Source: a virus. From it: a stretch of 64,000 nt of DNA. The stretch lies in the IMG/VR virus record IMGVR_UViG_3300027708_000060, positions 1 to 64,000 of that record; one strand, given 5' to 3'. Made by a program: the position numbers and the translations under genes. The notes under the pieces were generated by a model. The model made no database searches and was not told the DNA's origin. It saw only the letters and a list, made by a program, of their open reading frames with translations. This document shows positions 1 to 64,000 of this stretch, one piece after another (position 1 is the first letter of the stretch; each line of letters starts with the position of its first letter).

Positions 1-8
1 CACAAACA
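1..8 (+). repeat. Edge-truncated copy of the left-arm 12-mer
   Basis: The window opens with CACAAACA, the last eight bases of the CCAACACAAACA repeat found through the left arm. The first four bases would lie outside the window, so this copy is inferred. It sits about 930 bases before the next copy, which fits the spacing of the rest. Confidence 0.4.
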
Positions 9-40
9 ACCCACGCACCACCTATAAGAAAGGAAAGACA

Positions 41-184
41 ATGCACCTACATTGGATAATTACCCCACGCAATTGGGGTATTGCACTTAATGTCGCTTGG
101 TATTCATTCTCTAAAGAGATTGCTATCCAAGTCGGTCCGTTTAATGTATCCGTATCGTTAGGAGACGAGCAATGGAAGAGTTAG
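41..184 (+). CDS. Hypothetical small protein, 47 aa
   Basis: An ATG follows an AAGGAAAGA ribosome-binding site and opens a 47-codon frame. The protein (MHLHWIITPRNWG...) is rich in aromatic residues (four Trp) and has no cysteine pair or clear membrane helix. Its 3' end overlaps the next gene by 13 bases in another frame, suggesting translational coupling. I do not recognise the family. The support is the good ribosome-binding site and the tight packing. Confidence 0.55.
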   Translation: MHLHWIITPRNWGIALNVAWYSFSKEIAIQVGPFNVSVSLGDEQWKS

Positions 185-300
185 CCCGCATTATTGACGA
201 ACATCTCAGCAAGTTAGAGGAGTTTTGTATCGCAACCCTTGCCGAAGTCGGCACTATGCGTCTGCAAGTCAAACTCCTCAAGGAGACGCTCAATAAGTAG
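172..300 (+). CDS. Hypothetical small helical protein, 42 aa
   Basis: The ATG at 172 follows GGAGACGAGC and overlaps the end of the preceding gene. The 42-residue product (MEELARIIDEHLSKLEEF...) has regularly spaced Leu, Ile and Val with charged residues between, as in an amphipathic or short coiled-coil helix. It is followed by a strong hairpin at 335-377, so it probably closes a two-gene unit. Family not recognised. Confidence 0.6.
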   Translation: MEELARIIDEHLSKLEEFCIATLAEVGTMRLQVKLLKETLNK

Positions 301-313
301 CATTATGTGAGAG

Positions 314-377
314 GTCTACATCTACGTAGACACCGGGCGGGTTGAGAGCTAGAGGGGGCTCTCCCCGCCCTTCTTTT
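314..377 (+). terminator. Rho-independent terminator with upstream small hairpin
   Basis: A GC-rich stem pairs GGGCGGG (335-341) with CCCGCCC (364-370) and continues inward as GAGAG/CTCTC (344-348/359-363). It is followed by TTCTTTT. A smaller hairpin GTCTAC/GTAGAC (314-319/326-331) lies just upstream. The position, between a stop at 300 and a start at 400, suits a terminator or attenuator. Confidence 0.75.
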
Positions 378-399
378 ATCCCTCTACAGGAAGGCAACA

Positions 400-630
400 A
401 TGAACACGCTACAAGTAACAGCCAAGATAAGTAAGGCAGGTGCTATCACTCAGCACGACAAGCACTTGCTATGTCTTGCAATCATTCAACAGGTAATGGC
501 TATGCAGATAAAGGAGACTATCTATGTTCCGCAGTTATCCCAACAAGGACAAGTCCAAGGTACAAAGGATTCAGGAATTGAGGCGCTCGAATGCAGCAAC
601 TTCCTTACCCAACAAGAAGCGTTGGTCTAG
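400..630 (+). CDS. Hypothetical protein, 76 aa
   Basis: The ATG follows AGGAAGGCAACA, a good ribosome-binding site, right after the terminator at 335-377. The product is mostly helical by composition, with a hydrophobic stretch near residues 20-35 (HLLCLAIIQQVMAM) that is short for a membrane helix. Its 3' third overlaps, in another frame, a small basic frame starting at 524 that also has a strong ribosome-binding site, so the true end of coding pressure is uncertain. Family not recognised. Confidence 0.5.
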   Translation: MNTLQVTAKISKAGAITQHDKHLLCLAIIQQVMAMQIKETIYVPQLSQQGQVQGTKDSGIEALECSNFLTQQEALV

Positions 631-673
631 GCGTATGCGTAGGCTATGGAAAAAGGAGATAAGCAATGACTGA
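524..673 (+). CDS. Hypothetical highly basic small protein, 49 aa
   Basis: An AAGGAGA ribosome-binding site (511-517) sits six bases before the ATG at 524. The 49-residue product is strongly basic, with the run KKRWSRRMRRLWKK near its C-terminus, as expected of a nucleic-acid-binding peptide. It overlaps the 3' end of the 400-630 frame by 107 bases and the next gene by 8 bases. Either this or the end of the 400-630 frame could be the real reading. No family recognised. Confidence 0.5.
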   Translation: MFRSYPNKDKSKVQRIQELRRSNAATSLPNKKRWSRRMRRLWKKEISND

Positions 674-908
674 CGATATAACAGTTATCAGTATAGGTAC
701 TAATATTGAATCTAACAAAGGGCTTGTACTAGCCTGTAAGCCGGGCATATATCCAAACACAACAATAGTGCTGTGTTTTCTAGCCCACAATAAAGTAACC
801 CCTTTTGTTGTTCACACATATATGGAAGACTCAGGTATGTGTGTACAAGGGGATTATGGACGAACAATACAAGAAGCAATCTCAGACTATGAGAGCAGAA
901 GGTCATAG
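666..908 (+). CDS. Hypothetical protein, 80 aa
   Basis: AAAAAGGAGATAAGCA directly precedes the ATG, one of the best ribosome-binding sites in this arm. The protein alternates short hydrophobic strands (ITVISIGTNI, TTIVLCFLA) with polar turns, suggesting a small alpha/beta fold. It ends in DYESRRS. No motif allows a functional call. It overlaps a possible downstream small frame at 856. Confidence 0.65.
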   Translation: MTDDITVISIGTNIESNKGLVLACKPGIYPNTTIVLCFLAHNKVTPFVVHTYMEDSGMCVQGDYGRTIQEAISDYESRRS

Positions 909-975
909 AGTAACTAATACTAACTGTCGCTCCAACACAAACAATCCCCGCCTGTACAGTCAGGACACACACTAA
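856..975 (+). CDS. Possible small basic protein, 39 aa
   Basis: AAGGGGATT precedes an ATG at 856. The frame runs 39 codons to a TAA at 973 and overlaps the preceding gene by 53 bases. The 12-mer repeat at 932-943 is read here as a Ser-Asn-Thr-Asn stretch. Composition is polar and basic. Overlap and short length keep confidence low. Confidence 0.35.
   Translation: MDEQYKKQSQTMRAEGHRVTNTNCRSNTNNPRLYSQDTH
932..943 (+). repeat. Left-arm 12-mer copy (CCAACACAAACA)
   Basis: Exact copy, 24 bases after the stop at 908 and inside the possible small frame 856-975. The next copy is 1162 bases downstream. Confidence 0.85.
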
Positions 976-1205
976 ACACCTACACTCAAAGGATAAGCAC
1001 GACGCAGCGGTTGTCTGTTCAACTTAGCGTTCTATGCTTGTAATTCCCCACAGTTGTTGAGCGCAGTGGCGTATCGGATAGATTCCTAGAATCTACTCAC
1101 TAACAGGGCTGTGGAAAAGGTAAACCCGAAGATGAGTAAAGGTCCTTTTGTAGTTCGTTTAGTGTGTGTCCTGGTTGTATAGACAACCAATGAAAGGAAT
1201 ATCGA

Positions 1206-1322
1206 GTGTGTATTGAGAAATTAGGCAAAGCAGTTGCTAAGGCTTCGAACGCTTTACTCAGTAATGAGTTCGCTAATAGATGTATCCGAACCCCTGGTCT
1301 GAGCCCTTTACGATACCCATAG
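1206..1322 (+). CDS. Possible small protein, 38 aa (GTG start)
   Basis: AAAGGA (1193-1198) lies seven bases before a GTG that opens 38 sense codons ending in TAG. The peptide (MCIEKLGKAVAKASN...) starts with an amphipathic, Lys/Ala-rich helix and ends in a Pro-rich tail. It is the only frame with a plausible ribosome-binding site in the 976-1465 gap. No homology recognised, and it could be chance. Confidence 0.35.
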   Translation: MCIEKLGKAVAKASNALLSNEFANRCIRTPGLSPLRYP

Positions 1323-1385
1323 CCATCGTGAGTTATGGATTGAACTGATTGTCCAATCCCTCTTTAATCCTGGATAACTGACAGT

Positions 1386-1439
1386 ATGGGGGTTGCCTAG
1401 CAACCCCCATCTGTATTAGTATTCCCACAAGTAGTGGGA
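1386..1439 (+). promoter_or_regulatory. Two tandem hairpins upstream of a zinc-ribbon gene
   Basis: The first is an 11-bp perfect stem, ATGGGGGTTGC pairing with GCAACCCCCAT, with a CTA loop (1386-1410). The second is TCCCAC/GTGGGA with a 5-base loop (1423-1439), ending 11 bases before the AAAGGAGGT ribosome-binding site of the gene at 1466. Neither has a T-run, so they may be structured leader, processing or attenuation elements rather than simple terminators. Confidence 0.5.
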
Positions 1440-1465
1440 TGTACCTGCTAAAAGGAGGTACCGCA

Positions 1466-1669
1466 ATGGCGAAACCCGCCTTGCAATATTGTAACAACTG
1501 TGGTCGGAGAATCCAATCACACCAATCCAAGCTAGAAATCAGAGTCCGCAATGGTACTGATACCTATCACGAAACTTGGAAAGGTTGTTACGAATCCACT
1601 CGAGAGAGTGGCAAATATGTCTCTACTAAATTGGAAGAAGATCTTGTAAAGATTACTCCAATTTACTAG
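1466..1669 (+). CDS. Small putative zinc-binding protein, 67 aa
   Basis: I chose the ATG at 1466 because AAAGGAGGTACCGCA lies directly upstream; an in-frame ATG at 1439 lacks a ribosome-binding site. Residues 9-12 form a CNNC knuckle followed by GRRI. A further Cys lies near residue 44 (KGCYES), and no second CxxC is present, so metal binding is only likely. Small basic zinc-knuckle proteins are common in phage early regions. Function unknown. Confidence 0.7.
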   Translation: MAKPALQYCNNCGRRIQSHQSKLEIRVRNGTDTYHETWKGCYESTRESGKYVSTKLEEDLVKITPIY

Positions 1670-1710
1670 TGACAGTTGGTCTGGCGAGACCTGAGGTAAA
1701 ACACGACTCC

Positions 1711-1829
1711 TGAGCAATGAGGTTAAACTGCTCACCATAATTGGTATGGCACGATAGTGATAGCTCCTAGGAGTAAAAAGTATCCTCGCCTACGCCAAAC
1801 ATCCTGAGCACGATGATTAAAACTGCTCA
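1711..1829 (+). repeat. Pair of similar hairpins (TGAGCA...TGCTCA) in a 5' leader
   Basis: TGAGCA (1711-1716) pairs with TGCTCA (1729-1734). A near copy repeats at 1805-1810 and 1824-1829. Both are preceded by CCTGAGCA and contain GATTAAA/GGTTAAA-like loops. The second hairpin ends 19 bases before the start codon at 1849, so the pair could regulate that gene. It does not match an RNA family I know. Confidence 0.5.
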
Positions 1830-1848
1830 TCTAATAGAAAGGATAACA

Positions 1849-2088
1849 ATGGAAGATTTTAAAACCACACCGATACACAAAACAAATGTATTACCTCTTA
1901 GATGGTTTGCTAATTGGTGCGACCACTTATCTTCATACCCATTGCATAAAGCATTAAGATATGAAATTAAGTATGAGAACGAAGAGACTATGCCCAAAGC
2001 AGGGTATAGATGGTGGAAGTTATATAGCATCATAGATGCACCCTATCGTAAATGGGGAACAACTGATCTATTAGATTGGCATATCTAA
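1849..2088 (+). CDS. Hypothetical protein, 79 aa
   Basis: The start is placed at 1849 because GAAAGGATAACA precedes it; the in-frame ATG at 1813 falls inside a hairpin and lacks a ribosome-binding site. The product is rich in Trp, Tyr and Lys (LPLRWFANWCDHL, GYRWWKLYSIID), suggesting a compact soluble fold. Its stop overlaps the next start as TAATG. No family recognised. Confidence 0.65.
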   Translation: MEDFKTTPIHKTNVLPLRWFANWCDHLSSYPLHKALRYEIKYENEETMPKAGYRWWKLYSIIDAPYRKWGTTDLLDWHI

Positions 2089-2243
2089 TGCAACCAACAC
2101 AAACAACGCCCGACACATTCATCGGCAAGCACCTGTTCATTATAGAGGCCCAGTTATTCTATGGCCTCACACGCAACGAAGCATTGATGCTATGGAATGA
2201 TGGCATCAACACTCTATACACTCGTGTAGAGACAATCAACTAA
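2088..2243 (+). CDS. Hypothetical protein, 51 aa
   Basis: The ATG overlaps the preceding stop (TAATG at 2086-2090). The 51-residue product reads through the 12-mer repeat as PTQT at residues 3-6. A helix-rich segment follows (FIIEAQLFYGLTRNEALML), somewhat like a small DNA-binding helical hairpin, but I cannot assign a family. It ends 20 bases before the next gene, whose ribosome-binding site is GAAAGGGG. Confidence 0.6.
   Translation: MQPTQTTPDTFIGKHLFIIEAQLFYGLTRNEALMLWNDGINTLYTRVETIN
2094..2105 (+). repeat. Left-arm 12-mer copy
   Basis: Exact CCAACACAAACA, six bases after the stop at 2088 and within codons 3-6 of the next gene. It is 1162 bases after the previous copy and 1210 before the next. 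Confidence 0.85.
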
Positions 2244-2263
2244 CCTCCGAAAGGGGCCAGACA

Positions 2264-2557
2264 ATGGCAAAAGGTAGAGGAGGAGCACCAGCTCCTAAAG
2301 TAAACACAGCGGGCGACCGTAAGAACGGTAAAGCACGCAAGAAAAACCCAGGCCCAGCACAGCCAGAAAAGACTAACTTCACTCACGTGAATGGTCGCAG
2401 TGCTGCTAGTAATGCCAAGCGTGAAGCTTGGAAGGCTATGGGTGGTCGTTGGAACCACAAATCAATTCCTCATTGGAAAACAGGAAAGGTGTACACAGCA
2501 ACATCTCTAACTCCGGCATTTGATCCTGAGAAGTTAGAGGCTATGTCTAATGCCTAA
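2264..2557 (+). CDS. Hypothetical basic protein, 97 aa
   Basis: GAAAGGGGCCAGACA precedes the ATG. The first half is disordered and basic, rich in Gly, Ala, Pro and Lys (AGDRKNGKARKKNPGPAQP). The second half contains AKREAWKAMGGRWNH and an aromatic-rich tail. This looks like a nucleic-acid-associated protein, but no specific family is visible. It overlaps the next gene by 8 bases. Confidence 0.65.
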   Translation: MAKGRGGAPAPKVNTAGDRKNGKARKKNPGPAQPEKTNFTHVNGRSAASNAKREAWKAMGGRWNHKSIPHWKTGKVYTATSLTPAFDPEKLEAMSNA

Positions 2558-2855
2558 TAACCTCAAAGTCTACTCTTTGGACTACCTCAAAGAGAAAAAA
2601 TATTCCGATGACTTGACCGAAGATGCCACTCGTCTAGAGTGTGCTGGTCGTGTTATAGGTATGGTCGATCGTTTAGCAAAAACCAAGCTCTTGCACCTTA
2701 CCGAAGATGAGCTTCAGAGTCTGAAGAGCGCATTGGTTTACGCAACGATTGGAGAAACGCCAGTAGGCAATGCCTACGTTGAAAACACTCTCGTGGTTAT
2801 TGATAGCCAAGAGAATGAATATGTTGCAGGAGTCCCTGTAACACCACCTAACTAA
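2550..2855 (+). CDS. Hypothetical protein, 101 aa
   Basis: Starts within the 3' end of the preceding gene (GAGGCTATGTCTA region) and is probably coupled to it. Predicted mainly helical in residues 5-65 with many Asp, Glu and Lys. A short strand-rich tail (YVENTLVVIDSQENEYVAG) ends in Pro-Pro-Asn. No Cys pairs, nucleotide-binding loop or helix-turn-helix is evident. Function unknown. Confidence 0.65.
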   Translation: MPNNLKVYSLDYLKEKKYSDDLTEDATRLECAGRVIGMVDRLAKTKLLHLTEDELQSLKSALVYATIGETPVGNAYVENTLVVIDSQENEYVAGVPVTPPN

Positions 2856-2868
2856 AAGGAGGCGTGCT

Positions 2869-3303
2869 ATGGCCAGTAACAAGGTCATCGCAACAACTTG
2901 GGCTAAGAAAGACTTAGTCAAGAAACTAACCGAAACACTCAAGCGTATGGACGCAGAGATAAGTGAATGGGAAAAGAACCAATCAACTCTCAACAAGCGT
3001 CAAGACGCTTGGGATAGCAAAGCCAAAGCATGGGCTAAAAAGAATGTAGCTAAAGCTTACGAGGTTGATACTAATAAGTATCACAATCGATTCTCTTTAA
3101 CCTATTCATTTAATATTGAATTGGCTGAGGCTGCGCTAGGTGAACGCCCAACTAATGAGCGTGAACCACAGTACAAAAATACTCGTCATGATGCTGTATC
3201 TGAGTATGAGCAAGTACAAAATGCTATCGCTCTAATTGATGGTGCAACTGATACTGAATTCAAGATCAGTTCATCATCTACATGGGCGTCATTCATTCGC
3301 TAA
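2869..3303 (+). CDS. Hypothetical coiled-coil protein, 144 aa
   Basis: AAAAGGAGGCGTGCT is a strong ribosome-binding site. Residues 10-70 are Lys/Glu-rich with heptad-like hydrophobics (LVKKLTETLKRMDAEI), suggesting a coiled coil. The C-terminal half resembles a small structured domain ending in STWASFIR. It closes a gene run: its stop abuts a 12-mer copy and a terminator. No family recognised. Confidence 0.7.
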   Translation: MASNKVIATTWAKKDLVKKLTETLKRMDAEISEWEKNQSTLNKRQDAWDSKAKAWAKKNVAKAYEVDTNKYHNRFSLTYSFNIELAEAALGERPTNEREPQYKNTRHDAVSEYEQVQNAIALIDGATDTEFKISSSSTWASFIR

Positions 3304-3315
3304 CCAACACAAACA
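3304..3315 (+). repeat. Left-arm 12-mer copy between stop codon and terminator
   Basis: Exact CCAACACAAACA begins on the base after the TAA at 3301-3303 and ends four bases before the terminator stem. The stop, 12-mer, terminator order recurs on the opposite strand at 11212-11165. Confidence 0.9.
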
Positions 3316-3319
3316 AACC

Positions 3320-3345
3320 AGCCCCCGTCAGCAATGGCGGGGGCT
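3320..3345 (+). terminator. Hairpin terminator
   Basis: AGCCCCCG (3320-3327) pairs with CGGGGGCT (3338-3345) around a short loop. Only a weak T-run follows (TTACCC), and the next ribosome-binding site is 10 bases away, so read-through is likely. Confidence 0.6.
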
Positions 3346-3366
3346 TACCCATAAGGAGGTACCAGT

Positions 3367-3678
3367 ATGCGAAAGTTACTGGTTAAGCGCAAGGGACTGA
3401 TTGACAAGATCAATCGGTTAATGTGGGAAGAACATCAAGATAGCCAGTTCGAAGAGAGCCAAGTAATGCGCTCTTATAGTGCCGGCATAATCGATGGTCT
3501 TGGCATGGTAATTGGCTTATTGTCAAATCAACCCGCACAAGAAGCACCGATCTTCCCCATTAGTCTTTCTTTTTATGAGGAAGAAGAACCAGCAAAACAG
3601 GTTGAGCGTCTGCGTGAGCGGATGTTTGACTTACAACAGCAGAGCAAAGTATCATTATTTTATGAGGAGGTTGATTAA
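3367..3678 (+). CDS. Hypothetical protein, 103 aa
   Basis: TAAGGAGGTACCAGT precedes the ATG. The N-terminus is basic (MRKLLVKRKGLIDKIN), the middle has a short hydrophobic helix (SAGIIDGLGMVIGLLSN), and the C-terminal third is acidic and helical with QVERLRERMFDLQQQ. This suggests an oligomerising helical protein. The stop overlaps the next start (TAATG). Confidence 0.65.
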   Translation: MRKLLVKRKGLIDKINRLMWEEHQDSQFEESQVMRSYSAGIIDGLGMVIGLLSNQPAQEAPIFPISLSFYEEEEPAKQVERLRERMFDLQQQSKVSLFYEEVD

Positions 3679-4403
3679 TGATTCCTGATTGGAATTGGGG
3701 TTCGACTTTCTTATCTGGAGGTCGCAAGAAGTATGAGCGTCCTTTATATGATAGAGGTCTTCGCATCTGGAAAGAAAACAAATGGGACGCTGATAGTCCC
3801 ATAAATATAGGTTGGCACTTTGGTGGAGGAACAAGTAAGTTCGTTACCTTCCATAAAGACGGAACAACTGTTATCAGCGGTATAGATACAGTTACACATT
3901 GGGGCAGTACTTGGAACCCATTACGCAGTCACTCAGTACGTCTTACTATCCAACGTTACGCAGGTATTCAAGTATTCCAGCGTAATCATAAGTTCTATTT
4001 ACAAGAAGATGGCGCCCCTCTTAGTAAGCCTAAGATACAAGGCTGTCGTCAATGTTCACAGACCGGATTATTAGATGGTTGGTGCAGCACCGATACTTGT
4101 TACAACGTCAAAATAAATGAAAAAGGCTTTCAAACCTGCGCAAAACATCCTGATATGGATGTTAAGGGCCATAGATACTGGCATAGCTTGCCGTGTGTAC
4201 ACGGAAATGATCAGTCTCATATGGTAAAGAGAAGCCAAACTTGTTATTTCTGTAGTGGCTCTAAGAAGAGAGACTATGGAAGTAAACCTGAGCGTACACA
4301 GTGGGATGGAACCCCTCTTCGTTTACGTGATGGAAAGATCATCAAATCAGCAGCAACACTACTAGAAAGGATGGTGGCAGACTATGTCGAACCTATCGGC
4401 TAA
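3678..4403 (+). CDS. Hypothetical multi-zinc-binding protein, 241 aa
   Basis: Starts in a TAATG overlap. The N-terminal 110 residues are Trp- and Gly-rich beta-like sequence (IGWHFGGGTSKFVTFHKDGTT). The C-terminal half carries CRQC, CSTDTC, a Cys-His stretch (CAKHPD, GHRYWH, CVHG) and CYFC, enough ligands for two or three zinc sites. The arrangement suggests a DnaJ/ribbon-type zinc protein acting on nucleic acid or protein, but no exact family is recognised. It overlaps the next gene by 20 bases. Confidence 0.7.
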   Translation: MIPDWNWGSTFLSGGRKKYERPLYDRGLRIWKENKWDADSPINIGWHFGGGTSKFVTFHKDGTTVISGIDTVTHWGSTWNPLRSHSVRLTIQRYAGIQVFQRNHKFYLQEDGAPLSKPKIQGCRQCSQTGLLDGWCSTDTCYNVKINEKGFQTCAKHPDMDVKGHRYWHSLPCVHGNDQSHMVKRSQTCYFCSGSKKRDYGSKPERTQWDGTPLRLRDGKIIKSAATLLERMVADYVEPIG

Positions 4404-4875
4404 GTATGATCCACAAGCAGTCTATCCACAGATAAGCGGCTCAATAGATGGGGCAGAACAATTAGTTCTGTATGTAAGTGCAGGCATTATGCCTAGCAAT
4501 CTACTTGAGTGGTCAACACAAACAGAAGCGCTACGTGATGCTTTCTTAGTGATCGCATTAAAAAGCAATTCAACAGAAGGATGTGCTAGAACATTTATTC
4601 AAGCACTAAATACTGTTGAGCATGTTCAAACAAAAACCGAACTTACTCTTTGTGAATACGCAGCGAGTATGGCTTATATGTCAGGTCAATTAGACTTGGC
4701 AAAAGAAGTAATTATGAGAGTACCGGCACAACAAGCCTCTAATTACATCAAGACTCTGTATCAAGCCATTGGCTTACGCAAATGGACCTCAGAGACTTTC
4801 AACCAAGCAATCGCTAACACAACTGATAACGCTATCAATATGTGGAACGTTGAAAAAGAATCACTAAACCTCTAG
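4384..4875 (+). CDS. Helical protein, possibly DUF4192-like, 163 aa
   Basis: Starts within the preceding gene (AAAGGATGGTGGCAGACT upstream). The C-terminal half (CEYAASMAYMSGQLDLAKEVI followed by a repeated helical unit) resembles the actinobacterial DUF4192 pattern, in which a hydrophobic helix is followed by small-gene-dosage-like repeats. The match is from memory and weak, and the protein is much shorter than cellular members. A 12-mer near copy lies inside the gene at 4513-4524. Confidence 0.55.
   Translation: MSNLSAKYDPQAVYPQISGSIDGAEQLVLYVSAGIMPSNLLEWSTQTEALRDAFLVIALKSNSTEGCARTFIQALNTVEHVQTKTELTLCEYAASMAYMSGQLDLAKEVIMRVPAQQASNYIKTLYQAIGLRKWTSETFNQAIANTTDNAINMWNVEKESLNL
4513..4524 (+). 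repeat. Near copy of the left-arm 12-mer (one mismatch)
   Basis: TCAACACAAACA differs from the consensus only at base 1. It lies inside a gene and is read as STQT. It is 1209 bases after the copy at 3304 and 1307 before that at 5820, so it falls into the same spacing. Confidence 0.7.
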
Positions 4876-5094
4876 GTTTGGTATCACATATGAATACCAA
4901 ATAGGATGAGTTGGCTAAGCCCACCTCTAATCATACTTAATCAATTCAAGAACCGAGTAATTTAAAGGCTCACGCATTAGTAGTACGTGATAACTAATGT
5001 ATGCGAGATGAAAAGAGAAGGTGCGATGGGCATTCAGTCCCTGTGCGGCAACGGAGGTAAGCCAACTCAACCTAATAACAGAAAGGAACTAATC
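4876..5094 (+). promoter_or_regulatory. 219-base structured leader, no gene seen
   Basis: Contains TTTGGTAT/ATACCAAA (4877-4884/4894-4901) immediately after the preceding stop. A long imperfect hairpin follows around 4970-5008 (CTC and ATTAGT pairing with ACTAAT and GAG). A GGG/CCC hairpin lies near 5035. The gene downstream starts at 5095 with its own AGAAAGGAACT site. No known riboswitch consensus was recognised. Confidence 0.4.
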
Positions 5095-5358
5095 ATGTGC
5101 CACGAATGTGGGGATGATGATGATGAGCCAGAGTTCAGTAGCGATGCTATCGAACAACTGCAGCAAATGCCTGAAGATGTCAGAAATGAAATTATTTCTG
5201 AACTTCAAGACCATATGAACTATATTATGGAGAAGGCAGAAGAGAACGGCTTTTTGTTTGAGCTCATTACACAATGGCCTAGACAAAAGGTAGCAATGTA
5301 TGAAGCAGCAGTCGTCATGCAAAGACAAGTTCTTCGTGACGAAGAAAACTACAACTAG
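5095..5358 (+). CDS. Acidic small protein with N-terminal CxxC, 87 aa
   Basis: I chose the ATG at 5095, preceded by AGAAAGGAACTAATC; a longer in-frame start at 4987 lies in the structured leader without a ribosome-binding site. The protein starts MCHECGDDDDEPEF, a single CxxC followed by an acidic run. The rest is helical, with LQDHMNYIMEKAEENG. It is 11 bases before the AAA+ ATPase gene, with GAAAGGA between, so both are probably co-expressed. Function unknown. Confidence 0.7.
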   Translation: MCHECGDDDDEPEFSSDAIEQLQQMPEDVRNEIISELQDHMNYIMEKAEENGFLFELITQWPRQKVAMYEAAVVMQRQVLRDEENYN

Positions 5359-5369
5359 AAAGGAACACA

Positions 5370-6758
5370 ATGGAGATAGCAGTATTCACCGAGTCTTACG
5401 AACCAAGTATGGGTGCTAAGCGACGTCAAATCCTTATGTCCCCGCATGAAGGTGGAGTCAGAATCTGGTCTCGAATGACTGATGGTAGCAAAGGTCCACA
5501 CAATAAGTGGGAGGATGCTCACGTAGATCAATTCGTGAACATGATTGATAGCAATGAGCAATTGACACGGACCCCTGTTGGCGTATATGTTACGGCAGCA
5601 GATGAGAAGGCAATTGCAGACAAAGGCTATTCTCCTGTATTGGGAACTAAAGCATGTAATCAGCATGCTAAGGCTGAACCTAATACAGATACAACACCGT
5701 TCTTAGATAAACTCTATGAACTGTATGACCAAACACTAATTGGAGATGACACATTGGAAACATATGTAATAGATAATCGTCGTCAAGCTGGTGCAACAGT
5801 CCCGTTGGTAGTTCCTGTGCCAACACAAACAATGGACAACACATCAGTATCATCCGGTGGCAAAGTGTTTAGCGTAAATCTTGCAACAGTTCCACGCAAG
5901 GAATTAGCTGAGCGCTATGTACATCGCAAGGTGTGGGGCGTGGAAGACTTCAAAGTCTATGACCACGCACGTGCTGAAGGTATCAACGTGCTTATCTATG
6001 GCCCAACTGGCCCTGGTAAGACTACATCAGTTGAAGCGTGGGCCTCAGAGCGTGGCTTACGTATGGCATCAATCTCTGGTAATGCATCAATGGAGCCAAG
6101 TCAAATGACTGGAAAATTCGTCTCCGATGGAGAAGGTGCATTCATGTGGATTGATGGTCCAGTAACTGACGTAGTTCGCAATGGTGGCGTTCTTTTGCTT
6201 GATGAGGTTAACTTCATCAATCCTAAGATCTATACCAATCTGTATTCATTGACCGATGGTCGTCGCAATATTATATTGCTCGATCATCACGGCGAGACTA
6301 TTGAGGCTCATCCAGACCTTACTATCTTTGCTACTATGAATCCAGATTATATCGGCACCACGCCGCTCAACTTTGCGTTCCGCAATCGCTTCGACATTCA
6401 AATCCCTTGGGATTATGACGATGCTGTTGAGGAGAAGTTGATTGGTTCTAAGGCTCTTCGCATATTGATGAAGCAACTTCGTGTAGAGGCTGCTAAAGGT
6501 CAATATGAAACACCAATCTCTACCAATATGGGTATGGAGTTCACTAAGCTTGTAGACGATCTTGGCTATGAGTTTGCAGCAGAGAACTTTATCGCTCACT
6601 TTAGTACAGATGAGCAAGCCAGCGTACGCATGGTCTTCCAGACTCATGAGTACAACATCAAGACTGACTTTGGTCTAGATACTGGTGAAGTAACAGAGCA
6701 TCCTGCAGATGCAAGCATTGACCAACGCCTGGAAGAATGGGCTAAACAACTAGTATAA
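5370..6758 (+). CDS. MoxR/CobS-like AAA+ ATPase
   Basis: The 462-residue protein has an unrecognised N-terminal part (1-165) and an AAA+ module. Walker A is GPTGPGKTT at residues 211-219, Walker B is VLLLDEV at about 274-280, a sensor-1-like TIFATMNPDY lies near 305, and FRNRFD provides an arginine-finger-like motif. The layout fits the MoxR/CobS group, which remodels partners through a VWA-domain protein. The next gene, 9 bases on, encodes exactly such a VWA protein. CobS-like genes are known in cyanomyoviruses, where cobalt chelation is only inferred. No chelatase large subunit is seen here, so a chaperone-type role is at least as likely. A 12-mer copy lies at 5820-5831, read as PTQT. Confidence 0.88.
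   Translation: MEIAVFTESYEPSMGAKRRQILMSPHEGGVRIWSRMTDGSKGPHNKWEDAHVDQFVNMIDSNEQLTRTPVGVYVTAADEKAIADKGYSPVLGTKACNQHAKAEPNTDTTPFLDKLYELYDQTLIGDDTLETYVIDNRRQAGATVPLVVPVPTQTMDNTSVSSGGKVFSVNLATVPRKELAERYVHRKVWGVEDFKVYDHARAEGINVLIYGPTGPGKTTSVEAWASERGLRMASISGNASMEPSQMTGKFVSDGEGAFMWIDGPVTDVVRNGGVLLLDEVNFINPKIYTNLYSLTDGRRNIILLDHHGETIEAHPDLTIFATMNPDYIGTTPLNFAFRNRFDIQIPWDYDDAVEEKLIGSKALRILMKQLRVEAAKGQYETPISTNMGMEFTKLVDDLGYEFAAENFIAHFSTDEQASVRMVFQTHEYNIKTDFGLDTGEVTEHPADASIDQRLEEWAKQLV
5820..5831 (+). repeat. Left-arm 12-mer copy inside the AAA+ gene
   Basis: Exact CCAACACAAACA, read in frame as Pro-Thr-Gln-Thr in the linker before the AAA+ domain. It is 1307 bases from the preceding near copy. Confidence 0.85.
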
Positions 6759-6767
6759 GGAGGTTAA

Positions 6768-8663
6768 ATGCTTATAGATGAAGTAGATGACTCACCGTGG
6801 GGAGGAGACGCTCGTTCAGAACTAGAACAAGAACGCATCATTCAATTAGGTGCTCTTTGTCGTGTGTATGAACAAGCAGATCGTGTTCTTACAGGTGATC
6901 CACTAATCGTCAACGTAATGGCTGGTGGGCCTGCGCCCGCTTGGTCTGACGGTGCCGCAATCTATATCAATCAAGAAGAAATATCTGAGATGGATATGGA
7001 AACACTAACTCAGGTGACGGGCCTGAACTATCATGAGCTAGCCCATCATTTCTATACGCCTCGCAAGGGTACAGAACTGATCAAATGGGTTCTACAAAAT
7101 GATTATATGGAGGCTACCAACATGTTGGAAGACCAGCGCATTGAGACATTACTATGTGCTAGGTATCCAGCTGTTGCTCCATATCTAATTGGTACTGTGG
7201 CTAGATGGCTAGGTGAAACACCAGAGGAAACCTCTGGCGCTTACATGCTAGTACGTGGTCGCAGATATCTACCGGTAGAGATTCGGGAAGCGTATCGAGA
7301 TGCGTTTGCATTCCCCGAACTTATACCTAACATCATGGATATCGTGGATCAGTATCGCTTACTTGCATTCCCTAGGGACTACATGAAAGCACAAATACTT
7401 ATCGAACGCTTTAATGATGAGGTGCTCAAGCCTATACGCAAAGAGTTCCCAGACATATCGGGTGGTCCTAATGCTTGCGGTAGCCGTGATCCAATGGCTA
7501 AGGGTCGTCCTGAGCCTGGCAAGATGCAAGAGAAAGACTCACAACGTGCAAGTAATATGGGTAAAGCAGAGTCAGTGTATATGCCTAAGCCTAAAACTAA
7601 GGAAGACAACGCCAACACAAACAAACCCGATGCCAGCGATGAGGGCCTCAACATACCGGCACCACAAAGCGCAGCAGAAGCACTAGCAATACGTGACATG
7701 CTTCAGAAAGCACAGCAAGATGCACCACCATCTATTGATCCTGGTAAAGGACATCATGAGAGTAAGGGTGGTATTCCAGACAATATCAATAATGCATTAA
7801 ACAATGCAATTGATGAGGTCTATGCTAACAAAGCAGTTCAACAGGATATCAAAGCCAAGCAACGAGTAATCGTTGGTGGTGATGGTAAGTTCGATGAGTC
7901 TACTAAGGATGGCAAATTCGACCTCACCGATGTTCCTAATGACACAGTCGTTATGTATCGTGCTTTTGCTAGAGAGCTTGAGCGCTTACGTGATGAGTGT
8001 GAGCCAGGTTGGAACAAAGGCGTACCAAGTGGTAAGCTAAATGTCCAACGTGTTATCAATGGATGTGAAGTAGACGAAGCCTTTGACCGTTGGGAAGAGG
8101 GTAACGATGGTGCTGATGTAGAAGCGGTGATCTTAGTTGATCGATCCGGTTCTATGAGCAGTGACCAAAATGATCGTAGCGCATCCTTAGCATGCTGGAC
8201 TATCAAGCGTGCTCTTGAGGCTATCGATGCACCGGTAACGGTGTACGCATTCGATGATAAAACCGAGATTGCCTACAAACGTACAGAGCGTGCTCACAAA
8301 ACACGCTTTAAGTTTATATATGGCAATGGAGGTACCAATCCATATGGCTCACTGATTGCTGCTGAACAGCTTCTCATGTCTTCTCGTAAGAAGAACAAAA
8401 TGCTGTTTATCATTACTGATGGTGCGTTTAACCACGAAAGAAATGACGAGGTTATACAACGTATTAGTAAGCGTGGCATTCTAACTGCGATGACTCTAAT
8501 CATGCGTGATCGAGATTACACGTGGTATACAGAACGTGGAGAAAGCGATAATAGTTTTCGCCATGAAGCTGAAATCTATGGGCGTATCAACTCTGCCCGT
8601 GATCTAATCCCATTTGCCAAAGCGGTAGTAATGGGTGCAATCAAAAAGCGTAGAAGCGCTTAA
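6768..8663 (+). CDS. CobT-like VWA protein with HExxH metallopeptidase-like domain
   Basis: AAGGAGGTTAA precedes the ATG, 9 bases after the ATPase gene. Residues 89-94 read HELAHH in a metallopeptidase-like context, with a downstream acidic segment (NMLEDQRIE, E121) that could supply the third zinc ligand. The middle (about 230-370) is Pro/Lys/Ala-rich and disordered. The C-terminal domain (about 450-620) is a VWA fold with the MIDAS signature DRSGSMS near residue 457 and a later TDGAFN. Known VWA-peptidase proteins pair with MoxR ATPases. I infer a two-component remodelling or proteolytic machine made early in infection; substrate unknown. A 12-mer copy lies at 7612-7623 in a different reading frame from the one at 5820. 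Confidence 0.85.
   Translation: MLIDEVDDSPWGGDARSELEQERIIQLGALCRVYEQADRVLTGDPLIVNVMAGGPAPAWSDGAAIYINQEEISEMDMETLTQVTGLNYHELAHHFYTPRKGTELIKWVLQNDYMEATNMLEDQRIETLLCARYPAVAPYLIGTVARWLGETPEETSGAYMLVRGRRYLPVEIREAYRDAFAFPELIPNIMDIVDQYRLLAFPRDYMKAQILIERFNDEVLKPIRKEFPDISGGPNACGSRDPMAKGRPEPGKMQEKDSQRASNMGKAESVYMPKPKTKEDNANTNKPDASDEGLNIPAPQSAAEALAIRDMLQKAQQDAPPSIDPGKGHHESKGGIPDNINNALNNAIDEVYANKAVQQDIKAKQRVIVGGDGKFDESTKDGKFDLTDVPNDTVVMYRAFARELERLRDECEPGWNKGVPSGKLNVQRVINGCEVDEAFDRWEEGNDGADVEAVILVDRSGSMSSDQNDRSASLACWTIKRALEAIDAPVTVYAFDDKTEIAYKRTERAHKTRFKFIYGNGGTNPYGSLIAAEQLLMSSRKKNKMLFIITDGAFNHERNDEVIQRISKRGILTAMTLIMRDRDYTWYTERGESDNSFRHEAEIYGRINSARDLIPFAKAVVMGAIKKRRSA
7612..7623 (+). repeat. Left-arm 12-mer copy inside the VWA gene
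   Basis: Exact CCAACACAAACA, here read Ala-Asn-Thr-Asn in the disordered linker. The frame differs from the PTQT reading elsewhere, so the conserved unit is DNA or RNA rather than peptide. Spacing from the previous copy is 1792 bases, the largest gap. Confidence 0.85.
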
Positions 8664-8675
8664 CCAACACAAACA
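8664..8675 (+). repeat. Left-arm 12-mer copy between stop and ribosome-binding site
   Basis: Exact CCAACACAAACA starts on the base after the TAA at 8661-8663 and runs directly into the AAGGAGGAAAA ribosome-binding site of the next gene. Confidence 0.9.
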
Positions 8676-8685
8676 AGGAGGAAAA

Positions 8686-8877
8686 ATGTACACAGTATAT
8701 GACAATGTCACAGAAACACTTATAGGGCCATTCAATGACTATGAAAGTGCAGAGATGTTCATACTGCATGCTTCAGATGCCATGATTGATGGTGGCGCCA
8801 ATCTAACAATCGAATCCATCTCTGAACCACAGGAATGGGCAATGGATAATCACCTATTAATGGAAGCGGTAATGTAA
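8686..8877 (+). CDS. Hypothetical protein, 63 aa
   Basis: The ATG at 8686 is chosen because AAGGAGGAAAA lies directly upstream; the longer in-frame start at 8635 is inside the VWA gene. The sequence (MYTVYDNVTETLIGPFNDYESAEMFI...) resembles short phage proteins with a beta-hairpin then a helix, a layout common for small modulators, but no family is named. The stop overlaps the next ATG (TAATG). Confidence 0.7.
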   Translation: MYTVYDNVTETLIGPFNDYESAEMFILHASDAMIDGGANLTIESISEPQEWAMDNHLLMEAVM

Positions 8878-9197
8878 TGGGAGAAGTGTTTAACTTCGAA
8901 GAATATCTAACAGCAAAAAAAGCTGGAGTATCTATACAGGCACTCAGGTCTGCTAGACAAGTAGCAGGGGAGATGATTAAAGAATTTACTCCAGAAGAAT
9001 TAGCGGGTGAGTACTATCAATATGATGTGGATCCAGATGAGTCAGATTGGCCGCCTGGTTACCCATTTATATTGAAAGAGGACTCGCTAAAACCTGAACA
9101 CCAAATGTGTAAACATTTTGAGTGGGAGGTAATGGAAGAGGACTATCAAGTCCGTTGTACATCATGTAACCTAAACGCTTGGAGCGCACCATGGTAA
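8877..9197 (+). CDS. Hypothetical protein with C-terminal zinc site, 106 aa
   Basis: Starts in a TAATG overlap. The N-terminal half is helical (FEEYLTAKKAGVSIQALRSA). The C-terminal end carries C-x-H (MCKHFEW) and CTSC, a plausible single zinc ribbon. The 3' end overlaps the next gene by 7 bases. Family unknown; a regulatory or nucleic-acid-binding role would be speculation. Confidence 0.65.
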   Translation: MGEVFNFEEYLTAKKAGVSIQALRSARQVAGEMIKEFTPEELAGEYYQYDVDPDESDWPPGYPFILKEDSLKPEHQMCKHFEWEVMEEDYQVRCTSCNLNAWSAPW

Positions 9198-9643
9198 ATA
9201 CATTTCTACCGTATGCAAACTTCGTGCAAGTAGCGGAATCCTTAGACGATAGGAGATTGGGTAAGCAACGTGTAGAAGCGTTTCAAATACTCAAGGCCAA
9301 CCTGGGTCTAACTGAGGGATGGCGCAATCACCCTGCTGCTGTAATGTGGCGTGGTAACGAAGGTATGCTAGCTGCCTATGCTATCACTATGTGTAATGAG
9401 TGGTCAAAGCGTGGGTTCGTAGATAATATGAGGGGGCAAATAATCGAACTTATGAAACAACATAAGCTTGTAGCTATCAAGAAACCTTGGTGGTTAGGAG
9501 CAGAAGAGTTTCATAAGAGTCATCAATCTAACTTAAAGCGTAAGCTTCCAGAGCATTATGACTTTGAGGTAGAAGATGACTTGCCATACAAATGGCCTAT
9601 GCCAGATGGGTCATTCCGAGTAACAACAAAGGGGGTGGAATAA
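9191..9643 (+). CDS. MSMEG_6728-like protein (pyrimidine-dimer DNA glycosylase family)
   Basis: I place the start at the ATG at 9191, with GGAG seven bases upstream; the frame could begin with a TTG at 9179. The N-terminus (NTFLPYANFVQVAESLDDRRLGKQR) and GWRNHPAAVMWRG match my recollection of the actinobacterial MSMEG_6728 family, related to the pyrimidine-dimer DNA glycosylase DenV group. Length (150 aa) fits. Members would excise UV-damaged bases, which suits a phage exposed to sunlight, but activity is inferred only from the family. Confidence 0.75.
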   Translation: MVNTFLPYANFVQVAESLDDRRLGKQRVEAFQILKANLGLTEGWRNHPAAVMWRGNEGMLAAYAITMCNEWSKRGFVDNMRGQIIELMKQHKLVAIKKPWWLGAEEFHKSHQSNLKRKLPEHYDFEVEDDLPYKWPMPDGSFRVTTKGVE

Positions 9644-9867
9644 TGGTAGATAGAAATATGTATAGAGTAACAATCCATGAACATAGGATATATGACTCAT
9701 TCATTACAGCATCATCCGAAGCTGAAGCTAAAGCTCTTGCTGAAGAACAGATTATGGATGAGAACTCAGCCAAATGGCGTGAGGACTTTAACGCTGGATG
9801 GGCTGAAGTAGGAGACATATATAATGAAACCGAAGAAGATGAAATAAATGCCGCACTGATACTGTGA
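9643..9867 (+). CDS. Hypothetical acidic protein, 74 aa
   Basis: Starts in a TAATG overlap after GGGGGTGGAA. The product is acidic, with an N-terminal beta-like segment (YRVTIHEHRIYDSFITASS) followed by an Ala/Glu helix (EAEAKALAEEQIM). This pattern is frequent in short phage proteins of unknown function. A 12-mer copy follows its stop. Confidence 0.65.
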   Translation: MVDRNMYRVTIHEHRIYDSFITASSEAEAKALAEEQIMDENSAKWREDFNAGWAEVGDIYNETEEDEINAALIL

Positions 9868-9873
9868 CATCGC

Positions 9874-9885
9874 CCAACACAAACA
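9874..9885 (+). repeat. Left-arm 12-mer copy after a stop codon
   Basis: Exact CCAACACAAACA, seven bases after the TGA at 9865-9867 and upstream of the GGGAGAAA ribosome-binding site. It is 1210 bases from the copy at 8664. Confidence 0.9.
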
Positions 9886-9904
9886 TCAGCAGAAATGGGA
9901 GAAA

Positions 9905-10114
9905 ATGTCCAATGACAAGTTAACAACAAAACTCAAAATACTCTATGAGGTAACTATTGCCAAGTGGCGTATTGGAGATCAAGAACAAATAGAAAACCGA
10001 GAATGGTGTCTATATGTGTATGACCGCAACAAAGAAGAATGGATCCAGGTTAATGCATTAGATTCACCAGGCGAAGGTGCAGTTATTAAACACATACACA
10101 TAATAGAAGAGTAA
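9905..10114 (+). CDS. Hypothetical protein, 69 aa
   Basis: ATGGGAGAAA precedes the ATG. The 69 residues alternate strands and charged turns (TKLKILYEVTIAKWRIGD, WCLYVYDRNKEEWIQVN), consistent with a small beta-rich fold. It ends in a hairpin at 10114-10135. No family recognised. Confidence 0.65.
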   Translation: MSNDKLTTKLKILYEVTIAKWRIGDQEQIENREWCLYVYDRNKEEWIQVNALDSPGEGAVIKHIHIIEE

Positions 10115-10135
10115 CCCCGGGCGCATGTCCGGGGT
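10114..10135 (+). terminator. Hairpin after the 69-aa gene
   Basis: ACCCCGG (10114-10120) pairs with CCGGGGT (10129-10135) around an 8-base loop, directly overlapping the stop codon. It lacks a T-run, so it may be a weak terminator or an mRNA-stabilising 3' hairpin. The next 78 bases before the gene at 10214 hold no gene. Confidence 0.5.
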
Positions 10136-10213
10136 ACTCAACTGAGGGTGATAACTCTGTCGTACTTAGAGCTAGCACCTTTAGTATACCTTACACACTA
10201 GAAAGGATATCCA

Positions 10214-10453
10214 ATGTTCGAATTTGCTAACTTTCAATTGAAGGATAAACAAATGCGAAAACTGATCTCTGCTCTAGAGGATGCTGGCCTTGACGTCTCA
10301 ATAACGCCAGGCAAGCACCACATAAAAGTGGTCAATAGTGACACCAAACAAGTGGTATTCTTTGGACAACAGTCCTTAGGAGACTTTAGAGCAGGAAAAA
10401 ATATACTCAGAGACCTAAAGAAGGTAGGCTTTGAGTCAAACATAAAACTATAG
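10214..10453 (+). CDS. HicA-like small protein, 79 aa
   Basis: GAAAGGATATCCA precedes the ATG. Residues 15-70 (KLISALEDAGLDVSITPGKHHIKVV then strand and FRAGKNILRDLKKVGF) match the HicA layout: helix, Gly turn, a His in the strand after the turn, strands, then a basic C-terminal helix. HicA toxins are small dsRBD-like mRNA interferases whose key residue is that His. No HicB-like antitoxin follows, so this is an orphan member. In a phage it may act on host RNA or simply bind RNA. Assignment is by pattern only. Confidence 0.6.
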   Translation: MFEFANFQLKDKQMRKLISALEDAGLDVSITPGKHHIKVVNSDTKQVVFFGQQSLGDFRAGKNILRDLKKVGFESNIKL

Positions 10454-10464
10454 GAGAGCAACAA

Positions 10465-10755
10465 ATGGATAAAAAAGTATCACAAATGCTAAAAGCAGAT
10501 CTAAATAAGAACGTCATCGTAGAAAAAGGTGGAGCATGGTTACTACATATAACAGTAACAGAAGAAGACACCACCATAACAGATAGCTTTACAGCATGGG
10601 CTAACCCATCTGCTGCTAAACGCTATCTAAAGCAGTTCGTAATCAGATTCACACCACGCAAGTCTATTAAGATGGTAGTTCAAGCTACAACTCCACTAGG
10701 TAAGCCGTCTCATTTAACTGGCGAACTAACCTATAAGGTAGACGAGAGAGCATAA
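10465..10755 (+). CDS. Hypothetical protein, 96 aa
   Basis: TAGGAGAGCAACAA precedes the ATG. The sequence is Lys/Thr-rich with alternating strands (WLLHITVTEEDTTITDSF) and a helix (SAAKRYLKQFVI). I compared it with HicB because of the preceding gene, but the characteristic partially degraded RNase H-like core is not evident. It is coupled to the next gene by TAATG. Function unknown. Confidence 0.65.
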   Translation: MDKKVSQMLKADLNKNVIVEKGGAWLLHITVTEEDTTITDSFTAWANPSAAKRYLKQFVIRFTPRKSIKMVVQATTPLGKPSHLTGELTYKVDERA

Positions 10756-10952
10756 TGGATATGGAAACAGTTAAACCCCTGACATGTAGTAACTGCCATG
10801 GCAGGGGATATCTATTCTTTGGTAACACAGAAGAATGGGATGTACAACCTTGTGAAGACTGTGATGATGAGGCGGGAGCTAACTATCTCCTAGCTGCTGA
10901 TGCATATGACCAAATAGAAATGGAAATGGAGGACAAAGATGGCACGTTATAG
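10755..10952 (+). CDS. DnaJ-type zinc-finger-like small protein, 65 aa
   Basis: Starts in a TAATG overlap. CSNCHGRGY near residues 11-19 is a CxxCxGxG DnaJ-type half-site, and CEDC near 33-36 supplies a second CxxC, so one zinc ion could be bound. The C-terminus is acidic. Such mini-zinc proteins are common in phage early regions and are usually uncharacterised. It overlaps the next gene by 14 bases. Confidence 0.7.
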   Translation: MDMETVKPLTCSNCHGRGYLFFGNTEEWDVQPCEDCDDEAGANYLLAADAYDQIEMEMEDKDGTL

Positions 10953-11151
10953 CGTTATATTCGATAGTAGTAGGGCAGGAGTATTATCATTCATAGCGGA
11001 TGATGATAACCACGCAATTGAAATCTATGAAAATCTTTTAACAGAGGATATCTATATAGATGATCTTGATGATGCCCAGGAACAAACTGAAGAGAGTAGT
11101 TCTACGTTCTATGAACTACGCTCTGGTAACGGTAAGTTAATAGCCGAATAA
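10939..11151 (+). CDS. Hypothetical acidic protein, 70 aa
   Basis: GGAGGACAAAG precedes the ATG inside the preceding gene. The protein is acidic (DDDNHAIEIYENLLTEDIYIDDLDD) with a short strand-rich N-terminus. It is the last rightward gene before the convergent terminator. No family recognised. Confidence 0.65.
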   Translation: MARYSVIFDSSRAGVLSFIADDDNHAIEIYENLLTEDIYIDDLDDAQEQTEESSSTFYELRSGNGKLIAE

Positions 11152-11159
11152 TCTCAAAC

Positions 11160-11194
11160 AAAAAGCCCCTCGGCCATTATGGTCGGGGGGCTTA
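11160..11194. terminator. Bidirectional terminator at the convergence point
   Basis: AGCCCC...CGGCC pairs with GG..CG.GGGGCT (about 11164-11192) around an ATTAT loop. It is flanked by A-rich sequence on the left and CTTAA on the right, so it can end rightward transcription from the left arm and leftward transcription from the RNR operon. Confidence 0.75.
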
Positions 11195-11195
11195 A

Positions 11196-11207
11196 TGTTT
11201 GTGTTGG
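11196..11207 (-). repeat. Inverted left-arm 12-mer copy
   Basis: TGTTTGTGTTGG on the plus strand is the exact reverse complement of the repeat. It lies five bases after the stop of the leftward acidic gene and just before the terminator, mirroring the arrangement at 3301-3345. The distance to the previous copy is 1322 bases. Confidence 0.9.
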
Positions 11208-11211
11208 CCGT

Positions 11212-11373
11212 TTATGCGAGGTCTTCGTCAGCCTCTGGCTCATCATCAACAATTGAATCCTCTAGATCTTCTAGATCTTCCTCATCGAAATCAAAGTCTT
11301 CAAAGCCATCCTCAAGCTCTGCTTCAAAATCTTCATCGAATAGGTCTGGATTGATATCTTGCTCTTCTGACAC
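11212..11373 (-). CDS. Very acidic microprotein, 53 aa (GTG start)
   Basis: AAGGAGATAGC precedes a GTG at 11373. The 53-residue product is dominated by Asp and Glu (FDEDFEAELEDGFEDFDFD), a possible DNA mimic or protein-binding tail. It follows the RNR gene by 9 bases and is the last leftward gene before the terminator. The Ser-rich frame on the opposite strand is only its mirror. The function is unknown; DNA mimicry is speculation from composition. Confidence 0.7.
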   Translation of the reverse strand: MSEEQDINPDLFDEDFEAELEDGFEDFDFDEEDLEDLEDSIVDDEPEADEDLA

Positions 11374-11382
11374 GCTATCTCC

Positions 11383-13416
11383 TTAGTTAGTTTTGATGTC
11401 TTCTGGATTTACATCTTTGATCATTTTTACTTCACATGCGTCTGTTGTACAGTAAGCCTCACCAACAGCATCAAATGCCATTCCAGCATAGACACCGCTT
11501 AGATCGATTGGGAATAGGGTCATGCGACCTTCTTCGTACTCTTCAGGATTACTGCGAGTATATGGCATCTGGGGGTATGCCCCGTCATCCATTGCTAAGA
11601 ATGAAACAGTTTTAAGTTGTCCATCATACATGTGCAGAGCTGTACCAATTGCTTCTGCTTCAGTCTTAGGGTCAAATGATACGGTGACAGATACAGAGTT
11701 GTCAGACCAATATCGTTGTGCAGTTGCGGCTAGTGCCATTTTTTCATAGATAGATACTTCCTTTTCAGAGCGTACTGCTTGTGCTTCGATTGGGAAGTAC
11801 ACAACTGATGTTGTATCTGGGGAATGTACCTCAGGTTCAACACGGTAATTAGCCATCTTAAACAGTGGCAGCATAGGATCATTGTTAGCAAAACGAATGG
11901 TACGAAGGAAGTACTTTCCACCCGGTGTCCAGTGAACTCCAGGAGACTCGCCAGCTAAAATAGAGACTGTTCCTGATGGCTTGATGGTTGTGGTCTTAAT
12001 AGACTCACGGATACCTAACCACTCTGAGTAACTCTTATCATAGCCTTGAACTGTTGCATAGCCCTCATCCATCCACTTACGTAGGACAGGGAGGCCTTTA
12101 GTGTCAGCAAAATTAGCCACGCCTGAAATAGAGGTTCCAATGCGACGGTTGCGTTGCATGATTGCATTGGTTTCTTCCCAGTGAGTTGGAAGAAGAGTTA
12201 CAGTCTTAGCATAGAGATAAGCGAACTTAAGAGTGCGCTTGAAATCCTCAAGAGTCTCGTGGCGACCAATATAGGTCTCAACAAGAGTACAGCACTCCAT
12301 AGATTCTAGAGATTGCTCAGCACATGGGTTATAGCCGGCAGCTCTCCAGTCTTTATTATTAATTGGGTCTGATAGACGACCGTATTGACGGGTAACATCC
12401 ATCCAGATTACGCCAGGTTCACCGTTACGAGCAATACCATCAATGATGGGAGATAGATCTTGTCCTACAGATACCTCAACAGAGTTGTTAGACATCCAGC
12501 CGTGGCCTATACGTTCTGGGTACTTATCGTAGTTCTTAAGATTAAGAAATACTTCATCATCAATCTTACCCATAAGTAGCTCAGCTGATCGGCGTACGTT
12601 TCCAGATACTACGCATACTCCAATTAAGTTTCCAAGATCTGCGATATCACGAACGGTTAGCTTTTCTCCAGCACGGCCTGAGAAGATACTGTCAATGTGC
12701 TTATGAAGTTTGATTAGTGGTTCTGCTCCGGCTGCTGTGCCCCCAAAGGTTTTAATCTGAGTTCCTGCAGGCCTGATTTGGCTGTAGTCGAATACAGGCT
12801 TCTTCTTATCTGATGTAAGGTAGCTATTGATGACGGTAGTGGTGCTTTCAACCCAGCCCTCACGGGTGTCTGGGATGATGATTGGATCGGAATCTGGTTG
12901 TGGGTCATAGATCGTAAAGTCCTTGTCTGCACCCTTGGTATCAAAGCCTACGCCGACTCCCAGCATAGATGCTTCCATTAAGAATGCGAATGGTTTGGCA
13001 GGGTTAATCTTGGTCATCGCATCTGTGGATACAAAGGAACAGTTCTGCAACGCTGCAGAATTCTTTTGAACATTGACGAGGGGAGTTCCCATCATCCATA
13101 GACCACGACCAGGTGGAGTCCATTTGAATTCGAACATACGGTCGAATGCTTCTTTAGCCGAGGCTTGAGCCTTAGCATCTGACCATGGGAGACGTTGGCT
13201 CTTAGCATGGTCTTTTTGGATTGAGTACATGCCATTAATAACACGCTCACAAGTATCTGCCCAAGTCTCCTTGGTTCCATCCTCTTTAAGACGAGAATAA
13301 GTTCTGATAAAAGTAATTTCCCCGACAGAGTTTCCCGCAGCATCACGGTACCCCCAGTTAACCTTCTTGGAACGGTAGGTATTTACAAACTCTTCAGCAA
13401 GATTAAACGAAAACAA
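11383..13416 (-). CDS. nrdJ: Class II (AdoCbl-dependent) ribonucleoside-triphosphate reductase
   Basis: The 677-residue protein has the hallmarks of monomeric RTPR: NCSF with C126, the radical-cysteine loop NPCAE with C365 and E367, the partner C376 in ECCTL, and a C-terminal CTTDAC pair (C656/C661) that shuttles reducing power. KPSGTVSILAG is the phosphate-binding loop. It makes dNTPs from NTPs in the cytoplasm using adenosylcobalamin, so it needs host B12. The start is TTG with AAAAGAGG upstream; no closer ATG fits. Length is somewhat below the roughly 740 aa of the Lactobacillus enzyme. No nrdA/nrdB or thioredoxin gene is nearby. Confidence 0.95.
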   Translation of the reverse strand: MFSFNLAEEFVNTYRSKKVNWGYRDAAGNSVGEITFIRTYSRLKEDGTKETWADTCERVINGMYSIQKDHAKSQRLPWSDAKAQASAKEAFDRMFEFKWTPPGRGLWMMGTPLVNVQKNSAALQNCSFVSTDAMTKINPAKPFAFLMEASMLGVGVGFDTKGADKDFTIYDPQPDSDPIIIPDTREGWVESTTTVINSYLTSDKKKPVFDYSQIRPAGTQIKTFGGTAAGAEPLIKLHKHIDSIFSGRAGEKLTVRDIADLGNLIGVCVVSGNVRRSAELLMGKIDDEVFLNLKNYDKYPERIGHGWMSNNSVEVSVGQDLSPIIDGIARNGEPGVIWMDVTRQYGRLSDPINNKDWRAAGYNPCAEQSLESMECCTLVETYIGRHETLEDFKRTLKFAYLYAKTVTLLPTHWEETNAIMQRNRRIGTSISGVANFADTKGLPVLRKWMDEGYATVQGYDKSYSEWLGIRESIKTTTIKPSGTVSILAGESPGVHWTPGGKYFLRTIRFANNDPMLPLFKMANYRVEPEVHSPDTTSVVYFPIEAQAVRSEKEVSIYEKMALAATAQRYWSDNSVSVTVSFDPKTEAEAIGTALHMYDGQLKTVSFLAMDDGAYPQMPYTRSNPEEYEEGRMTLFPIDLSGVYAGMAFDAVGEAYCTTDACEVKMIKDVNPEDIKTN

Positions 13417-13457
13417 TTACAGCCTCTTTTCTAGGTGGGATTTACTATTAACAGGTA

Positions 13458-14936
13458 TTAAAGTTTAAAGCCCTCATCTAATATTCTACTCGATTGGGCC
13501 TCACTTAGTCCACCGTTAGGGAGCTCACGGAGAGTGTTAGCTTTGTCACCAAATAGGGCTGACAATACACCGCCAGAAGTTTGGCGCTCTGCTGTGATAC
13601 GGATGAACTCTTTATTCTCTTCCAGTTCTTTCATTTGACCAACCAATTTAAAGAGTCGATCAATCTCTTGTCCAGTGTTAGGATCCGGGTATCCGCCGTT
13701 CAATTCCTCTGCATATCGTGCAAAAGCGACTCTAGCGCCCTGCATTTCGATAACTGTGTTGAGTAAACCCTTAAGTTGCTCTTTAGTCTTAATCTCTACA
13801 GGTAGATTGAAAGCACAACTATTAGCAGGTTTAAAAGCAGGACAATTTGCCGCTACAAAGCAAGTATCGCATTGACGAAGTGATGCAGAGGTGCTAGAAA
13901 GGATAGGTACATCTTTAAGAACATCTTTTCCATCCTCATCTTTTTCAACAACCGTCTTAACTTTTACACCAAAAACAGGCAGAATCTGACGGTCATTTAC
14001 GTCTCTTTCTGCCAAAACTTTCCTACCTTCTGAAGGTCTCTTATCAGGAAGCGCACCACCTGTTTCCGCACTTCCTGGGTCATCTATAAACTCACTGTTA
14101 TCAGATAGCTTCTTACCGGATCTTTTATCCAAGGCGTTCTCCAGTTGCATGTAGGACCATATAGCGAGGCGGGTTACCTCATTACTATCGTCATTAATAA
14201 TCTTGTCGTAGTCTAAACCAGCTCTCTCAATGATCGCTTTATAGCGAGGACGAGCTTGATCTTTTTGCTTCTTCTGGTAACGAACCAAACGGGTTCCATC
14301 CCAGACAATTGTTTCTCCACGCATCATTGGACTTAACCAAGAAAGACTGCTTGCTGTGGTCAATGCCACCTGGCGTAGGTTATCAGGTTTGGCACATGCC
14401 ACACCGTGAAATTGTAGATCAGGGAACTCATTTAGAAGGGCTCTAGAACGGGCTGCAAGGCTTGTATCGTCCTCTAAAGTCTCTCCTAGTAGGGCAATGT
14501 TCATGTATCGCTCTGCAAGGCCGTAGAGGGCCGTATGGCCTAATTCTGGGTGCCACACTACCCAAAGCTTATCTTCCCCAAGATTCTCAATCATAGTGGT
14601 GCGATGGTAGTTAGTCCATGAAGGCCCAAGTACTTTAGCGTCTAGCTCAGTAGCTCCAGAGATTCTTTCGGCATTGATGCCGACCCATTCCTGGTAGTTC
14701 TCCGCATACTCTTGAATCTCACGCTCAGTCATGTTAAGGTCATTGATCTGGTGCCCGCCACCATCTACGTAGACTTTAACATCATCCGGAAATCTTCCCT
14801 GGATCAAGTAATCTTTGGTCTTAGGCAAGCCACGCTTGACTAAACGATAATAGTTGACGCTAACATGCTTAACTCCCATGTTAGTAAGTAATATGCGATG
14901 GGACGGTACTTCAGCCCCCATGAATACCAGGTTCAT
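13458..14936 (-). CDS. TGT/DpdA-like protein with C-terminal cysteine cluster
   Basis: Residues 1-250 resemble a tRNA-guanine-transglycosylase-type TIM barrel. VDGGGHQIN (D58-Q63) aligns with the TDSGGFQ base-binding motif. WHPELG, a MNIALLG segment and FHGVACAK (from F176) follow in DpdA-like order. DpdA enzymes exchange guanine for 7-deazaguanines in DNA. In SSLSW (196-200) a Ser stands where I expect an acidic residue, so catalysis is uncertain. The C-terminal third has C356, C359, C365 and C374, a possible zinc or Fe-S site, and then a helical tail. No que or preQ0 genes are in the window. It overlaps the HAD-like gene upstream by 4 bases (ATGA). A non-catalytic role is possible. Confidence 0.6.
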   Translation of the reverse strand: MNLVFMGAEVPSHRILLTNMGVKHVSVNYYRLVKRGLPKTKDYLIQGRFPDDVKVYVDGGGHQINDLNMTEREIQEYAENYQEWVGINAERISGATELDAKVLGPSWTNYHRTTMIENLGEDKLWVVWHPELGHTALYGLAERYMNIALLGETLEDDTSLAARSRALLNEFPDLQFHGVACAKPDNLRQVALTTASSLSWLSPMMRGETIVWDGTRLVRYQKKQKDQARPRYKAIIERAGLDYDKIINDDSNEVTRLAIWSYMQLENALDKRSGKKLSDNSEFIDDPGSAETGGALPDKRPSEGRKVLAERDVNDRQILPVFGVKVKTVVEKDEDGKDVLKDVPILSSTSASLRQCDTCFVAANCPAFKPANSCAFNLPVEIKTKEQLKGLLNTVIEMQGARVAFARYAEELNGGYPDPNTGQEIDRLFKLVGQMKELEENKEFIRITAERQTSGGVLSALFGDKANTLRELPNGGLSEAQSSRILDEGFKL

Positions 14937-15397
14937 TCGAACCGGTTGATTCTACTACCTAGGTGAGCTTCCAAAAGAGCTTCACGCTGCAGATCTACTT
15001 CTTTCTGCAGATCTTCCCACGGTTTAACACTGCGGTTAGTTCTAACAAAACGAGGAGAAGCAAACATAATAGTTGGGATGTTCATAGATAGGGCAGCAGC
15101 GCAAAAATCTGCGTCTGAGTCAATAAATAGCTCAACCTTGCCTTGCGACTTAGCTATATCCAGGTGGCGTAGGCGTAGCTCTTGTCCTACAAAAAACTTT
15201 GAATTATCATAGATATCGCCGTACCCAAAGATTAAATGGCTACGAAGCCAATGCTCAGTTTTATCTGGATCCATATCGGAGCTTAAAACAACACGATAAA
15301 CTTCAGAAAGAATTCGGAACAGCTTAATGCCTTCCGGGATTGGATCTCCAACCTCGGTCATTAAAACACCCTCTATTGCAATAATTGCTGACATCAT
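14933..15397 (-). CDS. HAD-like protein with degenerate nucleophile motif
   Basis: The 154-residue sequence follows the HAD order: an N-terminal strand (IIAIEGVL), then VVLSSD (motif II-like Ser) and LFIDSDADFCAAALSMNIP (motif IV-like acidic pair). In the usual DxDGTL the first Asp is the nucleophile; here the motif reads A-I-E-G-V-L, so D1 is Ala and D2 is Glu. That argues against phosphatase activity. It is coupled to both neighbours (ATGA overlaps). A binding or structural role is more likely. Confidence 0.55.
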   Translation of the reverse strand: MMSAIIAIEGVLMTEVGDPIPEGIKLFRILSEVYRVVLSSDMDPDKTEHWLRSHLIFGYGDIYDNSKFFVGQELRLRHLDIAKSQGKVELFIDSDADFCAAALSMNIPTIMFASPRFVRTNRSVKPWEDLQKEVDLQREALLEAHLGSRINRFE

Positions 15398-15492
15398 TCC
15401 TCATCTTTGTCCAAATGTTTCTGCTCACAATATCTTGCGAGAGAAGTTACCACGTACATCTTGTTGCAGATCTGGCATTGGTACCTGTCCAT
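15394..15492 (-). CDS. Zinc-finger microprotein, 32 aa
   Basis: A 32-codon frame (MDRYQCQICNKMYVVTS...) ends in TGA overlapping the next gene's ATG. Cys6, Cys9, Cys22 and His26 form a C2CH zinc-finger pattern with normal spacing. A TAGAAT -10 box lies six bases before the ATG, so the transcript may start at the ATG itself, as in actinobacterial leaderless mRNAs. The finger could bind nucleic acid or a partner protein. Function unknown. Confidence 0.6.
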   Translation of the reverse strand: MDRYQCQICNKMYVVTSLARYCEQKHLDKDEE

Positions 15493-15498
15493 GCCCTT

Positions 15499-15504
15499 AT
15501 TCTA
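15499..15504 (-). promoter_or_regulatory. -10 box for a leaderless transcript
   Basis: Reading leftward, TAGAAT matches the actinobacterial TAnnnT -10 and is followed by AAGGGC and the ATG at 15492. This places the expected start of transcription at or next to the ATG. No good -35 is seen. The neighbouring gene's stop is at 15511. Confidence 0.45.
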
Positions 15505-15510
15505 CAGCAT

Positions 15511-16425
15511 CTAACCTCGGAGTGTTCTCCGTATAAGCGTAGCTGTAGTTGGAAGCTCTATACCATAGAGCTCTTTTTGACTCTTTTTTTCTAACGAATC
15601 TCTTTGATCTTTGATAGTTCTTAAAGCTTGTATAGCTCCAGATTTCTTACCGGCTTGCCAGCGATAGTTGTGGAAGTCTGCGTACCCGGTACCCGTCTGA
15701 CTGAATGCAATATTGCGACCATGATGAACATCATCATAGAATGCGACAGCTTGATCTTGAGCAAGTCTCAGCTTTCTCTCAGCATTAATTCGATAAGCAT
15801 CATTTGGTGCTCCTCTAAGATCATTGATAGCGCTGTTATACCTATCTAAGATCTCCGCCGCCATGTCATGATCACGCTGTGCTTTTTGTTCCCAATCACG
15901 ACTGAATGGTGGTTGAGGATTGTGCTCAGGTTTTACAGTCCAAGCATCCGCAATAAGATCATAGGCTGCATACGGGTTAATCTCCCGAATATCAGTTGCA
16001 GGGTTTACATAAAATGTAAGCTCGTAGCCTTCCCAGTTACGGGTATTAGGCATAATCTCAGCATTAAAGCTTTCATTGAACATAGAAGCTATCTCTTGAT
16101 TAGAGAAGCCTATATATTCTGGGTTTGATTGACGAAACTTTACATACTCAATACCAACAAGACAATCCAGATCGCCAGGTTGACGAGCTGCTTGCCATTG
16201 ATAAGAGACACCAGAACCAGCTAACCAAGCTCTAGTCCAATTATATGGATCAGAGAAATTGCGGCCTAAGAAATCAAAAAGAATCTCTAAGATTCCATCA
16301 CGCATAGTTATGCGTAATGATTCACCTTGGAATAAACGAGGATCTAGTTCAGCTGCAGGTGCGCTGAAATAAGAAGTAGCCCCGGGTGCAATACCCGGAG
16401 CCTTCTGATAATCATAAATTCCCAT
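15511..16425 (-). CDS. Nucleotidyltransferase-fold protein, 304 aa
   Basis: GAAAGAATACGGAT precedes the ATG. G70-S71-G72 followed by DLD (D85, D87) matches the nucleotidyltransferase signature GS...DxD, with hydrophobic strands around it (WLAGSGVSYQW, DLDCLVGIEYV). C-terminal 100 residues are helical and charged. Members transfer nucleotides to RNA, protein or small molecules (tRNA nucleotidyltransferases, MNTs, antibiotic adenylyltransferases). The third carboxylate is not obvious. It lies in the cluster with the TGT-like and HAD-like genes, so a nucleic-acid-modification role is an attractive but unproven idea. Confidence 0.6.
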   Translation of the reverse strand: MGIYDYQKAPGIAPGATSYFSAPAAELDPRLFQGESLRITMRDGILEILFDFLGRNFSDPYNWTRAWLAGSGVSYQWQAARQPGDLDCLVGIEYVKFRQSNPEYIGFSNQEIASMFNESFNAEIMPNTRNWEGYELTFYVNPATDIREINPYAAYDLIADAWTVKPEHNPQPPFSRDWEQKAQRDHDMAAEILDRYNSAINDLRGAPNDAYRINAERKLRLAQDQAVAFYDDVHHGRNIAFSQTGTGYADFHNYRWQAGKKSGAIQALRTIKDQRDSLEKKSQKELYGIELPTTATLIRRTLRG

Positions 16426-16479
16426 ATCCGTATTCTTTCATCCTCACGTAGTTACGTCTTGGCTTGAATACTATTAATA

Positions 16480-16761
16480 TTAGGAGTTTTTAGCTGCCTT
16501 AGCTTCTTCTGCAATAGCTGCAATTCGAAGCGCTGAGTATTCAGCTGCTGCCTGTGCCTGAAGATCCATAAGAATTTCAGAGGTGTAGCGGCGAACTTCG
16601 ATAAGAGTTGCTTCACGCTCTACTGGCAAAGAAAATACCGATGGGCTCTTTTCAATGAATACGTTTCCGCCATCATCAATAAGAACAGCAAAACCAAACT
16701 TAATTGCTGGATGAGCTGGAGCTTCGGCTGTCGCATCTGAGGTTGTTGTTTCGTCTGTCAT
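16480..16761 (-). CDS. Hypothetical protein, 93 aa
   Basis: AGGATATAAA precedes the ATG. The N-terminus is a Thr/Ala-rich disordered stretch. A central beta segment (FGFAVLIDDGGNVFIEK) is followed by an Arg/Glu/Ala-rich amphipathic helix that could form a coiled coil. No family recognised. It begins the poorly characterised block that extends to about 21.9 kb. Confidence 0.65.
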   Translation of the reverse strand: MTDETTTSDATAEAPAHPAIKFGFAVLIDDGGNVFIEKSPSVFSLPVEREATLIEVRRYTSEILMDLQAQAAAEYSALRIAAIAEEAKAAKNS

Positions 16762-16769
16762 TTTATATC

Positions 16770-17348
16770 CTATTCGTATAGTCCGAGTTTTTTACGGTTT
16801 TGTTCTACTACAAAAGTCTTAGCTGGGCAAAAGTCGCACAAGTATACCTTTGTGCCACCAGATTTTGCTGCAGTTTCAAGACCGAGTTCTTTTCTAGCTT
16901 CTGCTGTGCTTTTTGGTACCAAGCGCTTGCTTTCAACTTTCCAATCATAACATCCCTCTACAGGACGTAAGTGTAGATTAAAGCACTTCATAGCATCATC
17001 AAAGAATGTTGCCTTGGTCGTATAGTAATCAGGATCTATATCAGCTAAGCCGCCACCGACCTTGTTACGAAGGTTTTCAATAATCTGCTTACGTACCTCA
17101 GGACGAGAGTACAGCTTAACTCCCACTTTAGATAAAAATCCGCTATGTGGAATTCCTGCAGATTCATGACGATCAATCAAAACCTGAAGAGTTACGTCGT
17201 CATCTGGATGACCTTCAAAGTCTGGAAGCTCTTCAATTGATTTGCAGTTATAGCAGTAGAGCAGACGAATCTTAGGACCGTCGTCCTTGATCTCTGTGTA
17301 TGTTCCTTCATCGGCGTTGCCGCCTTGACCCAAAATTGGAATGGTCAT
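16770..17348 (-). CDS. Hypothetical zinc-binding protein, 192 aa
   Basis: A GTGGGGTAAATAA leader precedes the ATG, behind the promoter at 17379-17407. CYNC (about 32-35) and CDFC (about 170-173) flank a helical middle containing GLADIDPDYY and a Cys-containing loop (DAMKCFNLHLRPVEGC). Two separate zinc knuckles, or one site built from both ends, are possible. The Glu/Asp-rich strands (ALNR-free) do not match a known enzyme. Function unknown. Confidence 0.65.
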   Translation of the reverse strand: MTIPILGQGGNADEGTYTEIKDDGPKIRLLYCYNCKSIEELPDFEGHPDDDVTLQVLIDRHESAGIPHSGFLSKVGVKLYSRPEVRKQIIENLRNKVGGGLADIDPDYYTTKATFFDDAMKCFNLHLRPVEGCYDWKVESKRLVPKSTAEARKELGLETAAKSGGTKVYLCDFCPAKTFVVEQNRKKLGLYE

Positions 17349-17378
17349 TTATTTACCCCACTTATCCCTCTATACAAT

Positions 17379-17407
17379 ATCGTACCACAAAATGCTAGCG
17401 GCCAGAA
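17379..17407 (-). promoter_or_regulatory. Sigma70-like promoter before the 192-aa gene
   Basis: Leftward: TTCTGG (17402-17407), 17-base spacer, TACGAT (17379-17384), with TGG just upstream of the -10 as in extended -10 promoters. The -10 lies in the 46-base gap between two genes; the -35 overlaps the end of the upstream one. Confidence 0.5.
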
Positions 17408-18633
17408 CCACCGTTAAATTCTTCATTACGAGATAGGTAGCTTTGCCAATCTTCATCAGCATTAGCTTCCTTACGCTCTTCAAAGTCATTAGATCCGGCA
17501 GCGTTCTGTACATAAGATGAGAATGCGCCAGGACGGCGTGAAATAGGGAGGGCTTTTTGCTTCTTACCCTTGTTTTTAGCTTCAAACTCTTTTTGCATTT
17601 GCTGGCCCTTAACATGCTCTACGACATGCTTAGGCTGAACTACGCCTTCACCATGATTCTCAATGATGGCACGCCAAATATCTTTATCTAAATATGTACC
17701 GTGCTTCTTGGCTTCCTTAGCTACAGACATAACCTTTTCAATAGGTGCTTCTCCTGGAGCAGCATCTTTTTTAGCTACATAGTTACCCTTAGCAATAGGC
17801 TTACGCTTGCCTTTAGCAGCTTCACCAAGAGGCTTGTAAAAACGTGTGAGCTTTCCCGCTTTATTTTTTACGTAACCCTTTGAATAATCTCTACGTTCTT
17901 CTTCAGACTCACCGATTTTTTGTAGCTCTTCAGCTGTACGGCCGCCCTTACCGGAACGAGCACGCTCTAGAGCTGTTTCTAATGCAGTAGCTTTAAACTC
18001 AGGAGTTCTTTCTATGCCCTTAGTTGTACCTGGAGTACGGCCTGGACCAGCGTAGCCGGCCTTAGTCTCTACCCAAGAACGCTCATCTTCTGGGCTAATA
18101 CCTTTACCAAAGACCATATATGCAGACATAAGAGCTCTTTTATCATTCCTCATACCAGCTTCTTCTCCAATTTGACGAGTAGCTACGTCTGGAGTAATTG
18201 CTTCTGGAGATTTTACGTATGTATCTGGGTTCTTTTTACGCCATGTGGCAAGATGTTCTTGTTCTTCTGAAAGGCAGCTTGCGCATAGTGGATAGCCTAC
18301 GCCACCTTCTACGCTAGTAGATGGGGTATGAAAGATGTGAGTTGCTTTAGGATGTCCTTGATTCTTATTTGCGTTAAAGCAAGGAAGCCCTTGATCAGAC
18401 TTGCGGCGCTGTGTGATAGCTGTAGTTTTTAAAGCTGCAGAAGTTCCTGATTCAGGGTTGCTTGGAAATACTTCAATGCTCTTCTGCTTAGCACGATGCT
18501 TAGGTTCACGGAGAATTTCTTCTCCTTGAATGTTTTCGCCTTCATCGCCACGATCATCTTCAGGATCAAAGGCAGAACGATAACCTTTACCGGCATGTGT
18601 TTTAGCAAAGCTTAGAATCTCTTCTGCCGACAT
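17395..18633 (-). CDS. Large hypothetical basic protein, 412 aa
   Basis: GGAAGAAGTAACT precedes the ATG. The protein is Lys/Glu/Gly-rich and largely disordered. Residues about 80-135 hold a Cys/His cluster (LPCFNANKNQGH, THIFH, CASC) that could bind zinc. After that come repeated Lys/Ala helices (AEELQKIGESEEERRDYS). The size and composition would suit a structural, internal-head or DNA-associated protein. No homologue is recognised, and it lies outside the known tail operon. Confidence 0.6.
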   Translation of the reverse strand: MSAEEILSFAKTHAGKGYRSAFDPEDDRGDEGENIQGEEILREPKHRAKQKSIEVFPSNPESGTSAALKTTAITQRRKSDQGLPCFNANKNQGHPKATHIFHTPSTSVEGGVGYPLCASCLSEEQEHLATWRKKNPDTYVKSPEAITPDVATRQIGEEAGMRNDKRALMSAYMVFGKGISPEDERSWVETKAGYAGPGRTPGTTKGIERTPEFKATALETALERARSGKGGRTAEELQKIGESEEERRDYSKGYVKNKAGKLTRFYKPLGEAAKGKRKPIAKGNYVAKKDAAPGEAPIEKVMSVAKEAKKHGTYLDKDIWRAIIENHGEGVVQPKHVVEHVKGQQMQKEFEAKNKGKKQKALPISRRPGAFSSYVQNAAGSNDFEERKEANADEDWQSYLSRNEEFNGGSGR

Positions 18634-18635
18634 AG

Positions 18636-18842
18636 TTACTTCTTCCCGTATAAGTTCTTTACCTTAGGATCTTTTTCACCTTCAAGGACAGGTTTATTAC
18701 GAAGCCCTTTAACACCAGTTAGCTCTGTGTCATCAGGTACTCCGCTAGCTGCCACAGCTTTCATAATTTCTTCAGAAGAAATAACACCAGTGCGAAATTT
18801 TACGTGGGGTCGCTTAAATTCTCTGCGGGGTACTGTAGCCAT
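18636..18842 (-). CDS. Hypothetical basic protein, 68 aa
   Basis: AAAGGATTAATA precedes the ATG, two bases after the preceding gene's stop. The N-terminus (MATVPRREFKRPHVKFRTG) is strongly basic and the C-terminus repeats Lys/Asn-rich residues (KDPKVKNLYGKK). No motif. It is part of a leftward chain of short genes. Confidence 0.6.
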   Translation of the reverse strand: MATVPRREFKRPHVKFRTGVISSEEIMKAVAASGVPDDTELTGVKGLRNKPVLEGEKDPKVKNLYGKK

Positions 18843-18844
18843 TA

Positions 18845-19129
18845 TTAATCCTTTGTTGGGTCTTTCATGTTAATCATACGATCAACAGACTCATCGCCTG
18901 CTTTCATATTACGCTTAATCTGCTGATCACGTAAAGAATGAATTTTTGCTTCTTGTTGCCCTACATCAAAATGTTCTTGCCTTAGCGGCTCTTCTGCTAC
19001 AGGTTCTTTTGTTTCATGGGTGTCCTGCTCAGGTTCAAACAATGCATCTTTAGCTTTATTTACGGAATGCCGAAAGCGCATAGCTCTAGTCATAGGAAAT
19101 TTGACTACATTGTCTGGAGTTTCTTCCAC
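18845..19129 (-). CDS. Hypothetical protein, 94 aa (GTG start)
   Basis: The start codon read here is GTG at 19129; the ribosome-binding site is weak (AGGTACATACTAATATT). The sequence is charged and helical (EEPLRQEHFDVGQQEAKIHSL) with no cysteines. It follows the gene at 19134 directly and is probably coupled to it. Function unknown. Confidence 0.6.
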   Translation of the reverse strand: MEETPDNVVKFPMTRAMRFRHSVNKAKDALFEPEQDTHETKEPVAEEPLRQEHFDVGQQEAKIHSLRDQQIKRNMKAGDESVDRMINMKDPTKD

Positions 19130-19133
19130 AATA

Positions 19134-19412
19134 TTAGTATGTACCTAACATCTGATCATTAGAGATGTGAGCTACAGGCATAGCTGCACGAGGTGTTGAA
19201 TTAGCCTCGTCAGATCCTGGAGCAACCTTGTTAGGTGTCTCTTGATCAATAAAATCATAGTTCCAGTATGGGTGTAGTCCACGGCGATTGGCTAGAGTAA
19301 TATCTTCGCCTGTACCTGGAGCAACAGTTGTATTAGGACGTACCTTGCGGTACTTTCCATCTGTGGCGCCTTCATTAACGCTTTGGTTAAGTGATTTATT
19401 CTCTGTGCGCAT
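19134..19412 (-). CDS. Hypothetical protein, 92 aa
   Basis: AAGGATAACT precedes the ATG. The composition is polar (NKSLNQSVNEGATDG, RKVRPNTTVAPGTGEDIT) with Trp/Tyr around GLHPYWNYDF. It has no recognisable domain. It may be a small structural or accessory protein. Confidence 0.6.
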   Translation of the reverse strand: MRTENKSLNQSVNEGATDGKYRKVRPNTTVAPGTGEDITLANRRGLHPYWNYDFIDQETPNKVAPGSDEANSTPRAAMPVAHISNDQMLGTY

Positions 19413-19420
19413 AGTTATCC

Positions 19421-19897
19421 TTAGTGTTTGTTATATTCTGGTAAATACTTTTTAGTTGTTGGAATTTCTTTTGATTGCCCACCAGCTGGAGATTTTGGCT
19501 TTATCTTAGGTACTATAGGTGAACCGCCATTTGGTTTATCATCATCATCATAAGGACGATGTGGTTTACGACGTTTAGCACTGTCTTCATCTTTAAACCA
19601 ACTATCCTCCTGGGAAGAGTTAGGCTTTGATTTAGGTGTTTCAATTACTGGAGTTGGTTTTGGCTTTGGCTTTGGCTTAGTATATGGGCCATGATCATGC
19701 CAATAACGATGTCCTTCGTGATCACCAAAATCAGTTTTAGGTTTAGGGCTACCTGATTCAGGTTTCTTAGGCTCTACCTTATCAGCAGTACGAGGAATAA
19801 CATGAACAGATGGCTTGTTCAAATCCCATTTGTTTCCACGGATTGCTTCTCCAACACGCTTAGTGTTGTGCTCTCTACGCTTCTTGTTTAGATCCAT
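19421..19897 (-). CDS. Proline/lysine-rich hypothetical protein, 158 aa
   Basis: Starts in a TAATG overlap with the preceding gene. A GHRYWHDHG motif lies near residues 60-68, followed by Lys-Pro repeats (KPKPKPKPTP) and low-complexity charged sequence. It is probably disordered. The GHRYWH motif recurs in the zinc protein at 3678-4403 on the other arm; the meaning is unknown. Confidence 0.6.
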   Translation of the reverse strand: MDLNKKRREHNTKRVGEAIRGNKWDLNKPSVHVIPRTADKVEPKKPESGSPKPKTDFGDHEGHRYWHDHGPYTKPKPKPKPTPVIETPKSKPNSSQEDSWFKDEDSAKRRKPHRPYDDDDKPNGGSPIVPKIKPKSPAGGQSKEIPTTKKYLPEYNKH

Positions 19898-20052
19898 TAC
19901 TTTTTCTTCGCTTTCTTTTTATCTGTCGGTTTAGCTGAAGCCTTGGCTTTAGCCTCAATTTGAGCCTTACGTTCAGGAGTCATGACTTTAAGTTTTTCAA
20001 CTTTATAGTCCATATCCTTGCCATGAGGATCTTTGATACGCATCTTTGCCAT
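19897..20052 (-). CDS. Lysine-rich small protein, 51 aa
   Basis: The ATG at 20052 is supported by AAAGGAATAATGACACC upstream. The 51-residue product (MAKMRIKDPHGKDMDYKVEKLK...) ends in a lysine run (DKKKAKKK) and is extremely basic. TAA and the next ATG overlap (TAATGG). Such Lys-rich tails suggest nucleic-acid binding. No family recognised. Confidence 0.6.
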   Translation of the reverse strand: MAKMRIKDPHGKDMDYKVEKLKVMTPERKAQIEAKAKASAKPTDKKKAKKK

Positions 20053-20067
20053 GGTGTCATTATTCCT

Positions 20068-20271
20068 TTATTTTGCTTTTGTGTCAGGACTATGGTGTTT
20101 TCTAACACGTGGACGGGTAACTTTTTTACCCCTAGCGTGGCTGGTCTTCTGGCGACGCTTTGTGGAGGCTGACTTGCTGCCTGGATTTAAGCTGGAAGAT
20201 TGTCCGGAGACCCAAAGGCCTGCGGCTTTCTTATTCCAGCTATCTACTGAGGTGAATTGTCTACTCTGCAC
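20068..20271 (-). CDS. Basic small protein, 67 aa (GTG start)
   Basis: The frame begins with a GTG (VQSRQFTSVD...) that overlaps the end of the preceding gene by 11 bases, and no clear ribosome-binding site is visible. The C-terminal half is strongly basic (SASTKRRQKTSHARGKKVTRP). It reads like a nucleic-acid-binding tail. Confidence is moderate because of the weak start. Confidence 0.5.
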   Translation of the reverse strand: MQSRQFTSVDSWNKKAAGLWVSGQSSSLNPGSKSASTKRRQKTSHARGKKVTRPRVRKHHSPDTKAK

Positions 20272-20437
20272 GGCTAGCCATCAAACTCTTAGAATGCTTC
20301 TCATAGTTAGCGTTACGGCAATAAGGGCATAGACCATCATCACTGTACATAGCTTCTAGAGGAGTCATTGGGTACCCGCAGTTCTTACAAACTAAAGTAC
20401 CATCATAGATAGTGGTAGTTGAGATATCTTCAGCCAT
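20261..20437 (-). CDS. Zinc-ribbon small protein, 58 aa
   Basis: I chose the ATG at 20437, which overlaps the preceding stop (ATGGCTGA) and gives MAEDISTTTIYDG. CKNC (about 18-21) and CPYC (about 39-42) form a four-cysteine zinc ribbon. Upstream in-frame sequence belongs to the other gene. A nucleic-acid- or protein-binding function is plausible. No family recognised. Confidence 0.7.
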   Translation of the reverse strand: MAEDISTTTIYDGTLVCKNCGYPMTPLEAMYSDDGLCPYCRNANYEKHSKSLMASRAE

Positions 20438-20756
20438 TTGCGGTGCACTCACAAGCGCCTTGAGCTGTCTTAAGAGTCTCGCACTTGCGGCAAACGCCAG
20501 ATGAATGCAGAACATGATCTGGAATTCTGTGAGTTCCTGCTGGGGTCATAACAGAATCAATCTTGCCGCCTGTGGTCCAGCGGGTAACAGTCTTTGGATC
20601 TACGCTGTAGATAGCCGCTACTTGTGAAGGAGTATAAAGCTTAGGCTTCTTCATAGCAGAAGACTTATTAGTTCCTGGTGTACGTGCTGCTGGAGCTGCT
20701 GGAGCTGCTGGAGCTGCTGGAGCTGCAGGTGCAGCTTTCTTTTTTCTAGGTGCCAT
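20430..20756 (-). CDS. BldC/MerR-like helix-turn-helix regulator, 108 aa
   Basis: The start is the TAATG-overlapping ATG at 20756. After a Lys/Ala/Pro-rich N-terminus built from 9-bp tandem repeats comes YTPSQVAAIYSVDPKTVTRW with TAGTHRIPDHVL, the winged-helix DNA-binding pattern of BldC/MerR-type excisionase-like regulators common in Actinobacteria. A C-terminal CRKC and CEC could bind metal. It probably controls transcription or nucleoid organisation. The target is unknown. Confidence 0.75.
   Translation of the reverse strand: MAPRKKKAAPAAPAAPAAPAAPAARTPGTNKSSAMKKPKLYTPSQVAAIYSVDPKTVTRWTTGGKIDSVMTPAGTHRIPDHVLHSSGVCRKCETLKTAQGACECTANG
20686..20721. repeat. 4 x 9-bp tandem repeat (GCTGCTGGA)
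   Basis: Four perfect copies, followed by the variant GCTGCAGGT, encode an Ala-Pro-Ala run in the N-terminus of the helix-turn-helix protein. Such repeats change length readily by slippage, so this tail is probably variable among relatives. Confidence 0.8.
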
Positions 20757-21115
20757 TACCACACACTTTCTGAGACGTTACGGGCTGTACCAGAGTACGA
20801 ACCATTTTCACGTGTGAAGTCCACACGAGTTGGGTAGAACTCTTCGTTCACATCCATCACGTCCATGATACCAAGTGCACGAGTGCGGTACCCAAAACGT
20901 GGTGGAAATAATTGTACCTGAGGTAGAGGTGGGCGAACTAAATCTTGTAGCAAAGCTGCTGGCATTGTAGCTGAGCGAAGTGCCCGCACCATAAAAGCTT
21001 CTTGTGCGTTAGCAAAAGGCCCCATGTAGTCATAGCGTAATAGCGATGCATCTGGATCTTCGCTAACAACTGGACGACCCTTACTATGGTCATAGACGCC
21101 ATCTTGGTGTTGCAT
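20756..21115 (-). CDS. Hypothetical protein, 119 aa
   Basis: ATG at 21115 overlaps the upstream stop region. The sequence (MQHQDGVYDHSKGRPVVS...) has a helical Ala/Leu segment (QEAFMVRALRSATMPAALL), then strands with DVMDVNEEFYPT. No catalytic or binding motif is visible. It belongs to the coupled chain leading to the lysis region. Confidence 0.6.
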   Translation of the reverse strand: MQHQDGVYDHSKGRPVVSEDPDASLLRYDYMGPFANAQEAFMVRALRSATMPAALLQDLVRPPLPQVQLFPPRFGYRTRALGIMDVMDVNEEFYPTRVDFTRENGSYSGTARNVSESVW

Positions 21116-21339
21116 TAGGCCCTCCCGTGAAGTTTACGTATCTTATGTTCTACCATACCCATTTTAAATGAGCCTATTCTTCCAATATCTTTTTTAATGC
21201 CATGTAAACGAGCATCGTTGCAGTGACTGCAAGTATTACCATGGCCCATATCTCTAATACCGGCCATACCGTCAGTGTGCTCATGCGCAAAGTTTTCTCC
21301 CTCGTCGTAATACTCTGCTGAAGGTGCGTCCCAACCCAT
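21115..21339 (-). CDS. Hypothetical CxxC protein, 74 aa
   Basis: The TAATG overlap supports the ATG at 21339 rather than an upstream GTG. It has one CSHC (about 37-40) within a His-rich context (FAHEHTDG, MGHGNT), so a zinc site made with histidines is possible. The C-terminus is basic (HKIRKLHGRA). Unknown function. Confidence 0.6.
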   Translation of the reverse strand: MGWDAPSAEYYDEGENFAHEHTDGMAGIRDMGHGNTCSHCNDARLHGIKKDIGRIGSFKMGMVEHKIRKLHGRA

Positions 21340-21884
21340 TATTGCCACCTTGGTTTCATATGCTGAAAGTTTTGTCCGGTGCGAGGATTAAATTCTGCAG
21401 GCACGTTAGATGAAATATTTGCTTTACCATCATTAACTAACTGTGGAGCTGGAGCTAATGCCATTTTAGGAGCATTACGCTTGTTCAGATAGACCACTGC
21501 CCCGTCGACCTCAGTCAAGTGGTAGTTTTTCTTATTGAGTCTTCTATCTGGTTGAAAGTTCTCTGGCCATAAATATTGGGCGGGATCGATACGTTCTCCA
21601 CGGTGAACACCACGTTGATACGCACGTTGGTTCTGTCGATTCTTAAGTGAATCTAAAACTGTGTCGCCTATTGAGTAAGGCTTTCCTTTATCGTCACGGC
21701 GTGTACGAATTGTTCCAAGGTAACCGTCAGGATATTCTGCTTGAGGAGCACGGCCCACACCAATACGAAGAAAGTCCATAGCACTACGAGGTACGACTGG
21801 GGTTCCACCACCGCCGGTGGTTGTATATGCGCCGATATATCCGCTGGCTCCTAGGTACTGCCAGTTATTATGAGAGTTAGGCAT
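21339..21884 (-). CDS. Hypothetical protein, 181 aa
   Basis: The TAATG overlap places the start at 21884. The N-terminus is Gly/Tyr/Trp-rich, with a GGGG run around residues 20-30. A basic Arg-rich middle (GTIRTRRDDKGKPYS, QNQRAYQRGVHRGER) and a Pro/Ala-rich end follow. It could be a structural or capsid-accessory protein, but it lies far from the tail operon. Unknown. Confidence 0.6.
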   Translation of the reverse strand: MPNSHNNWQYLGASGYIGAYTTTGGGGTPVVPRSAMDFLRIGVGRAPQAEYPDGYLGTIRTRRDDKGKPYSIGDTVLDSLKNRQNQRAYQRGVHRGERIDPAQYLWPENFQPDRRLNKKNYHLTEVDGAVVYLNKRNAPKMALAPAPQLVNDGKANISSNVPAEFNPRTGQNFQHMKPRWQ

Positions 21885-22141
21885 TAGTGTCCTGCCTCCC
21901 ATTGATCAAAGTCTTGAGCTTGTCTATGCCTATTATAACTATCCGTGTACTTTTTTGGTAGATGAGATAGATCTGGAACATCATCACTATTATTAGCGAG
22001 GTATTGTACTTCATTTTGAATACATTCATCACAAGCTAGAGCTGATCTGTGCTTACCTTGAGGAATTCTGTAAACAGGCACGGTATTTTTACCATAGTGG
22101 TCTTCAGGCATACCACAGAAGTCGCATTCTCTTGAGCTCAT
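21884..22141 (-). CDS. Zinc-ribbon-like protein, 85 aa
   Basis: The ATG at 22141 opens with MSSRECDFCGMPEDHYG, giving CDFC (6-9), and ALACDEC (about 37-40) supplies the second pair, a typical treble-clef or ribbon spacing. The rest is Asp/Asn/Lys-rich. It is the first gene after the terminator at 22158-22191, so it may have its own promoter that I cannot identify. Confidence 0.65.
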   Translation of the reverse strand: MSSRECDFCGMPEDHYGKNTVPVYRIPQGKHRSALACDECIQNEVQYLANNSDDVPDLSHLPKKYTDSYNRHRQAQDFDQWEAGH

Positions 22142-22157
22142 GCCCCCATCATACCCT

Positions 22158-22191
22158 TAAAAGCAAAAGGCCGGGGTGTGTATCCCCGGCC
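22158..22191 (-). terminator. Strong Rho-independent terminator after the holin-like gene
   Basis: Leftward: GGCCGGGG/CCCCGGCC with a 7-base loop (22169-22191), then TTTTGCTTTTAAGGG. It ends leftward transcription from the lysis genes. Confidence 0.85.
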
Positions 22192-22206
22192 GATTGCGTT
22201 TAATGA

Positions 22207-22401
22207 TTACTTTGAAGCGCCGATACCGAATGCGGCGTCCTTTGGATTTAGGAAGCGTAGAACTACTGGAAGTAGTGCTGCTACTCCGCCCATGGCTACA
22301 GCCTTGGCGTCGTGGTTTCCGGACATATAAACAGCAAGAGCTGCTGCTAAGAATGAGCGGGCCCATGAGGCTGCCATTGCTTGGATTTGCGTTGTGTTCA
22401 T
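22207..22401 (-). CDS. Holin-like small membrane protein, 64 aa
   Basis: CAAGGAGAAACATG is the start. One helix (SWARSFLAAALAVYMSGN) and a second (AVAMGGVAALLPVVLRFLN) are separated by NHDAK, fitting a small two-helix holin. It lies directly downstream of the endolysin gene. Holins open the membrane at a set time so the lysin can reach the wall. Identification is by position and topology, not homology. Confidence 0.65.
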   Translation of the reverse strand: MNTTQIQAMAASWARSFLAAALAVYMSGNHDAKAVAMGGVAALLPVVLRFLNPKDAAFGIGASK

Positions 22402-22443
22402 GTTTCTCCTTGTTTAGGTTAATCCCCTTTAGGGGCTATATCT

Positions 22444-22473
22444 ATTCTACAGGGAAAAGTATTAGTTTGTCCA
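22444..22473 (-). promoter_or_regulatory. Sigma70-like promoter before the holin-like gene
   Basis: Leftward: TGGACA (22468-22473), 18-base spacer, TAGAAT (22444-22449), preceded by TG. The -35 overlaps the end of the endolysin gene. A short AGCCCC/GGGG hairpin follows in the leader. Confidence 0.5.
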
Positions 22474-23007
22474 ATTTGGATGGCCAAAACCAACTACAAA
22501 TGGTAACAAACCGCGTTTATTTGCTTTAAACGCACGAATACGTTGAGCACATTCTCCACCATTTGCTTGGCTACCTGTGGCCTTATGCTCAGGGGAGGTG
22601 TTTCCTTCGATAGTAGTTATAGTGCCATCGCCATTGTCTTTAACCACAATGCCGACATGCTCTACTTCTGCCCCACCCTTTACAAAATCAAAATAAACAA
22701 GATCTCCAGGTTGTGGTTTTGCAGTTGCTGCATCAGACCATTTTTTATTAGCTTTAAATGCTGATGCTCCTGAAGGTGTAAAAACTGTATTAGGAATTTT
22801 TACTCCAGATTCATTTGCTACCCACATACAAAAACTTCCGCACCATGCTTGAAAGTTGGCCTTAGTAAATGCACCATAAATAGTTTCATTATCTTTAGGC
22901 CCCTCAATAACACCAACTTGAGATGCAGCTACTTCTAAAAAACGAGCTGCTGAACCTGTCGGATGTGTTGTAACAGGTGGTACTGGTTTTGCTACTGCTG
23001 TTGTCAT
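22462..23007 (-). CDS. CHAP-domain endolysin
   Basis: The ATG at 23007 has GAGG about 11 bases upstream; a GTG at 23016 is an alternative. The 181-residue protein is a CHAP amidase/endopeptidase: AWCGSFC holds the nucleophile C56, and VEHVGIV holds H117, followed by a TTIEGNTS strand. CHAP enzymes cut peptidoglycan peptides or the amide bond. There is no separate wall-binding domain, so targeting may rest on the CHAP fold alone. The proline-rich first 20 residues look like a linker, not a signal peptide. Release probably depends on the neighbouring holin-like protein. Confidence 0.88.
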   Translation of the reverse strand: MTTAVAKPVPPVTTHPTGSAARFLEVAASQVGVIEGPKDNETIYGAFTKANFQAWCGSFCMWVANESGVKIPNTVFTPSGASAFKANKKWSDAATAKPQPGDLVYFDFVKGGAEVEHVGIVVKDNGDGTITTIEGNTSPEHKATGSQANGGECAQRIRAFKANKRGLLPFVVGFGHPNWTN

Positions 23008-23008
23008 A

Positions 23009-23308
23009 TTAGTCACCCTCTTCTACGTGTTGTTCAAACCGGCCTTCCAACTTGGAAACCGAATTTTTAATTTTATCTTGATTAGATTTAAGATCCACTA
23101 ACATAGGAATAATTTCTAAATTAATTTTATCATGAATTGAAGATCCATGGTTAGGGGTCATCTCAGTCTTAATAACTTTAATATCTGACATACTTTCGTC
23201 AATCACATGGTGTATTGCTTTTTTAGCAACAAACCATAGAACGCTAACTACTCCAGCGCTAACAAAAAAGTAAGAATAAATTACTGTTGCCCAGTCTGAA
23301 GTCGTCAT
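23009..23308 (-). CDS. Membrane-anchored coiled-coil protein, 99 aa
   Basis: The ATG at 23308 with GGAGAGATAT upstream is preferred over an earlier in-frame start. One N-terminal membrane helix (VIYSYFFVSAGVVSVLWFV) is followed by a charged, helical region (MLVDLKSNQDKIKNSVSKLE) likely to form a coiled coil. Position next to the endolysin suggests a lysis accessory (a second holin or membrane-anchored partner), but this is inference. Confidence 0.65.
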   Translation of the reverse strand: MTTSDWATVIYSYFFVSAGVVSVLWFVAKKAIHHVIDESMSDIKVIKTEMTPNHGSSIHDKINLEIIPMLVDLKSNQDKIKNSVSKLEGRFEQHVEEGD

Positions 23309-23402
23309 ATATCTCTCCGGATTTTGTAGTGACAATAAAGATAGTATGCCGACAAAAATACACCTTGTAATGTTAAACTATCTATGAGCATAGAAGGAGC
23401 TA
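23309..23402. promoter_or_regulatory. Divergent promoter region
   Basis: Divergent genes start at 23308 (leftward) and 23403 (rightward), so both promoters must lie here. Leftward, TTACAA and TACTAT are separated by 18 bases. Rightward, TAAACT is a possible -10 before AAGGAGCTA, but no good -35 is seen. Confidence 0.4.
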
Positions 23403-23684
23403 ATGATGAGTAAAATATATAACACGATTATGCGGATTGTGGCAGTATTTGCATCTAGTGGTTTATCTGTAATTGGTGCGGGTGCTTTAGTTGGAATTAG
23501 TACACTTAAAGTTGTAGCAATAGCTGGGATTACAGGTGTAGCCACAGTTGTTGAACGTCTTGCTCGTTCTTTTTTAGACGACGGTAAACTAGATCAAGAT
23601 GAAATTGATGCTGCTTTCTCTCAGATTGACTCAAAAGCTAAAACTGAAGCAGATCTGATATTAGAGCAAAAAAAAGTTAAGTAG
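23403..23684 (+). CDS. Lone rightward membrane protein, possible holin
   Basis: AGAAGGAGCTA precedes the ATG pair. This is the only rightward gene in the leftward half. Two hydrophobic helices (IVAVFASSGLSVIGAGALV and LKVVAIAGITGVATVV) are followed by a DDGKLDQDEIDAAF segment resembling an EF-hand loop, then a charged tail. This is a layout I recall in small actinophage membrane or holin proteins. It ends in a bidirectional terminator. Why it reads against its neighbours is unknown. Confidence 0.7.
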   Translation: MMSKIYNTIMRIVAVFASSGLSVIGAGALVGISTLKVVAIAGITGVATVVERLARSFLDDGKLDQDEIDAAFSQIDSKAKTEADLILEQKKVK

Positions 23685-23685
23685 T

Positions 23686-23716
23686 AAAAAGCCCCCTATC
23701 GCTAGGGGGCTTTTTT
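23686..23716. terminator. Bidirectional terminator
   Basis: AAAAAGCCCCCTA/TAGGGGGCTTTTT forms a 13-bp stem with a TCGC loop, with A- and T-runs on both sides. It serves the rightward gene at 23403 and the leftward metallophosphatase gene, whose stop is three bases away. Confidence 0.9.
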
Positions 23717-23718
23717 TA

Positions 23719-24873
23719 TTATAGTGGGTTACCCGTTACATCCACGGTAGAATGAATTTCTTGCCCACGATACATGGTTTTACCCTTATGAATATGTACT
23801 TGATCAAAGTGGAAGCTATCATCATCTCCATCTTTAAAGAAGATAACGCTTACTCCTTGTTGCCAGTTTTCAAAGTACTGTAAAGCTTGGCCCTTACCAT
23901 CCACGCCACCTTTTACAGATGGGACCGCACCATCAACCCGGCATAGGCATCCTGGGCTAAAAGATACACTCTTAATTGCCTGGTCACGATCAAATACCGT
24001 CTTGCTTTGCTGTTCCATACGATGCGTATGACCAAATAAGGTTGAGATGTTAGGATTCGAGTTGGCATATTGCGCCGCAGTAGAACCACTAGAGTTAGCA
24101 CGGTCACCGTGCATAGCACGCAAACGCTTATTAATCCAATGAGCTGCAGCAGGGTATCCATCGATAAATTCCACTCCTAGTTCTTCACAACGTAATAGAT
24201 TTTGTAGGCTTAGCACTGGCCAAGACTCAGGCATGTTAGCTACCTTAATTCCGTATGCTGATGCGGCATTGTTATTGATAAACATGCTGAGTCGCTTATC
24301 ATGATTACCTTCAAGCAGAATGATGCGGGCATATGCTCCTGCTTCAGCACGTTGCTGAGCAAGGAAGAGGTGACCACGATCAATAGCAAGCTGGGCAGTA
24401 TGGGCAAAGTTAGGCTCTTGGTCATACTTACCATACATAGGTAGATCTAAGAAATCCCCAAGGTTAATTACCTGGGCTAGTGGGTGACCGTGGTCTAACC
24501 CTACAACTTGTAACGCCACATCCATAGCAGATTCATCATGGAATGGGTCTAAGGTACCATCTTCATATTTGCGATAACCGATCTGTGGATCTGGTAAAGC
24601 TACAGCAACTTTCCAGTCACTGCTTATCAAAGCAGGAGTGCGAACCTTTGGTTGCACCACTGTTGGGGCTGCCTGTTGTACTGGCTGCCACTCTGGTCCC
24701 TCGCTCCATTTGGGAGAAAGAATAATTTTTGTATCATCTGGATTAGTAGAAAGGCTAACCTTACTAATCTTACCTACATCATCAGGTGTAAGACCGTTGG
24801 CCTTAAGTAGTTTATCTATAGAGCTTAGAGCTCCATCTGCTTTAGCGGTATTGTATGAGTCTTCTAGTGACAT
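23719..24873 (-). CDS. Calcineurin-like metallophosphatase
   Basis: All metallophosphatase motifs are present in order: LPDPQIGY (D-x-Q, a variant of D-x-H), LGDFLD, EGNHDKR, MHGDRA and FGHTHR. The 384 residues include an N-terminal helical extension of about 60. Such phage enzymes hydrolyse phosphodiesters and may act in DNA repair or nucleotide turnover. The DPQ variant is unusual but seen in phage members. It overlaps the preceding gene by 10 bases. Confidence 0.88.
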   Translation of the reverse strand: MSLEDSYNTAKADGALSSIDKLLKANGLTPDDVGKISKVSLSTNPDDTKIILSPKWSEGPEWQPVQQAAPTVVQPKVRTPALISSDWKVAVALPDPQIGYRKYEDGTLDPFHDESAMDVALQVVGLDHGHPLAQVINLGDFLDLPMYGKYDQEPNFAHTAQLAIDRGHLFLAQQRAEAGAYARIILLEGNHDKRLSMFINNNAASAYGIKVANMPESWPVLSLQNLLRCEELGVEFIDGYPAAAHWINKRLRAMHGDRANSSGSTAAQYANSNPNISTLFGHTHRMEQQSKTVFDRDQAIKSVSFSPGCLCRVDGAVPSVKGGVDGKGQALQYFENWQQGVSVIFFKDGDDDSFHFDQVHIHKGKTMYRGQEIHSTVDVTGNPL

Positions 24874-25103
24874 GTGCAGTTTCCATTTCTATGCTCTCTT
24901 AGAGAGGTTAGTCCGAATATTGCTCCAGCAGATTTATAAAGATCAAATAGACTTCGTGTAGAAAAATCATCATCATTTAAAGATGTCTTGAATGCAGCCA
25001 GGTCTTTTTCATTCAGTGTGGTGGACCAAGCGCCTACTACACACATACCTGCTACATAAGGGTTTGTTACTTTAGCTTCAGAATATAAAGAATCTAAGCT
25101 CAT
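24864..25103 (-). CDS. Hypothetical protein, 79 aa
   Basis: The ATG at 25103 with AAGGAGGAGCA upstream is chosen. The helical, Lys/Leu-rich sequence (NEKDLAAFKTSLNDDDF, SLFDLYKSAGAIFGL) ends in a Cys/His tail (REHRNGNCTCH). The sequence resembles a small helix-turn-helix-like phage protein. No family named. It sits behind the promoter at 25157-25186. Confidence 0.6.
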   Translation of the reverse strand: MSLDSLYSEAKVTNPYVAGMCVVGAWSTTLNEKDLAAFKTSLNDDDFSTRSLFDLYKSAGAIFGLTSLREHRNGNCTCH

Positions 25104-25156
25104 TGCTCCTCCTTGATTATTTAATAGAGGCCTACCTAAATAGGCCCCTATCAAAC

Positions 25157-25186
25157 ATTGTACTACATATTAGTATGAAGATTCAA
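25157..25186 (-). promoter_or_regulatory. Sigma70-like promoter before the 79-aa gene
   Basis: Leftward: TTGAAT (25181-25186), 18-base spacer, TACAAT (25157-25162). A small hairpin GGCCTATTTAGGTAGGCC follows in the leader before the ribosome-binding site at about 25110. Confidence 0.5.
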
Positions 25187-25505
25187 TTCCAGCTGCAAAA
25201 CCACGATGAGTAACTGGAGGAATGATTGGGCTGTTAGCCTGTGTCATACCTGCAGCTGGATCGTTTGGCTTTACAATGTTAGAAATGATTGTATGTGCAG
25301 CGCCATTACGCTCTGCCATTGTGTGAGAACGTGAAGGCTTAGCTTCGACTGTTGGGTCTCCTGCTTGAGCGCCCTTACGTGCCATAAGCTTTCCTGAAGA
25401 AGGATTAGCTGATGGTGATGTAAATGCAACTCCGCCACGTCCCATTGAAGAGCGACCTTGTGTGTTCTCTGCTGCTACTGCAGCATCGATATCTGATTTT
25501 GCCAT
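25170..25505 (-). CDS. Hypothetical low-complexity protein, 111 aa
   Basis: The ATG at 25505 follows AGGTACCAACT. Composition is Gly/Ala/Ser/Pro-rich (GRGGVAFTSPSANPSSGK) with few hydrophobics, so it is likely disordered. No motif is visible. Its 3' end overlaps the promoter of the next gene. Confidence 0.6.
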   Translation of the reverse strand: MAKSDIDAAVAAENTQGRSSMGRGGVAFTSPSANPSSGKLMARKGAQAGDPTVEAKPSRSHTMAERNGAAHTIISNIVKPNDPAAGMTQANSPIIPPVTHRGFAAGIESSY

Positions 25506-25552
25506 AGTTGGTACCTAACTGTTAGAGGTGAGATCTCATCTCAAATCTTATA

Positions 25553-25846
25553 TTAACTTACGTTGATTGTAAAGACAATTGCACTAATCTGTCCGTCTCT
25601 TGAATCTACCGTAGTAAATCCTGGGCGACAGGTTAGGTTCATACCTCGTGGTGCAACGTAACCGCTGGCAATAGCAATAGCTTTTACCGCCTGGTTAACT
25701 GCTGAGGCCCCCACTGCACGTAAGTGCACCTGAGGTTTTTCATAAAGGGCGTGGGCAATAGCCGACCCGACTGACTGTGCATTAGAGCCAGCCCCTACAC
25801 GTAGGAACTTCTCTTCTGTATTAGGTGTTGTTGGAGTATCGGTCAC
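25553..25846 (-). CDS. SpoVS-like protein, 97 aa
   Basis: The GTG at 25846 with AAAGGACTACAAATC upstream is preferred over a GTG at 25882. FLRVGAGSNAQSVGSAIAHA, VHLRAVGASAVNQAVKAIAI and GYVAPRGMNLTCRP match the SpoVS family strand-helix pattern, known from Bacillus sporulation and from Thermus and Deinococcus. Members form small oligomeric, possibly nucleic-acid-binding proteins whose molecular role is not established. A phage copy near repair and recombination genes suggests binding to DNA or RNA. The function is inferred only from the family. Confidence 0.85.
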   Translation of the reverse strand: MTDTPTTPNTEEKFLRVGAGSNAQSVGSAIAHALYEKPQVHLRAVGASAVNQAVKAIAIASGYVAPRGMNLTCRPGFTTVDSRDGQISAIVFTINVS

Positions 25847-25932
25847 GATTTGTAGTCCTTTGGTTTCGATTTGTGTGCCCACCTAAAGCCCTACAATACC
25901 CTTTAAACGCCCGTCAGTACCCCTATAAGCCT

Positions 25933-26271
25933 CTAACTCTTAGGTACCTTGTTCAGGAGCTCAACCCAGACTGAAGCCGGCATAGTGGCGTACCACTCGT
26001 TTACATCGGTAGTTCCTTTTTTCTTATGAATAACTACACCAGTCCACGCACCATCATTCTTCATCTCTACAGCAAGTTCCTTAAGCCATTCAGATAATTT
26101 CATCGTGGCTTGATTCTTGATCTCTATAGTGACCCCAGGAATCCCGGATACATCTCCCTTATCAAGAGTTGCCCCGGCTAATCTGCGGTCTGCATATGGA
26201 TACCACTGCTTAAGCCATGCAACTACAGCACGCTCAGCTCCACTACCTTTTGCCTTAGCTGGATTGCTCAC
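25933..26271 (-). CDS. PD-(D/E)xK Holliday-junction-resolvase-like nuclease, 112 aa
   Basis: The start is a GTG at 26271 (GAGGAATGTACTT upstream), overlapping the preceding gene. GSGAERAV, KGDVSG and TIEIKNQ give the E...D...ExK catalytic set of Hjc-type archaeal/phage resolvases. It would cleave branched DNA during recombination or packaging. A second nuclease of similar type is at 28014-28331. Confidence 0.78.
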   Translation of the reverse strand: MSNPAKAKGSGAERAVVAWLKQWYPYADRRLAGATLDKGDVSGIPGVTIEIKNQATMKLSEWLKELAVEMKNDGAWTGVVIHKKKGTTDVNEWYATMPASVWVELLNKVPKS

Positions 26272-26371
26272 AAGTACATTCCTCGCAACATTTTGTTTTA
26301 GCTAAAGGAAGCTGCTTGGCATCAATACCTAGCTCTTCATCTGTAAACAATGATAGTTGTTCCCAGGTCAT
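26255..26371 (-). CDS. Cys-rich microprotein, 38 aa
   Basis: CGGAGGTATACAAC precedes the ATG, which overlaps the upstream stop (ATGA). The 38 residues (MTWEQLSLFTDEELGIDAK...) end in CCEECTCEQSS, a dense cysteine cluster suitable for zinc or an iron-sulphur cluster. It overlaps the next gene by 17 bases. Likely an accessory to the adjacent nuclease, by position only. Confidence 0.6.
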   Translation of the reverse strand: MTWEQLSLFTDEELGIDAKQLPLAKTKCCEECTCEQSS

Positions 26372-26847
26372 GTTGTATACCTCCGCTGTCTTGATCGTAA
26401 CCCACCATCTGACGTGCGGCGGGTAAGTTCACGGGAGACTACAGAGCAGTCTCTCTCAATGTTCTGAGTTCTAGTTTCGATGAGCTTACGGAATGCATAC
26501 TTCGTATCGAAGTCGTAGATCAATTCCTGGATCTCATCTGAAGCTTGGATCTGTGCTTTGATTAAGGTGACTGTGTCACCTTTATTACCGGTCCAGCTTT
26601 TAAGCAAAGCCACTGCTTCTGCATTTTTTAAAACGCTCTCTGCTTCACGCTCATTGATGACAGAGATAGCAAAGGCTCCAGCTAAGTGATCATTCCACTG
26701 TGTGTACTGTACAAAGAGATCCATAAGACCTTCATCATCCAGCTCAGTAATGTCACGTGGCAAAGACGGCATGCCATACTCTGGCTTAGAAGTTAAAGCA
26801 AAGCCTAACTCATTAAGTGCAGCCACTACCTTGTTAGAAATACTCAT
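26368..26847 (-). CDS. Hypothetical helical protein, 159 aa
   Basis: Starts in an ATGA overlap with the Cas4-like gene. It is predicted helical throughout, with many Glu, Ala and Lys and a basic C-terminus (RELTRRTSDGGLRSRQRR). Adjacent to RecB/Cas4-like and resolvase genes, it may be a recombination accessory protein, but I could not match it to RecT, Erf or RecF-type families. No family recognised. Confidence 0.6.
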   Translation of the reverse strand: MSISNKVVAALNELGFALTSKPEYGMPSLPRDITELDDEGLMDLFVQYTQWNDHLAGAFAISVINEREAESVLKNAEAVALLKSWTGNKGDTVTLIKAQIQASDEIQELIYDFDTKYAFRKLIETRTQNIERDCSVVSRELTRRTSDGGLRSRQRRYTT

Positions 26848-27698
26848 TCGGTTTCCTCCTTAAATGGTGCGCAACGCTTGCATCCCTTTTCAGAGTCAAT
26901 GTTACATACCGGTGGACGATCATTATTTACAGCCCAAGCTACGTCCAGTGCTTTATCAAAGATGTCAGCTGTGTATTCTGAGTTGTATCTAACCACGAAC
27001 TCTTTGTATTCTTGGTTAGCTTTAAGCTCATAGATAAAAACAATCTCATCCGGAGCAGTTTCAAGCAATCCTTCTTCTACCATCAGATGACAAAGGTGTA
27101 GATAAACCTGACCTTGTAGCTGGTGAGAACGAAGGGGTGTGCGGATATTTTTCCACACAGTATCAATATCATTGTTGTACTGAGCCATAAGCGCAGGCAT
27201 TTCCATGCGGATAGTGCCGGTACCAATAGACTTAATTTCAATCAGGCAGTCATCGCCTAGTCCTTTGATCCAACCATCAGCATGCCCACGCATCATGTGC
27301 TTATCGCTGCGTAGTGGAACTTCTAAGTAATCATCTGATAGGGATACCCCCCATGCAGGCTCTGTTGAGGTAGCCCACTTACCGTATAGAACACCCATCT
27401 CTTTAAACCATTCCTGCCACTTAGCATGGATGGTATGGCCTTCTGCAAAGATAGATGCTAAGCGAAGAGTTGTCTTATCACGAGTCTCTTGATAGTTACC
27501 TTTGATGGCGTGGTATTGGGCAAGCGCACACCATTCAGATTTAATAATGTCTGAGGGATGGATATAACTTTGATCTCTATCATCGAAGGGCTTAGATAGA
27601 ACATAGCGTTCTAGTGCGCCCATAAGGCGGGTATCACGCTTGTTTGCATTAAGGAATGCTTTTAAATCTTTACTAGGAACCGTCACCGGCTTTCCCAT
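26844..27698 (-). CDS. Cas4/RecB-like PD-(D/E)xK nuclease, 284 aa
   Basis: The ATG at 27698 (GGGAGCAAGT upstream) is preferred over an upstream ATG lacking a site. GHTIHAKWQEWF, GHADGWIKGL, CLIEIKSIGTG (ExK) and QLQGQVYLHLC form the RecB-family nuclease core. An N-terminal Cys (SEWCALAQ) and a C-terminal CNID...GCKRC trio match the four Cys of Cas4-type 4Fe-4S nucleases. Such enzymes resect DNA ends for recombination or degrade host DNA. It lies in the recA-proximal recombination block and overlaps the WhiB-like gene by 26 bases. Confidence 0.85.
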   Translation of the reverse strand: MGKPVTVPSKDLKAFLNANKRDTRLMGALERYVLSKPFDDRDQSYIHPSDIIKSEWCALAQYHAIKGNYQETRDKTTLRLASIFAEGHTIHAKWQEWFKEMGVLYGKWATSTEPAWGVSLSDDYLEVPLRSDKHMMRGHADGWIKGLGDDCLIEIKSIGTGTIRMEMPALMAQYNNDIDTVWKNIRTPLRSHQLQGQVYLHLCHLMVEEGLLETAPDEIVFIYELKANQEYKEFVVRYNSEYTADIFDKALDVAWAVNNDRPPVCNIDSEKGCKRCAPFKEETE

Positions 27699-28014
27699 AC
27701 TTGCTCCCTTGGTCAATCCACTCATCTAAAGTTATCCCCTGTTTCTTAAGTTTACGTTCGGCCGCATTTCTTTCTCTGTGGGATAGCCCACCAAAGATTC
27801 CATGTAACTCATTGTTGTTGATAGCTTCCTTAAGACATTCTTTACGTACAGGACACGGTGGTCGCCCATCCTTGCCCCAACATATTGCTTTAGCCTTATC
27901 CGCTATCGGCTTGTAGAGAGCTTTGTCTCGGGGTGGGAAGAACATCTCTGTATCTTCGCCCTGACACTTGGCATCATATCTCCAAGTCCATTCCGGGTCG
28001 TCGCTATATCGCAC
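27673..28014 (-). CDS. WhiB-like iron-sulphur transcription regulator (atypical cysteine spacing)
   Basis: Starts with GTG overlapping the upstream stop (TAGTG). Cysteines C17, C45, C54 and C60 would coordinate a 4Fe-4S cluster, followed by HGIFGG, the variant of the usual GVWGG turn, and a basic C-terminus. Normally the middle Cys pair is CxxC; here C45 and C54 are separated by eight residues. WhiB proteins occur only in Actinobacteria and their phages and act with the host sigma factor, so this is strong host evidence. A phage WhiB may redirect transcription. Confidence 0.82.
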   Translation of the reverse strand: MRYSDDPEWTWRYDAKCQGEDTEMFFPPRDKALYKPIADKAKAICWGKDGRPPCPVRKECLKEAINNNELHGIFGGLSHRERNAAERKLKKQGITLDEWIDQGSKYGKAGDGS

Positions 28015-28331
28015 TATTCACCTCTTACTGCATTACGCAGTTCAAAAAAATCCTCCTCCAATAGCACGACGTAGTTTTCACCATCAAGATGCAGACCAAG
28101 TACTGGCGTTCTGCTATCAAGTATTGCTTCTCTAGTAATCTTTTCAAGTACATCTGACTTAATTGTTACCGACTTTTTACCAGTCCACTTGTGCTCGATA
28201 AGGAGGTCATCTGTTCTGACGTCCCCCTTACGAGACCAAAATGCACCAGAGGCGGCACTGCGCTTGCCACCCGTAGCTTTCTCTAATCGCTTTTCATGCT
28301 TTAGAGATTGTTTCTGCCCCTCACTCTTCAT
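28014..28331 (-). CDS. Small PD-(D/E)xK endonuclease (resolvase-like), 105 aa
   Basis: Overlaps recA by 11 bases at its start. HEKRLEKATGG, RKGDVRTDDLLIEHKWT supplies E, D and E-x-K residues in the resolvase order. It is short, like VRR-NUC or Holliday-junction resolvase phage forms. The neighbouring recA, Cas4-like and second resolvase-like genes make recombination-dependent replication or repair likely. Confidence 0.65.
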   Translation of the reverse strand: MKSEGQKQSLKHEKRLEKATGGKRSAASGAFWSRKGDVRTDDLLIEHKWTGKKSVTIKSDVLEKITREAILDSRTPVLGLHLDGENYVVLLEEDFFELRNAVRGE

Positions 28332-29382
28332 CAGGACTTAGCATCAATACTGGGGTTGATTTCAAGGTATCCATCACAGCTGCTGTGAGTTCTTCCTTAA
28401 GATCAATCTCTTCACGAAGCGAGTCAATAAGAGCTTGAGCTCCTTGCCACTTACGATCATTATAGTACATCCAACCGCCACGTCGATCCACGATGCCATT
28501 AAGTATAGATAAAGCTACGATTTCTTTACCAGAGTCATAGCTTCCTGCATCAATTGGCCCACCATTAGCAAAGTAGAAGTCTAAGTAAGCGGTTTGCTGT
28601 GGAGGATAGGTCTTGTTCTTAATAGTACGGACACGGATTGTTTGCCCCACACGGCGTTTTTCCTGTCCGGTGCCTACCTCAAGCCACTCATCACGCTTTA
28701 CTTCGCAACGAATACTGTAGGCATAGTCTTTGCCAAGACCTCCCGGTGTTGTACGAGGATCGCCATGCATTACGCCGATCTTCATACGGTATTGGTTGAT
28801 CATCATGCCCAGTACGGGGCGTTCTGATTCAATCAAATCTCTTTTAGTTGCTGAGGCCACCTTACGGAAGAACTTATTAGTTATTAAAGCTCCTCGTCCA
28901 ACGGTGAATTCATCCATTTCTTTCTCATCTTCCGCTCCAGGAACGAGGGCAGGAAGAGAATCAATAACAACCATATCCACCGACTTGCTTTCCATGAACT
29001 TGATGACTGCTTCATAAGCATCCTCCATATTATTAGTCTCTACAAGTATTACACGCTTAGTATCTACCCCACATAGTTCTGCATACTTAGAGTCAAAGTC
29101 CTCAGCAGCAATCCATACAGCGGTAAAGTCTGGGTTAATCTTTTGGTTAGCAGCAATAGTCTTTAGAGCAAGCGCAGTCTTACCGTGAGACGCTTCCCCA
29201 ACTAGCTCTACCCAACGGTTCATAGCCCAACCTCCACCAAGAACCACGTCTAGGGTTAAAGACCCTGAAGTAATACGTTGGCTAAGGATCACATCGCTAG
29301 CAGCAACTACAGTGTTAGCACCAAGCTTTTTATTAAGCTGTGCAACAATCTTTAGCGCCTCTGAATTAATTGTCATTGTCAT
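28321..29382 (-). CDS. recA: RecA-type recombinase
   Basis: The start overlaps the previous stop (TAATG). The 353-residue protein has Walker A GEASHGKT (62-69), a Walker B-like MVVIDSLPALVP, and the later PGGLGKDY region of the RecA core. It forms filaments on ssDNA and promotes strand exchange, here probably for recombination-dependent replication and repair. The C-terminal tail is acidic (LSPDEE), as is typical. Confidence 0.95.
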   Translation of the reverse strand: MTMTINSEALKIVAQLNKKLGANTVVAASDVILSQRITSGSLTLDVVLGGGWAMNRWVELVGEASHGKTALALKTIAANQKINPDFTAVWIAAEDFDSKYAELCGVDTKRVILVETNNMEDAYEAVIKFMESKSVDMVVIDSLPALVPGAEDEKEMDEFTVGRGALITNKFFRKVASATKRDLIESERPVLGMMINQYRMKIGVMHGDPRTTPGGLGKDYAYSIRCEVKRDEWLEVGTGQEKRRVGQTIRVRTIKNKTYPPQQTAYLDFYFANGGPIDAGSYDSGKEIVALSILNGIVDRRGGWMYYNDRKWQGAQALIDSLREEIDLKEELTAAVMDTLKSTPVLMLSPDEE

Positions 29383-29774
29383 TAACCGATCCGATCTACT
29401 ATGATATTTGGATTAAAGCCGCCACCTTGGCCTACTTGCTTTGCTTTCTGAGTAGGAGCTCCTGAAGAATTTGCAGGCATTCCAGCACCAGAGGCTTGCT
29501 GTATTACCGGGTAACCACAGTCATAGCAACGCATACGTTGTGTACCCTGAGGAGCAAAGTAATTACCAGAATTACATTCAGGACAATGATCAGATCTCCT
29601 AGCACTCTGAGCCCTAGTAGTTACCTGATCTGTATTAGGATCATAGTTAACCTGCACGTTTGGCTGTTGTGCCGGCGGCGTATAAGGAACCTGCTGTGTA
29701 GGTGAGCTTTGTACACCTGGTTGCCTTGGATTTTGATTGCCTAGTTTATTTGCCCACCAGTTTGAGTTACTCAT
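29382..29774 (-). CDS. Hypothetical protein with zinc ribbon, 130 aa
   Basis: ATG at 29774 follows the preceding gene's coding (overlap of 8 bases). The N-terminal half is Pro/Gln/Asn-rich and disordered. CPEC and CYDC form a zinc ribbon in the centre (RSDHCPECNSGNY, RMRCYDCGY). The C-terminal part is Gly-rich. It may bind ssDNA or a replication partner, but no family is recognised. Confidence 0.65.
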   Translation of the reverse strand: MSNSNWWANKLGNQNPRQPGVQSSPTQQVPYTPPAQQPNVQVNYDPNTDQVTTRAQSARRSDHCPECNSGNYFAPQGTQRMRCYDCGYPVIQQASGAGMPANSSGAPTQKAKQVGQGGGFNPNIIVDRIG

Positions 29775-30198
29775 GTATATATCCTGCCCTTGATTCTAGT
29801 AGTTCTAAATTAAAAAGAGTTGAGATGCAAGAAAGAGATGCAGACAAGGCTATGATCTTAAACAGTGAAGCTATACGCTCGACAGATGCCTCGTCTATTC
29901 CCAAAGAACTTATTTCATCCTCGTCATCATCGATAGTATATGCAGCTGCAGCTATGCGACCAGCCATATCTGAATGAGAGTCTATGAAGGGAAGTAAGTC
30001 AGCAAAGCGTTCTAAACGTTTTTGACTAGCTTGTGATTCCATATCTGCAACTTCATCTGAGATGGGAGGAAGACCTAAAGCATCTGCTATACCCTCAGCA
30101 GGCTCTAGCATAGTGTCGTAGATTACTTGACGGATCAAGATAGGCAATGGAATATGCTTAAGCTCTCTCCTAATAAACTTCTTTTTACGTCTAAACAT
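29767..30198 (-). CDS. Hypothetical helical protein, 143 aa
   Basis: The TAATG overlap with polA places the start at 30198. A basic N-terminus (MFRRKKKFIRRELKHI) leads into acidic helices. A hydrophobic C-terminal helix (LFKIIALSASLSCISTLFN) could pack in a domain rather than a membrane. Unknown function. The position between polA and the zinc-ribbon gene suggests a replication accessory role. Confidence 0.6.
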   Translation of the reverse strand: MFRRKKKFIRRELKHIPLPILIRQVIYDTMLEPAEGIADALGLPPISDEVADMESQASQKRLERFADLLPFIDSHSDMAGRIAAAAYTIDDDEDEISSLGIDEASVERIASLFKIIALSASLSCISTLFNLELLESRAGYIHE

Positions 30199-32177
30199 TA
30201 GTCTTTTGCCTCTCCCCATTTGTTAACGATTTTAACATCGGCTAACATAGGGATATTTAGGGCTTTGATGCCCTCCATAGCCTCACGAATAGCGGCTGCT
30301 GTTTCTTCTATGAGTTCTTTAGGCGCTGTAGTAACTAACTCATCGTGGATGGTAAGGATCATTGCAGCACCGTCTGGTAACAAACTATATGCCCGGACCA
30401 TTGCAAGCTTAATAAGATCCGCAGCTGAGCCTTGGATCACTGTGTTGAATGCTTGTCGTTCTGCTCCGGCACGTCTCCCCATTTCTGGAGAGAGTAGGTC
30501 TGGAAGATAGCGACGGCGATTCATATATGTAAGAGCATAAGGAACTGGACCACGTCTGCGTGTTTCAGCAACAACCTGCTTCTTATACTTTGAGATAGAT
30601 GGAAACTTACGGCTAAAGTTATCTAAAAGATCACGTGCTTCTTTAGAAGATACTCCAATAGAAGTAGCAATCTTTTCAGGACCGATGCCATACATCATAC
30701 CAAGTACTAAGGTCTTAGCACCTGAACGATCCACACCAACAGTGTCACCAATAGTCGTATAAATATCTACACCGTCTAAATAATTCTGGCATAGAATCCT
30801 GTCACCACTAAATGATGAAAGAATGCGTGGCTCGATCTGTGAGTAGTCAGCTACTACAAGCTGATGTCCTTCAGGAGCTATGAACAGATTGCGGATAGCC
30901 TTACCATTGATAGTACGTGGATTAGGTACGTTCTGTAGGTTAGGGTTCCGACTTGAAAAGCGCCCTGTATCTGCACCATATTGGATGAAGTCAGTGTGAA
31001 TACGACCTCTTAGAAGGAGAGATTTCTTGGCAATAGTTTTAGCTTTGCCCCCCGTAGTGCGAACAATGTCGCCACCGAGATAAGGAATCACATAAGTCGT
31101 AAGCAACTTATTCAAGTCGGAATAATTAAGTAGGGCATCAACCAAAGCATCCTTGCCCTGGAATACTTTAAGCGCAGGTTCAGACACCGAGTAGTCTGAA
31201 ATGACGGGAGCCAACCCCGCTTCGCTATTGCTGATGCCCTTAGGCGTAAGTAGGCGAGGTCGGAGTCCACGACCGCCCACTTCTTTAGATGAAAAGAGTA
31301 GTCTTTGTTTCTCTGGAACACTATTAATATTAAAAGCTTTAGCAGCTAGTTGATAGATAGTTGCTTTAGTTGTTTCTAATTGAAGCTCTAGATTATCTTT
31401 AAGAATCTGAAGAGCATCAACATCTATATCTGCACCATGCAGCTCCATACTTGAGATAACACGAAGGACATCCATCTCAAGATTAAATACGCCACGTACG
31501 TTATCCCTATCAAGTCGTGGCTCAAACTTCTTCCACAACTTCCAGGTCCATTCGGCGTCTAGCGCAGCATAGGTAGCTACGTCATTAAAGGTATGTGCTT
31601 CAATCTGTGCACCAACACCTTTAACCATGTTGTAATCAAACTCACGCTTCAAGCAGTCATCAAGTCCTAGTTGACGGCTATTACGGGTATCAAGAATAAA
31701 AGCAGCATTAAGAGTACAAGCATAGGGTTGCGAAGGCAACTGCCCTAGATACTTTGTTACGCTTTGTAAATCAAACTTAAGGTTGTGACCGATCTTTAAT
31801 AGGTCACTAAAGAACAATGGTTTGAGGGCTTTGAATACTTCACCTGGAGTTAATTGCTCAGGCGGCTCACTAAAAATCTTTGTAGCTTTACGTTCATCTT
31901 TACTGTGGTCAATTGCACGAAGGGGCAAGCCCTTAATAATACGATCTTGGGCAGAAGGCAATAGAGGATACTCAGTACGAATATAGTCACCGTTAGGATG
32001 ACCCATAGGAATTACATCTACACGGTCATAAGTAGCCAGGGCAATCCACACGACTTGATTTTGTCTAGGATCTCCACGGTAATCTCCCATTGTTTCTACG
32101 TCGTAGACAAAGGAATCCTTACTTAGGTAGTACTCGACGAGCTCTGAGAGCTGTTCGTCGGTTGTAATAATATTCAT
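30198..32177 (-). CDS. polA: Family A DNA polymerase with 3'-5' exonuclease
   Basis: The 659-residue protein has DVETMG (exonuclease I, about 26-31), GHNLKFDLQS (exonuclease II) and YAALDAEWTW (exonuclease III). Polymerase motif A is DYSQIE (about 443), motif B is RSGAKTLVLGMMYG, and motif C is IHDE (about 612). All exonuclease and polymerase acidic residues are present, so it should be active and proofreading. There is no 5'-nuclease domain. It presumably replicates phage DNA with the helicase, primase and loader encoded to the right. A ribosome-binding site CAGGAGCGCA precedes the ATG. Confidence 0.96.
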   Translation of the reverse strand: MNIITTDEQLSELVEYYLSKDSFVYDVETMGDYRGDPRQNQVVWIALATYDRVDVIPMGHPNGDYIRTEYPLLPSAQDRIIKGLPLRAIDHSKDERKATKIFSEPPEQLTPGEVFKALKPLFFSDLLKIGHNLKFDLQSVTKYLGQLPSQPYACTLNAAFILDTRNSRQLGLDDCLKREFDYNMVKGVGAQIEAHTFNDVATYAALDAEWTWKLWKKFEPRLDRDNVRGVFNLEMDVLRVISSMELHGADIDVDALQILKDNLELQLETTKATIYQLAAKAFNINSVPEKQRLLFSSKEVGGRGLRPRLLTPKGISNSEAGLAPVISDYSVSEPALKVFQGKDALVDALLNYSDLNKLLTTYVIPYLGGDIVRTTGGKAKTIAKKSLLLRGRIHTDFIQYGADTGRFSSRNPNLQNVPNPRTINGKAIRNLFIAPEGHQLVVADYSQIEPRILSSFSGDRILCQNYLDGVDIYTTIGDTVGVDRSGAKTLVLGMMYGIGPEKIATSIGVSSKEARDLLDNFSRKFPSISKYKKQVVAETRRRGPVPYALTYMNRRRYLPDLLSPEMGRRAGAERQAFNTVIQGSAADLIKLAMVRAYSLLPDGAAMILTIHDELVTTAPKELIEETAAAIREAMEGIKALNIPMLADVKIVNKWGEAKD

Positions 32178-32199
32178 TGCGCTCCTGAAAGTAGGTTAA

Positions 32200-32235
32200 G
32201 GAGCCGGTAGAAAGGAGGTTCAAAAACCCGGCTCC
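32200..32235 (-). terminator. GC-rich hairpin between putative SSB and polymerase genes
   Basis: GGAGCCGG (32200-32207) pairs with CCGGCTCC (32228-32235) around a 20-base loop that itself contains GGAGG. The leftward T-run is weak, so it may partially terminate or attenuate. Confidence 0.45.
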
Positions 32236-32254
32236 CCAACATTAGTGGGATAGA

Positions 32255-32962
32255 TTAGTTAGCTGATGCGATTTCTCGTGCGATTTCAGCAAGCTCTTCT
32301 TTTGAAGACATATAAAGTGCTTCAGGGCCAAAGGCCTTAAGAGTCTTGATGTAGTCAGCTGTAGCAACTGGATCGATATCCCAATCTTCAGCAAGATCAC
32401 GTTCCTTTACAGGAACAACGGAGTGAGTAGTCTTGGTACCAGTACCAGCCTTACTTACTGCGTAGTACAAATCTGTGCGATTGAGTGGGCCTGTCTTAGG
32501 ATCAGACGCAAGCTTCTCAAGTTGCTTACAGAGTCGTACACCAACGATCATGAGTTCAAGCGATGGGCCTTCAGGATCAGAAAGGTTTAGCACTGTGAAC
32601 GCAAACTTCTGTGATGGCACACTGCCTACTGCGATTAGTGGATCATTCTCACCGATAGAGATGAATGACTTCTTGCCTGGGCGATTAACCCAGTGCTGCA
32701 TAAATGCCATTGGCTCGGATGAGATGAACTTAACAAGTTGGAGGTCTTCATCAAACTTAAAGTCGGTAGCGAACTTGCTGTTCTTTACAGAAGCTTGCTT
32801 AGCTGCTGCCCAACCGGTTTGGATGATAGACGAGTTGGTAGATGAGGTTGTCTCATCTTCCTCAATAAATAGATCTTCTTCAGTAACAGAAGATGGTGTT
32901 GTATAAGAGTCTACGTTTGGAACGTTAGACTTTGTAGCTCGTAGTGATGTTGTTGCAGTCAT
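32255..32962 (-). CDS. Putative single-stranded-DNA-binding protein, 235 aa
   Basis: GAAAGAAGACCAAC precedes the ATG. The N-terminal 60 residues are acidic and disordered. The core contains strands typical of an OB-type domain (KSFISIGENDPLIAVGS, SLELMIVGVRLCKQLEKL), then KAGTGTKTTHSVVPV and an acidic C-terminal helix. The pattern resembles phage ssDNA-binding proteins seen in actinophages. It sits immediately upstream of polA in the leftward operon, which fits. Identification is by similarity recalled, so moderate. Confidence 0.55.
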   Translation of the reverse strand: MTATTSLRATKSNVPNVDSYTTPSSVTEEDLFIEEDETTSSTNSSIIQTGWAAAKQASVKNSKFATDFKFDEDLQLVKFISSEPMAFMQHWVNRPGKKSFISIGENDPLIAVGSVPSQKFAFTVLNLSDPEGPSLELMIVGVRLCKQLEKLASDPKTGPLNRTDLYYAVSKAGTGTKTTHSVVPVKERDLAEDWDIDPVATADYIKTLKAFGPEALYMSSKEELAEIAREIASAN

Positions 32963-32995
32963 GTTGGTCTTCTTTCATAGGTTATTGGTCATTGG

Positions 32996-33466
32996 TCAGT
33001 TAGTTTCTTGATCGTGAATACGCTTCCAAGTTTCCATTAGTTCAATGGATAAATCGTTATGCCTATTCCAATCAATTCTTGGAGCTTCTATAAGCCCTCG
33101 GGCTTCAAAAGCTTCAAGTGTAGCCACTATCATTGTTCTGCTGTACATCCGCCAACCTGGCTTCTTTACACCATCAACAAGCATAGACTTTAGTCTGTAA
33201 GGTGCACGTGGTATATAACCTTTACGTTCCCAAAGTCTTACAGTTACTAGTGGCCTACCTAATGCAAGAGCAAAAGCCCCTGCACTAAATAATTCTACCA
33301 CACTTCCGTTAGGTAGTTTTTTACTTTGTGGGTTTGAGTCCCACGAGCCCTCTTCTTTAACCTTTGGCTTTTTAGCCTTAGGATTTAAAGGGCGACGCTT
33401 TCTTTTAGAACCTGGGTAGTATTCATCGAGCTCCGATAGCAGACGATCGATTTGTTCGCCACTCAT
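32996..33466 (-). CDS. MerR-type helix-turn-helix protein, 156 aa
   Basis: Starts inside the preceding gene. A Lys-rich N-terminal tail (KRKRRPLNPKAKKPKVKEEG) is followed by FSAGAFALALGRPLVTVRLWERKGYIPRAPYRL, a MerR-type helix-turn-helix with its wing, and a basic helical C-terminus. It likely binds DNA and regulates genes or replication. It is a second HTH protein besides the BldC-like one at 20430. Confidence 0.72.
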   Translation of the reverse strand: MSGEQIDRLLSELDEYYPGSKRKRRPLNPKAKKPKVKEEGSWDSNPQSKKLPNGSVVELFSAGAFALALGRPLVTVRLWERKGYIPRAPYRLKSMLVDGVKKPGWRMYSRTMIVATLEAFEARGLIEAPRIDWNRHNDLSIELMETWKRIHDQETN

Positions 33467-33788
33467 GAGAGTCCTTTCCTCCCCAGTTAGTAGATTCTTT
33501 ATGCTTAGTTAGATGGATAGACTTATGCTCCTGAGAATACTGCGTAGGCTTCTTAGAAGCTTTCTTCATTGCAGCATCACGTGCCTTTTGGGTAGCAATC
33601 TGTGCATCCTTTTCTTCCTTAAGCAATAGAGAATGATGTTCTGTTAGAACAATCTCTACTAGAGCCTTAGCAACCGCAGCTAAATTCTCTTCATCTACGC
33701 CAGGAAAGTTATCCTGGATGAAGTTTTCTAACTGTGGTGCAAGGATATCAACATGTCTGTATGCCGCTGTTTGAGTGTATACGGTCAT
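33423..33788 (-). CDS. Hypothetical helical protein, 121 aa
   Basis: ATGA overlap with the upstream gene. An N-terminal alpha-helical domain (ENLAAVAKALVEIVLTEHH) is followed by a Lys/His/Ser-rich basic tail. No motif. Could be a DNA-associated accessory of the replication block. Confidence 0.6.
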   Translation of the reverse strand: MTVYTQTAAYRHVDILAPQLENFIQDNFPGVDEENLAAVAKALVEIVLTEHHSLLLKEEKDAQIATQKARDAAMKKASKKPTQYSQEHKSIHLTKHKESTNWGGKDSHEWRTNRSSAIGAR

Positions 33789-34222
33789 GACTTGCTCGGA
33801 ATAAATGCATATGAAACGGACTTAGGAAACATTGAGTCGATCTCTTCTTCGGTGAGAGATCCCTCATACAGGCAAGCCATAACTTCTGACTCATCTAGTA
33901 CTGGCACAAGCTTGTAGCAACGATCTGTTAGACCCTTTTGCTTTAGGATTGCACGAGCAGTATCTTCATCAAGCTTTTGTGTGACTCGACGTTGACGTTG
34001 TAGAGACAGGTAACCATCTACCTCTTCAGGCAATGAGTACCAGATATGACCCTTTTCATCAGGAGTGCCCTCGGCATCTACAAGCTCAGATAACTCTGTC
34101 TTAAGACTGGACTGTTCCTTGGTTAGGTCTTCTATACGACCACGCAGACTTACGTATTTACGCACCTTGGCAAGCACTGGATTGCCTTCTTTAGGTGTTT
34201 CTCTTTCAATAACTTTTGGCAT
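33785..34222 (-). CDS. Hypothetical coiled-coil protein, 145 aa
   Basis: It follows the promoter at 34245-34273 and a GGGGGG-rich ribosome-binding site. Residues 20-65 are helical (VRKYVSLRGRIEDLTKEQSSL), then a charged domain (QRQRRVTQKLDEDTARAIL). Not recognised. The start at 34222 is supported by AAGGGGGGTATACAA. Confidence 0.6.
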   Translation of the reverse strand: MPKVIERETPKEGNPVLAKVRKYVSLRGRIEDLTKEQSSLKTELSELVDAEGTPDEKGHIWYSLPEEVDGYLSLQRQRRVTQKLDEDTARAILKQKGLTDRCYKLVPVLDESEVMACLYEGSLTEEEIDSMFPKSVSYAFIPSKS

Positions 34223-34244
34223 TTGTATACCCCCCTTATTAAAT

Positions 34245-34273
34245 ACTTTACCACAAAAGCACTACTCAGGCAA
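34245..34273 (-). promoter_or_regulatory. Sigma70-like promoter in the replication block
   Basis: Leftward: TTGCCT (34268-34273), 17-base spacer, TAAAGT (34245-34250) with TGG immediately upstream. The start of transcription would lie a short distance before the AAGGGGGG site of the gene at 34222. The -35 overlaps the end of the ribbon-helix-helix-like gene. Confidence 0.5.
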
Positions 34274-34417
34274 ATCGACCTTAATATACTCTTTGAGGGC
34301 AGCCACGATTACATCCGTGACTGTACGGCCATCAATCTGAGCTTTGTCTTTGACAGCAGTCCACAGCTCAGTGGATACCCGGATGGTACGGGTCGGGGTC
34401 TTAGGTGCATTAGGCAT
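34262..34417 (-). CDS. Ribbon-helix-helix-like small protein, 51 aa
   Basis: The 51-residue frame (MPNAPKTPTRTIRVSTELWT...) matches a ribbon-helix-helix layout: a basic strand (TRTIRVS), then helix 1 (ELWTAVKDKAQ), a G turn and helix 2 (TVTDVIVAALKEYI). Such proteins bind operators as dimers. TAAACT six bases before the ATG could be a -10 for a leaderless transcript. No ribosome-binding site is visible. It may repress its own or neighbouring genes. Confidence 0.65.
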   Translation of the reverse strand: MPNAPKTPTRTIRVSTELWTAVKDKAQIDGRTVTDVIVAALKEYIKVDLPE

Positions 34418-34426
34418 GTCATAAGT

Positions 34427-35977
34427 TTAGACTATGGCCCTTTGCAAGAACGCTTTAAGACTACCTAAATTCATCTCTACGCCACCGGTAGCATTGATAC
34501 CTTCTCCATCCATCACAGCGTCGGCCACTGCATTCTTTTGCAGCAACATGTCGTGCTGGCGCTCCTCTATAGACCCCTCCATTAAGAAGTCTTGAATAAC
34601 GATACTAGGCCAAGTCGAAGACGCCCTGCGTATGCGGCCATTTCTTTGAAGAGCCAGGCCAGCATTCCATGGCAGATCATAATTAATGAGAAGATTGGCT
34701 TGAGGAAGGTCAACACCATAACCTCCAGCATCAGAAGAAACAAGGATGCGGCAATCTGGATCAGTCTGAAACCAAATCTTAGATTCTTCTTTTTGTTTTG
34801 CATCCATCTCTCCAGTATATTTTGCTGAGGCGTGTCCTAAGTGTTCTTGAATTAACCAAACCATATGTACATAGCTAGTAAAGATAACTAGCTTGTTAGC
34901 ATCATTCTGTTCTAAGAAATCGTCCACATATTGTTTAAGCGCTATAAGCTTTGGAGACTTAGTAAGCATATCTAACTTACCGGCTTCTTTTAAAGCATCT
35001 ACATAGCCTGATCCTGAGGTGTCAAATAAACTTGGACTATCACAGAGCATTCTTAATGCTGTTAGTTTAGACATGATCTTACCTTTAAGAGCATTGGCCG
35101 CCTCGTTTTGATTCTCACCAGAGTAGTGTGAGAATATGTCAAAAGAAGCCCCATAGTTATCTATGGCTTGCTCTAGGTCCTCTAGGATTTCATTAGCTAT
35201 ATGATTGTAAAGTTTAACTCCAGCCCTATCAAAGGAAATACGAAGAGGCTCTGCAAAGATAGTGTCCGGCAGGTAGGGCGCAACATCAGGATCTTGCTGA
35301 CGTTTACGCACGCTAACCTGGGACATCGCTGTATTTAAAGTCTGTAGATTTCGGTAGCGTTCTACTCCACCGAAATGATTACGTACAATAAATGTTTTAT
35401 CAAACAAATCGTAGCGTCCTAATACTTTAGAATCTACAAATTGCATAATGCTATAGAGTTCTTCAGGTTTACCGTTTTCAATTGGAGTACCGGTAAGAGC
35501 AAACTTTACCCTACTATCTAGTTTCTTTACGTGTTTGGAACGTTTGGATCTAAAGCTTTTGATTGCGGTTGCTTCGTCGCATACGATGAAGCCTCTGCAG
35601 AGCTTTGATACTTGCTCCCAGTCGTTAACAACTTGCTCATAGTTAAGGATGACGTAATCAACGAGAGAATGCCCCCAGTCGAATGCCTCTTCATATTGGG
35701 CCTGTCTTTGTTTTGGCGTTCCATCAACGACCAAAGGGTGTGCAGTGTCATCTGTAAATTTCCTAATCTGTTCTGCCCATTGATATTTAAGACTTGATAA
35801 GCAGATAATGATACCAGGTTCTGTGATCTTTCCTTGTTCTTTTAATTCTTCTAGAGCTGCAATAGTCAAAACAGTTTTACCCAAGCCAAGATCGTAGGCC
35901 ACAAGCATCTTTTTGCGTGCGATCATAGCCTCTACGGCATCAACTTGATAAGGTAAAAGTGTCCCTGTAAAACTCAT
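34427..35977 (-). CDS. SNF2-type DEAD/DEAH helicase-like ATPase
   Basis: The 516-residue protein has an N-terminal Q-like PYQVDAVE, Walker A DLGLGKT (about 31-37), DEAT box (about 133), LTGTP motif III, and QRNGRIRR motif VI with two RecA-like lobes. Members translocate on dsDNA to remodel protein-DNA complexes or help branch migration. It overlaps the dNMP kinase gene (ATGA) and lies in the replication block. Confidence 0.9.
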   Translation of the reverse strand: MSFTGTLLPYQVDAVEAMIARKKMLVAYDLGLGKTVLTIAALEELKEQGKITEPGIIICLSSLKYQWAEQIRKFTDDTAHPLVVDGTPKQRQAQYEEAFDWGHSLVDYVILNYEQVVNDWEQVSKLCRGFIVCDEATAIKSFRSKRSKHVKKLDSRVKFALTGTPIENGKPEELYSIMQFVDSKVLGRYDLFDKTFIVRNHFGGVERYRNLQTLNTAMSQVSVRKRQQDPDVAPYLPDTIFAEPLRISFDRAGVKLYNHIANEILEDLEQAIDNYGASFDIFSHYSGENQNEAANALKGKIMSKLTALRMLCDSPSLFDTSGSGYVDALKEAGKLDMLTKSPKLIALKQYVDDFLEQNDANKLVIFTSYVHMVWLIQEHLGHASAKYTGEMDAKQKEESKIWFQTDPDCRILVSSDAGGYGVDLPQANLLINYDLPWNAGLALQRNGRIRRASSTWPSIVIQDFLMEGSIEERQHDMLLQKNAVADAVMDGEGINATGGVEMNLGSLKAFLQRAIV

Positions 35978-36525
35978 ACGAGCGACATCATCCTTGTCTT
36001 AATCATAAGTTCTAAGTCTTCTATAGAAGAGTTGTTAGTAAAGATCTGATCTACCGGGTAGTCGTCCATTTGGTTTTCAGACACATGATTATTAACAGCT
36101 CCAACATTTAAGCGCTTTATGCGCCAGAGCTGACCATGGTTAGCTCGTATCATATCTGCTTCATTAATAAATCTAACATCTGTTATAACATAGTTCATAT
36201 CTGGTCTAGGATCATTAAGCATTGTTTTCATTGCTTCATGTACCCAAAATCCTTCTCCAAATACTTTGCGAGCAGCTACACCAGAGTTCTGTAATAGGCG
36301 ACGAATCTGTGGGGATTGCTTAGCTTTTTCCCACCCATCACGGTCTACCCGTGCTTTAACGAACAAAGGTTCACCAGCAATAGAATCAAACATTGGATTG
36401 GTCTCATAAAGAAACTCACGGATCTTATCTGCAAACGCTACTCTGGTAAACCCATACTGGTTTATTAAGATCTTAGCTACCGTATCTTTACCTGACTGTG
36501 CGTACCCTGTCAAACCTATGATCAT
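35974..36525 (-). CDS. Deoxynucleoside monophosphate kinase (T4 gp1-like)
   Basis: Starts in an ATGA overlap. The 183-residue protein opens with a P-loop, GYAQSGKDT (7-15), typical of T4 gp1-type dNMP kinases. VRFINEADMIR and IWRIKRLNVG follow. It phosphorylates dNMPs to dNDPs for phage DNA synthesis, acting with the class II RNR encoded to the left. Confidence 0.86.
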   Translation of the reverse strand: MIIGLTGYAQSGKDTVAKILINQYGFTRVAFADKIREFLYETNPMFDSIAGEPLFVKARVDRDGWEKAKQSPQIRRLLQNSGVAARKVFGEGFWVHEAMKTMLNDPRPDMNYVITDVRFINEADMIRANHGQLWRIKRLNVGAVNNHVSENQMDDYPVDQIFTNNSSIEDLELMIKTRMMSLV

Positions 36526-36761
36526 GACCCATCCCTCACTATTTTAACTGCTTCTGTTAATCCGGCTGCTTCTAGTTGTTTAGCTATTTGTTCACGTATA
36601 CGATCTTCCCAAAGTTTTCTTTTATGAGAACGTTTTTTATCTGGATGTTGGTTTTGAAATACCCCATTAGGATCGTGAACATGGCAAAAGCCTTCATCAG
36701 TAATACGTTCAGTAATTAAACAAGGAGTTCCCTTTAATGTTATAGCTTTACATTTGTTCAT
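36522..36761 (-). CDS. Small Cys-His zinc protein (DUF5763-like), 79 aa
   Basis: The ATGA overlap gives the start. CKAITLKGTPC (4-14) and FCHVHDP (about 25-31) provide C-x9-C and C-x-H ligands, a small zinc site resembling DUF5763 proteins of phages. The C-terminus is basic and helical. It lies between primase and kinase genes. Function unknown. Confidence 0.72.
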   Translation of the reverse strand: MNKCKAITLKGTPCLITERITDEGFCHVHDPNGVFQNQHPDKKRSHKRKLWEDRIREQIAKQLEAAGLTEAVKIVRDGS

Positions 36762-37723
36762 AAAAATGCCGCCTCACCGAACACTGAATGTTTTGAACCC
36801 TCTAAGCAATAGTGTACCAAATCCTCTGGCATATCGCCAATGTCCTTGTATTCACTACCTTGATAGTTTAAAAACCAACACTCCATTCCCTCTTTGCGTG
36901 TTCGTTCTAAAAGATCTGAAGATGCTTTCTTTCCCGCAGCATCATTATCCATTGCAAGAATTAATTTATCTGCACCCTTCATTAGCTGGATCTGATCCGC
37001 ACTTACAGCTGCACCAAATGTTGAGACGCCCCCAATAACCCCCAATGATGCTAGACGTACGGAGTCTAAAGGAGACTCAACTACAATCATTGTTCCTCCA
37101 GTAAATGCGTCAAGACCAAATAAAGTTTTGGATTTAGCCACACCGGTAGGACGATTACGAAAGAATCTTTCTGTCTGACTCTTTTCTTGCCAACCCATTA
37201 ATGTTTTAGTTGCTGGGTTACGAATAGGCGTAATCCAAGAGTTCTTTAAAGGACTCCAACGTACTCCGTAAAGCTTGCAAGCCTTCTCAGTTAAACCCCT
37301 AGCAGATAAAGCCCAATCAGGGGCTACACTGTCAAAGATTGACAGCCTTGCCTCACTCATGCTAACTGGTGCTGGAAGTGCGATGTAGGTATTGCGGGCT
37401 TCCTCAAGCTGACGAGCAAGGTGTTCAAAATTAACTTCGATATTGTTACGAAGCCAATCTTTGGCAGCATCAAAGTCAACGTGTCCCCATGGAGTTGTAA
37501 ACTCTTTAACTTCACCCACAAGAGTAAGCAAAGTTCCTTTGTATCCACAGGAGAAGCAGTGGTGAACACCAGACTCAGCATTCATAGACCAAGAAGGATG
37601 GTTGTCTTCCCGGCCTGTGCGCTCTAAGTGCATTGGGCATAAGCCAAGCAGCTCATCCCCACGCTGAGTAGTCTCAATACCTAAGGTAAGTAAGACTCCT
37701 TCTACTGCGCCCTCTGCATACAT
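36758..37723 (-). CDS. DnaG-type DNA primase, 321 aa
   Basis: An N-terminal CHC2 zinc finger (C29-x2-H32 ... C56-x2-C59) is followed by a Toprim domain. VVESPLDSVRLAS contains the catalytic Glu motif and LILAMDNDAAGKKAS the DxD motif. It is short compared with cellular DnaG and lacks the C-terminal helicase-binding domain. It makes RNA primers for the DnaB-type helicase next door. Start in a TAATG overlap. Confidence 0.93.
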   Translation of the reverse strand: MYAEGAVEGVLLTLGIETTQRGDELLGLCPMHLERTGREDNHPSWSMNAESGVHHCFSCGYKGTLLTLVGEVKEFTTPWGHVDFDAAKDWLRNNIEVNFEHLARQLEEARNTYIALPAPVSMSEARLSIFDSVAPDWALSARGLTEKACKLYGVRWSPLKNSWITPIRNPATKTLMGWQEKSQTERFFRNRPTGVAKSKTLFGLDAFTGGTMIVVESPLDSVRLASLGVIGGVSTFGAAVSADQIQLMKGADKLILAMDNDAAGKKASSDLLERTRKEGMECWFLNYQGSEYKDIGDMPEDLVHYCLEGSKHSVFGEAAFL

Positions 37724-37935
37724 TATTCAACCCCTCTGAACCAACCTGGCTTGTCTGGAAGTGTAGGAGCTGTGGCTTTAGAACCACAAAGCGCACACTC
37801 CATATCTGTAAAGTACATCCCAATCTCATAGTCTTCAAACATTACTTGAAGATTCCAAACTCGAGATCCACATACGCAAACGTGTGTAGGCTCTCCTTGT
37901 AGATCTATTGCTAAATTTTCTTCTTTATTAATCAT
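37723..37935 (-). CDS. Zinc-ribbon protein, 70 aa
   Basis: Overlaps the WhiB-like gene start. CVCG (about 20-23) and CALCG (about 47-51) give a four-cysteine zinc ribbon. The remainder is strand-rich. It lies between WhiB and primase genes, so a regulatory or replication-accessory role is plausible. No family recognised. Confidence 0.7.
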   Translation of the reverse strand: MINKEENLAIDLQGEPTHVCVCGSRVWNLQVMFEDYEIGMYFTDMECALCGSKATAPTLPDKPGWFRGVE

Positions 37936-38192
37936 CGTCTCGCCTTTCTGCGAATACTACGGCGTTCTTTAGGGGTTGTTCCACCCCATACACCTTCTTT
38001 TTCATTAGTCTTTAAAGCAAATTCTAAGCATTTGTCTTTAAGCCAGCAGCTACTGCAAATATTTTTAGCCATATCAAAATCAGATTCGTTATAGTTTCCA
38101 AGATCATCTGCTTCAGGGTAAAAAATATCTGTAGGATACTGCAGGCATAGCTGAGTACCATCAAATGGACTGGATATTATTGAAAGCTGCAT
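37932..38192 (-). CDS. WhiB-like iron-sulphur transcription regulator
   Basis: The ATG at 38192 is preferred over a TTG at 38201. Cysteines at 16, 46, 49 and 55 have the canonical C-x(n)-C-x2-C-x5-C WhiB spacing, and GVWGG follows near residue 65, before a basic tail (RRSIRRKARR). WhiB proteins bind 4Fe-4S clusters and redirect the actinobacterial RNA polymerase. This is the second WhiB-like gene in the window. The overlap with the helicase gene places it in the same transcript. Confidence 0.9.
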   Translation of the reverse strand: MQLSIISSPFDGTQLCLQYPTDIFYPEADDLGNYNESDFDMAKNICSSCWLKDKCLEFALKTNEKEGVWGGTTPKERRSIRRKARR

Positions 38193-39396
38193 ACTCTTCA
38201 AAGCGACCCTCCTCCCAATCCCACAGTAGATCTGTGGATCCCATACCTGATATACGGCTAGCTGCCACGCTTAGAGAACGAGATGAGTCATCCTCTTCAT
38301 CCTGTCGTTGTAAAACTAGAACAATGTCTGAGTCCTGCAAGAACGATGATGTGTAACCAATAGAGTCTGCAGTTACCTTGCCCCCACGCATTTTAGAGCG
38401 CAGAGTCTGAGTACTAACTACAACCGGAATGTCGTAGCGCTGTGCTACACGTTTCATTCCACGAGTAAGACTACGAAGTGATCTCTCACTTTCAGTCTCA
38501 CCGGTCTCTTCGTCAAACATAAGATACATACCGTCCACAAATAAAATGTCAGGTTTATATTTTTCTACCTTTGCACAGAGCCCTGTAATAGTTCTAGAAG
38601 CCACTGTGTCAGGCATCCAGAAGTCATCACGTGCCATACCTAAATGATTTAAGTAGCTCTTCTCTTCATCAGGACGCAACGCACCCATGATCAAACGCTT
38701 GTGTGAGATATGAGAACGCATCGCATCATAGCGAGTCTTCATTTCTCTAGCGGTCATTTCAAACGACTGAAACATGACCCGTTGGTTTTCATCCTGTGCT
38801 CTAATAGCCATCTGCATAGCAAGCACGGACTTACCGGTCTTAGGAGGGGCTGCAATAGTCCACAGCTGTTGTTTCAAAACACCGGAGGTAATCTCATCAA
38901 TAGTTTTAAAACCAGTAGATAACCCAAGCAAACCATTAGGACGAGTCTTGATAGCAATGTATTCATCGTAACGTTGCATAGGATGATCACTAAGATTCTC
39001 ATCAGTAGAATCTCTTTGATTATCATTCATCAAGATTTGTGCTGCTGATGCCATGGTCTGCAATGCAGTGTTGTGATCTTGTTGTGATACTGCCTGCTGA
39101 GCTTCCAGCAAAGCATCGATAGTCTTCTGACGCTTACGGTATTCTATTAACTGGTCGAGTAAATACTCAATGCTGTCTTCTACGGCATGCAAAGTATACG
39201 TAGGAAAGTTATCTCTAACCGTTACGGCTGTAGGGACTTCTCCGTACTTCTCGTTATGTTTAGAAACAAACTTCCATACCTGCTTGTTAAGGTCGTTAAA
39301 GAACCAGTCTTCTTGTACCCCGCACTCAAGCAGCGGTTGAATATCTCTGCTACGGATAGCTTTAGATAATAAACGCTCTTCATTATTGGCGGCCAT
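38161..39396 (-). CDS. dnaB: Replicative DnaB-type DNA helicase
   Basis: The 411-residue protein has a short N-terminal domain (1-105), then the RecA-like helicase core: Walker A PPKTGKSVLAMQ (about 185-196), Walker B ILFVDGMYLM, and later motifs DIVLVLQRQDEEDDSS. It unwinds DNA at the fork and is loaded by the DnaC-like ATPase at 40095. Smaller than E. coli DnaB (471 aa). Start by ATG with GGGGAGAG upstream, 14 bases overlapping the HAD-like gene. Confidence 0.93.
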   Translation of the reverse strand: MAANNEERLLSKAIRSRDIQPLLECGVQEDWFFNDLNKQVWKFVSKHNEKYGEVPTAVTVRDNFPTYTLHAVEDSIEYLLDQLIEYRKRQKTIDALLEAQQAVSQQDHNTALQTMASAAQILMNDNQRDSTDENLSDHPMQRYDEYIAIKTRPNGLLGLSTGFKTIDEITSGVLKQQLWTIAAPPKTGKSVLAMQMAIRAQDENQRVMFQSFEMTAREMKTRYDAMRSHISHKRLIMGALRPDEEKSYLNHLGMARDDFWMPDTVASRTITGLCAKVEKYKPDILFVDGMYLMFDEETGETESERSLRSLTRGMKRVAQRYDIPVVVSTQTLRSKMRGGKVTADSIGYTSSFLQDSDIVLVLQRQDEEDDSSRSLSVAASRISGMGSTDLLWDWEEGRFEEYAAFNNIQSI

Positions 39397-39799
39397 TCAC
39401 TCTCCCCTCATCCAAAAACCAGTGACCGTATCTTAGCGCACGATCTGGAATATCAATTACATGCTTTACTTCTGGCCTATAAGGAAGCTCTGCTACAAGA
39501 TCAGCAACTACGTTGTAAGCTTTTGCATAGTTAAACGGATTAGTTCCTAGGTTATCTAAATCCTCTAGGATTCTATCCATATCATTTTGAGATCTTTCAA
39601 ACCCCACAAGCTCTAGTGAATACTCATAGGTATCTTTAAATCTCCAGAAATGAGCAAGGGCTCTTCTATCATAGGTTGTCTCTATGTAAGGAACTGAAAT
39701 GCCCAGCACCTTGTTAATTCTAGGTTCTCTTACAAGCAAGCAATCTAAAGAAACTAGAACTCGCATTGGGATTTCATTTGAAATATCGCCCCCACGCAT
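39383..39799 (-). CDS. HAD-like protein with degenerate catalytic motif, 138 aa
   Basis: The frame start at 39799 is three bases after the SWIM gene's stop and lacks a clear ribosome-binding site; an ATG at 39766 (MRVLVSLDCLL) is an alternative. MRVLVSLDCLLV resembles the HAD strand-1 motif with Ser in the nucleophile position (D1 to S) but Asp at D2. Later HVIDIPDRALRYG resembles a motif IV-like strand and acidic pair. Like the protein at 14933 it may be catalytically inactive. It sits between the SWIM and DnaB genes, so it may serve replication. Confidence 0.5.
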   Translation of the reverse strand: MRGGDISNEIPMRVLVSLDCLLVREPRINKVLGISVPYIETTYDRRALAHFWRFKDTYEYSLELVGFERSQNDMDRILEDLDNLGTNPFNYAKAYNVVADLVAELPYRPEVKHVIDIPDRALRYGHWFLDEGRVNGRQ

Positions 39800-39801
39800 T
39801 T

Positions 39802-40098
39802 CTAAACTATTTCTATTTTGCCGTAGTTTACCAGAAGCTGTCTGAAGGCTTCCGGATCTTCACTAGCGGTAGCACTTTGTTCACGATCTACCTTGTTAGA
39901 AATTTCTACAGGATAGACACCGCCGTTTAAATTCATACGGTCTTTAACAAAGCGTGTGTGCTTGCAAGTATTGCGTGTATCAAAGCCAGCACAATTACAA
40001 CGCAACTTGAGAGAGCTGTGATGCACGTGCACTTCATGAACACCTGTTTCAGATAAAAAAATCTGAGTGATCATCCAACCCATAGTTTTCTCTTTCAT
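39802..40098 (-). CDS. SWIM-domain zinc protein, 98 aa
   Basis: Overlaps the DnaC-like gene by four bases (ATGA). RCNCAGF...NTCKHTRFV gives the C-x-C-x(8)-C-x-H pattern of the SWIM zinc domain, used by recombination and replication proteins to bind DNA or partners. The rest is a charged helical tail. Short phage SWIM proteins next to helicase loaders are plausible loading or repair accessories. Confidence 0.7.
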   Translation of the reverse strand: MKEKTMGWMITQIFLSETGVHEVHVHHSSLKLRCNCAGFDTRNTCKHTRFVKDRMNLNGGVYPVEISNKVDREQSATASEDPEAFRQLLVNYGKIEIV

Positions 40099-40736
40099 TT
40101 GCGTCGATCCCCTGTCTCTGATTCTACATCAGCCCACATGAATGCTTCATGGGCAAAGCTTTCCATTGCTTCTCCGTAAGTACTTCTCCACTTTGAAAAC
40201 TTAACATTTGTAGTTACGATAGTTGGTAATCCCGCATTAAAGCGAGAACGCAACACCGCATCAAACATATTTTCTGACCAACCACTTGCAGTTCGATATT
40301 CTTTTCCTAAGTCATCTAAGATAAAAAGTGGTATGGCATCTCTTACATCCCCGTTAATCTTTTGAATCAAGTCCTTAGCTTCAGAGTCTGTCCAAGACTC
40401 CTTCTCAAGCCGTAGGTATTTTGGGTAATCCATAAATAGACCTGGCTGGTTAGAGGAGACTGGCATAGTACGAATAAGCTCCTGCAGGGCTACAGAGGCC
40501 AATGTGGTCTTGCCATGACCTGGTAACCCTACCAAGGCTAGTCCAAGGCCGCTAGAGGGGCTTCCAGGGCTTTTAATGACCATCCCTGACCGGACTGTAT
40601 CTACCCATTTCTGGACCACGGAGACAACCTGAGGGTTATCTAGGTCTGAGAACTCCATACCGATGGTTTTCATAGGCAAGGTAGCCCGCAGGATAGCGTG
40701 GCGGGTTGTAGGAGACTCTTTGTTAATGTCGTACAT
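40095..40736 (-). CDS. DnaC-like helicase loader ATPase, 213 aa
   Basis: Starts in a TAATG overlap with the upstream gene. Walker A is GLPGHGKTTLAS (about 66-77), Walker B FILDDLG, and TIVTTNVKFSKW resembles a sensor. DnaC/IstB-type loaders deposit the replicative helicase on ssDNA. The neighbouring DnaB gene (38161) and initiator-like gene (40736) make this assignment strong. Confidence 0.88.
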   Translation of the reverse strand: MYDINKESPTTRHAILRATLPMKTIGMEFSDLDNPQVVSVVQKWVDTVRSGMVIKSPGSPSSGLGLALVGLPGHGKTTLASVALQELIRTMPVSSNQPGLFMDYPKYLRLEKESWTDSEAKDLIQKINGDVRDAIPLFILDDLGKEYRTASGWSENMFDAVLRSRFNAGLPTIVTTNVKFSKWRSTYGEAMESFAHEAFMWADVESETGDRRK

Positions 40737-41656
40737 TACTTGCCCCCTAGTAGTCGTAGCATCTTTTCTTGCTGGTTTCTAACCATCTCTTCATCGTATG
40801 AGTCAGGAAGTTCTTCCCGAGTCACAGTTCCCTCTACCGTCTGATAGTAAGCGATGAACTTACGCCAGATAGGAATACCTGTTCCAGCGTTGTTTAAATT
40901 GCGTGGGTCCTCAAAGAACATTCTAATCGATGTAAGTACCTGTTGTCTAGTCGCACCTTTACCAACCTGCTGGTTAATCCATAACGCTAGTGAGCGTGTG
41001 TTAAGCTGCATGGTGAGATGTCCAGCTGTACTTGCGTTTAGTAATGATCCAAACTCTGAAACTAAATCTGCTGTACTCCAGTTCTCCTCAGGCATATTGC
41101 TGCGATGAGTAACTGAAGTCTCAGGCTTAGCCCCATACTTAAGTCTGCGCATAGCGACCTTGTCTTCAATTCGACCTACCGCTCCAGCAGGATCCTCTTC
41201 GACAAACTTTTTAGGCTTAGGAGTTTCATCTCCATCTAAATCCCATCCCATTTCAACTCCTTCTTTACTTGGGAAATTTTTTCCCAATATAGTAGAACTA
41301 CGTAGTAGTTCTACTATAGGTTTATCTACTGTAGATATATCGTTAGTACTAGTCACAGCAGCTGTATCACTATAGACATACAAGAGCCCTGAAAATCCGG
41401 TGTCGGTGCCAAGAAGCTTTTTAGCCCCTTTTGTGAACTTCATGTATGAATTCCACTTCCCGTTAACTTGCTCTCGGGTCGTGATAATGTATCCAAAACG
41501 TTTCAATTCGTTGATTGCAGACTGGATAGCGTCTCTGCCTTCGGGCATGACAGCAGAAAGCTCGTCGGCAGATACAGGTCTGCCTAGCTCTGCGTAATAT
41601 GCGAACACCCCTTTTGCCCTAGCGGACAAGTACGGATTTGAATATGCTGATTTCAT
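40736..41656 (-). CDS. Replication-initiator-like protein with N-terminal winged helix, 306 aa
   Basis: Starts after promoter 41675-41704 with GAGGGGGC. Residues 5-75 form a winged-helix-type domain (LSARAKGVFAYYAELGRPVS... IQSAINELKRFGYI). The C-terminal half (about 200-290) contains a helical domain reminiscent of DnaD/replisome organiser proteins. The gene is coupled to the helicase loader, so initiator function is inferred from context and domain pattern. Confidence 0.72.
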   Translation of the reverse strand: MKSAYSNPYLSARAKGVFAYYAELGRPVSADELSAVMPEGRDAIQSAINELKRFGYIITTREQVNGKWNSYMKFTKGAKKLLGTDTGFSGLLYVYSDTAAVTSTNDISTVDKPIVELLRSSTILGKNFPSKEGVEMGWDLDGDETPKPKKFVEEDPAGAVGRIEDKVAMRRLKYGAKPETSVTHRSNMPEENWSTADLVSEFGSLLNASTAGHLTMQLNTRSLALWINQQVGKGATRQQVLTSIRMFFEDPRNLNNAGTGIPIWRKFIAYYQTVEGTVTREELPDSYDEEMVRNQQEKMLRLLGGK

Positions 41657-41674
41657 AAAGCCCCCTCTTTAAAT

Positions 41675-41704
41675 ATTCTACCGAGGTGGGATACGTTTTG
41701 GCAA
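41675..41704 (-). promoter_or_regulatory. Sigma70-like promoter for the replication operon
   Basis: Leftward: TTGCCA (41699-41704, five of six matches to TTGACA), 18-base spacer, TAGAAT (41675-41680). It lies at the end of the membrane-protein gene, 19 bases before the replication-initiator start. Best of the promoter candidates here. Confidence 0.6.
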
Positions 41705-41944
41705 ATCGCCTTTTGGAAGTCCGGTAAAGATCTGTTCCACAAGCAGTGACAGTGTAAGCCCAATGAATGTGGATGCTAGAATGTAAGGAAATAGAAAGCG
41801 CAACCTTACTGTCAAGATTAGACAAAAGATTAAACTTAGTACAAGACCTAACAAGCTACGCCACTTACCAAGCTTGAGTAAGAATGCTTCTACTGCAGCC
41901 AAAATACACGCTGTTGCTAACGCTGAAACTATTAATGTGCCCAT
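41678..41944 (-). CDS. Small multi-helix membrane protein, 88 aa
   Basis: The start at 41944 (MGTLIVSALATA...) follows the fibre gene's stop; no strong ribosome-binding site is seen. At least three hydrophobic helices (IVSALATACILAAVEAFLL, GLVLSLIFCLILTV, FPYILASTFIGLTLSLLV) make it an integral membrane protein. It could be a second holin or an inner-membrane virulence factor, but it has no family match. It lies between the fibre and replication operons. Confidence 0.65.
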   Translation of the reverse strand: MGTLIVSALATACILAAVEAFLLKLGKWRSLLGLVLSLIFCLILTVRLRFLFPYILASTFIGLTLSLLVEQIFTGLPKGDLPKRIPPR

Positions 41945-41954
41945 ATAAAACAGT

Positions 41955-43919
41955 CTACTCTCTAAAGACAACTCTGTCAATATCGAAGCCTTGACCTGAG
42001 ACATATGTGGTTGGGCCACAAGATATGGTAACAATTGCGTATGCGGATCCAGTAATAGAGCTAACCGGAAATGAGTTTCCAATATAAGCCCAACGATTAG
42101 TGTGAGTTATTGAAACAACTTTAGACCTAGCAGTTGAAGTAATTTCTGAGTTAGAAGCCCCTGTAGAGTCTTTAGAGTTAGTAGTTTTAGCGCCGGTAAT
42201 ATTATCTTGATATACAACTATAACGTTATCATTAATGTCGTAGTAATCTACTCTTAGGCTATAGATGCCTAAAGAGTCTGAGTTAATTGGACGTATAGCT
42301 ACAGAAGAATAATAACCGGCATCAGCAACAATATAAATTTTTCCAGTTTGAATACCAAAATATGGGCTGAAACTAGAGCCTGCCGTAGTAACTCGGCAAT
42401 ATCCTTGGCCATGAGTGACACTATCACCTAATAAAGTTCCACTAGCAATTTTTCTAGTTAATGTAGAGTTAACTGCAGCCCAACCATTTAAATCATTTTC
42501 AAAAGAAGAAGAGGAAATTTTAGCGTTAGGTAGGTCTGCGTAAACATCAGATGATCGGCCTGTAGCAATTCCCCAGTTCCCCCCTACGGGCATATAGTTT
42601 CCTAAAGTTGCATTTAATCTATTAATTTTAGTTCCATAGTTAGAAAAATAACTGCTCTTTCCTCCACCAACACTTTGAACTTTAGCTGCCCAAATAGTTT
42701 TACCAGAAGTTAAAGGGTTATTAATAATAAAAGTACTTCCAGAAGTTATATCTAAATATTGATTTACTATTCGACCATACTCGCCATGAACTCCATCAAT
42801 ATGAAAGTATGTTGAGGTAGAGCCTGTAGTATTAGATATAGAAATAGTAAAAGGAACAGTAGTGGCACCAGCAGCTAACTGAACTACGGTGTGAATTCTT
42901 TTCCAATCCCCCTTTTCAGCTGAAGAAATTGTAAATGTATTTGTACCTAATGTATATGTTGCTTGAGCTCCACGAACATAGGCAGAAATGATAAAGTCTT
43001 CTCCACCGACTGCTGCTGAAGAAAGATAAGCAGTTCCGCTTAAAGATCCGGTAGAAGAATAAGTTAACTTTCCAAAATAATTGCCATACTTAGGTAACAA
43101 ACCCGCATCTGAAGCAATACGGGTAAGAGTACCGCTACCTGCTGTCCAGTCTGTAGTATTTGTTTCAAATCCCGAGTTACTTACATAGTTATATACTTCT
43201 TTAAATTCCCATTTACAATCTGCGGGGGCGTAATATTGTTGAGTCAATGGATTAGTGATAGCTATTCCACCATCGCCAGAAAAAAATGGATCAATTGCAG
43301 AAGACTTTTCAAGGAGTCCTCCATCTAACCAGTAACTATCTCCAGCCACATTGTCTGTAAAATAAAAACTTACTTTAACTAAAGGATTGCCAGCATCTTG
43401 AGAAAATGGTGGGGTAATACCTGTACCATAAACTTGAATAGGTGCAGTAGTAGAAAGAGTAAAAGGATTGCTATCTACAAAATATTGAGTAGTTGGGTAA
43501 TATTGTCCATCAGCATCTGAAAGAATTGATGACTGCAGTTGTGTAGAGGATTGATTAGAAAATTCAATTCTTACTTTTACTGTCCTAGCCGCAGACCCCA
43601 GTATATAAGCACTGGCAACAATTTGTTGTCCTGGCTCTATAGCAACCCAATCAGAGATATAAGCAGCGGTACCGGTAGCAATAGAAGTTAACTTGCCTAC
43701 TTTAGTTCCGTGAACAATTGCCGCAGTAGTTACACTGTCTTGACTAAGGTTTCCATTTAAAGGAGTCCAAGAAGATAAACCGTATTCCATTTCTGGATTG
43801 TAAAAGTAGTTTTCTTTTTCACCAGCAACATTAATGTAGATCTTACGGGCGTCTTCATACATAAGACTATGAGATGCTTCAGCAAATTGAAGCATGTCAA
43901 AGTAAACATTGTCAGCCAT
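41955..43919 (-). CDS. Tail fibre / receptor-binding protein with carbohydrate-binding-like repeats, 654 aa
   Basis: AAGGAGATCTG precedes the ATG. At least three repeats of a jelly-roll CBM_4_9-like pattern are seen: N-x-E/F-E...W segments followed by a strand-rich stretch (NPEMEYGLSSWTPLNG, NSGFETNTTDWTAGSG, SSSFENDLNGWAAVNS). Such domains bind cell-surface glycans. The N-terminal 30 residues may attach to the baseplate. It is the distal fibre candidate and is followed by the membrane protein and promoter. Receptor identity cannot be read from the sequence. Confidence 0.75.
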   Translation of the reverse strand: MADNVYFDMLQFAEASHSLMYEDARKIYINVAGEKENYFYNPEMEYGLSSWTPLNGNLSQDSVTTAAIVHGTKVGKLTSIATGTAAYISDWVAIEPGQQIVASAYILGSAARTVKVRIEFSNQSSTQLQSSILSDADGQYYPTTQYFVDSNPFTLSTTAPIQVYGTGITPPFSQDAGNPLVKVSFYFTDNVAGDSYWLDGGLLEKSSAIDPFFSGDGGIAITNPLTQQYYAPADCKWEFKEVYNYVSNSGFETNTTDWTAGSGTLTRIASDAGLLPKYGNYFGKLTYSSTGSLSGTAYLSSAAVGGEDFIISAYVRGAQATYTLGTNTFTISSAEKGDWKRIHTVVQLAAGATTVPFTISISNTTGSTSTYFHIDGVHGEYGRIVNQYLDITSGSTFIINNPLTSGKTIWAAKVQSVGGGKSSYFSNYGTKINRLNATLGNYMPVGGNWGIATGRSSDVYADLPNAKISSSSFENDLNGWAAVNSTLTRKIASGTLLGDSVTHGQGYCRVTTAGSSFSPYFGIQTGKIYIVADAGYYSSVAIRPINSDSLGIYSLRVDYYDINDNVIVVYQDNITGAKTTNSKDSTGASNSEITSTARSKVVSITHTNRWAYIGNSFPVSSITGSAYAIVTISCGPTTYVSGQGFDIDRVVFRE

Positions 43920-43943
43920 CAGATCTCCTTAAAGAGTAAATAA

Positions 43944-44165
43944 TTATTCTGTTGGGGTTTCTATAACTGGTGGATTTGATAATTCAGCAATAACATTTTT
44001 AGCCCATTCAGTTGCTTCCTCTTTAGAAGCCCAAGGTTGATTGCTATTGTTAGGATTAAAAGGTTGAAGAATATCAGGTGCGCCTGCCTCATTAGGTGTA
44101 TTGGCGTTCCAAATACGAACGGTGTTTTCGTCATCTACTTCATAGCGAAATGGATTTTTTGCCAT
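43944..44165 (-). CDS. Small tail-fibre-associated protein, 73 aa
   Basis: The TAATG overlap with the glycosyltransferase gene places the start at 44165 (MAKNPFRYEVDDENTVR). It contains NQPWASKEEATEWAKNVI, a pattern seen near the ends of fibre or fibre-assembly proteins. It sits between the glycosyltransferase and the large fibre gene, so a fibre-assembly or capping role is inferred from position. Confidence 0.6.
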   Translation of the reverse strand: MAKNPFRYEVDDENTVRIWNANTPNEAGAPDILQPFNPNNSNQPWASKEEATEWAKNVIAELSNPPVIETPTE

Positions 44166-44839
44166 TATGGTCTTATTCCTTCCCAAGTAAGTTTTACAGT
44201 TTTGTGGTGTGTTACACGAACGCTAGGGTCAAACCAGATTTCAAAACCAGCTTGACTTGCACTTTCGCAAAACGATAGGTCTTCTCCCATCATATTAAAA
44301 TTATACCCTTTTCCGTCTACTTGTGCAGTAACTTGTACAGATTGAAACCACGGGCGAGGAATACTTTCAAATACGCCCTGTTTAATACATATAAATCCAA
44401 AGCCTGCCCCAGCAATTTTAACAGGTTCTTTCATCTCTAATACTTCTTCGTAAGTAATTGGTGAAGCTAATGTTTCTTTATGAATTGGAACAGTACCGTT
44501 AGCCATTAAATATCCGCCTGAAATAATATCTTTATCGCTTCTGTAAAGCTTTACTACGTCTTCAGGTTCAAAAGCAATATCAGAATCTATCCACATTAAC
44601 TTGTCGTAAGTAAGACCACCTTCTAATGGTCGTTGTTCTGTAAAAGAATTTTCTCTAGTTCCGCTTAATGTTACTTCTCGAGCATCCCCAACATGAGATG
44701 AAACCCCGTTAGCAAACGCAAAAGTAATTTTTTCTTGCGCTAAATAAGCAACTAATCTTAATAATGATTGAACATAAGAACCTAACATAGATGAACCTGG
44801 AGTACAGATTACTATATTTGCGTGTGGTTTGCCTTCCAT
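44165..44839 (-). CDS. GT-A-type glycosyltransferase, 224 aa
   Basis: GAAAGGTAAAAA precedes the ATG. The N-terminal HANIVICTPGSSMLGSYV strand begins the nucleotide-binding domain. LMWIDSDIAFEPEDV has the DxD (D85-S86-D87) metal-binding motif. MGEDLSFCESASQAG and a late HHK complete a family 2-like GT-A pattern. It would transfer a sugar from a nucleotide-sugar. Placed inside the fibre cluster, it may glycosylate a fibre or host receptor polymer, or modify DNA; the acceptor is unknown. Confidence 0.72.
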   Translation of the reverse strand: MEGKPHANIVICTPGSSMLGSYVQSLLRLVAYLAQEKITFAFANGVSSHVGDAREVTLSGTRENSFTEQRPLEGGLTYDKLMWIDSDIAFEPEDVVKLYRSDKDIISGGYLMANGTVPIHKETLASPITYEEVLEMKEPVKIAGAGFGFICIKQGVFESIPRPWFQSVQVTAQVDGKGYNFNMMGEDLSFCESASQAGFEIWFDPSVRVTHHKTVKLTWEGIRP

Positions 44840-44852
44840 TTTTTACCTTTCG

Positions 44853-46211
44853 TTATGAAGCAGAATAAATTGAAACAGTAAACGGAATTAATGGCTGTAA
44901 ATTTGCGAAATTATTGCCACCACTACTCGTACTCCAATAAATTTGATTATTATAGATTAAAGGATAGGTGCTAGTATTTTGAGCAGCCCAAGAGCTAGTA
45001 GCATTTTGAATATTACTAAACAAAGTATTTTCTCCCGTAACTGTTCTCCAAGTAATTGCATCTGTAGAAAAATGCAAAATATATCTACTTTTACGAGGAG
45101 CTGTTTCTGGAATGTTACCTGTATCCATATACCAATAATATCCATTAGCAAAAAATAAGTTATTAGTTGATATAGTTGGATTTGATTGGTTACCTCTTCC
45201 GTTAATAGAGGTAATTGTCCAAGTAGTTCCATCAGTAGAATATGCACCGTTTGCTGCACTTCCATAAGTAAGGTTATTTACTGAGCCACCCACTAAAAAT
45301 TTACCATTTCCAAAAGTTGCAGAGTTAAAAGTATTTGTATATGCAACAGTACGGGCTGCCCAAGTAATTCCGTCAGTAGATGAAATAATTGTTCCAGAAG
45401 CGCCAGCAGCTACAAACGCGTTGTTTCCATATACCCCACAGTACATGGCCGCACCACTTGTAGGAACGGTTCTAGCTGTCCAAGTAGCTGCATCTGTAGA
45501 TGAATAAATAGAGGAGGTGGAGTTTCCAGAATTAGCTACAGTAATAAAAGTATTAGTATTAGATCCAAAAAATATTTGTGTTGTTGCTGTAGTTGCCCCG
45601 CCAACGCGAGACCAGCTAACACCAGCATCTGTAGTTCTAAAATAATAGTTAGTAAGAATATCTGTGGCAGGCAATAAACCGATAGAATTACCGTAAGCCG
45701 AAACTCCAGCAATATTTGGGCTACCTGTAGTCGTATATGTAGCAAGAGCTGAAGATACAGTTTGAGCCGTAGTTCCTACTATTTTATTTACAAAAGTCTG
45801 GGCACCAGTCCAAGAAGTAAAAAATATGGATGTTCCAATTATTACAGTACTTTGAAAAGCGGGGGTTCCATAGGAGGCTCCGCCAGCCGTATTAAGATTT
45901 ATTCGATTTTCTTTTCCAGTTCCTAATCCAGCTCCTACTGTAAAGTTTGATTCGGTAGTTGTTAAAGATATATATTGATTTTGAAAAGAAGCTAATTCAT
46001 CTGAGTAATACGCGTTAACAGGTGAGTTAGCAGATATATAGGCTAAACCTTCTGCAGGAGCTACGTTAATAATATAGTTTCCAGCATTAAGTGAAGTTGT
46101 ATAAAATCCTATGCCTTTACCAACGTTTCCAGAATAAACTAAAGAAGTTGCACCAGCAGGTAAAGAAGATGATGAAGAACTTGCGGCTACAGGAAATGTA
46201 CTAATACCCAT
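44853..46211 (-). CDS. Tail fibre with sialidase-like beta-propeller repeats, 452 aa
   Basis: The N-terminus is a short hydrophobic/Ser-rich stretch. The body contains repeated Asp-box-like motifs (TTDAGVSW, SSTDAATW, SSTDGITW, YSTDGTTW, FSTDAITW), the blade signature of BNR/sialidase-like propellers. Each is followed by strand-rich sequence. Catalytic residues of sialidases are not evident, so it is likely a sugar-binding or structural fibre. It is coupled to the next small tail protein. Confidence 0.75.
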   Translation of the reverse strand: MGISTFPVAASSSSSSLPAGATSLVYSGNVGKGIGFYTTSLNAGNYIINVAPAEGLAYISANSPVNAYYSDELASFQNQYISLTTTESNFTVGAGLGTGKENRINLNTAGGASYGTPAFQSTVIIGTSIFFTSWTGAQTFVNKIVGTTAQTVSSALATYTTTGSPNIAGVSAYGNSIGLLPATDILTNYYFRTTDAGVSWSRVGGATTATTQIFFGSNTNTFITVANSGNSTSSIYSSTDAATWTARTVPTSGAAMYCGVYGNNAFVAAGASGTIISSTDGITWAARTVAYTNTFNSATFGNGKFLVGGSVNNLTYGSAANGAYSTDGTTWTITSINGRGNQSNPTISTNNLFFANGYYWYMDTGNIPETAPRKSRYILHFSTDAITWRTVTGENTLFSNIQNATSSWAAQNTSTYPLIYNNQIYWSTSSGGNNFANLQPLIPFTVSIYSAS

Positions 46212-46212
46212 T

Positions 46213-46530
46213 TTAGACTATCTCCACTCCGCTTATGTGAAAGTTAATAGTAGTTGCTGAAGCGCCACCCCTTATAATTTTAGGAGTTGCGTTAGCAGGT
46301 ATTACTTGCTTGCAATCAATGTAGACAGTTGTACTTGCGGCAATTGTTGTTGCCGTATGTAAATCAACTCCGTCTATTGTAAGAGTAAAGGTACCAGCAG
46401 ATGCTGCTGTATTGGTAACGGCAATGTTAGTTACTACTGTCGTGGTTGAGGTAGTAGGCACTGTATACAACGTAGTTGTTGTAGTGGTTGTGGCTGCTCC
46501 TCTAAAGAGGGTTTTTGCTGATACGGCCAT
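46213..46530 (-). CDS. Thr-rich tail protein, 105 aa
   Basis: The start overlaps the upstream gene (TAATG). Rich in Thr and Ala (TTTTTTTLYTVPTTSTTT) with beta-strand periodicity and one Cys. It looks like a fibre-tip or collar component. Unknown family. Confidence 0.6.
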   Translation of the reverse strand: MAVSAKTLFRGAATTTTTTTLYTVPTTSTTTVVTNIAVTNTAASAGTFTLTIDGVDLHTATTIAASTTVYIDCKQVIPANATPKIIRGGASATTINFHISGVEIV

Positions 46531-46805
46531 TATAGATACGCTCCCATAGTAGTAAGGATTATGTTGTCATCTGCCCCAGAAGTTGTTGTAAGTGAAGGAA
46601 TTATAGAGGTCCAAGTAGTTCCATTATAGTACTCTAGTATGTGGCTGTCTGTACGATAAGATACCATACCTTCAGCTAGCACGCTAGTAAGGGCGGTTGT
46701 ACGTGCAGAGGCAGAGGCAAAAACCATTGTACTTTGATTCATTAGATAGCTATTAACATTTGCAGCAGTGAGAATATCGCCACTGTTAAATAGTTTATAT
46801 GTCAT
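46530..46805 (-). CDS. Tail-associated protein, 91 aa
   Basis: AAGGAAAAA precedes the ATG. NSGDILTAANVNSYLMNQST, ALTSVLAEGMVSYRTDSHI and LEYYNGTTWTS match a common phage tail-fibre element in which residues are spaced for trimeric beta-structure. Location right after the gpI-like gene suits a fibre adaptor. Confidence 0.65.
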   Translation of the reverse strand: MTYKLFNSGDILTAANVNSYLMNQSTMVFASASARTTALTSVLAEGMVSYRTDSHILEYYNGTTWTSIIPSLTTTSGADDNIILTTMGAYL

Positions 46806-46815
46806 TTTTTCCTTA

Positions 46816-48138
46816 CTATCCTAGCACTGAGGTGTCGAGTATACCATTGACAGAGCTGTCTAGGGTGAATGTATTAGTAGAAATACTAGTGGAAATAGTA
46901 ATAGTAATCTGGGCAAAAACAGAATTTAAAGGAGAAAGTTTACCGTTTCTACCTGAATCAGAGGCGGTAGTAAACTCAGAAAAAGTAGTAGATGTGGTTA
47001 GGCTGGTACCGGCTGCGGTTGTTCCCAAAGACTTACCAAACTGGTCATACCAAGTAATGGTAGCAGAAATTGTTTTAGCACTGCCCGCATCATGACGTAC
47101 CCAACCACTAAATAGATAGCGGGTATTGGCGCTAATCGGTATGCCGTTAGTTTTTATATCAAGGCCTGAAGCCGGTAATGACATAGTTACTGAGCTTAAT
47201 CCAGCAGTGTTTAATTTACCTACGCCTGTATTTTTTGCAGGGTATGCTGAATCAATAAATGGGGTAGGGGCAATTATACTTTCAATAGTGTAAGTTGATT
47301 TAATAAGAGTACCCGCAGAAACGCCCCACCGTCCTATAGATTCTTCAAAAGAAGAGTCGTTATAGTCAAGCATTAAATTATGACCTAAAGAATAGCTGGC
47401 GCCCCAGTGAGTCAAAGCTGTGGTGTAGGTTGTTAAACCAAGCGAAGTTCCTTTATAAGAGTTTATGATATTTCCGGTTGAGGAAATAGAACGATTGTAA
47501 ATATCTCCTAATGCAGCTTCGTAAGTAAACCCTAAACTTGTAGATTTATTTTGCAACAAAGCACTTGGAGTATAAATTGGATTTAAAGAATTTCCTAGTA
47601 CATTTCCCTCTACCCGCATATAATCGTACATAAAAGCAAATACGCCAAGGATAGTTACAAAGCTATTATCTCCATAGTAGGATAAACCTTCTCCAATATT
47701 ACTACTTTGATTAAGCCATGCTTTAGGCAACCAATTACTTATTTTAACTAAAGAGTTTTTGTCAGAAACAAGAAACGTATAGGTAGAGCCACAAAATTTC
47801 CAGCTAGATCCGTTAAATAACCAAATAGAATATGATATTTCTAAGTCTTGATAATCTGCAATAACATCTGTATAGGAAATACCAATTGAGTTATAGGCAC
47901 CTCCGATAAGGATTGTACCTTTATTTGGATCATCTAATGTACCGGTGTAGCTTTTTACTAACGCCCAGTGAGTAGGTGTAGGATCAGAAGGATCGGGAAT
48001 TATCGGGCTCCAAGAAAGCTTAATAGTTTGGTAATCACTTGAAAGTGCAACAATATTAGACTGGTAGTAAACACCTACTACAGAGGTAACTCCATAGCGT
48101 ACTCCAGACCCATATAGTTTAGTACCATACTTTGCCAT
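46816..48138 (-). CDS. gpI-like tail protein with extended carbohydrate-binding-like C-terminus, 440 aa
   Basis: The central part (about 135-220) has the gpI-like ILGVFAFMYDYMRVEGNVLG region with helices and a Trp-rich loop. The C-terminal 170 residues resemble a jelly-roll domain (NTRYLFSGWVRHDAG, FAQITITISTS). It probably links the baseplate to the fibres. Position immediately downstream of baseplate J supports this. Confidence 0.72.
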   Translation of the reverse strand: MAKYGTKLYGSGVRYGVTSVVGVYYQSNIVALSSDYQTIKLSWSPIIPDPSDPTPTHWALVKSYTGTLDDPNKGTILIGGAYNSIGISYTDVIADYQDLEISYSIWLFNGSSWKFCGSTYTFLVSDKNSLVKISNWLPKAWLNQSSNIGEGLSYYGDNSFVTILGVFAFMYDYMRVEGNVLGNSLNPIYTPSALLQNKSTSLGFTYEAALGDIYNRSISSTGNIINSYKGTSLGLTTYTTALTHWGASYSLGHNLMLDYNDSSFEESIGRWGVSAGTLIKSTYTIESIIAPTPFIDSAYPAKNTGVGKLNTAGLSSVTMSLPASGLDIKTNGIPISANTRYLFSGWVRHDAGSAKTISATITWYDQFGKSLGTTAAGTSLTTSTTFSEFTTASDSGRNGKLSPLNSVFAQITITISTSISTNTFTLDSSVNGILDTSVLG

Positions 48139-48141
48139 TTA

Positions 48142-49893
48142 TTAAATACCACCAGTAACTGTAGTTGTTAAGGCAGAAGCAAGAAGATATGGAATTTCAT
48201 TTGCAGCAAGAGTTAAAGAGTTATTTACGGTAGCTGATGCGTCTCTAGAAAACTGAGTTACAGTTGCAGAAATAACACCTGGTACAGATTGAATAGCTGT
48301 AGTTATTTGAGATAAGTTAATTACATCACCAAATACGTTATTGTCATAGTAAAATATTCCGCCTTGTCCAAGAAAAGCTTGATAAATTGCTAGTTTAATA
48401 TCTGAATTTTTGTATGCTGAATTTGCAACTACAGTAGAAGATAAGTAAATAGGGACATATGTTGGAGGTAGAATTGTTAAGGAAGTTCCTGTTAAAATTT
48501 TATCTGACATATAAGTTTGAACTGCTGTTGAAAGATTAGTCCAAGCAGAAGTTGGGGTTAATGAAATAGCTAGTCCATTGCCAATATATGTTGCTGTTGG
48601 AGTACCGGCTACAGTAAAAGAAGAAGATGTTGGGATAGCAGTAATAACTGCTCCCTGTAAATTATATACACTTGGATTTACACCAGATATATTAACAGTA
48701 TTTCCAATAGCAAAGCCATGATCTACATCTGTAGCAAACGTAACCGCAGAACCGGTTGTAGAAGTACCAACAATATTAACTTGAGGGTATCCGGTAGCTG
48801 CTTGTCCATCATTCATAGGTTGAATATAAAGGTTAATATTTGTGTATACACTTGATGCAGCATTGGCTTTGCCAACACCTTCTGTTAGATTTGCTAAATA
48901 AGCATAATCTGATAGAGTTACTGCTCTACGACGAGTAAGTACTGCAGCTTTAATTTTATTTTTAATATCAACTGTAGAGTCTGCGTCAGCACCCCCAGTA
49001 GCTGGAGTACTATTAGATACTGTAAAGTAAGTTGTTACTTGTGGATCTAAATTTCCAGGAAAAAAAGTAAGTTCTGTAATTGCTAAAGATTTAATATTTC
49101 CCGCAGAACCAACACTAACTTTATATGATGCACTAATTAATTGCCCACTAGGAGGAATAGCGCCGTTCACATTGTCTCCAAAAACAATGTTAATTGTTCC
49201 ATCTTCATTAGGAGATGTAGTAAATACCCTATCTCCAGGACCAGCTTCAAATAGGTTATCTTTATAGGTCCAGATACCAAAAGCAACACCTTGACCTACA
49301 TATACTGTAATAGAGTTATTTACTACGCCTGTTTCAGGAATATAAAATGTTTGATTAGCAGAACCATCTGAAGAACCTAAGTTAGCTGGAAGAGATATGT
49401 TATAGGTACTATCAATTAAGTCTGGTTTATCTGTATTTACTGTCTTTCCTTCTTGACAAGGTAAAGTAATAGATGCCCCAGGAACTATAGCAGTCGCTGC
49501 AGTTGTTGTTTCAAAATACACTTCTGCATAAGCACCAAAAGATAGCGGCGCCATAACTTGTGTACCAATAGGTATATCAATAGTATTAGAACTTACATTA
49601 GTAAAAGTTACATTTACAGTTGCTGGGGTAGGACCTGAAATAACATAGTCATATAGTTTTGCAAAAGAAAGCAAAGTCTTACGCTGGATAGCGGTATCTA
49701 TAGTTGTCTCATTAGCAATTCTATCTAAGTAATGTGACATAATGTCTCCCATATAAGCAAACGTTTCTACAAGAACATTGCCCAAATCTGAATAGTCAGT
49801 AGGGTTCCAATTAGTACCGGTACGCTCCCTAATAAGTGCAATTAAATCCGCTTTTAATGCGGCAAAGTCTCTGGATGTATAGTCGATTTGCAT
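48142..49893 (-). CDS. Baseplate J-like protein, 583 aa
   Basis: N-terminal DYTSRDFAALKADLIALIRE and YSDLGNVLVETFAYMGDIMS with a YLDRIANETTIDTA helix match baseplate J-like wedge proteins. A C-terminal wedge domain is present. Residues about 375-440 contain GNTVNISGVNPSVYNLQGAV then SSSFTV, the same beta-sandwich-like module that is duplicated in the sheath. It builds the baseplate wedge with the gp25-like protein. Confidence 0.88.
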   Translation of the reverse strand: MQIDYTSRDFAALKADLIALIRERTGTNWNPTDYSDLGNVLVETFAYMGDIMSHYLDRIANETTIDTAIQRKTLLSFAKLYDYVISGPTPATVNVTFTNVSSNTIDIPIGTQVMAPLSFGAYAEVYFETTTAATAIVPGASITLPCQEGKTVNTDKPDLIDSTYNISLPANLGSSDGSANQTFYIPETGVVNNSITVYVGQGVAFGIWTYKDNLFEAGPGDRVFTTSPNEDGTINIVFGDNVNGAIPPSGQLISASYKVSVGSAGNIKSLAITELTFFPGNLDPQVTTYFTVSNSTPATGGADADSTVDIKNKIKAAVLTRRRAVTLSDYAYLANLTEGVGKANAASSVYTNINLYIQPMNDGQAATGYPQVNIVGTSTTGSAVTFATDVDHGFAIGNTVNISGVNPSVYNLQGAVITAIPTSSSFTVAGTPTATYIGNGLAISLTPTSAWTNLSTAVQTYMSDKILTGTSLTILPPTYVPIYLSSTVVANSAYKNSDIKLAIYQAFLGQGGIFYYDNNVFGDVINLSQITTAIQSVPGVISATVTQFSRDASATVNNSLTLAANEIPYLLASALTTTVTGGI

Positions 49894-49895
49894 AA

Positions 49896-50288
49896 TTACC
49901 CCGCAATAATTCCGCTGTAGCTAATGGTGCCTGTATTAATTGTTAAAGAAGTAAGTGTATCATCCGGCAGCTTTAAAGACACAATTACATTTTCTGTACC
50001 GTCAAAATTATTTCCAGCAAAATCTACTGAGGTCACAGAAACTTCTGGAATCCATTTTGAAATAGCTTCTGAAATTGCCAAAGGAATAGCAATTTGAGCA
50101 TCACTATCGTTTTCAAATAAAGACTTACTCCAGTCAACTCCATAAGTAGGAAGCATAGGGCGTTGCCCTACGTAATAAGATAGCAAAGTCAAAACTTTAT
50201 CGACATAAATTTTAGCAGCTGACTCAGTATATTGAACTACCCCTGAATCAGGACCAATTGTATACGGATAACTTAAGGCTTTACTCAT
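49896..50288 (-). CDS. gp25/gpW-like baseplate wedge protein, 130 aa
   Basis: The ATGA overlap places the start at 50288 (MSKALSYPYTIGPDSGV...). RPMLPTYGVDWSKSLFEN and AISEAISKWIPEVSV match gp25-like wedge proteins, which have a lysozyme-like fold without activity and initiate sheath assembly. Order next to baseplate J is as in other contractile phages. Confidence 0.86.
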   Translation of the reverse strand: MSKALSYPYTIGPDSGVVQYTESAAKIYVDKVLTLLSYYVGQRPMLPTYGVDWSKSLFENDSDAQIAIPLAISEAISKWIPEVSVTSVDFAGNNFDGTENVIVSLKLPDDTLTSLTINTGTISYSGIIAG

Positions 50289-50893
50289 GACTGTACTCCT
50301 ATCCATACTGGGTAATCAGGATCCCCAGCAATAAACATTACCCAAACTAGTTGGTTTACCGCAGGAATAGTTCTGTGAAATGTATGCTCTGGGGTTTTAA
50401 GACTAGTAGATGAACTAGTAATTCCAGGAGCACTGAGACCACTAGCAGTAGTATAGGCGCTAGTTTCCTGTATGTCTGTTGTAGATGTAGGTGCAGTTAC
50501 GGCAACATTTTTTGTAATCATAGTTTTAGTTGGTGTGTGGGCATGATTAAGTTGTTTAGTTGCATCTTTAGCAACTACAGTAAGTGCTGGGATACTAATG
50601 GTTACTGTTCCTCCTTGAGGATCTGAACCTGATGCACTTGTTGTAGAGGTTGTAAGAAGGGCAGCAACTTGTGTTGCTGTATGTGGTAGATGATCTGGAT
50701 GATAAGAGGAGTCTGTAATGGGTAAACAAGCTGAAGCCCAATTATGAGATTCAACACCAGTAGGTCCATGAACTAAAACTTGAATTCTATTTTTATTTAA
50801 AGGATCTTTTACGTTAGTTACTTGTCCAGAGTAAATACCATAAAAACGAGGACGACCCTGAGGATCCATCATATATTCAGTGCTGTGATTCAT
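50285..50893 (-). CDS. gpV/gp5-like baseplate spike OB-fold protein, 202 aa
   Basis: Starts with ATG in an ATGA overlap. FYGIYSGQVTNVKDPLNKNR and VMFIAGDPDYPVWIGV are the ends of an OB-fold domain like the T4 gp5 N-terminus and phage V proteins. The middle is Thr/Ser-rich. It caps the tail spike hub and is probably trimeric. Confidence 0.75.
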   Translation of the reverse strand: MNHSTEYMMDPQGRPRFYGIYSGQVTNVKDPLNKNRIQVLVHGPTGVESHNWASACLPITDSSYHPDHLPHTATQVAALLTTSTTSASGSDPQGGTVTISIPALTVVAKDATKQLNHAHTPTKTMITKNVAVTAPTSTTDIQETSAYTTASGLSAPGITSSSTSLKTPEHTFHRTIPAVNQLVWVMFIAGDPDYPVWIGVQS

Positions 50894-51504
50894 TGTAGTA
50901 CCTTTCCACTACTAGTAGCAGACCATTGTACCGTTTTTTTAATTCCATCAATATTTGGTGGAGAATAGATAAAATTAGTACTTCCAGCAACTTTAGGTAC
51001 AGCAATTTGAGATATATTTTGTACAGCCGTTTTAACAGTAGCTCCATAAGAAGGATTAAGAGTTGAAGAATTTGGGGATAAGTTGTACTCAACTAATTTA
51101 GAAGAGGCACTAGTTAATGATTGATTTGCAAAATCACTTTGAACATCCCTAGTATCAGATCTATCTCTAGCTTTAGGATCACTATCCCCAATAAAATCTG
51201 TGCCAACTTCAAGGTTTAAAATGTAGTTTGCAACACGTCCTCCGAACACATGTTCAACAGAAAGAACTGTCCAGTAACCAGACATACCATTAGGAAGACC
51301 ATCAAGATAAATTGGATCATAAGGACGCAAAGTAGCATGCCCTACTATACTAACTTTTGCTCTATGTTGATACTTATTAGATTCATTATAGGACTGGGCA
51401 ACATGTTTAGAGTTAACTAAATCTTTAATTACTTCATGGGGATGATGTTTTTTAAATACAGCAGTTTGTGTACCGTCAGATTTATTATTAGAAAAGTTAC
51501 TCAT
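50890..51504 (-). CDS. Hub protein, C-terminal part of a gpD-like late-control protein, 204 aa
   Basis: HRAKVSIVGHATLRPYDPIYL and GYWTVLSVEHVFGGRVANYIL match the C-terminal half of gpD-type hub proteins. The preceding gene (51504-52370) carries the N-terminal half, so the classical hub protein is split in two. Coupled by TAATG. The two halves probably bind each other in the baseplate hub. Confidence 0.7.
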   Translation of the reverse strand: MSNFSNNKSDGTQTAVFKKHHPHEVIKDLVNSKHVAQSYNESNKYQHRAKVSIVGHATLRPYDPIYLDGLPNGMSGYWTVLSVEHVFGGRVANYILNLEVGTDFIGDSDPKARDRSDTRDVQSDFANQSLTSASSKLVEYNLSPNSSTLNPSYGATVKTAVQNISQIAVPKVAGSTNFIYSPPNIDGIKKTVQWSATSSGKVLQ

Positions 51505-52370
51505 TATTTACCAATTTTCTGAGTAAAATAAGTTTTACTAGGAATAACAACTCCAGGATTGCCCCTCTTAGGGGCAGTATGTGAATGAGTAACTTTAATT
51601 GTAGAAGCAGTTTTACTATTAATTCCACTAATAACCCTATCAATTCTTAACCCAGCTTCTGGAGCCTGGTCTGAAATTTCAGGTTCAAAGATAAGAATAG
51701 TTCCTGTCATACGAAGTTCTCTTGGAACTACTCCACCTATTTCATCATCTACATAGTTAAAGTATGGGGCTGACATTTTTTTACTTTGATAAATTTTATC
51801 TTTAGATACAAAAGTAATAGTAGTATTTTCAGTTAATAATGCAAAACCAGTTTGTTTAGCTAAACTTCTACATAGTTGCCAATCACTTTGACCAGATTGA
51901 ACAACTTGATCTCGTACTCTAGGATCTCTTTGAGTCACTGCTTCCATACTATGTTTTTTAGCAATTTTAGAAATAACTTGGTCTGAGGTTATATTTTTAT
52001 AGATTTTTTGATCTGTATTTTTTAACACCCAAGATGCACCTACGCAGACAACATCTGTATTACCACCTTGAAAAGTATTGTCTTGACGAACATGGTGAAT
52101 ATACCCATGCCAAGTAGACTTTAACTTTCCTGACCGATAGGTAAAGATTATTGGATCACCTGAGAGTAATGCCTGTCGCCTATTAACTGGTTTACCTTTG
52201 TAATGAAGAACTAAACGATCGTGTTCTTCTGGATCTTGATGTAGTTCAGCACTAATTAATATAAGATCCATGTCAGAAGCTTTAGGAAAAGATGCGGCAA
52301 AAGTACTATCTTGTGCGTTAGAGTTCCATACAAAGTTTTTTTGATCAGGAGTGTTAGTGTTAATTGCCAT
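51504..52370 (-). CDS. gpD-like baseplate hub protein, N-terminal part, 288 aa
   Basis: LILISAELHQDPEEHDRLVL, LKSTWHGYIHHVRQDNTFQG and VCVGASWVLKNTDQKIYKNI followed by VISKIAKKH are hallmarks of late-control D hub proteins. Overlaps the LysM-like gene by 11 bases. Forms the hub with the next gene and the gp5-like spike protein. Confidence 0.8.
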   Translation of the reverse strand: MAINTNTPDQKNFVWNSNAQDSTFAASFPKASDMDLILISAELHQDPEEHDRLVLHYKGKPVNRRQALLSGDPIIFTYRSGKLKSTWHGYIHHVRQDNTFQGGNTDVVCVGASWVLKNTDQKIYKNITSDQVISKIAKKHSMEAVTQRDPRVRDQVVQSGQSDWQLCRSLAKQTGFALLTENTTITFVSKDKIYQSKKMSAPYFNYVDDEIGGVVPRELRMTGTILIFEPEISDQAPEAGLRIDRVISGINSKTASTIKVTHSHTAPKRGNPGVVIPSKTYFTQKIGK

Positions 52371-52641
52371 AAGGAATCCTTAATATAGTTCCTTCTGGAA
52401 TACCAAATGGGTCGTCAATTTCAGGATTAATTTCCATAATTTCCCACCAATACTTTGCTCCTATACCAAATACCTCAGAAAGTCTAGAAAGATTATCTCC
52501 ATTTTTCCAAGTATAACTAATATAATTAATTGTTTTGCTATCAGGAAAATTTCTAAATACAGAGATAATGTAATCTCCTGTATATTTATGAGGAGTTTGA
52601 GTTAAAGAACCGTCATAATATCTTGATACTCTTTCAATCAT
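52360..52641 (-). CDS. LysM-like tail protein, 93 aa
   Basis: YTWKNGDNLSRLSEVFGIGA and WWEIMEINPEIDDPFGI, ending IPEGTILRIPYGN, match a LysM-type module like phage gpX/gp53 tail proteins. It likely binds the tube/baseplate interface or peptidoglycan. Starts in a TAATG overlap with the next gene upstream. Confidence 0.75.
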   Translation of the reverse strand: MIERVSRYYDGSLTQTPHKYTGDYIISVFRNFPDSKTINYISYTWKNGDNLSRLSEVFGIGAKYWWEIMEINPEIDDPFGIPEGTILRIPYGN

Positions 52642-54407
52642 TATGAACCCGGTGCCTTTCCGCCATTAGCTATCCACTGTTTAATAGAATCTGCCCCAAC
52701 AACGCTTGCCGGTAAACTACTATCTGTCCATAAAGCTGGGTAACGACTAAACGTAATGTTTACTGTGCTCAACATAGGGACCATGTTTAGATCAAACATA
52801 ACATGATTTACTTGAAAACCAGTTACTGACCCAAAATATTTTAAATTTTTATTTAATTGAAGCCAACAAGGAACACCAGTAGTATAACCAAAATCTGCAG
52901 TAGCACCTTCATATAAACTATCAAATAACAGTGGTTTTTTTAAAGGATCTCCATTTAAAACACGGTATAAAAATTCTATATCATACTCTGTACCACGATT
53001 TAAAATGCCCTCTATTTCCCAAGGTTTTAAATCTCTACCGTACAATTGTTTTTGAGGAACTTCTGGATATGACATTCGTAAATAACTTAAATCAGGAATT
53101 CTATTTAAATATAATTCAAAAGATACAGTTGAATTACCAGTAAGTAAACTAGCAGGATCTTTTGAACCTAAAGTCCAATCAATTGAATTGTTAGAAGATG
53201 TATTATAATTAAATGTAGTTGGATTGTACATAAATCTAAAACCCCATTGATTTGATCCTGTAGAAATAACTTCTTTTAATTTATCAGGGTTTCTATTTAA
53301 AGTTTTAGCTCCATTTACATCTTGATAAATTGTTCCACGTTCACTTGCTGCAAAAGTTGGAACAGTTTTTAACCTATTTGTAACCGTATAAAGATCTCTA
53401 TAACTATAATCATTAGTAGTATCATAAATTAATTTTTCTGAAAAAGATGTTCTTGAAGCTTGATCATATGGAGGTGGATTATATCTATAAACATCTTTTG
53501 GTTCTTCAGTAGGAATACTTTTATAGGTAACTCGATCTACAGCATTACAATCTGTACTACTACTTTTTATTCTTAACCATTGCTGTAAAGCTGCTTGACT
53601 AAATTTAAGTTTAGAACTTTTTGTGACCAAATCTGCATCTTTTGGTGCAGGGTGCGCTGTTAATGTGTTTCCATTTTTATCACAGCTCCAAAGAACTGAA
53701 TAACTTTGGGTAAGATGATATATTAAAAACCACCACTGTGTAGAACAAATGTCATAGTAATAATTTGAAACTGTTTGCTCATATCCAGGAGAAAGTTTAG
53801 CTCCCACACCACTTGCATCTCTAGTAGCTATTTCAATAGCAGGTGCTGGAAAAGTTGGTTGAGTATGTGTAGTTGTCCAAGTAATACTTGGTACTGCATT
53901 AGATGTAGTTCTCCAGTTTATACCTGAAATTTTTGTTGCATTAGGGCTAAGAGTACTTTTTGTATAAGCCTCAATTTGAGGTGTAGCTACTACCTGACCA
54001 TTTGTAGTTTTTGAGGTGCGATTAAAACTAATTCTATAATGAGAATTTTCATATATAAGTCCTCCTGTGCGAACATTTTTATCAGTAGTGCCTGGACTAA
54101 CAGTAACTCCAATAGTTAATCCTGCCTCTAATCCATTTCTTTGATTAGTAGATGAGTTAGTTGATACTAATATTCCTTTGCCATCAATTCCGGTAGTTCC
54201 AGCGTTAAAAGCAGTTTGCCAATCAGAAAAAGTTTGTATATTACTGGCATAGATATCAATTACATAATAAACATACCATGCAGTATTAGTTATAATATTA
54301 GTATCAGGAACTCTTGTTACTTCTGCTGTGTTAAGTAAAGTAGCAAGAGATTCTCCTTCTCGCTCTGTTTTATAACGTTTAACATCTGCATAATATTTTG
54401 TAGCCAT
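52641..54407 (-). CDS. Large tail/baseplate protein, 588 aa
   Basis: The start overlaps the tape measure stop (TAATG). No enzymatic motif is seen. The C-terminal 130 residues (RGTEYDIEFLYRVLNGDPL, FGYTTGVPCWLQLNKNLKYFG) are a pattern I associate with contractile-tail baseplate-tube adaptors located between tape measure and LysM proteins. The N-terminal part contains many strands and Ser/Thr. Role is inferred from position. Confidence 0.65.
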   Translation of the reverse strand: MATKYYADVKRYKTEREGESLATLLNTAEVTRVPDTNIITNTAWYVYYVIDIYASNIQTFSDWQTAFNAGTTGIDGKGILVSTNSSTNQRNGLEAGLTIGVTVSPGTTDKNVRTGGLIYENSHYRISFNRTSKTTNGQVVATPQIEAYTKSTLSPNATKISGINWRTTSNAVPSITWTTTHTQPTFPAPAIEIATRDASGVGAKLSPGYEQTVSNYYYDICSTQWWFLIYHLTQSYSVLWSCDKNGNTLTAHPAPKDADLVTKSSKLKFSQAALQQWLRIKSSSTDCNAVDRVTYKSIPTEEPKDVYRYNPPPYDQASRTSFSEKLIYDTTNDYSYRDLYTVTNRLKTVPTFAASERGTIYQDVNGAKTLNRNPDKLKEVISTGSNQWGFRFMYNPTTFNYNTSSNNSIDWTLGSKDPASLLTGNSTVSFELYLNRIPDLSYLRMSYPEVPQKQLYGRDLKPWEIEGILNRGTEYDIEFLYRVLNGDPLKKPLLFDSLYEGATADFGYTTGVPCWLQLNKNLKYFGSVTGFQVNHVMFDLNMVPMLSTVNITFSRYPALWTDSSLPASVVGADSIKQWIANGGKAPGS

Positions 54408-56704
54408 TAAAGAGCACTTCCAATCCTCTTAAGTACATCACTTTCAGCAAGTTTTTTACCAATTAATTTAACCATACGATCTGTTTCTTGAACGCTTCCT
54501 TGAGCAATATTAACTTTCATTTGTAGATTAATAACTACATTTTTACCACTAGACATACCTTTAGCAGTTCCAATATTCATACCTTCAATAGGACCACCTA
54601 AATCTTCATTAAATCCTGCGCTAGTTAATGATGTTCCTAAACTTGGACTTGATAAACTTTTTATATTTACTGAGTGATTGCTTACAATTTTTTTAGCTTT
54701 TGTATTTTTTGCAATAGCCATAGATTGACCAGAAACACCCTTAGGTACTATAACTGAATTAGAACTAGCACTAATAGGGGTTGCAGGTGCCCCACTTAAA
54801 TAAGGAGCAGGGTTTATCTTTACTCCTTTTTCGTTAAGAATTTCAAAGTGAAGATGGGGACCAGTAGAGTTACCCGCTCCAGCGGCACCAGATTTACCTC
54901 CGGATTTACCAAGAGCTTGTCCAGGAGTTACTTTTTGTCCCCTAGAAACACTAACTTGAGACATGTGGGCATATCTAGATTTAGTACCATCATCATGTTG
55001 TACCTCAATCCAGTTACCATAACCCATAGCGTCATTGCCAAGATAACTAATGTGTCCATCGGTAACAGCGGTTAGTGTACTTCCTACGGCTGTACCAAAG
55101 TCAATACCTTTATGGTCAATAGATCCTTTACCTCCAGGAGATTCACGTTTTCCAAATTCAGAAGTAATGTGAGTTCCCTTTGGAACAGGGCTATAAAAAG
55201 ATAGCGGAGCAGAACTTCCAGAAGCTCCAGTACCTAAGTTACCGTGATCACTAGGGCCACCTTTACCACCAGCAGAAAGAATTTTAGCTACAAGTGCTTG
55301 AGTAGCAACTTCATCTGCAGTTCCTAGAGTACCTACAGTCCCTGCTTCAGCTAAAGCAGCTTGTGTTTCTAAAAGCCCAATCTCTCCTATCTTAATAAGA
55401 TTTTTTGGTTTTGATATAAATCTTCCAGCACCCTTTAAGAAACCACCCATCTTACCTAATAATGATTTTCCACCTGCAGCGGCACCAGCACCGCCCAAAA
55501 TTTTACTCATCATCTTGTAGCCCATATAGTCTTTTGCAAGACCCATAGCACCACCGGCTAAACCAGAAACAGTTCCTCCCATGCCACCAGCATTAGGGAA
55601 TGTTTGAAGAATACCCTTAAGAGTCATAAGACCCTGATTAACCGGACCAAGCAATCCTGCCATAGTGCTGTATGCATCATTAAGTGATGCAGCAGTACGA
55701 AGAGATGCATCATAACCACCGACTAAACCTTGTTCAGTTGCGGCAAGTTTTTTATTTTCACTAGAGTTAAATCTAAAGTTAGCACGAATAGGGCTGCTTT
55801 GATCTACGCCCATAGCATTAAGAATTGAGTTTGGGTCTTTCATTTGAGATGAAGTAAGCGAAGAGCCATTAGATGCACGAGCTAAAATACCTGCTTGAAT
55901 AGTCTGCATTAATGCTTGGTCGCCACCAGTAATTTGTTGAATGGTTGCATAACCCTTACTTCCAGGGTTTAATACCATTGCTGCTTGTTCTTTTGTAATC
56001 TTTTGTCCACGATACAAAAAGCTATATACGTCATTAATAATTTGGTTTGGCGGTTTTAAGTTACCTTGACGATCACGGATTTGAATGCCAGCACGTAAGA
56101 AACTCATGCCATTCATACCGGCCATACTTGCAGCAGCCTGTTCGTTGCTCATGCCAGTCATAGCACTTAGGCCAGCAAGTTGACCCATAATATTTTTAGA
56201 GCTTAGTGAATTAGCGGTATAACCACCTTGATACATTAAGTTCATTGCGGCCATGGTTGGACCCATAGCACTTGTTGCTCCGCCGCCTACTTGATTGTTA
56301 GCTTGAAGAATTGCAGTACGGGAGGACATGCCACTAAGTCCGGCATATGTATCCGCACCCATACGTTGCGTAACAGCAGCCATAGTATTAGGTGCCATGG
56401 AGCTATAGACAGCCGCCCCAGCAGTTGCTACGCCAATACCTATACCTACTTTTTCAGCACGGGTAAACTCACCAAGGCCTAGGCGTCCAGCGCCAGGCCT
56501 TCCTGCACTCATTTTTCCTGTAGCGGCTTCGGTGTCTTTAATGGCTTTAGACCACTCATCAACCATTTGGTCTACAAGTTTTTTAGCCTCTTTAAAGTAT
56601 TTAATAAAGTTTTTAGGAAGACCATCAAAGTCAACATCATCCCCCATGGCAGAAAAAGGCGTAGACTCAGCATCCGATGGTGGGAACATACTTTGAGTTG
56701 CCAT
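54407..56704 (-). CDS. Tape measure protein with M23 endopeptidase domain, 765 aa
   Basis: AAGGCGGTGATGTAA precedes the ATG. Gly/Ala/Met-rich helical sequence and hydrophobic patches (GIGIGVATAGAAVYSSM, GLAGGAMGLAKDYMGYKMM) fill the first 450 residues. Residues about 510-625 form an M23 LytM-type peptidase: HKGIDFG supplies His and Asp, and HLHFE the second His, so metal ligands look complete. It should cleave peptidoglycan during DNA entry. Using about 1.5 angstrom per residue the tail would be near 110 nm. It sets tail length. Confidence 0.9.
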   Translation of the reverse strand: MATQSMFPPSDAESTPFSAMGDDVDFDGLPKNFIKYFKEAKKLVDQMVDEWSKAIKDTEAATGKMSAGRPGAGRLGLGEFTRAEKVGIGIGVATAGAAVYSSMAPNTMAAVTQRMGADTYAGLSGMSSRTAILQANNQVGGGATSAMGPTMAAMNLMYQGGYTANSLSSKNIMGQLAGLSAMTGMSNEQAAASMAGMNGMSFLRAGIQIRDRQGNLKPPNQIINDVYSFLYRGQKITKEQAAMVLNPGSKGYATIQQITGGDQALMQTIQAGILARASNGSSLTSSQMKDPNSILNAMGVDQSSPIRANFRFNSSENKKLAATEQGLVGGYDASLRTAASLNDAYSTMAGLLGPVNQGLMTLKGILQTFPNAGGMGGTVSGLAGGAMGLAKDYMGYKMMSKILGGAGAAAGGKSLLGKMGGFLKGAGRFISKPKNLIKIGEIGLLETQAALAEAGTVGTLGTADEVATQALVAKILSAGGKGGPSDHGNLGTGASGSSAPLSFYSPVPKGTHITSEFGKRESPGGKGSIDHKGIDFGTAVGSTLTAVTDGHISYLGNDAMGYGNWIEVQHDDGTKSRYAHMSQVSVSRGQKVTPGQALGKSGGKSGAAGAGNSTGPHLHFEILNEKGVKINPAPYLSGAPATPISASSNSVIVPKGVSGQSMAIAKNTKAKKIVSNHSVNIKSLSSPSLGTSLTSAGFNEDLGGPIEGMNIGTAKGMSSGKNVVINLQMKVNIAQGSVQETDRMVKLIGKKLAESDVLKRIGSAL

Positions 56705-56709
56705 TTACA

Positions 56710-56832
56710 TCACCGCCTTATTCTAGCCGTAGCTCTATCTAACCAATTTATACGTTCCCTCATACTAAGGTTACGTACCTCATTTAATGTCCACCCAGGA
56801 TAACTTTGGATCAATAGATCCTGCATATCCAT
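56710..56832 (-). CDS. Small ORF before the tape measure, possible assembly-chaperone extension, 40 aa
   Basis: The 40-codon frame (MDMQDLLIQSYPGWTLN...) ends 6 bases before the tape measure start and lies 23 bases after the stop of the upstream gp26/51-like gene, in another frame. Its sequence (YPGWTLNEVRNLSMRERINW) is conserved-looking. It may be reinitiated or expressed by a +1/-2 frameshift, similar in placement to tail-assembly-chaperone extensions. A -1 frameshift product stops quickly. Confidence 0.5.
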   Translation of the reverse strand: MDMQDLLIQSYPGWTLNEVRNLSMRERINWLDRATARIRR

Positions 56833-56854
56833 AAGCAGTTCGTAGTCAATCTCG

Positions 56855-57676
56855 TTAGCGAAACAACTCCGCTAAAGTTAGCGGAAGCGGTACCTCCGTG
56901 CCGCAAGACTGACATGGAATTTTTATTTCACTGAGTTGTGGGCCTGGGTTGCGGTTTGTAATCTCTTGCAAAATGTCTCTACGATCTTTTAAACTTAGTT
57001 TTCGAACATCGTCTAAACTAAGTACTGGAATATCGTTAATGGACTCAATGCAATTCTTCAAAAGAATTGTATCTAATTCTGCTGAAGTTTTATTGGTAGA
57101 CGTAACAATAGCTTTTTGCGTACTTCCAGTAGGAAGAGTTACTACTACATCTCCAACCTTACATTTAACGGTAAAAATATGGTCCCCATCAAGTTTTTTA
57201 AGGGGCACATCTTTAACCAAATCTATTTCAAATACCTGCTCTACGCCACAGCTTGGGCATTCTCCTGGTCCAAGTTTAACCTCAGTACCAAAAGTAGCAT
57301 TTCTAATAGCTAAAAGTAAAAGCTCACGATCTCCGGCATAGAGAGCATCTAACGTCTCTTTATCTGCGGGTTCATCGCCAATCTTTACTGTAGCTCTTTC
57401 TAGGATTGTTAGTAGGGCTTTACCTGGATCATTAATCTTAGAGATTAATTCCTCATCTATCCCATTTAATTCTCTAATCTCTGCTGTAGAAATTAAGCCC
57501 AAAAATGGATCTACTAAACCTCCCAATAGTTCAACCGTCGTATCAGGTGGCGGCAGTGTAGAAACCTTTTGGGTACTAGCTGCCACCACCGGATCCGGTG
57601 AAGTCATTGCCTTAGCTGCAATTTCATTTGCTAAAGCTGGATTGCTTGTCGCATTTATAGTCGTATCATTTGCCAT
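56855..57676 (-). CDS. T4 gp26/gp51-like baseplate-assembly protein with zinc ribbon, 273 aa
   Basis: AAAGGTAAATAAC precedes the ATG. CPSCG (about 140-144) and CQSCG (about 258-262) form a ribbon, with helical sequence between (DKETLDALYAGDRELLLLAI, SLDDVRKLSLKDRRDILQEI). This corresponds to T4-type baseplate hub-assembly or tail-chaperone proteins placed before the tape measure. The function is inferred from the pattern and from order. Confidence 0.68.
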   Translation of the reverse strand: MANDTTINATSNPALANEIAAKAMTSPDPVVAASTQKVSTLPPPDTTVELLGGLVDPFLGLISTAEIRELNGIDEELISKINDPGKALLTILERATVKIGDEPADKETLDALYAGDRELLLLAIRNATFGTEVKLGPGECPSCGVEQVFEIDLVKDVPLKKLDGDHIFTVKCKVGDVVVTLPTGSTQKAIVTSTNKTSAELDTILLKNCIESINDIPVLSLDDVRKLSLKDRRDILQEITNRNPGPQLSEIKIPCQSCGTEVPLPLTLAELFR

Positions 57677-57696
57677 GTTATTTACCTTTGTTTAAT

Positions 57697-58320
57697 TTAT
57701 CGTCCTAGGAAAGTCTTTCCATCGGCTGAACCTGTTGATGTGTAATCCTTTGCGTATTGTACATCAAAACCTTCATGAACTAGAACCATGTCTTCTACCA
57801 TAAGGGTATTAGCACCTGCGTCTAGATTACTGTAGGAAAGTGATGAGATCCAAGCATTATAAACACGGAAGCGAAGAGAGGTGTGTTGATCTTCAGGAAG
57901 TGCTGCTTGAGCTCCCGCACCTGTATCTGCTTGTGGATTAGGATGACTTAAAACTTGGATATCAAGGTCGCAACGAAATCCTTGTCCTACGCCTGTTGTA
58001 AGGCTAGGGGTTAGGACTGAGAATAGACGCTTCATCCATTTTGGATTTGAATCTTGTCCCAACAATACTCCTTTAGAAAGAGTAATTGGAGTAAACGCAG
58101 ATTGACCCGGGATCTGGTGAACGTTAGTATTGTATCCACCTTCACGGTAAGCAATTGGTTCAGTCGTTACAGATAGGCCAGATAGAGATACAAACCCCAT
58201 CTTCATTGGCTTATCGCCTTTGCCCCATTCTGTTGTTGGATTAAAAGTTACTAGGAACTTAAAATTACGGACTGGGTCCGTCATTAAGGTACTAAGTAGA
58301 TTTTCTGTTGGTGATGCCAT
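57697..58320 (-). CDS. Tail tube protein (T4 gp19-like), 207 aa
   Basis: GGAGATAAATAAAA precedes the ATG. NFKFLVTFNPTTEWGKGD, VSLSGLSVTTEPIAYREGGY and ITLSKGVLL are the tube-protein signature, including the beta-hairpin and characteristic Gly/Tyr turn. It forms the inner tail tube inside the sheath. Located directly downstream of the sheath gene. Confidence 0.92.
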   Translation of the reverse strand: MASPTENLLSTLMTDPVRNFKFLVTFNPTTEWGKGDKPMKMGFVSLSGLSVTTEPIAYREGGYNTNVHQIPGQSAFTPITLSKGVLLGQDSNPKWMKRLFSVLTPSLTTGVGQGFRCDLDIQVLSHPNPQADTGAGAQAALPEDQHTSLRFRVYNAWISSLSYSNLDAGANTLMVEDMVLVHEGFDVQYAKDYTSTGSADGKTFLGR

Positions 58321-58335
58321 TTTTATTTATCTCCT

Positions 58336-60345
58336 TTACGCTGAAGCGTTTCCGGTTAGTTGTCCAAGTTTAATGACAACGAACTCTGCTGGGTATTCAA
58401 GAGAAACTCCAACTTCAATATTAACTTTACCTTGCTGCATATCACTGAAGCTGGTTGTAGTTGCATCGCACTTTACGTAATATGCTTGAGTTGGGTTTGT
58501 TCCACGTAGGCCACCTGATTGCCAATAAGCAAGCAAGAAGCTATTTAAATTAGTGCGAATTTGAGCCCATAGACGTGAGTCATTGTTCTCAAACAAAGCA
58601 AATGATGTTAGATCATTCATAGACTTTTCAATGTAAATCAAAGAACGTCGAATGTTGATATAACGATTATTTGGAGTATTATCTAGAGTGCGACCACCCA
58701 TGATAACGATACCTGCGCCAGGAACCTGACGAATGGCGTTAATAGGGTCAACACTTGTATTAATGGCGTCTAGCTCAGCGTTAGTAAACAAGTGTTCAGT
58801 AGATACGGCAAGAGCCATAACATTTTGAAGACCTGCTGGAGTTTTAGATGGACCACGAGAAGCATCAGTTGCAATGTATTGACCAACAACACCAGCACCA
58901 GGAGCTTGTAGACGAGTTACGCCAATGCTCTTAGTTGTATCTGGGATGTTATACCAAGGATAGTAAGCTGCAGCAATATTTCCTGAAGTAGCTCCAGAAA
59001 AAATTGCGTATGTTGCAGTTACTTGAGTTTGTGCAGCTGTTGCTGACAGTCCAGAAGGAGTATCAAATACTGCAAAACAGTCAGTACGACTAGAAGCATA
59101 AACCACAGCATCGCCGTGAAGTTGTGCGGTTAGAGTACCTGTTGCAGCATATGGAGCATCTGGTGCGTAAATAACCAATGGGTTAACTATTGAATCAAAT
59201 GTTGTCCAAGCAGAAGCATAATCTGCACGTGCAACAGTTGTACCATCACTGCCCCCAGAAAGCGCAACAGGTGTTGCGTTAACTGCTGGAGACTTTGTAT
59301 TATCTAAACTATTAGAGATATTAATTACTGAAGTAGTATTAGAGTTAACAACAGATAAAACAAAATTTCTATCTGTCGAGGACATACTTAAATCGGTGTA
59401 AGACTCAAGCAAAGTTGTGGTTGAGTTTCCATTAACAGTAGTTGTCTGGTAAACCTCAAGACCAAAACGAGAAGCAGATCCTGCGGTTACAATCTTAACT
59501 GAATAAGCACCAGACCAAGCTCCTGCGCTAGCAGCGTTAATAGTAAATACTGTATTAGAAGCTGTTGTTACAGTAACAGTAGCTGTGGCAGAGGCACCAG
59601 TAACTGCAGTACCTGTAGCGGTACTTGTAACAGTAAACTGTGAGCTTGAGCGAGTAGCAATAGTTGCGCTACTTAAGTTAAATGCTGTTGTTGAAAGACC
59701 AGTAATAGTTACTGTCTGTCCAACGGCAAATGTGTTAGTAGCTGTGTATGTAACGGTATTACTTAGAGCCGTAGCTGTAGCTGTAGCACCAGTTACTGCG
59801 GTTCCTGTAGCAGCATTTGTTACTGTAAATTGTGAACCAGTAGCTGTAGCAATTGTTACAGAAGTTAAGTTAAAAGCAGCTGTAGATAAACCAGTAATAG
59901 ATACTGTTTGACCAGCTACAAACGTATTAGTTGCTGTATAGGTAACTGTACCGGATGCAGCTGATGCTGCGGTAACTGTAGCTGTAGTAGATTGACTAGA
60001 GGCTGCAGTAACTGTAGCAGTAGTGGTAGTAGTGGTTCCGGTACCATCGTTAATAGCGACAGTTCCTATTCCAGAACCTGATCCAATAACACGCTTTACA
60101 TATAGGTTGCGGCCGTTATTAGCAAAAAAGTTATAAGCAGCCCAAGTAGTTGGGTATAAGTCATTTAATCCACCAAAAGTCTTAACAAAATCTGGCCAAG
60201 TACTTACTTGTACAGGTGCTGATGTAGGACCTTGTGGAAGAATTCCAACAAATGCTCCGACAGCGTTTGCAGTATTTGCAGCCTGCACAGCTTGTGGAAG
60301 AGACACTTCTTGGATATAGACTCCGGGACGGGCAAGATTTGCCAT
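58336..60345 (-). CDS. Contractile tail sheath protein with duplicated beta-sandwich-like insertion, 669 aa
   Basis: AAAGGAGAAACCCCG precedes the ATG. ARPGVYIQEVSLPQAVQ, then GAFVGILPQGPTSAPVQVS and FVKTFGGLNDLYPTTW are typical of tail sheath N-termini. The C-terminal core (GRTLDNTPNNRYINIRRSL, EVGVSLEYPAEFVVIKL) is also typical. Residues about 130-257 carry two tandem copies of a Thr/Ala/Val-rich module (see 59575-59960). Other sheaths do not usually have this insertion, so it is probably surface decoration. Confidence 0.95.
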   Translation of the reverse strand: MANLARPGVYIQEVSLPQAVQAANTANAVGAFVGILPQGPTSAPVQVSTWPDFVKTFGGLNDLYPTTWAAYNFFANNGRNLYVKRVIGSGSGIGTVAINDGTGTTTTTTATVTAASSQSTTATVTAASAASGTVTYTATNTFVAGQTVSITGLSTAAFNLTSVTIATATGSQFTVTNAATGTAVTGATATATALSNTVTYTATNTFAVGQTVTITGLSTTAFNLSSATIATRSSSQFTVTSTATGTAVTGASATATVTVTTASNTVFTINAASAGAWSGAYSVKIVTAGSASRFGLEVYQTTTVNGNSTTTLLESYTDLSMSSTDRNFVLSVVNSNTTSVINISNSLDNTKSPAVNATPVALSGGSDGTTVARADYASAWTTFDSIVNPLVIYAPDAPYAATGTLTAQLHGDAVVYASSRTDCFAVFDTPSGLSATAAQTQVTATYAIFSGATSGNIAAAYYPWYNIPDTTKSIGVTRLQAPGAGVVGQYIATDASRGPSKTPAGLQNVMALAVSTEHLFTNAELDAINTSVDPINAIRQVPGAGIVIMGGRTLDNTPNNRYINIRRSLIYIEKSMNDLTSFALFENNDSRLWAQIRTNLNSFLLAYWQSGGLRGTNPTQAYYVKCDATTTSFSDMQQGKVNIEVGVSLEYPAEFVVIKLGQLTGNASA
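59575..59960. repeat. Tandem duplication of a beta-sandwich-like module in the sheath gene
   Basis: Two units of about 190 bp (about 59575-59765 and 59770-59960) encode nearly the same peptide. Each has a YTATNTF...GQTV.ITGLST..FNL...IA... FTV..ATGTAV pattern. A related module is in the baseplate J gene (about 48570-48765). Confidence 0.85.
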
Positions 60346-60378
60346 TCGGGGTTTCTCCTTTAGGGTTAGGTTGTTTTC

Positions 60379-60999
60379 TTAGTGAGACGGGGTTGTTTGC
60401 CAAATAGTTGCGTTAAGGGTAGTTTGATACCCTAGTGATGTATTGACATCGGTTACAGTATAAACTGCGCTGAGTTGATCAGGGAACAGTTCTGCACTGA
60501 TTCGAATATTATAGACATTACTGAATAGGCGTTTGCCACCTTCAGTAGTATCTCTTTTTGAGAAGCCCAACATATCTAGACGACGCATAGTGCTATCTTC
60601 TGGGATGGTGAGTTGCCCAAATCTAAGTGGTAGTCTGCCAGGTGCAAATAACTTAGCCATAATCTGACGATCATGACGAGGTTGACGAGACCATGTGGAG
60701 ACTTGGTAGATAAGGTCTACCGGGATAGGAAAGTTAACTGGTTGACTTTCAGTAGTGTAATTTGGAGTCATACCTTCAGGAGTATAGGTAAGGTCTACAC
60801 TTCCGCGATGAGCGCGTTCGATATCTTCACGAACACCTACTAAATCTAAAGTTATATACGGGTAGCTCTGTTGACGGATATCTTTATCTGGTTGGCCATA
60901 GTAAACAGCAACTGGGCGGGTGGCATTTCCACTATCAGATACTGTGATACCTGAGAGTAGAGTTTTTAATGCAGCATCCTCATTAATAATAAATGGCAT
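60379..60999 (-). CDS. Tail-terminator/completion-like protein, 206 aa
   Basis: The TAATG overlap places the start at 60999. VAVYYGQPDKDIRQQSYPYITLDL, EGMTPNYTTE and VDLIYQVSTWSRQPRHDRQI resemble tail-terminator or neck-completion proteins adjacent to the sheath in contractile phages. It probably caps the tail tube at the neck. Assigned by position and general features. Confidence 0.58.
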   Translation of the reverse strand: MPFIINEDAALKTLLSGITVSDSGNATRPVAVYYGQPDKDIRQQSYPYITLDLVGVREDIERAHRGSVDLTYTPEGMTPNYTTESQPVNFPIPVDLIYQVSTWSRQPRHDRQIMAKLFAPGRLPLRFGQLTIPEDSTMRRLDMLGFSKRDTTEGGKRLFSNVYNIRISAELFPDQLSAVYTVTDVNTSLGYQTTLNATIWQTTPSH

Positions 61000-61268
61000 T
61001 ATTTAACCCCTAAAACAAATGTGCGTAAAGCCGGAGCAGGAGGAACATGTTGAGTTCCATACTCTAATGTAAGTACGGCTTCTTCAATTTTTTGTGGGTA
61101 AGAAATAGAATGGCCAGTACCATTGTGAGAAATTTTAATATGATCTGTAATTTCTGCAGGCCAGCCATATGAAGTTGCATGGCTACGAAGCTTTGCAGTA
61201 TAGTGAGGGATTACTTGTTTTTCCGCTTTGACTATAGCACTATTGAAGAGTTTTTTAATATTAGCCAC
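60999..61268 (-). CDS. HK97 gp10-like head-tail protein, 89 aa (GTG start)
   Basis: The start is a GTG at 61268, overlapping the previous gene's end by 8 bases. ANIKKLFNSAIVKAEKQV is an amphipathic helix. LEYGTQHVPPAPALRTFV resembles the C-terminal end of HK97 gp10-type proteins, which join the head to the tail. Position between small membrane-like protein and tail-terminator genes fits. Confidence 0.6.
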   Translation of the reverse strand: MANIKKLFNSAIVKAEKQVIPHYTAKLRSHATSYGWPAEITDHIKISHNGTGHSISYPQKIEEAVLTLEYGTQHVPPAPALRTFVLGVK

Positions 61269-61422
61269 GGTTACGGAGCCACTTCGATAGCAAAAACCCC
61301 GCAGCAAAACCAACAACGATTTTCTTACCACCGTTTTGGTTAAGGCTGGCTAAGCCACGAACAAACTCCTGTTTATCGGCATCAGTCTCTTCACGAGCAA
61401 GCCGATTAGCTAAATTAATCAT
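61261..61422 (-). CDS. Small protein with C-terminal hydrophobic helix, 53 aa
   Basis: ATGGAGGAATT precedes the ATG at 61422. The 53-residue product (MINLANRLAREETDADK...) ends in KKIVVGFAAGFLLSKWLRNRG, a glycine-rich helix that may insert in a membrane. It overlaps the next gene by 8 bases. Function unknown; it could anchor an assembly complex or act in virion protein packing. Confidence 0.6.
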   Translation of the reverse strand: MINLANRLAREETDADKQEFVRGLASLNQNGGKKIVVGFAAGFLLSKWLRNRG

Positions 61423-61497
61423 AATTCCTCCATAGGAAGGCGCAGGGTGTTACAAGCAGGGTTCCAGATTGCTCTGGCGTCGTTCCCTATAATAAAC

Positions 61498-61521
61498 GAA
61501 AAAGCCCCCACTTGGGGGGCT
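61498..61521 (-). terminator. Rho-independent terminator
   Basis: Leftward: AGCCCCC/GGGGGCT stem (61503-61521) followed by TTTTTCG. It separates the Lys/Cys-rich cassette from the neck and tail genes. Confidence 0.85.
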
Positions 61522-61527
61522 AAGTCG

Positions 61528-61704
61528 TTACTTCTTTTTAGCTTTTTTTGCTTTACAATCTTTGCACTTACCGCAAGTACAGGCTTTCTTTTTGCCTTTA
61601 ACTTTATCGGCTAGCTTGGCATCATTCTTTTCGTCCTGCTTTTCAAACTTCTTCTTTTGAGCCGGGGTCATGCCTTTTTCAAACTTCTTATCATTGTGAG
61701 CCAT
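61528..61704 (-). CDS. Lys-rich Cys-cluster microprotein, 58 aa
   Basis: The 58-residue frame (MAHNDKKFEKGMTPAQKKKF...) contains a very basic body and CTCGKCKDCKAKK, a C-x-C-x2-C-x2-C cluster suited to zinc or copper. It is the last gene before the terminator in a chain of TAATG-coupled tiny proteins (61528-62247). The AT-rich Lys-rich composition suggests nucleic-acid binding; function unknown. Confidence 0.62.
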   Translation of the reverse strand: MAHNDKKFEKGMTPAQKKKFEKQDEKNDAKLADKVKGKKKACTCGKCKDCKAKKAKKK

Positions 61705-61847
61705 TACATGCCTTTCTTTCTTACTGCGCTAGTCTTCTTAGCCTTACTTTTTGAGTTAGACTTTTTAGCAAACTTTTTATTAGCAGCAGATAGGGTCTTC
61801 ATGCCATGCTTATCTTTTGGCTTACCACAGCCACAGGTAGCACACAT
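61704..61847 (-). CDS. Basic CxxC microprotein, 47 aa
   Basis: Starts with MCATCGCGKPKDKHG, giving C-x2-C-x-C, then a Lys/Ser-rich tail (KKFAKKSNSKSKAKKTS). TAATG overlaps with both neighbours. Likely binds metal and nucleic acid; no family recognised. Confidence 0.62.
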   Translation of the reverse strand: MCATCGCGKPKDKHGMKTLSAANKKFAKKSNSKSKAKKTSAVRKKGM

Positions 61848-62041
61848 TACTTCTTACCCCTACCCTTGATGTTATTAGTCTCACGGCCCTTGATGTTATC
61901 AGTCTTACGGCTTGGGTATGATCCTGAAGAGTCTTTTTTACTAACGCGCTCTTTGCCAGAATCAATGTGCATCTTCTTAGCGTTGTCTACAACTTTTCCA
62001 GTGCCTTTGCAGCTTTCGCAGGCTTTTGTTGGGGTTGCCAT
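61847..62041 (-). CDS. DnaJ-like CxxCxGxG microprotein with tandem repeat, 64 aa
   Basis: CESCKGTG (8-15) is a single DnaJ-type half-motif. The C-terminal half includes RKTDNIKGRETNNIKGR, from a 24-bp tandem duplication. Strongly basic. Coupled by TAATG. Function unknown. Confidence 0.62.
   Translation of the reverse strand: MATPTKACESCKGTGKVVDNAKKMHIDSGKERVSKKDSSGSYPSRKTDNIKGRETNNIKGRGKK
61865..61911. repeat. Two-copy 24-bp tandem repeat in a microprotein gene
   Basis: CTTGATGTTATTAGTCTCAC and CTTGATGTTATCAGTCTTAC follow each other with GGCC or GGC between. They encode two similar KT/ET-N/D-NIKGR peptides. It is probably a recent duplication. Confidence 0.75.
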
Positions 62042-62247
62042 TATTTCTTACCTTTCGTATGGGGGTTTTTCTTATGCCATTCTTTAGTTGCCTTGACGCC
62101 TTCTTTAACTGTCTTAGCTCCAGCTTTCTTGGTGAGGTTAATCTTATCCCACTTAGGGTCATTTTTCCCCGCATGGTCAACTATAACGTCGCCCTTTTTA
62201 TTCTTCTTTACTACGTGGACTTTGCCACTAACCTTTAGTTTTGCCAT
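62041..62247 (-). CDS. Basic small protein, 68 aa
   Basis: Starts at the ATG at 62247, after ACTATAGGGGTAAAA. The lysine-rich sequence (GKVHVVKKNKKGDVIVDH, GVKATKEWHKKNPHTKGKK) has no cysteines. It may be a DNA- or RNA-binding protein packaged or used late. First of the cassette. Confidence 0.6.
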   Translation of the reverse strand: MAKLKVSGKVHVVKKNKKGDVIVDHAGKNDPKWDKINLTKKAGAKTVKEGVKATKEWHKKNPHTKGKK

Positions 62248-62255
62248 TTTTACCC

Positions 62256-62837
62256 CTATAGTGAAGTCTGATCAAAGGCAGAATAACCAGCATAGCGCTG
62301 GAACTGCGCGTCATTTACTAGTTCTTCCGGATTTACCTGTTCACAGGATATCTGTAACAAGGTGTATTTGTTCTTAATTATACCGTGTGGTGATACCTGT
62401 GTCGGAGAGAATACTTCATTTCTGAATACGATTCTATCACGCAGGTATGCGTCTGGGTTTATCTCTATAGTTGAAAGCTCACGACGATTGGCCGCATTTC
62501 CACCATAAAAGTTTAGATGGTTTTCAATAACATCAACGTTAATTGTAACGGTTAAGATATCTGTGTTATAGAAACCACGGTCGTTCTGTACCGTAGCACC
62601 CTGCTCTAAATGGGCATTAACTACAGGTATAGTAAATGGGCTAAGCCACTTACGACCTCCACCAACTACTGATGAACCCACATCATAGATTGGATCTACC
62701 GCAGTATTTACTGGATCAAAAATCCACCAGTCTACAAATGTACCGACAGTCTGTACTAATTCAGTAATAGTACCGGAGACAAAAGACCCACGTTCATACT
62801 GGATGTTGAAGCGTCCCTCTTTTTGGTCTCCACGCAT
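62256..62837 (-). CDS. Neck / head-closure-like structural protein, 193 aa
   Basis: The start at 62837 (MRGDQKEGRF) is right after the upstream stop; the longer frame has no support. TVGTFVDWWIFDPVNTA, WLSPFTIPVVNAHLEQG and TVTINVDVIENHLNFYGG resemble contractile-phage neck or connector proteins. No enzymatic motif. Inferred from its place before the neck/tail operon. Confidence 0.55.
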   Translation of the reverse strand: MRGDQKEGRFNIQYERGSFVSGTITELVQTVGTFVDWWIFDPVNTAVDPIYDVGSSVVGGGRKWLSPFTIPVVNAHLEQGATVQNDRGFYNTDILTVTINVDVIENHLNFYGGNAANRRELSTIEINPDAYLRDRIVFRNEVFSPTQVSPHGIIKNKYTLLQISCEQVNPEELVNDAQFQRYAGYSAFDQTSL

Positions 62838-62839
62838 CT

Positions 62840-63088
62840 TTACTCCGTATCTTCGGTGTATTCGCCCCATTTACCAATGGGACATGTTGCTAAATCTAAC
62901 TTAGTTTTTGCTGCCATAAAGCATCCACACTTTAAACACTGCTTCGTCATTTTTTGCAAAAAAGGACAAGATAAACATATGGTATACCTAGCGTCAGCTT
63001 TTTCTTTAGGAATTGTTTGACTTTTAAGTCTCAATAAATCTAAAGGAGTAACTCCGTTTTTAGCTTTATATTCTTCCCAAGGATTCAT
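62840..63088 (-). CDS. DUF6171-like Cys-rich protein, 82 aa
   Basis: YTICLSCPFLQKMTKQCLKC and CFMAAKTKLDLATCP form a five/six-cysteine pattern with a Lys-rich linker, as in DUF6171 proteins of T4-like cyanophages. It likely binds zinc and serves in virion assembly, though the role is unknown. GGGAGGCAAAAA upstream of the ATG. Confidence 0.65.
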   Translation of the reverse strand: MNPWEEYKAKNGVTPLDLLRLKSQTIPKEKADARYTICLSCPFLQKMTKQCLKCGCFMAAKTKLDLATCPIGKWGEYTEDTE

Positions 63089-63109
63089 TTTTTGCCTCCC
63101 CTACAAAAC

Positions 63110-63373
63110 TTAGTTACCGGCAGCCTTAGCACGTGCAGCAAGAACATCTTCATAACGAGTGAATTTACCTGTGCTTGGGTTATATGTATCACCCTGCATA
63201 ATTCTATCAGTATTAAAACCTAGATCCACAAAAATTGGGTTGCTTTTAAAAGCTGCAAGAGTAGACTCTTCAACAGCCATAACCTGTAGAACTTCGGTAC
63301 CAACAATAAGTGCTACCTTAGGCAGGTCATCACGGTACGGATCTATTTGCTTATTATTTGACTCAGTAGCCAT
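63110..63373 (-). CDS. Hypothetical structural protein, 87 aa
   Basis: AGGAGATTTTA precedes the ATG. DLPKVALIVGTEVLQVMAVEE and FKSNPIFVDLGFNTDRIMQG lead to a Gly/Tyr-rich tail (GDTYNPSTGKFTRYED). This could be a head-fibre or capsid decoration protein. No family recognised. Confidence 0.58.
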   Translation of the reverse strand: MATESNNKQIDPYRDDLPKVALIVGTEVLQVMAVEESTLAAFKSNPIFVDLGFNTDRIMQGDTYNPSTGKFTRYEDVLAARAKAAGN

Positions 63374-63445
63374 TAAAATCTCCTAAAATTAATTTACCAA
63401 TTTCCTATAGTATACAGGAAACTTATATAAGTAAGACCTATAGTA

Positions 63446-64000
63446 TTAAAGATACCGTTTTTTAGTGCGGTAAAGCTTTTTATAAACCCCGCCTACTTCC
63501 TTGCCGCCAGGCCCTTGCCTATCTTTTTCGTACTGTTCTGTTAACAAATTTTGGCTTACCCTAAATTCATCGGAAGGGTTAGTGATAATTTTTGAAGACC
63601 ACTCATCTCTTTTAAAAGGGGTAATCTGGGCTATAGGGGTTCCTGCGGGTAAAACCCCACTAAACGTATTCTTAACAAGGAATGGAAAATTTATAGGCCT
63701 AAAATAAGAGTCTGTATCTACAACCCCACCAAGGGTATAAAAGGGTAGGTATGGGGAATTAGATGGATGACTTATCAAAGAGCTATACCCAGCTGGAGTT
63801 TTGATTACATATGGGTTAATCCACTTATAGGCAAAGACACAATACTCAGAAGAAAATGGCATACCCCCAAGTTGTTCTATGGGGTGCATACTTACTGGTT
63901 GATAGGATGTATTAAAAGCCCCGGATATTGTATGGTGACCTTTTTCCTCATCATACTTAAATGTATAGTCTCTAGCGGTAACAATATAGTACCCTAAAGT
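63446..64000 (-). CDS. Conserved phage protein, N-terminus cut by window edge
   Basis: The frame is open to the right edge, so only the C-terminal 185 residues are seen. The apparent ATG at 63889 is internal. AYKWINPYVIKTPAGYSSLI, GGVVDTDSYFRPINFPFL and GTPIAQITPFKRDEW match a conserved protein I recall from T4-like cyanophages (DUF6065-like). The function is unknown. The gene continues beyond 64000, where head genes probably lie. Confidence 0.65.
   Translation of the reverse strand, partial: TLGYYIVTARDYTFKYDEEKGHHTISGAFNTSYQPVSMHPIEQLGGMPFSSEYCVFAYKWINPYVIKTPAGYSSLISHPSNSPYLPFYTLGGVVDTDSYFRPINFPFLVKNTFSGVLPAGTPIAQITPFKRDEWSSKIITNPSDEFRVSQNLLTEQYEKDRQGPGGKEVGGVYKKLYRTKKRYL

Follow-up and report, generated by a model that had tools for sequence, protein, structure and literature searches.

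The cluster K start-associated sequence is a repeated element of about 13 bp in actinophage genomes, the lambda nut and HK022 put sites are short transcript elements that often precede terminators, and the RfaH ops sequence is a 12-nt polar element that acts during elongation. The sites bound by the repressors of cluster A phages are asymmetric, 13 bp long and aligned with the direction of transcription, and such a site loses its function when reversed (PMC9283540, PMC6550527). The array studied here resembles the cluster A stoperators (L5, Bxb1) in consisting of short asymmetric sites that occur in multiple copies and are oriented with transcription, the orientation holding in the clade of the window phage and not in one distant relative, G020. 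As with stoperators, the word differs between lineages, and the sites of both systems occur in actinobacteriophages. Conversely, the array lies mainly in one early arm rather than genome-wide, its sites are often inside genes and quasi-regularly spaced, and the phages that carry it have no tyrosine integrase (PF00589; 15 records) and no identified repressor. Its 12-mer also stays unchanged across deeply diverged phages, and hairpin pairs or antisense copies occur in distant relatives. Because the genome-wide spread and intergenic placement of stoperators were not found here, we do not claim that the array consists of stoperators proper.

The window, that is, the whole stretch of 64,000 nucleotides that was analysed, is part of a 71,937-bp viral record. 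The word repeated through its left arm is the 12-mer CCAACACAAACA, present as seven exact copies on the + strand, one copy with a single mismatch, one copy cut by the window edge and one inverted copy. These copies and their neighbors are listed below; the hairpins, like all promoter-like and terminator-like labels in this work, are called from sequence alone.

1–8, + strand: first copy, cut by the edge (CACAAACA), whole in the near-identical contig L010
932–943, + strand: copy in a short ORF (about 859–975, read by eye; SNTNN)
2094–2105, + strand: copy early in a 51-aa ORF (QPTQT; called by eye)
3304–3315, + strand: copy immediately 3' of a TAA and 5' of the hairpin at 3321–3344
3321–3344, + strand: GC hairpin 3' of the 3304 copy, giving the order stop, motif, hairpin
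4513–4524, + strand: variant copy with one mismatch (TCAACACAAACA), coding (STQT)
5370–6758, + strand: AAA ATPase gene (MoxR/CobS-like), one 12-mer site within
5820–5831, + strand: copy in the ATPase linker
6768–8663, + strand: VWA-domain gene (CobT-like), one 12-mer site within
7612–7623, + strand: copy in the VWA linker
8664–8675, + strand: copy immediately 3' of the VWA stop codon and 5' of an AGGAGG ribosome site
9874–9885, + strand: copy, intergenic
11163–11193, no strand: convergent hairpin, intrinsic-terminator-like
11196–11207, − strand: lone inverted copy, with the last leftward stop on one side and the convergent terminator on the other

The eight exact copies and the variant at 4513 that the preliminary description had reported are all present at the coordinates given there. 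L010, in which 2 of 16,755 positions differ from the window, holds the full CCAACACAAACA where the description saw a copy cut at position 1. Its statement that the word is far commoner than chance also stands, as 8 exact copies were observed in 64 kb, compared with about 0.01 expected under order-2 or order-4 Markov models. The spacing, described there as even, is quasi-regular and not periodic: the mean is 1235 with a CV of 0.19, a regularity matched by uniform placement in about 1 of 10,000 draws. Nothing within one mismatch of the word occurs in the remainder of the 71,937-bp record. The order of stop, 12-mer and terminator at 3301–3344 and, on the − strand, at 11212–11163 was likewise correctly described, as were the copies directly after stop codons at 3304 and 8664 and the differing frames of the coding sites.

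A search of IMG/VR with the ATPase gene found relatives at 33 loci, roughly half of which belong to records of 98–105 kb. Together with the window, 14 long records formed a comparison set of 15, mostly phage records of about 100 kb; those longer than 100 kb were read up to base 100,000, and the environmental records may be incomplete. In these 15 records, the 12-mer marks one operon of about 12 kb (the AAA-ATPase/VWA genes), which faces opposite to the large late/replication block. All 111 arm copies with at most one mismatch are oriented with the operon. In 13 records the sequence extends to the convergent end, and each of these has one inverted copy there. The earlier observation that copies follow transcription and flip at the convergence holds in these relatives as well. 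Nearly all inverted copies follow the final gene of the opposing operon and immediately precede the terminator hairpin.

Spacing is quasi-regular in separate, distant clades (CV 0.17–0.45), with uniform-placement P values from <1e-4 to 0.04 that are not independent, since the records are related. In most genomes, no k-mer of the arm is more over-represented than the 12-mer. Arrays are eroded in some clades (G006, G007, G011, L032). The window phage and the Gordonia phages Gray and GMA6 confine their respective words to the arm; in several relatives, additional copies are thinly scattered over other operons, many of them adjoining hairpins, such as a TAA, motif and terminator in the late block and a hairpin and motif after the capsid gene. 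Most arm copies are intragenic, although the ORF calls in the relatives were mechanical (at least 240 nt, greedy) and the coding and intergenic counts are accordingly approximate. The sites are found in all reading frames and are not mainly in short intergenic spaces or promoters. In the window, its relatives and the Gordonia phages they do not stand immediately upstream of start codons. The suggested analogy with cluster K start-associated sequences, which are likewise repeated short actinophage elements, thus does not hold: the 12-mer has no link to start codons, and many copies are in mid-gene or after stops.

The copy at 5820 illustrates what is under selection. The ATPase-linker 12-mer, whose first base is either C or T, is kept in 25 of 26 phages (it is lost in L032) and in the window, inside a linker whose length and other residues vary freely. 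In the fourfold-type codons of the motif, 3 of 3 third bases are invariant, compared with 1 of 71 in other fourfold codons whose first two bases are invariant (25 phages). Across the arm, variation in the 12-mer is limited to positions 1 (C/T) and 12 and, rarely, 3, 5, 7 and 10. Since the 12 bases are kept inside a freely varying linker, selection acts on the nucleotides of the 12-mer.

By their ATPase and VWA proteins, the nearest isolates are Gordonia phages. The 12-mer was not found in GMA6 and Gray, and Cantare has no exact copies. In the homologous operon, GCTCCGGGTG is among the most over-represented dispersed words, with 7 exact copies in Gray, 7 in FlyingTortilla, 6 in GMA6 and 5 in ChisanaKitsune, none of them antisense. 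The genomes of Gray and GMA6 are complete, and their exact copies all fall within 11.3 and 16.6 kb, respectively, of early region. The sites fall in all three frames, and a stop codon, 5 nt, the motif and a terminator follow one another in Gray (L115, 19323), ChisanaKitsune (L412, 7912) and FlyingTortilla (L413, 10787). The VWA linker region holds the word of its own lineage in most freshwater phages and in three Gordonia phages; in DalanDe and Cantare, GCTCCGGGTG was not found as an array. Judging from this analogous all-sense array of another word in the homologous operon, the array appears to be a general device whose plan is common to both lineages and whose word is lineage-specific. Among the literature matches listed for either word, none concerns phages, and the polar dispersed array seems not to have been described previously as a control signal. 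Another sequence, AAAGGAACGCG, is repeated 5' of early genes in ChisanaKitsune, FlyingTortilla and Gray (L412, L413, L115) and probably serves as an extended ribosome site.

Scanning viral contigs for the pattern recovered more distant arrays, and every locus longer than 5 kb with at least three copies also holds genes of this phage lineage. Records such as G015–G018 and G025 have 39–68 genes in common with the window family at about 45–50% identity, and their layout is likewise RNR, then convergent end, then ATPase/VWA arm. In arms of this type, an antisense copy, a spacer and a sense copy lie between a terminator and promoter-like DNA, with the antisense copy first in 48 of 48 distinct pairs. 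The 8 bases inside each 12-mer are fully paired in 30 of 47 elements, versus 2% with arms swapped between elements, which argues that the spacer is selected to fold. G020 has nine copies, at 43.3–49.2 kb of the arm, all antisense and most followed by a C-rich CCCACCCACCC stretch. Therefore, sense-only polarity is strict in the window clade and not universal.

In G020 (L394–L397, 43.3–49.3 kb), the antisense 12-mer and CCCACCCACCC are followed by a CRP-like TGTGAC..GTCACA palindrome, GGGTGTAGGT and then early genes. Inverted 12-mer pairs in L250, L253, L263, L292, L294 and others flank imperfect palindromes or three-way-junction folds and are followed by phased direct repeats (GTTAT.., CTGAGAGATT..) and promoter-like DNA. 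A DnaA-box-like TTATCCACA stands beside most paired elements in the arms of G016, G017 and G025 only (L358–L366, L385–L389); DnaA boxes were rejected as a general partner, as they accompany the pairs in some relatives only and the window phage has no TTATNCACA-type box. Rfam gave nothing over the 12-mer elements beyond a marginal Phe_leader match over the hairpin element of L263 (1567–1679, − strand; 57.9 bits, cut-off 55), probably a cross-match. A cyanobacterial contig of Leptolyngbya sp. FACHB-8 (L357, 3629–3677) holds a lone perfect 49-nt palindrome whose outer stem is the 12-mer. Integron attC sites were also rejected, because the RYYYAAC...GTTRRRY order is reversed in the paired elements and there is no PF00589 integrase.

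A WhiB gene (27673–28014) is present in the window and across the phage family and, with the actinophage relatives, suggests actinobacterial hosts. No repressor or other binding protein for the 12-mer was identified, and no NusG N-domain protein (PF02357) is phage-encoded in the 15 phage records, a search that covered the phage proteins. The genes that track motif-rich versus motif-poor genomes encode only small proteins of unknown function, none convincing. A MerR-like HTH protein of the Gordonia arms was rejected as the factor: its match in a single freshwater phage (E 0.008) is weak at best. Enrichment of RNA structure beside the window-clade sites is weak upstream (−7.0 versus −5.8 kcal/mol) and absent downstream. 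Elsewhere in the window, a SpoVS (Alba-like) protein that is kept across the family and is a possible nucleic-acid binder is encoded at 25553–25882 (− strand), and a queuine tRNA-ribosyltransferase-like gene (PHROG 887) at 13458–14936 (− strand) possibly encodes a DpdA-type DNA modification enzyme.

We tentatively prefer a mechanism in which the 12-mer works by a stoperator-like polar block of elongating RNA polymerase. The asymmetric 12-mer would be the recognition site of a sequence-specific factor acting on the polymerase of the early arm, and with sites spaced by about 1.2 kb, a polymerase would soon meet one wherever it was located. The sites would function in one direction only, most likely by polar blocking or early release of the elongating polymerase, so that the early operon could be silenced at the right time, and polymerase coming from the leftward genes would be kept out of the arm by the inverted copy. 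We infer that the 12-mer is read by a protein, that this protein recognizes DNA and not RNA, and that it blocks the polymerase. We prefer this mechanism because its anatomy is documented in actinophages, including the loss of function on reversal (PMC9283540, PMC6550527), and because turnover between lineages affects the word as a whole; a word that changes while its position and polarity stay is expected of a co-evolving recognition factor. The consistent polarity of arm and end copies, the quasi-regular spacing in distant clades, the rank of the 12-mer among arm k-mers and the selection seen in the ATPase linker all count in its favor, and the general idea of the preliminary description, an actinophage cis-element working in the direction of transcription, fits as well. 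The distant paired and antisense copies favor a DNA-level site, as they stand between a terminator and promoter-like DNA, where sense RNA should be scarce. Conversely, neither a binding protein or repressor nor a tyrosine integrase was identified, the word is constant across freshwater phages at about 45% amino-acid identity whereas stoperators drift, and a roadblock immediately 5' of a terminator would be redundant. The all-antisense copies of G020 and the palindromic spacers of the paired elements, which imply a folded strand, also count against a block.

Nearly as likely as the block, and taken by itself rather doubtful, is a signal carried by the early mRNA and acting at the RNA level: nut/put-like antitermination that has to be reloaded every 1–2 kb, or a tag for cleavage or decay by a phage or host endoribonuclease that would clear early mRNA. 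The sense-only copies in the window clade and the Gordonia phages, the use of every reading frame, the order of stop codon, motif and terminator hairpin seen in both lineages and the position of the motif 5' of internal late-operon terminators in relatives are all consistent with such a signal, and a regular, upper-bounded spacing would suit limited processivity or fragmenting. The distant pairs and antisense copies, the lack of an encoded NusG N-domain protein and the absence of strongly enriched structure beside the sites argue against it. Some copies of the 12-mer or GCTCCGGGTG lie 5' of terminators, and many do not. In contrast to nut and put, which number one or two, the array has 8–12 repeats; it requires no hairpin in the window clade and has no known factor. 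The likeness to ops as a 12-nt polar element is offset by the many copies and by the 15 genomes encoding no RfaH/NusG-like protein.

A polarity set by replication or recombination is improbable. Under this explanation, the 12-mer would be a lagging-strand priming site, a fork barrier, a Chi-like site or a cassette-exchange boundary, oriented by fork direction or module order. Short oriented sites are typical of such signals, the spacing is close to the length of Okazaki fragments, and the paired hairpin elements look like structured DNA sites. However, the sites are confined to the early arm, their polarity flips exactly at the convergent transcription terminators, and the ATPase and VWA linkers are not module boundaries; the reading of the 12-mer as a primase or packaging signal found no specific support. 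Chance, codon bias or functionless shared descent can be ruled out. Two frames do recur among the coding sites (PTQT, NTN), but the excess of copies, the invariant third bases, the regular spacing and the turnover of the word at fixed places are incompatible with such an origin. The possibilities that the preliminary description had left for its own dismissal, namely a motif random in related phages, irregular spacing outside the window, or codon bias of small genes, were not borne out, as relatives keep the array with its polarity and quasi-regular spacing and selection on the nucleotides is clear. It is near certain that the 12-mer is a real, selected, polar element.

It is possible, if still somewhat doubtful, that these sites represent a layer of control which is widespread among actinobacteriophages that appear virulent and has not been described before. 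Its quasi-periodic polar marks would run through the early operon, also within genes, with a 10–12-nt word particular to each lineage, and would set the persistence of polymerase or of early mRNA. The mark is encoded in the genome and selected on nucleotides through protein-coding genes, with polarity and spacing fixed, and its plan is common to environmental phages and cultured Gordonia phages even though the word has changed. With two lineage words, the recognition factor may be searched for by co-variation. Since Gray, GMA6 and their relatives grow on laboratory hosts, the role of polar dispersed sites in an early operon is directly testable.
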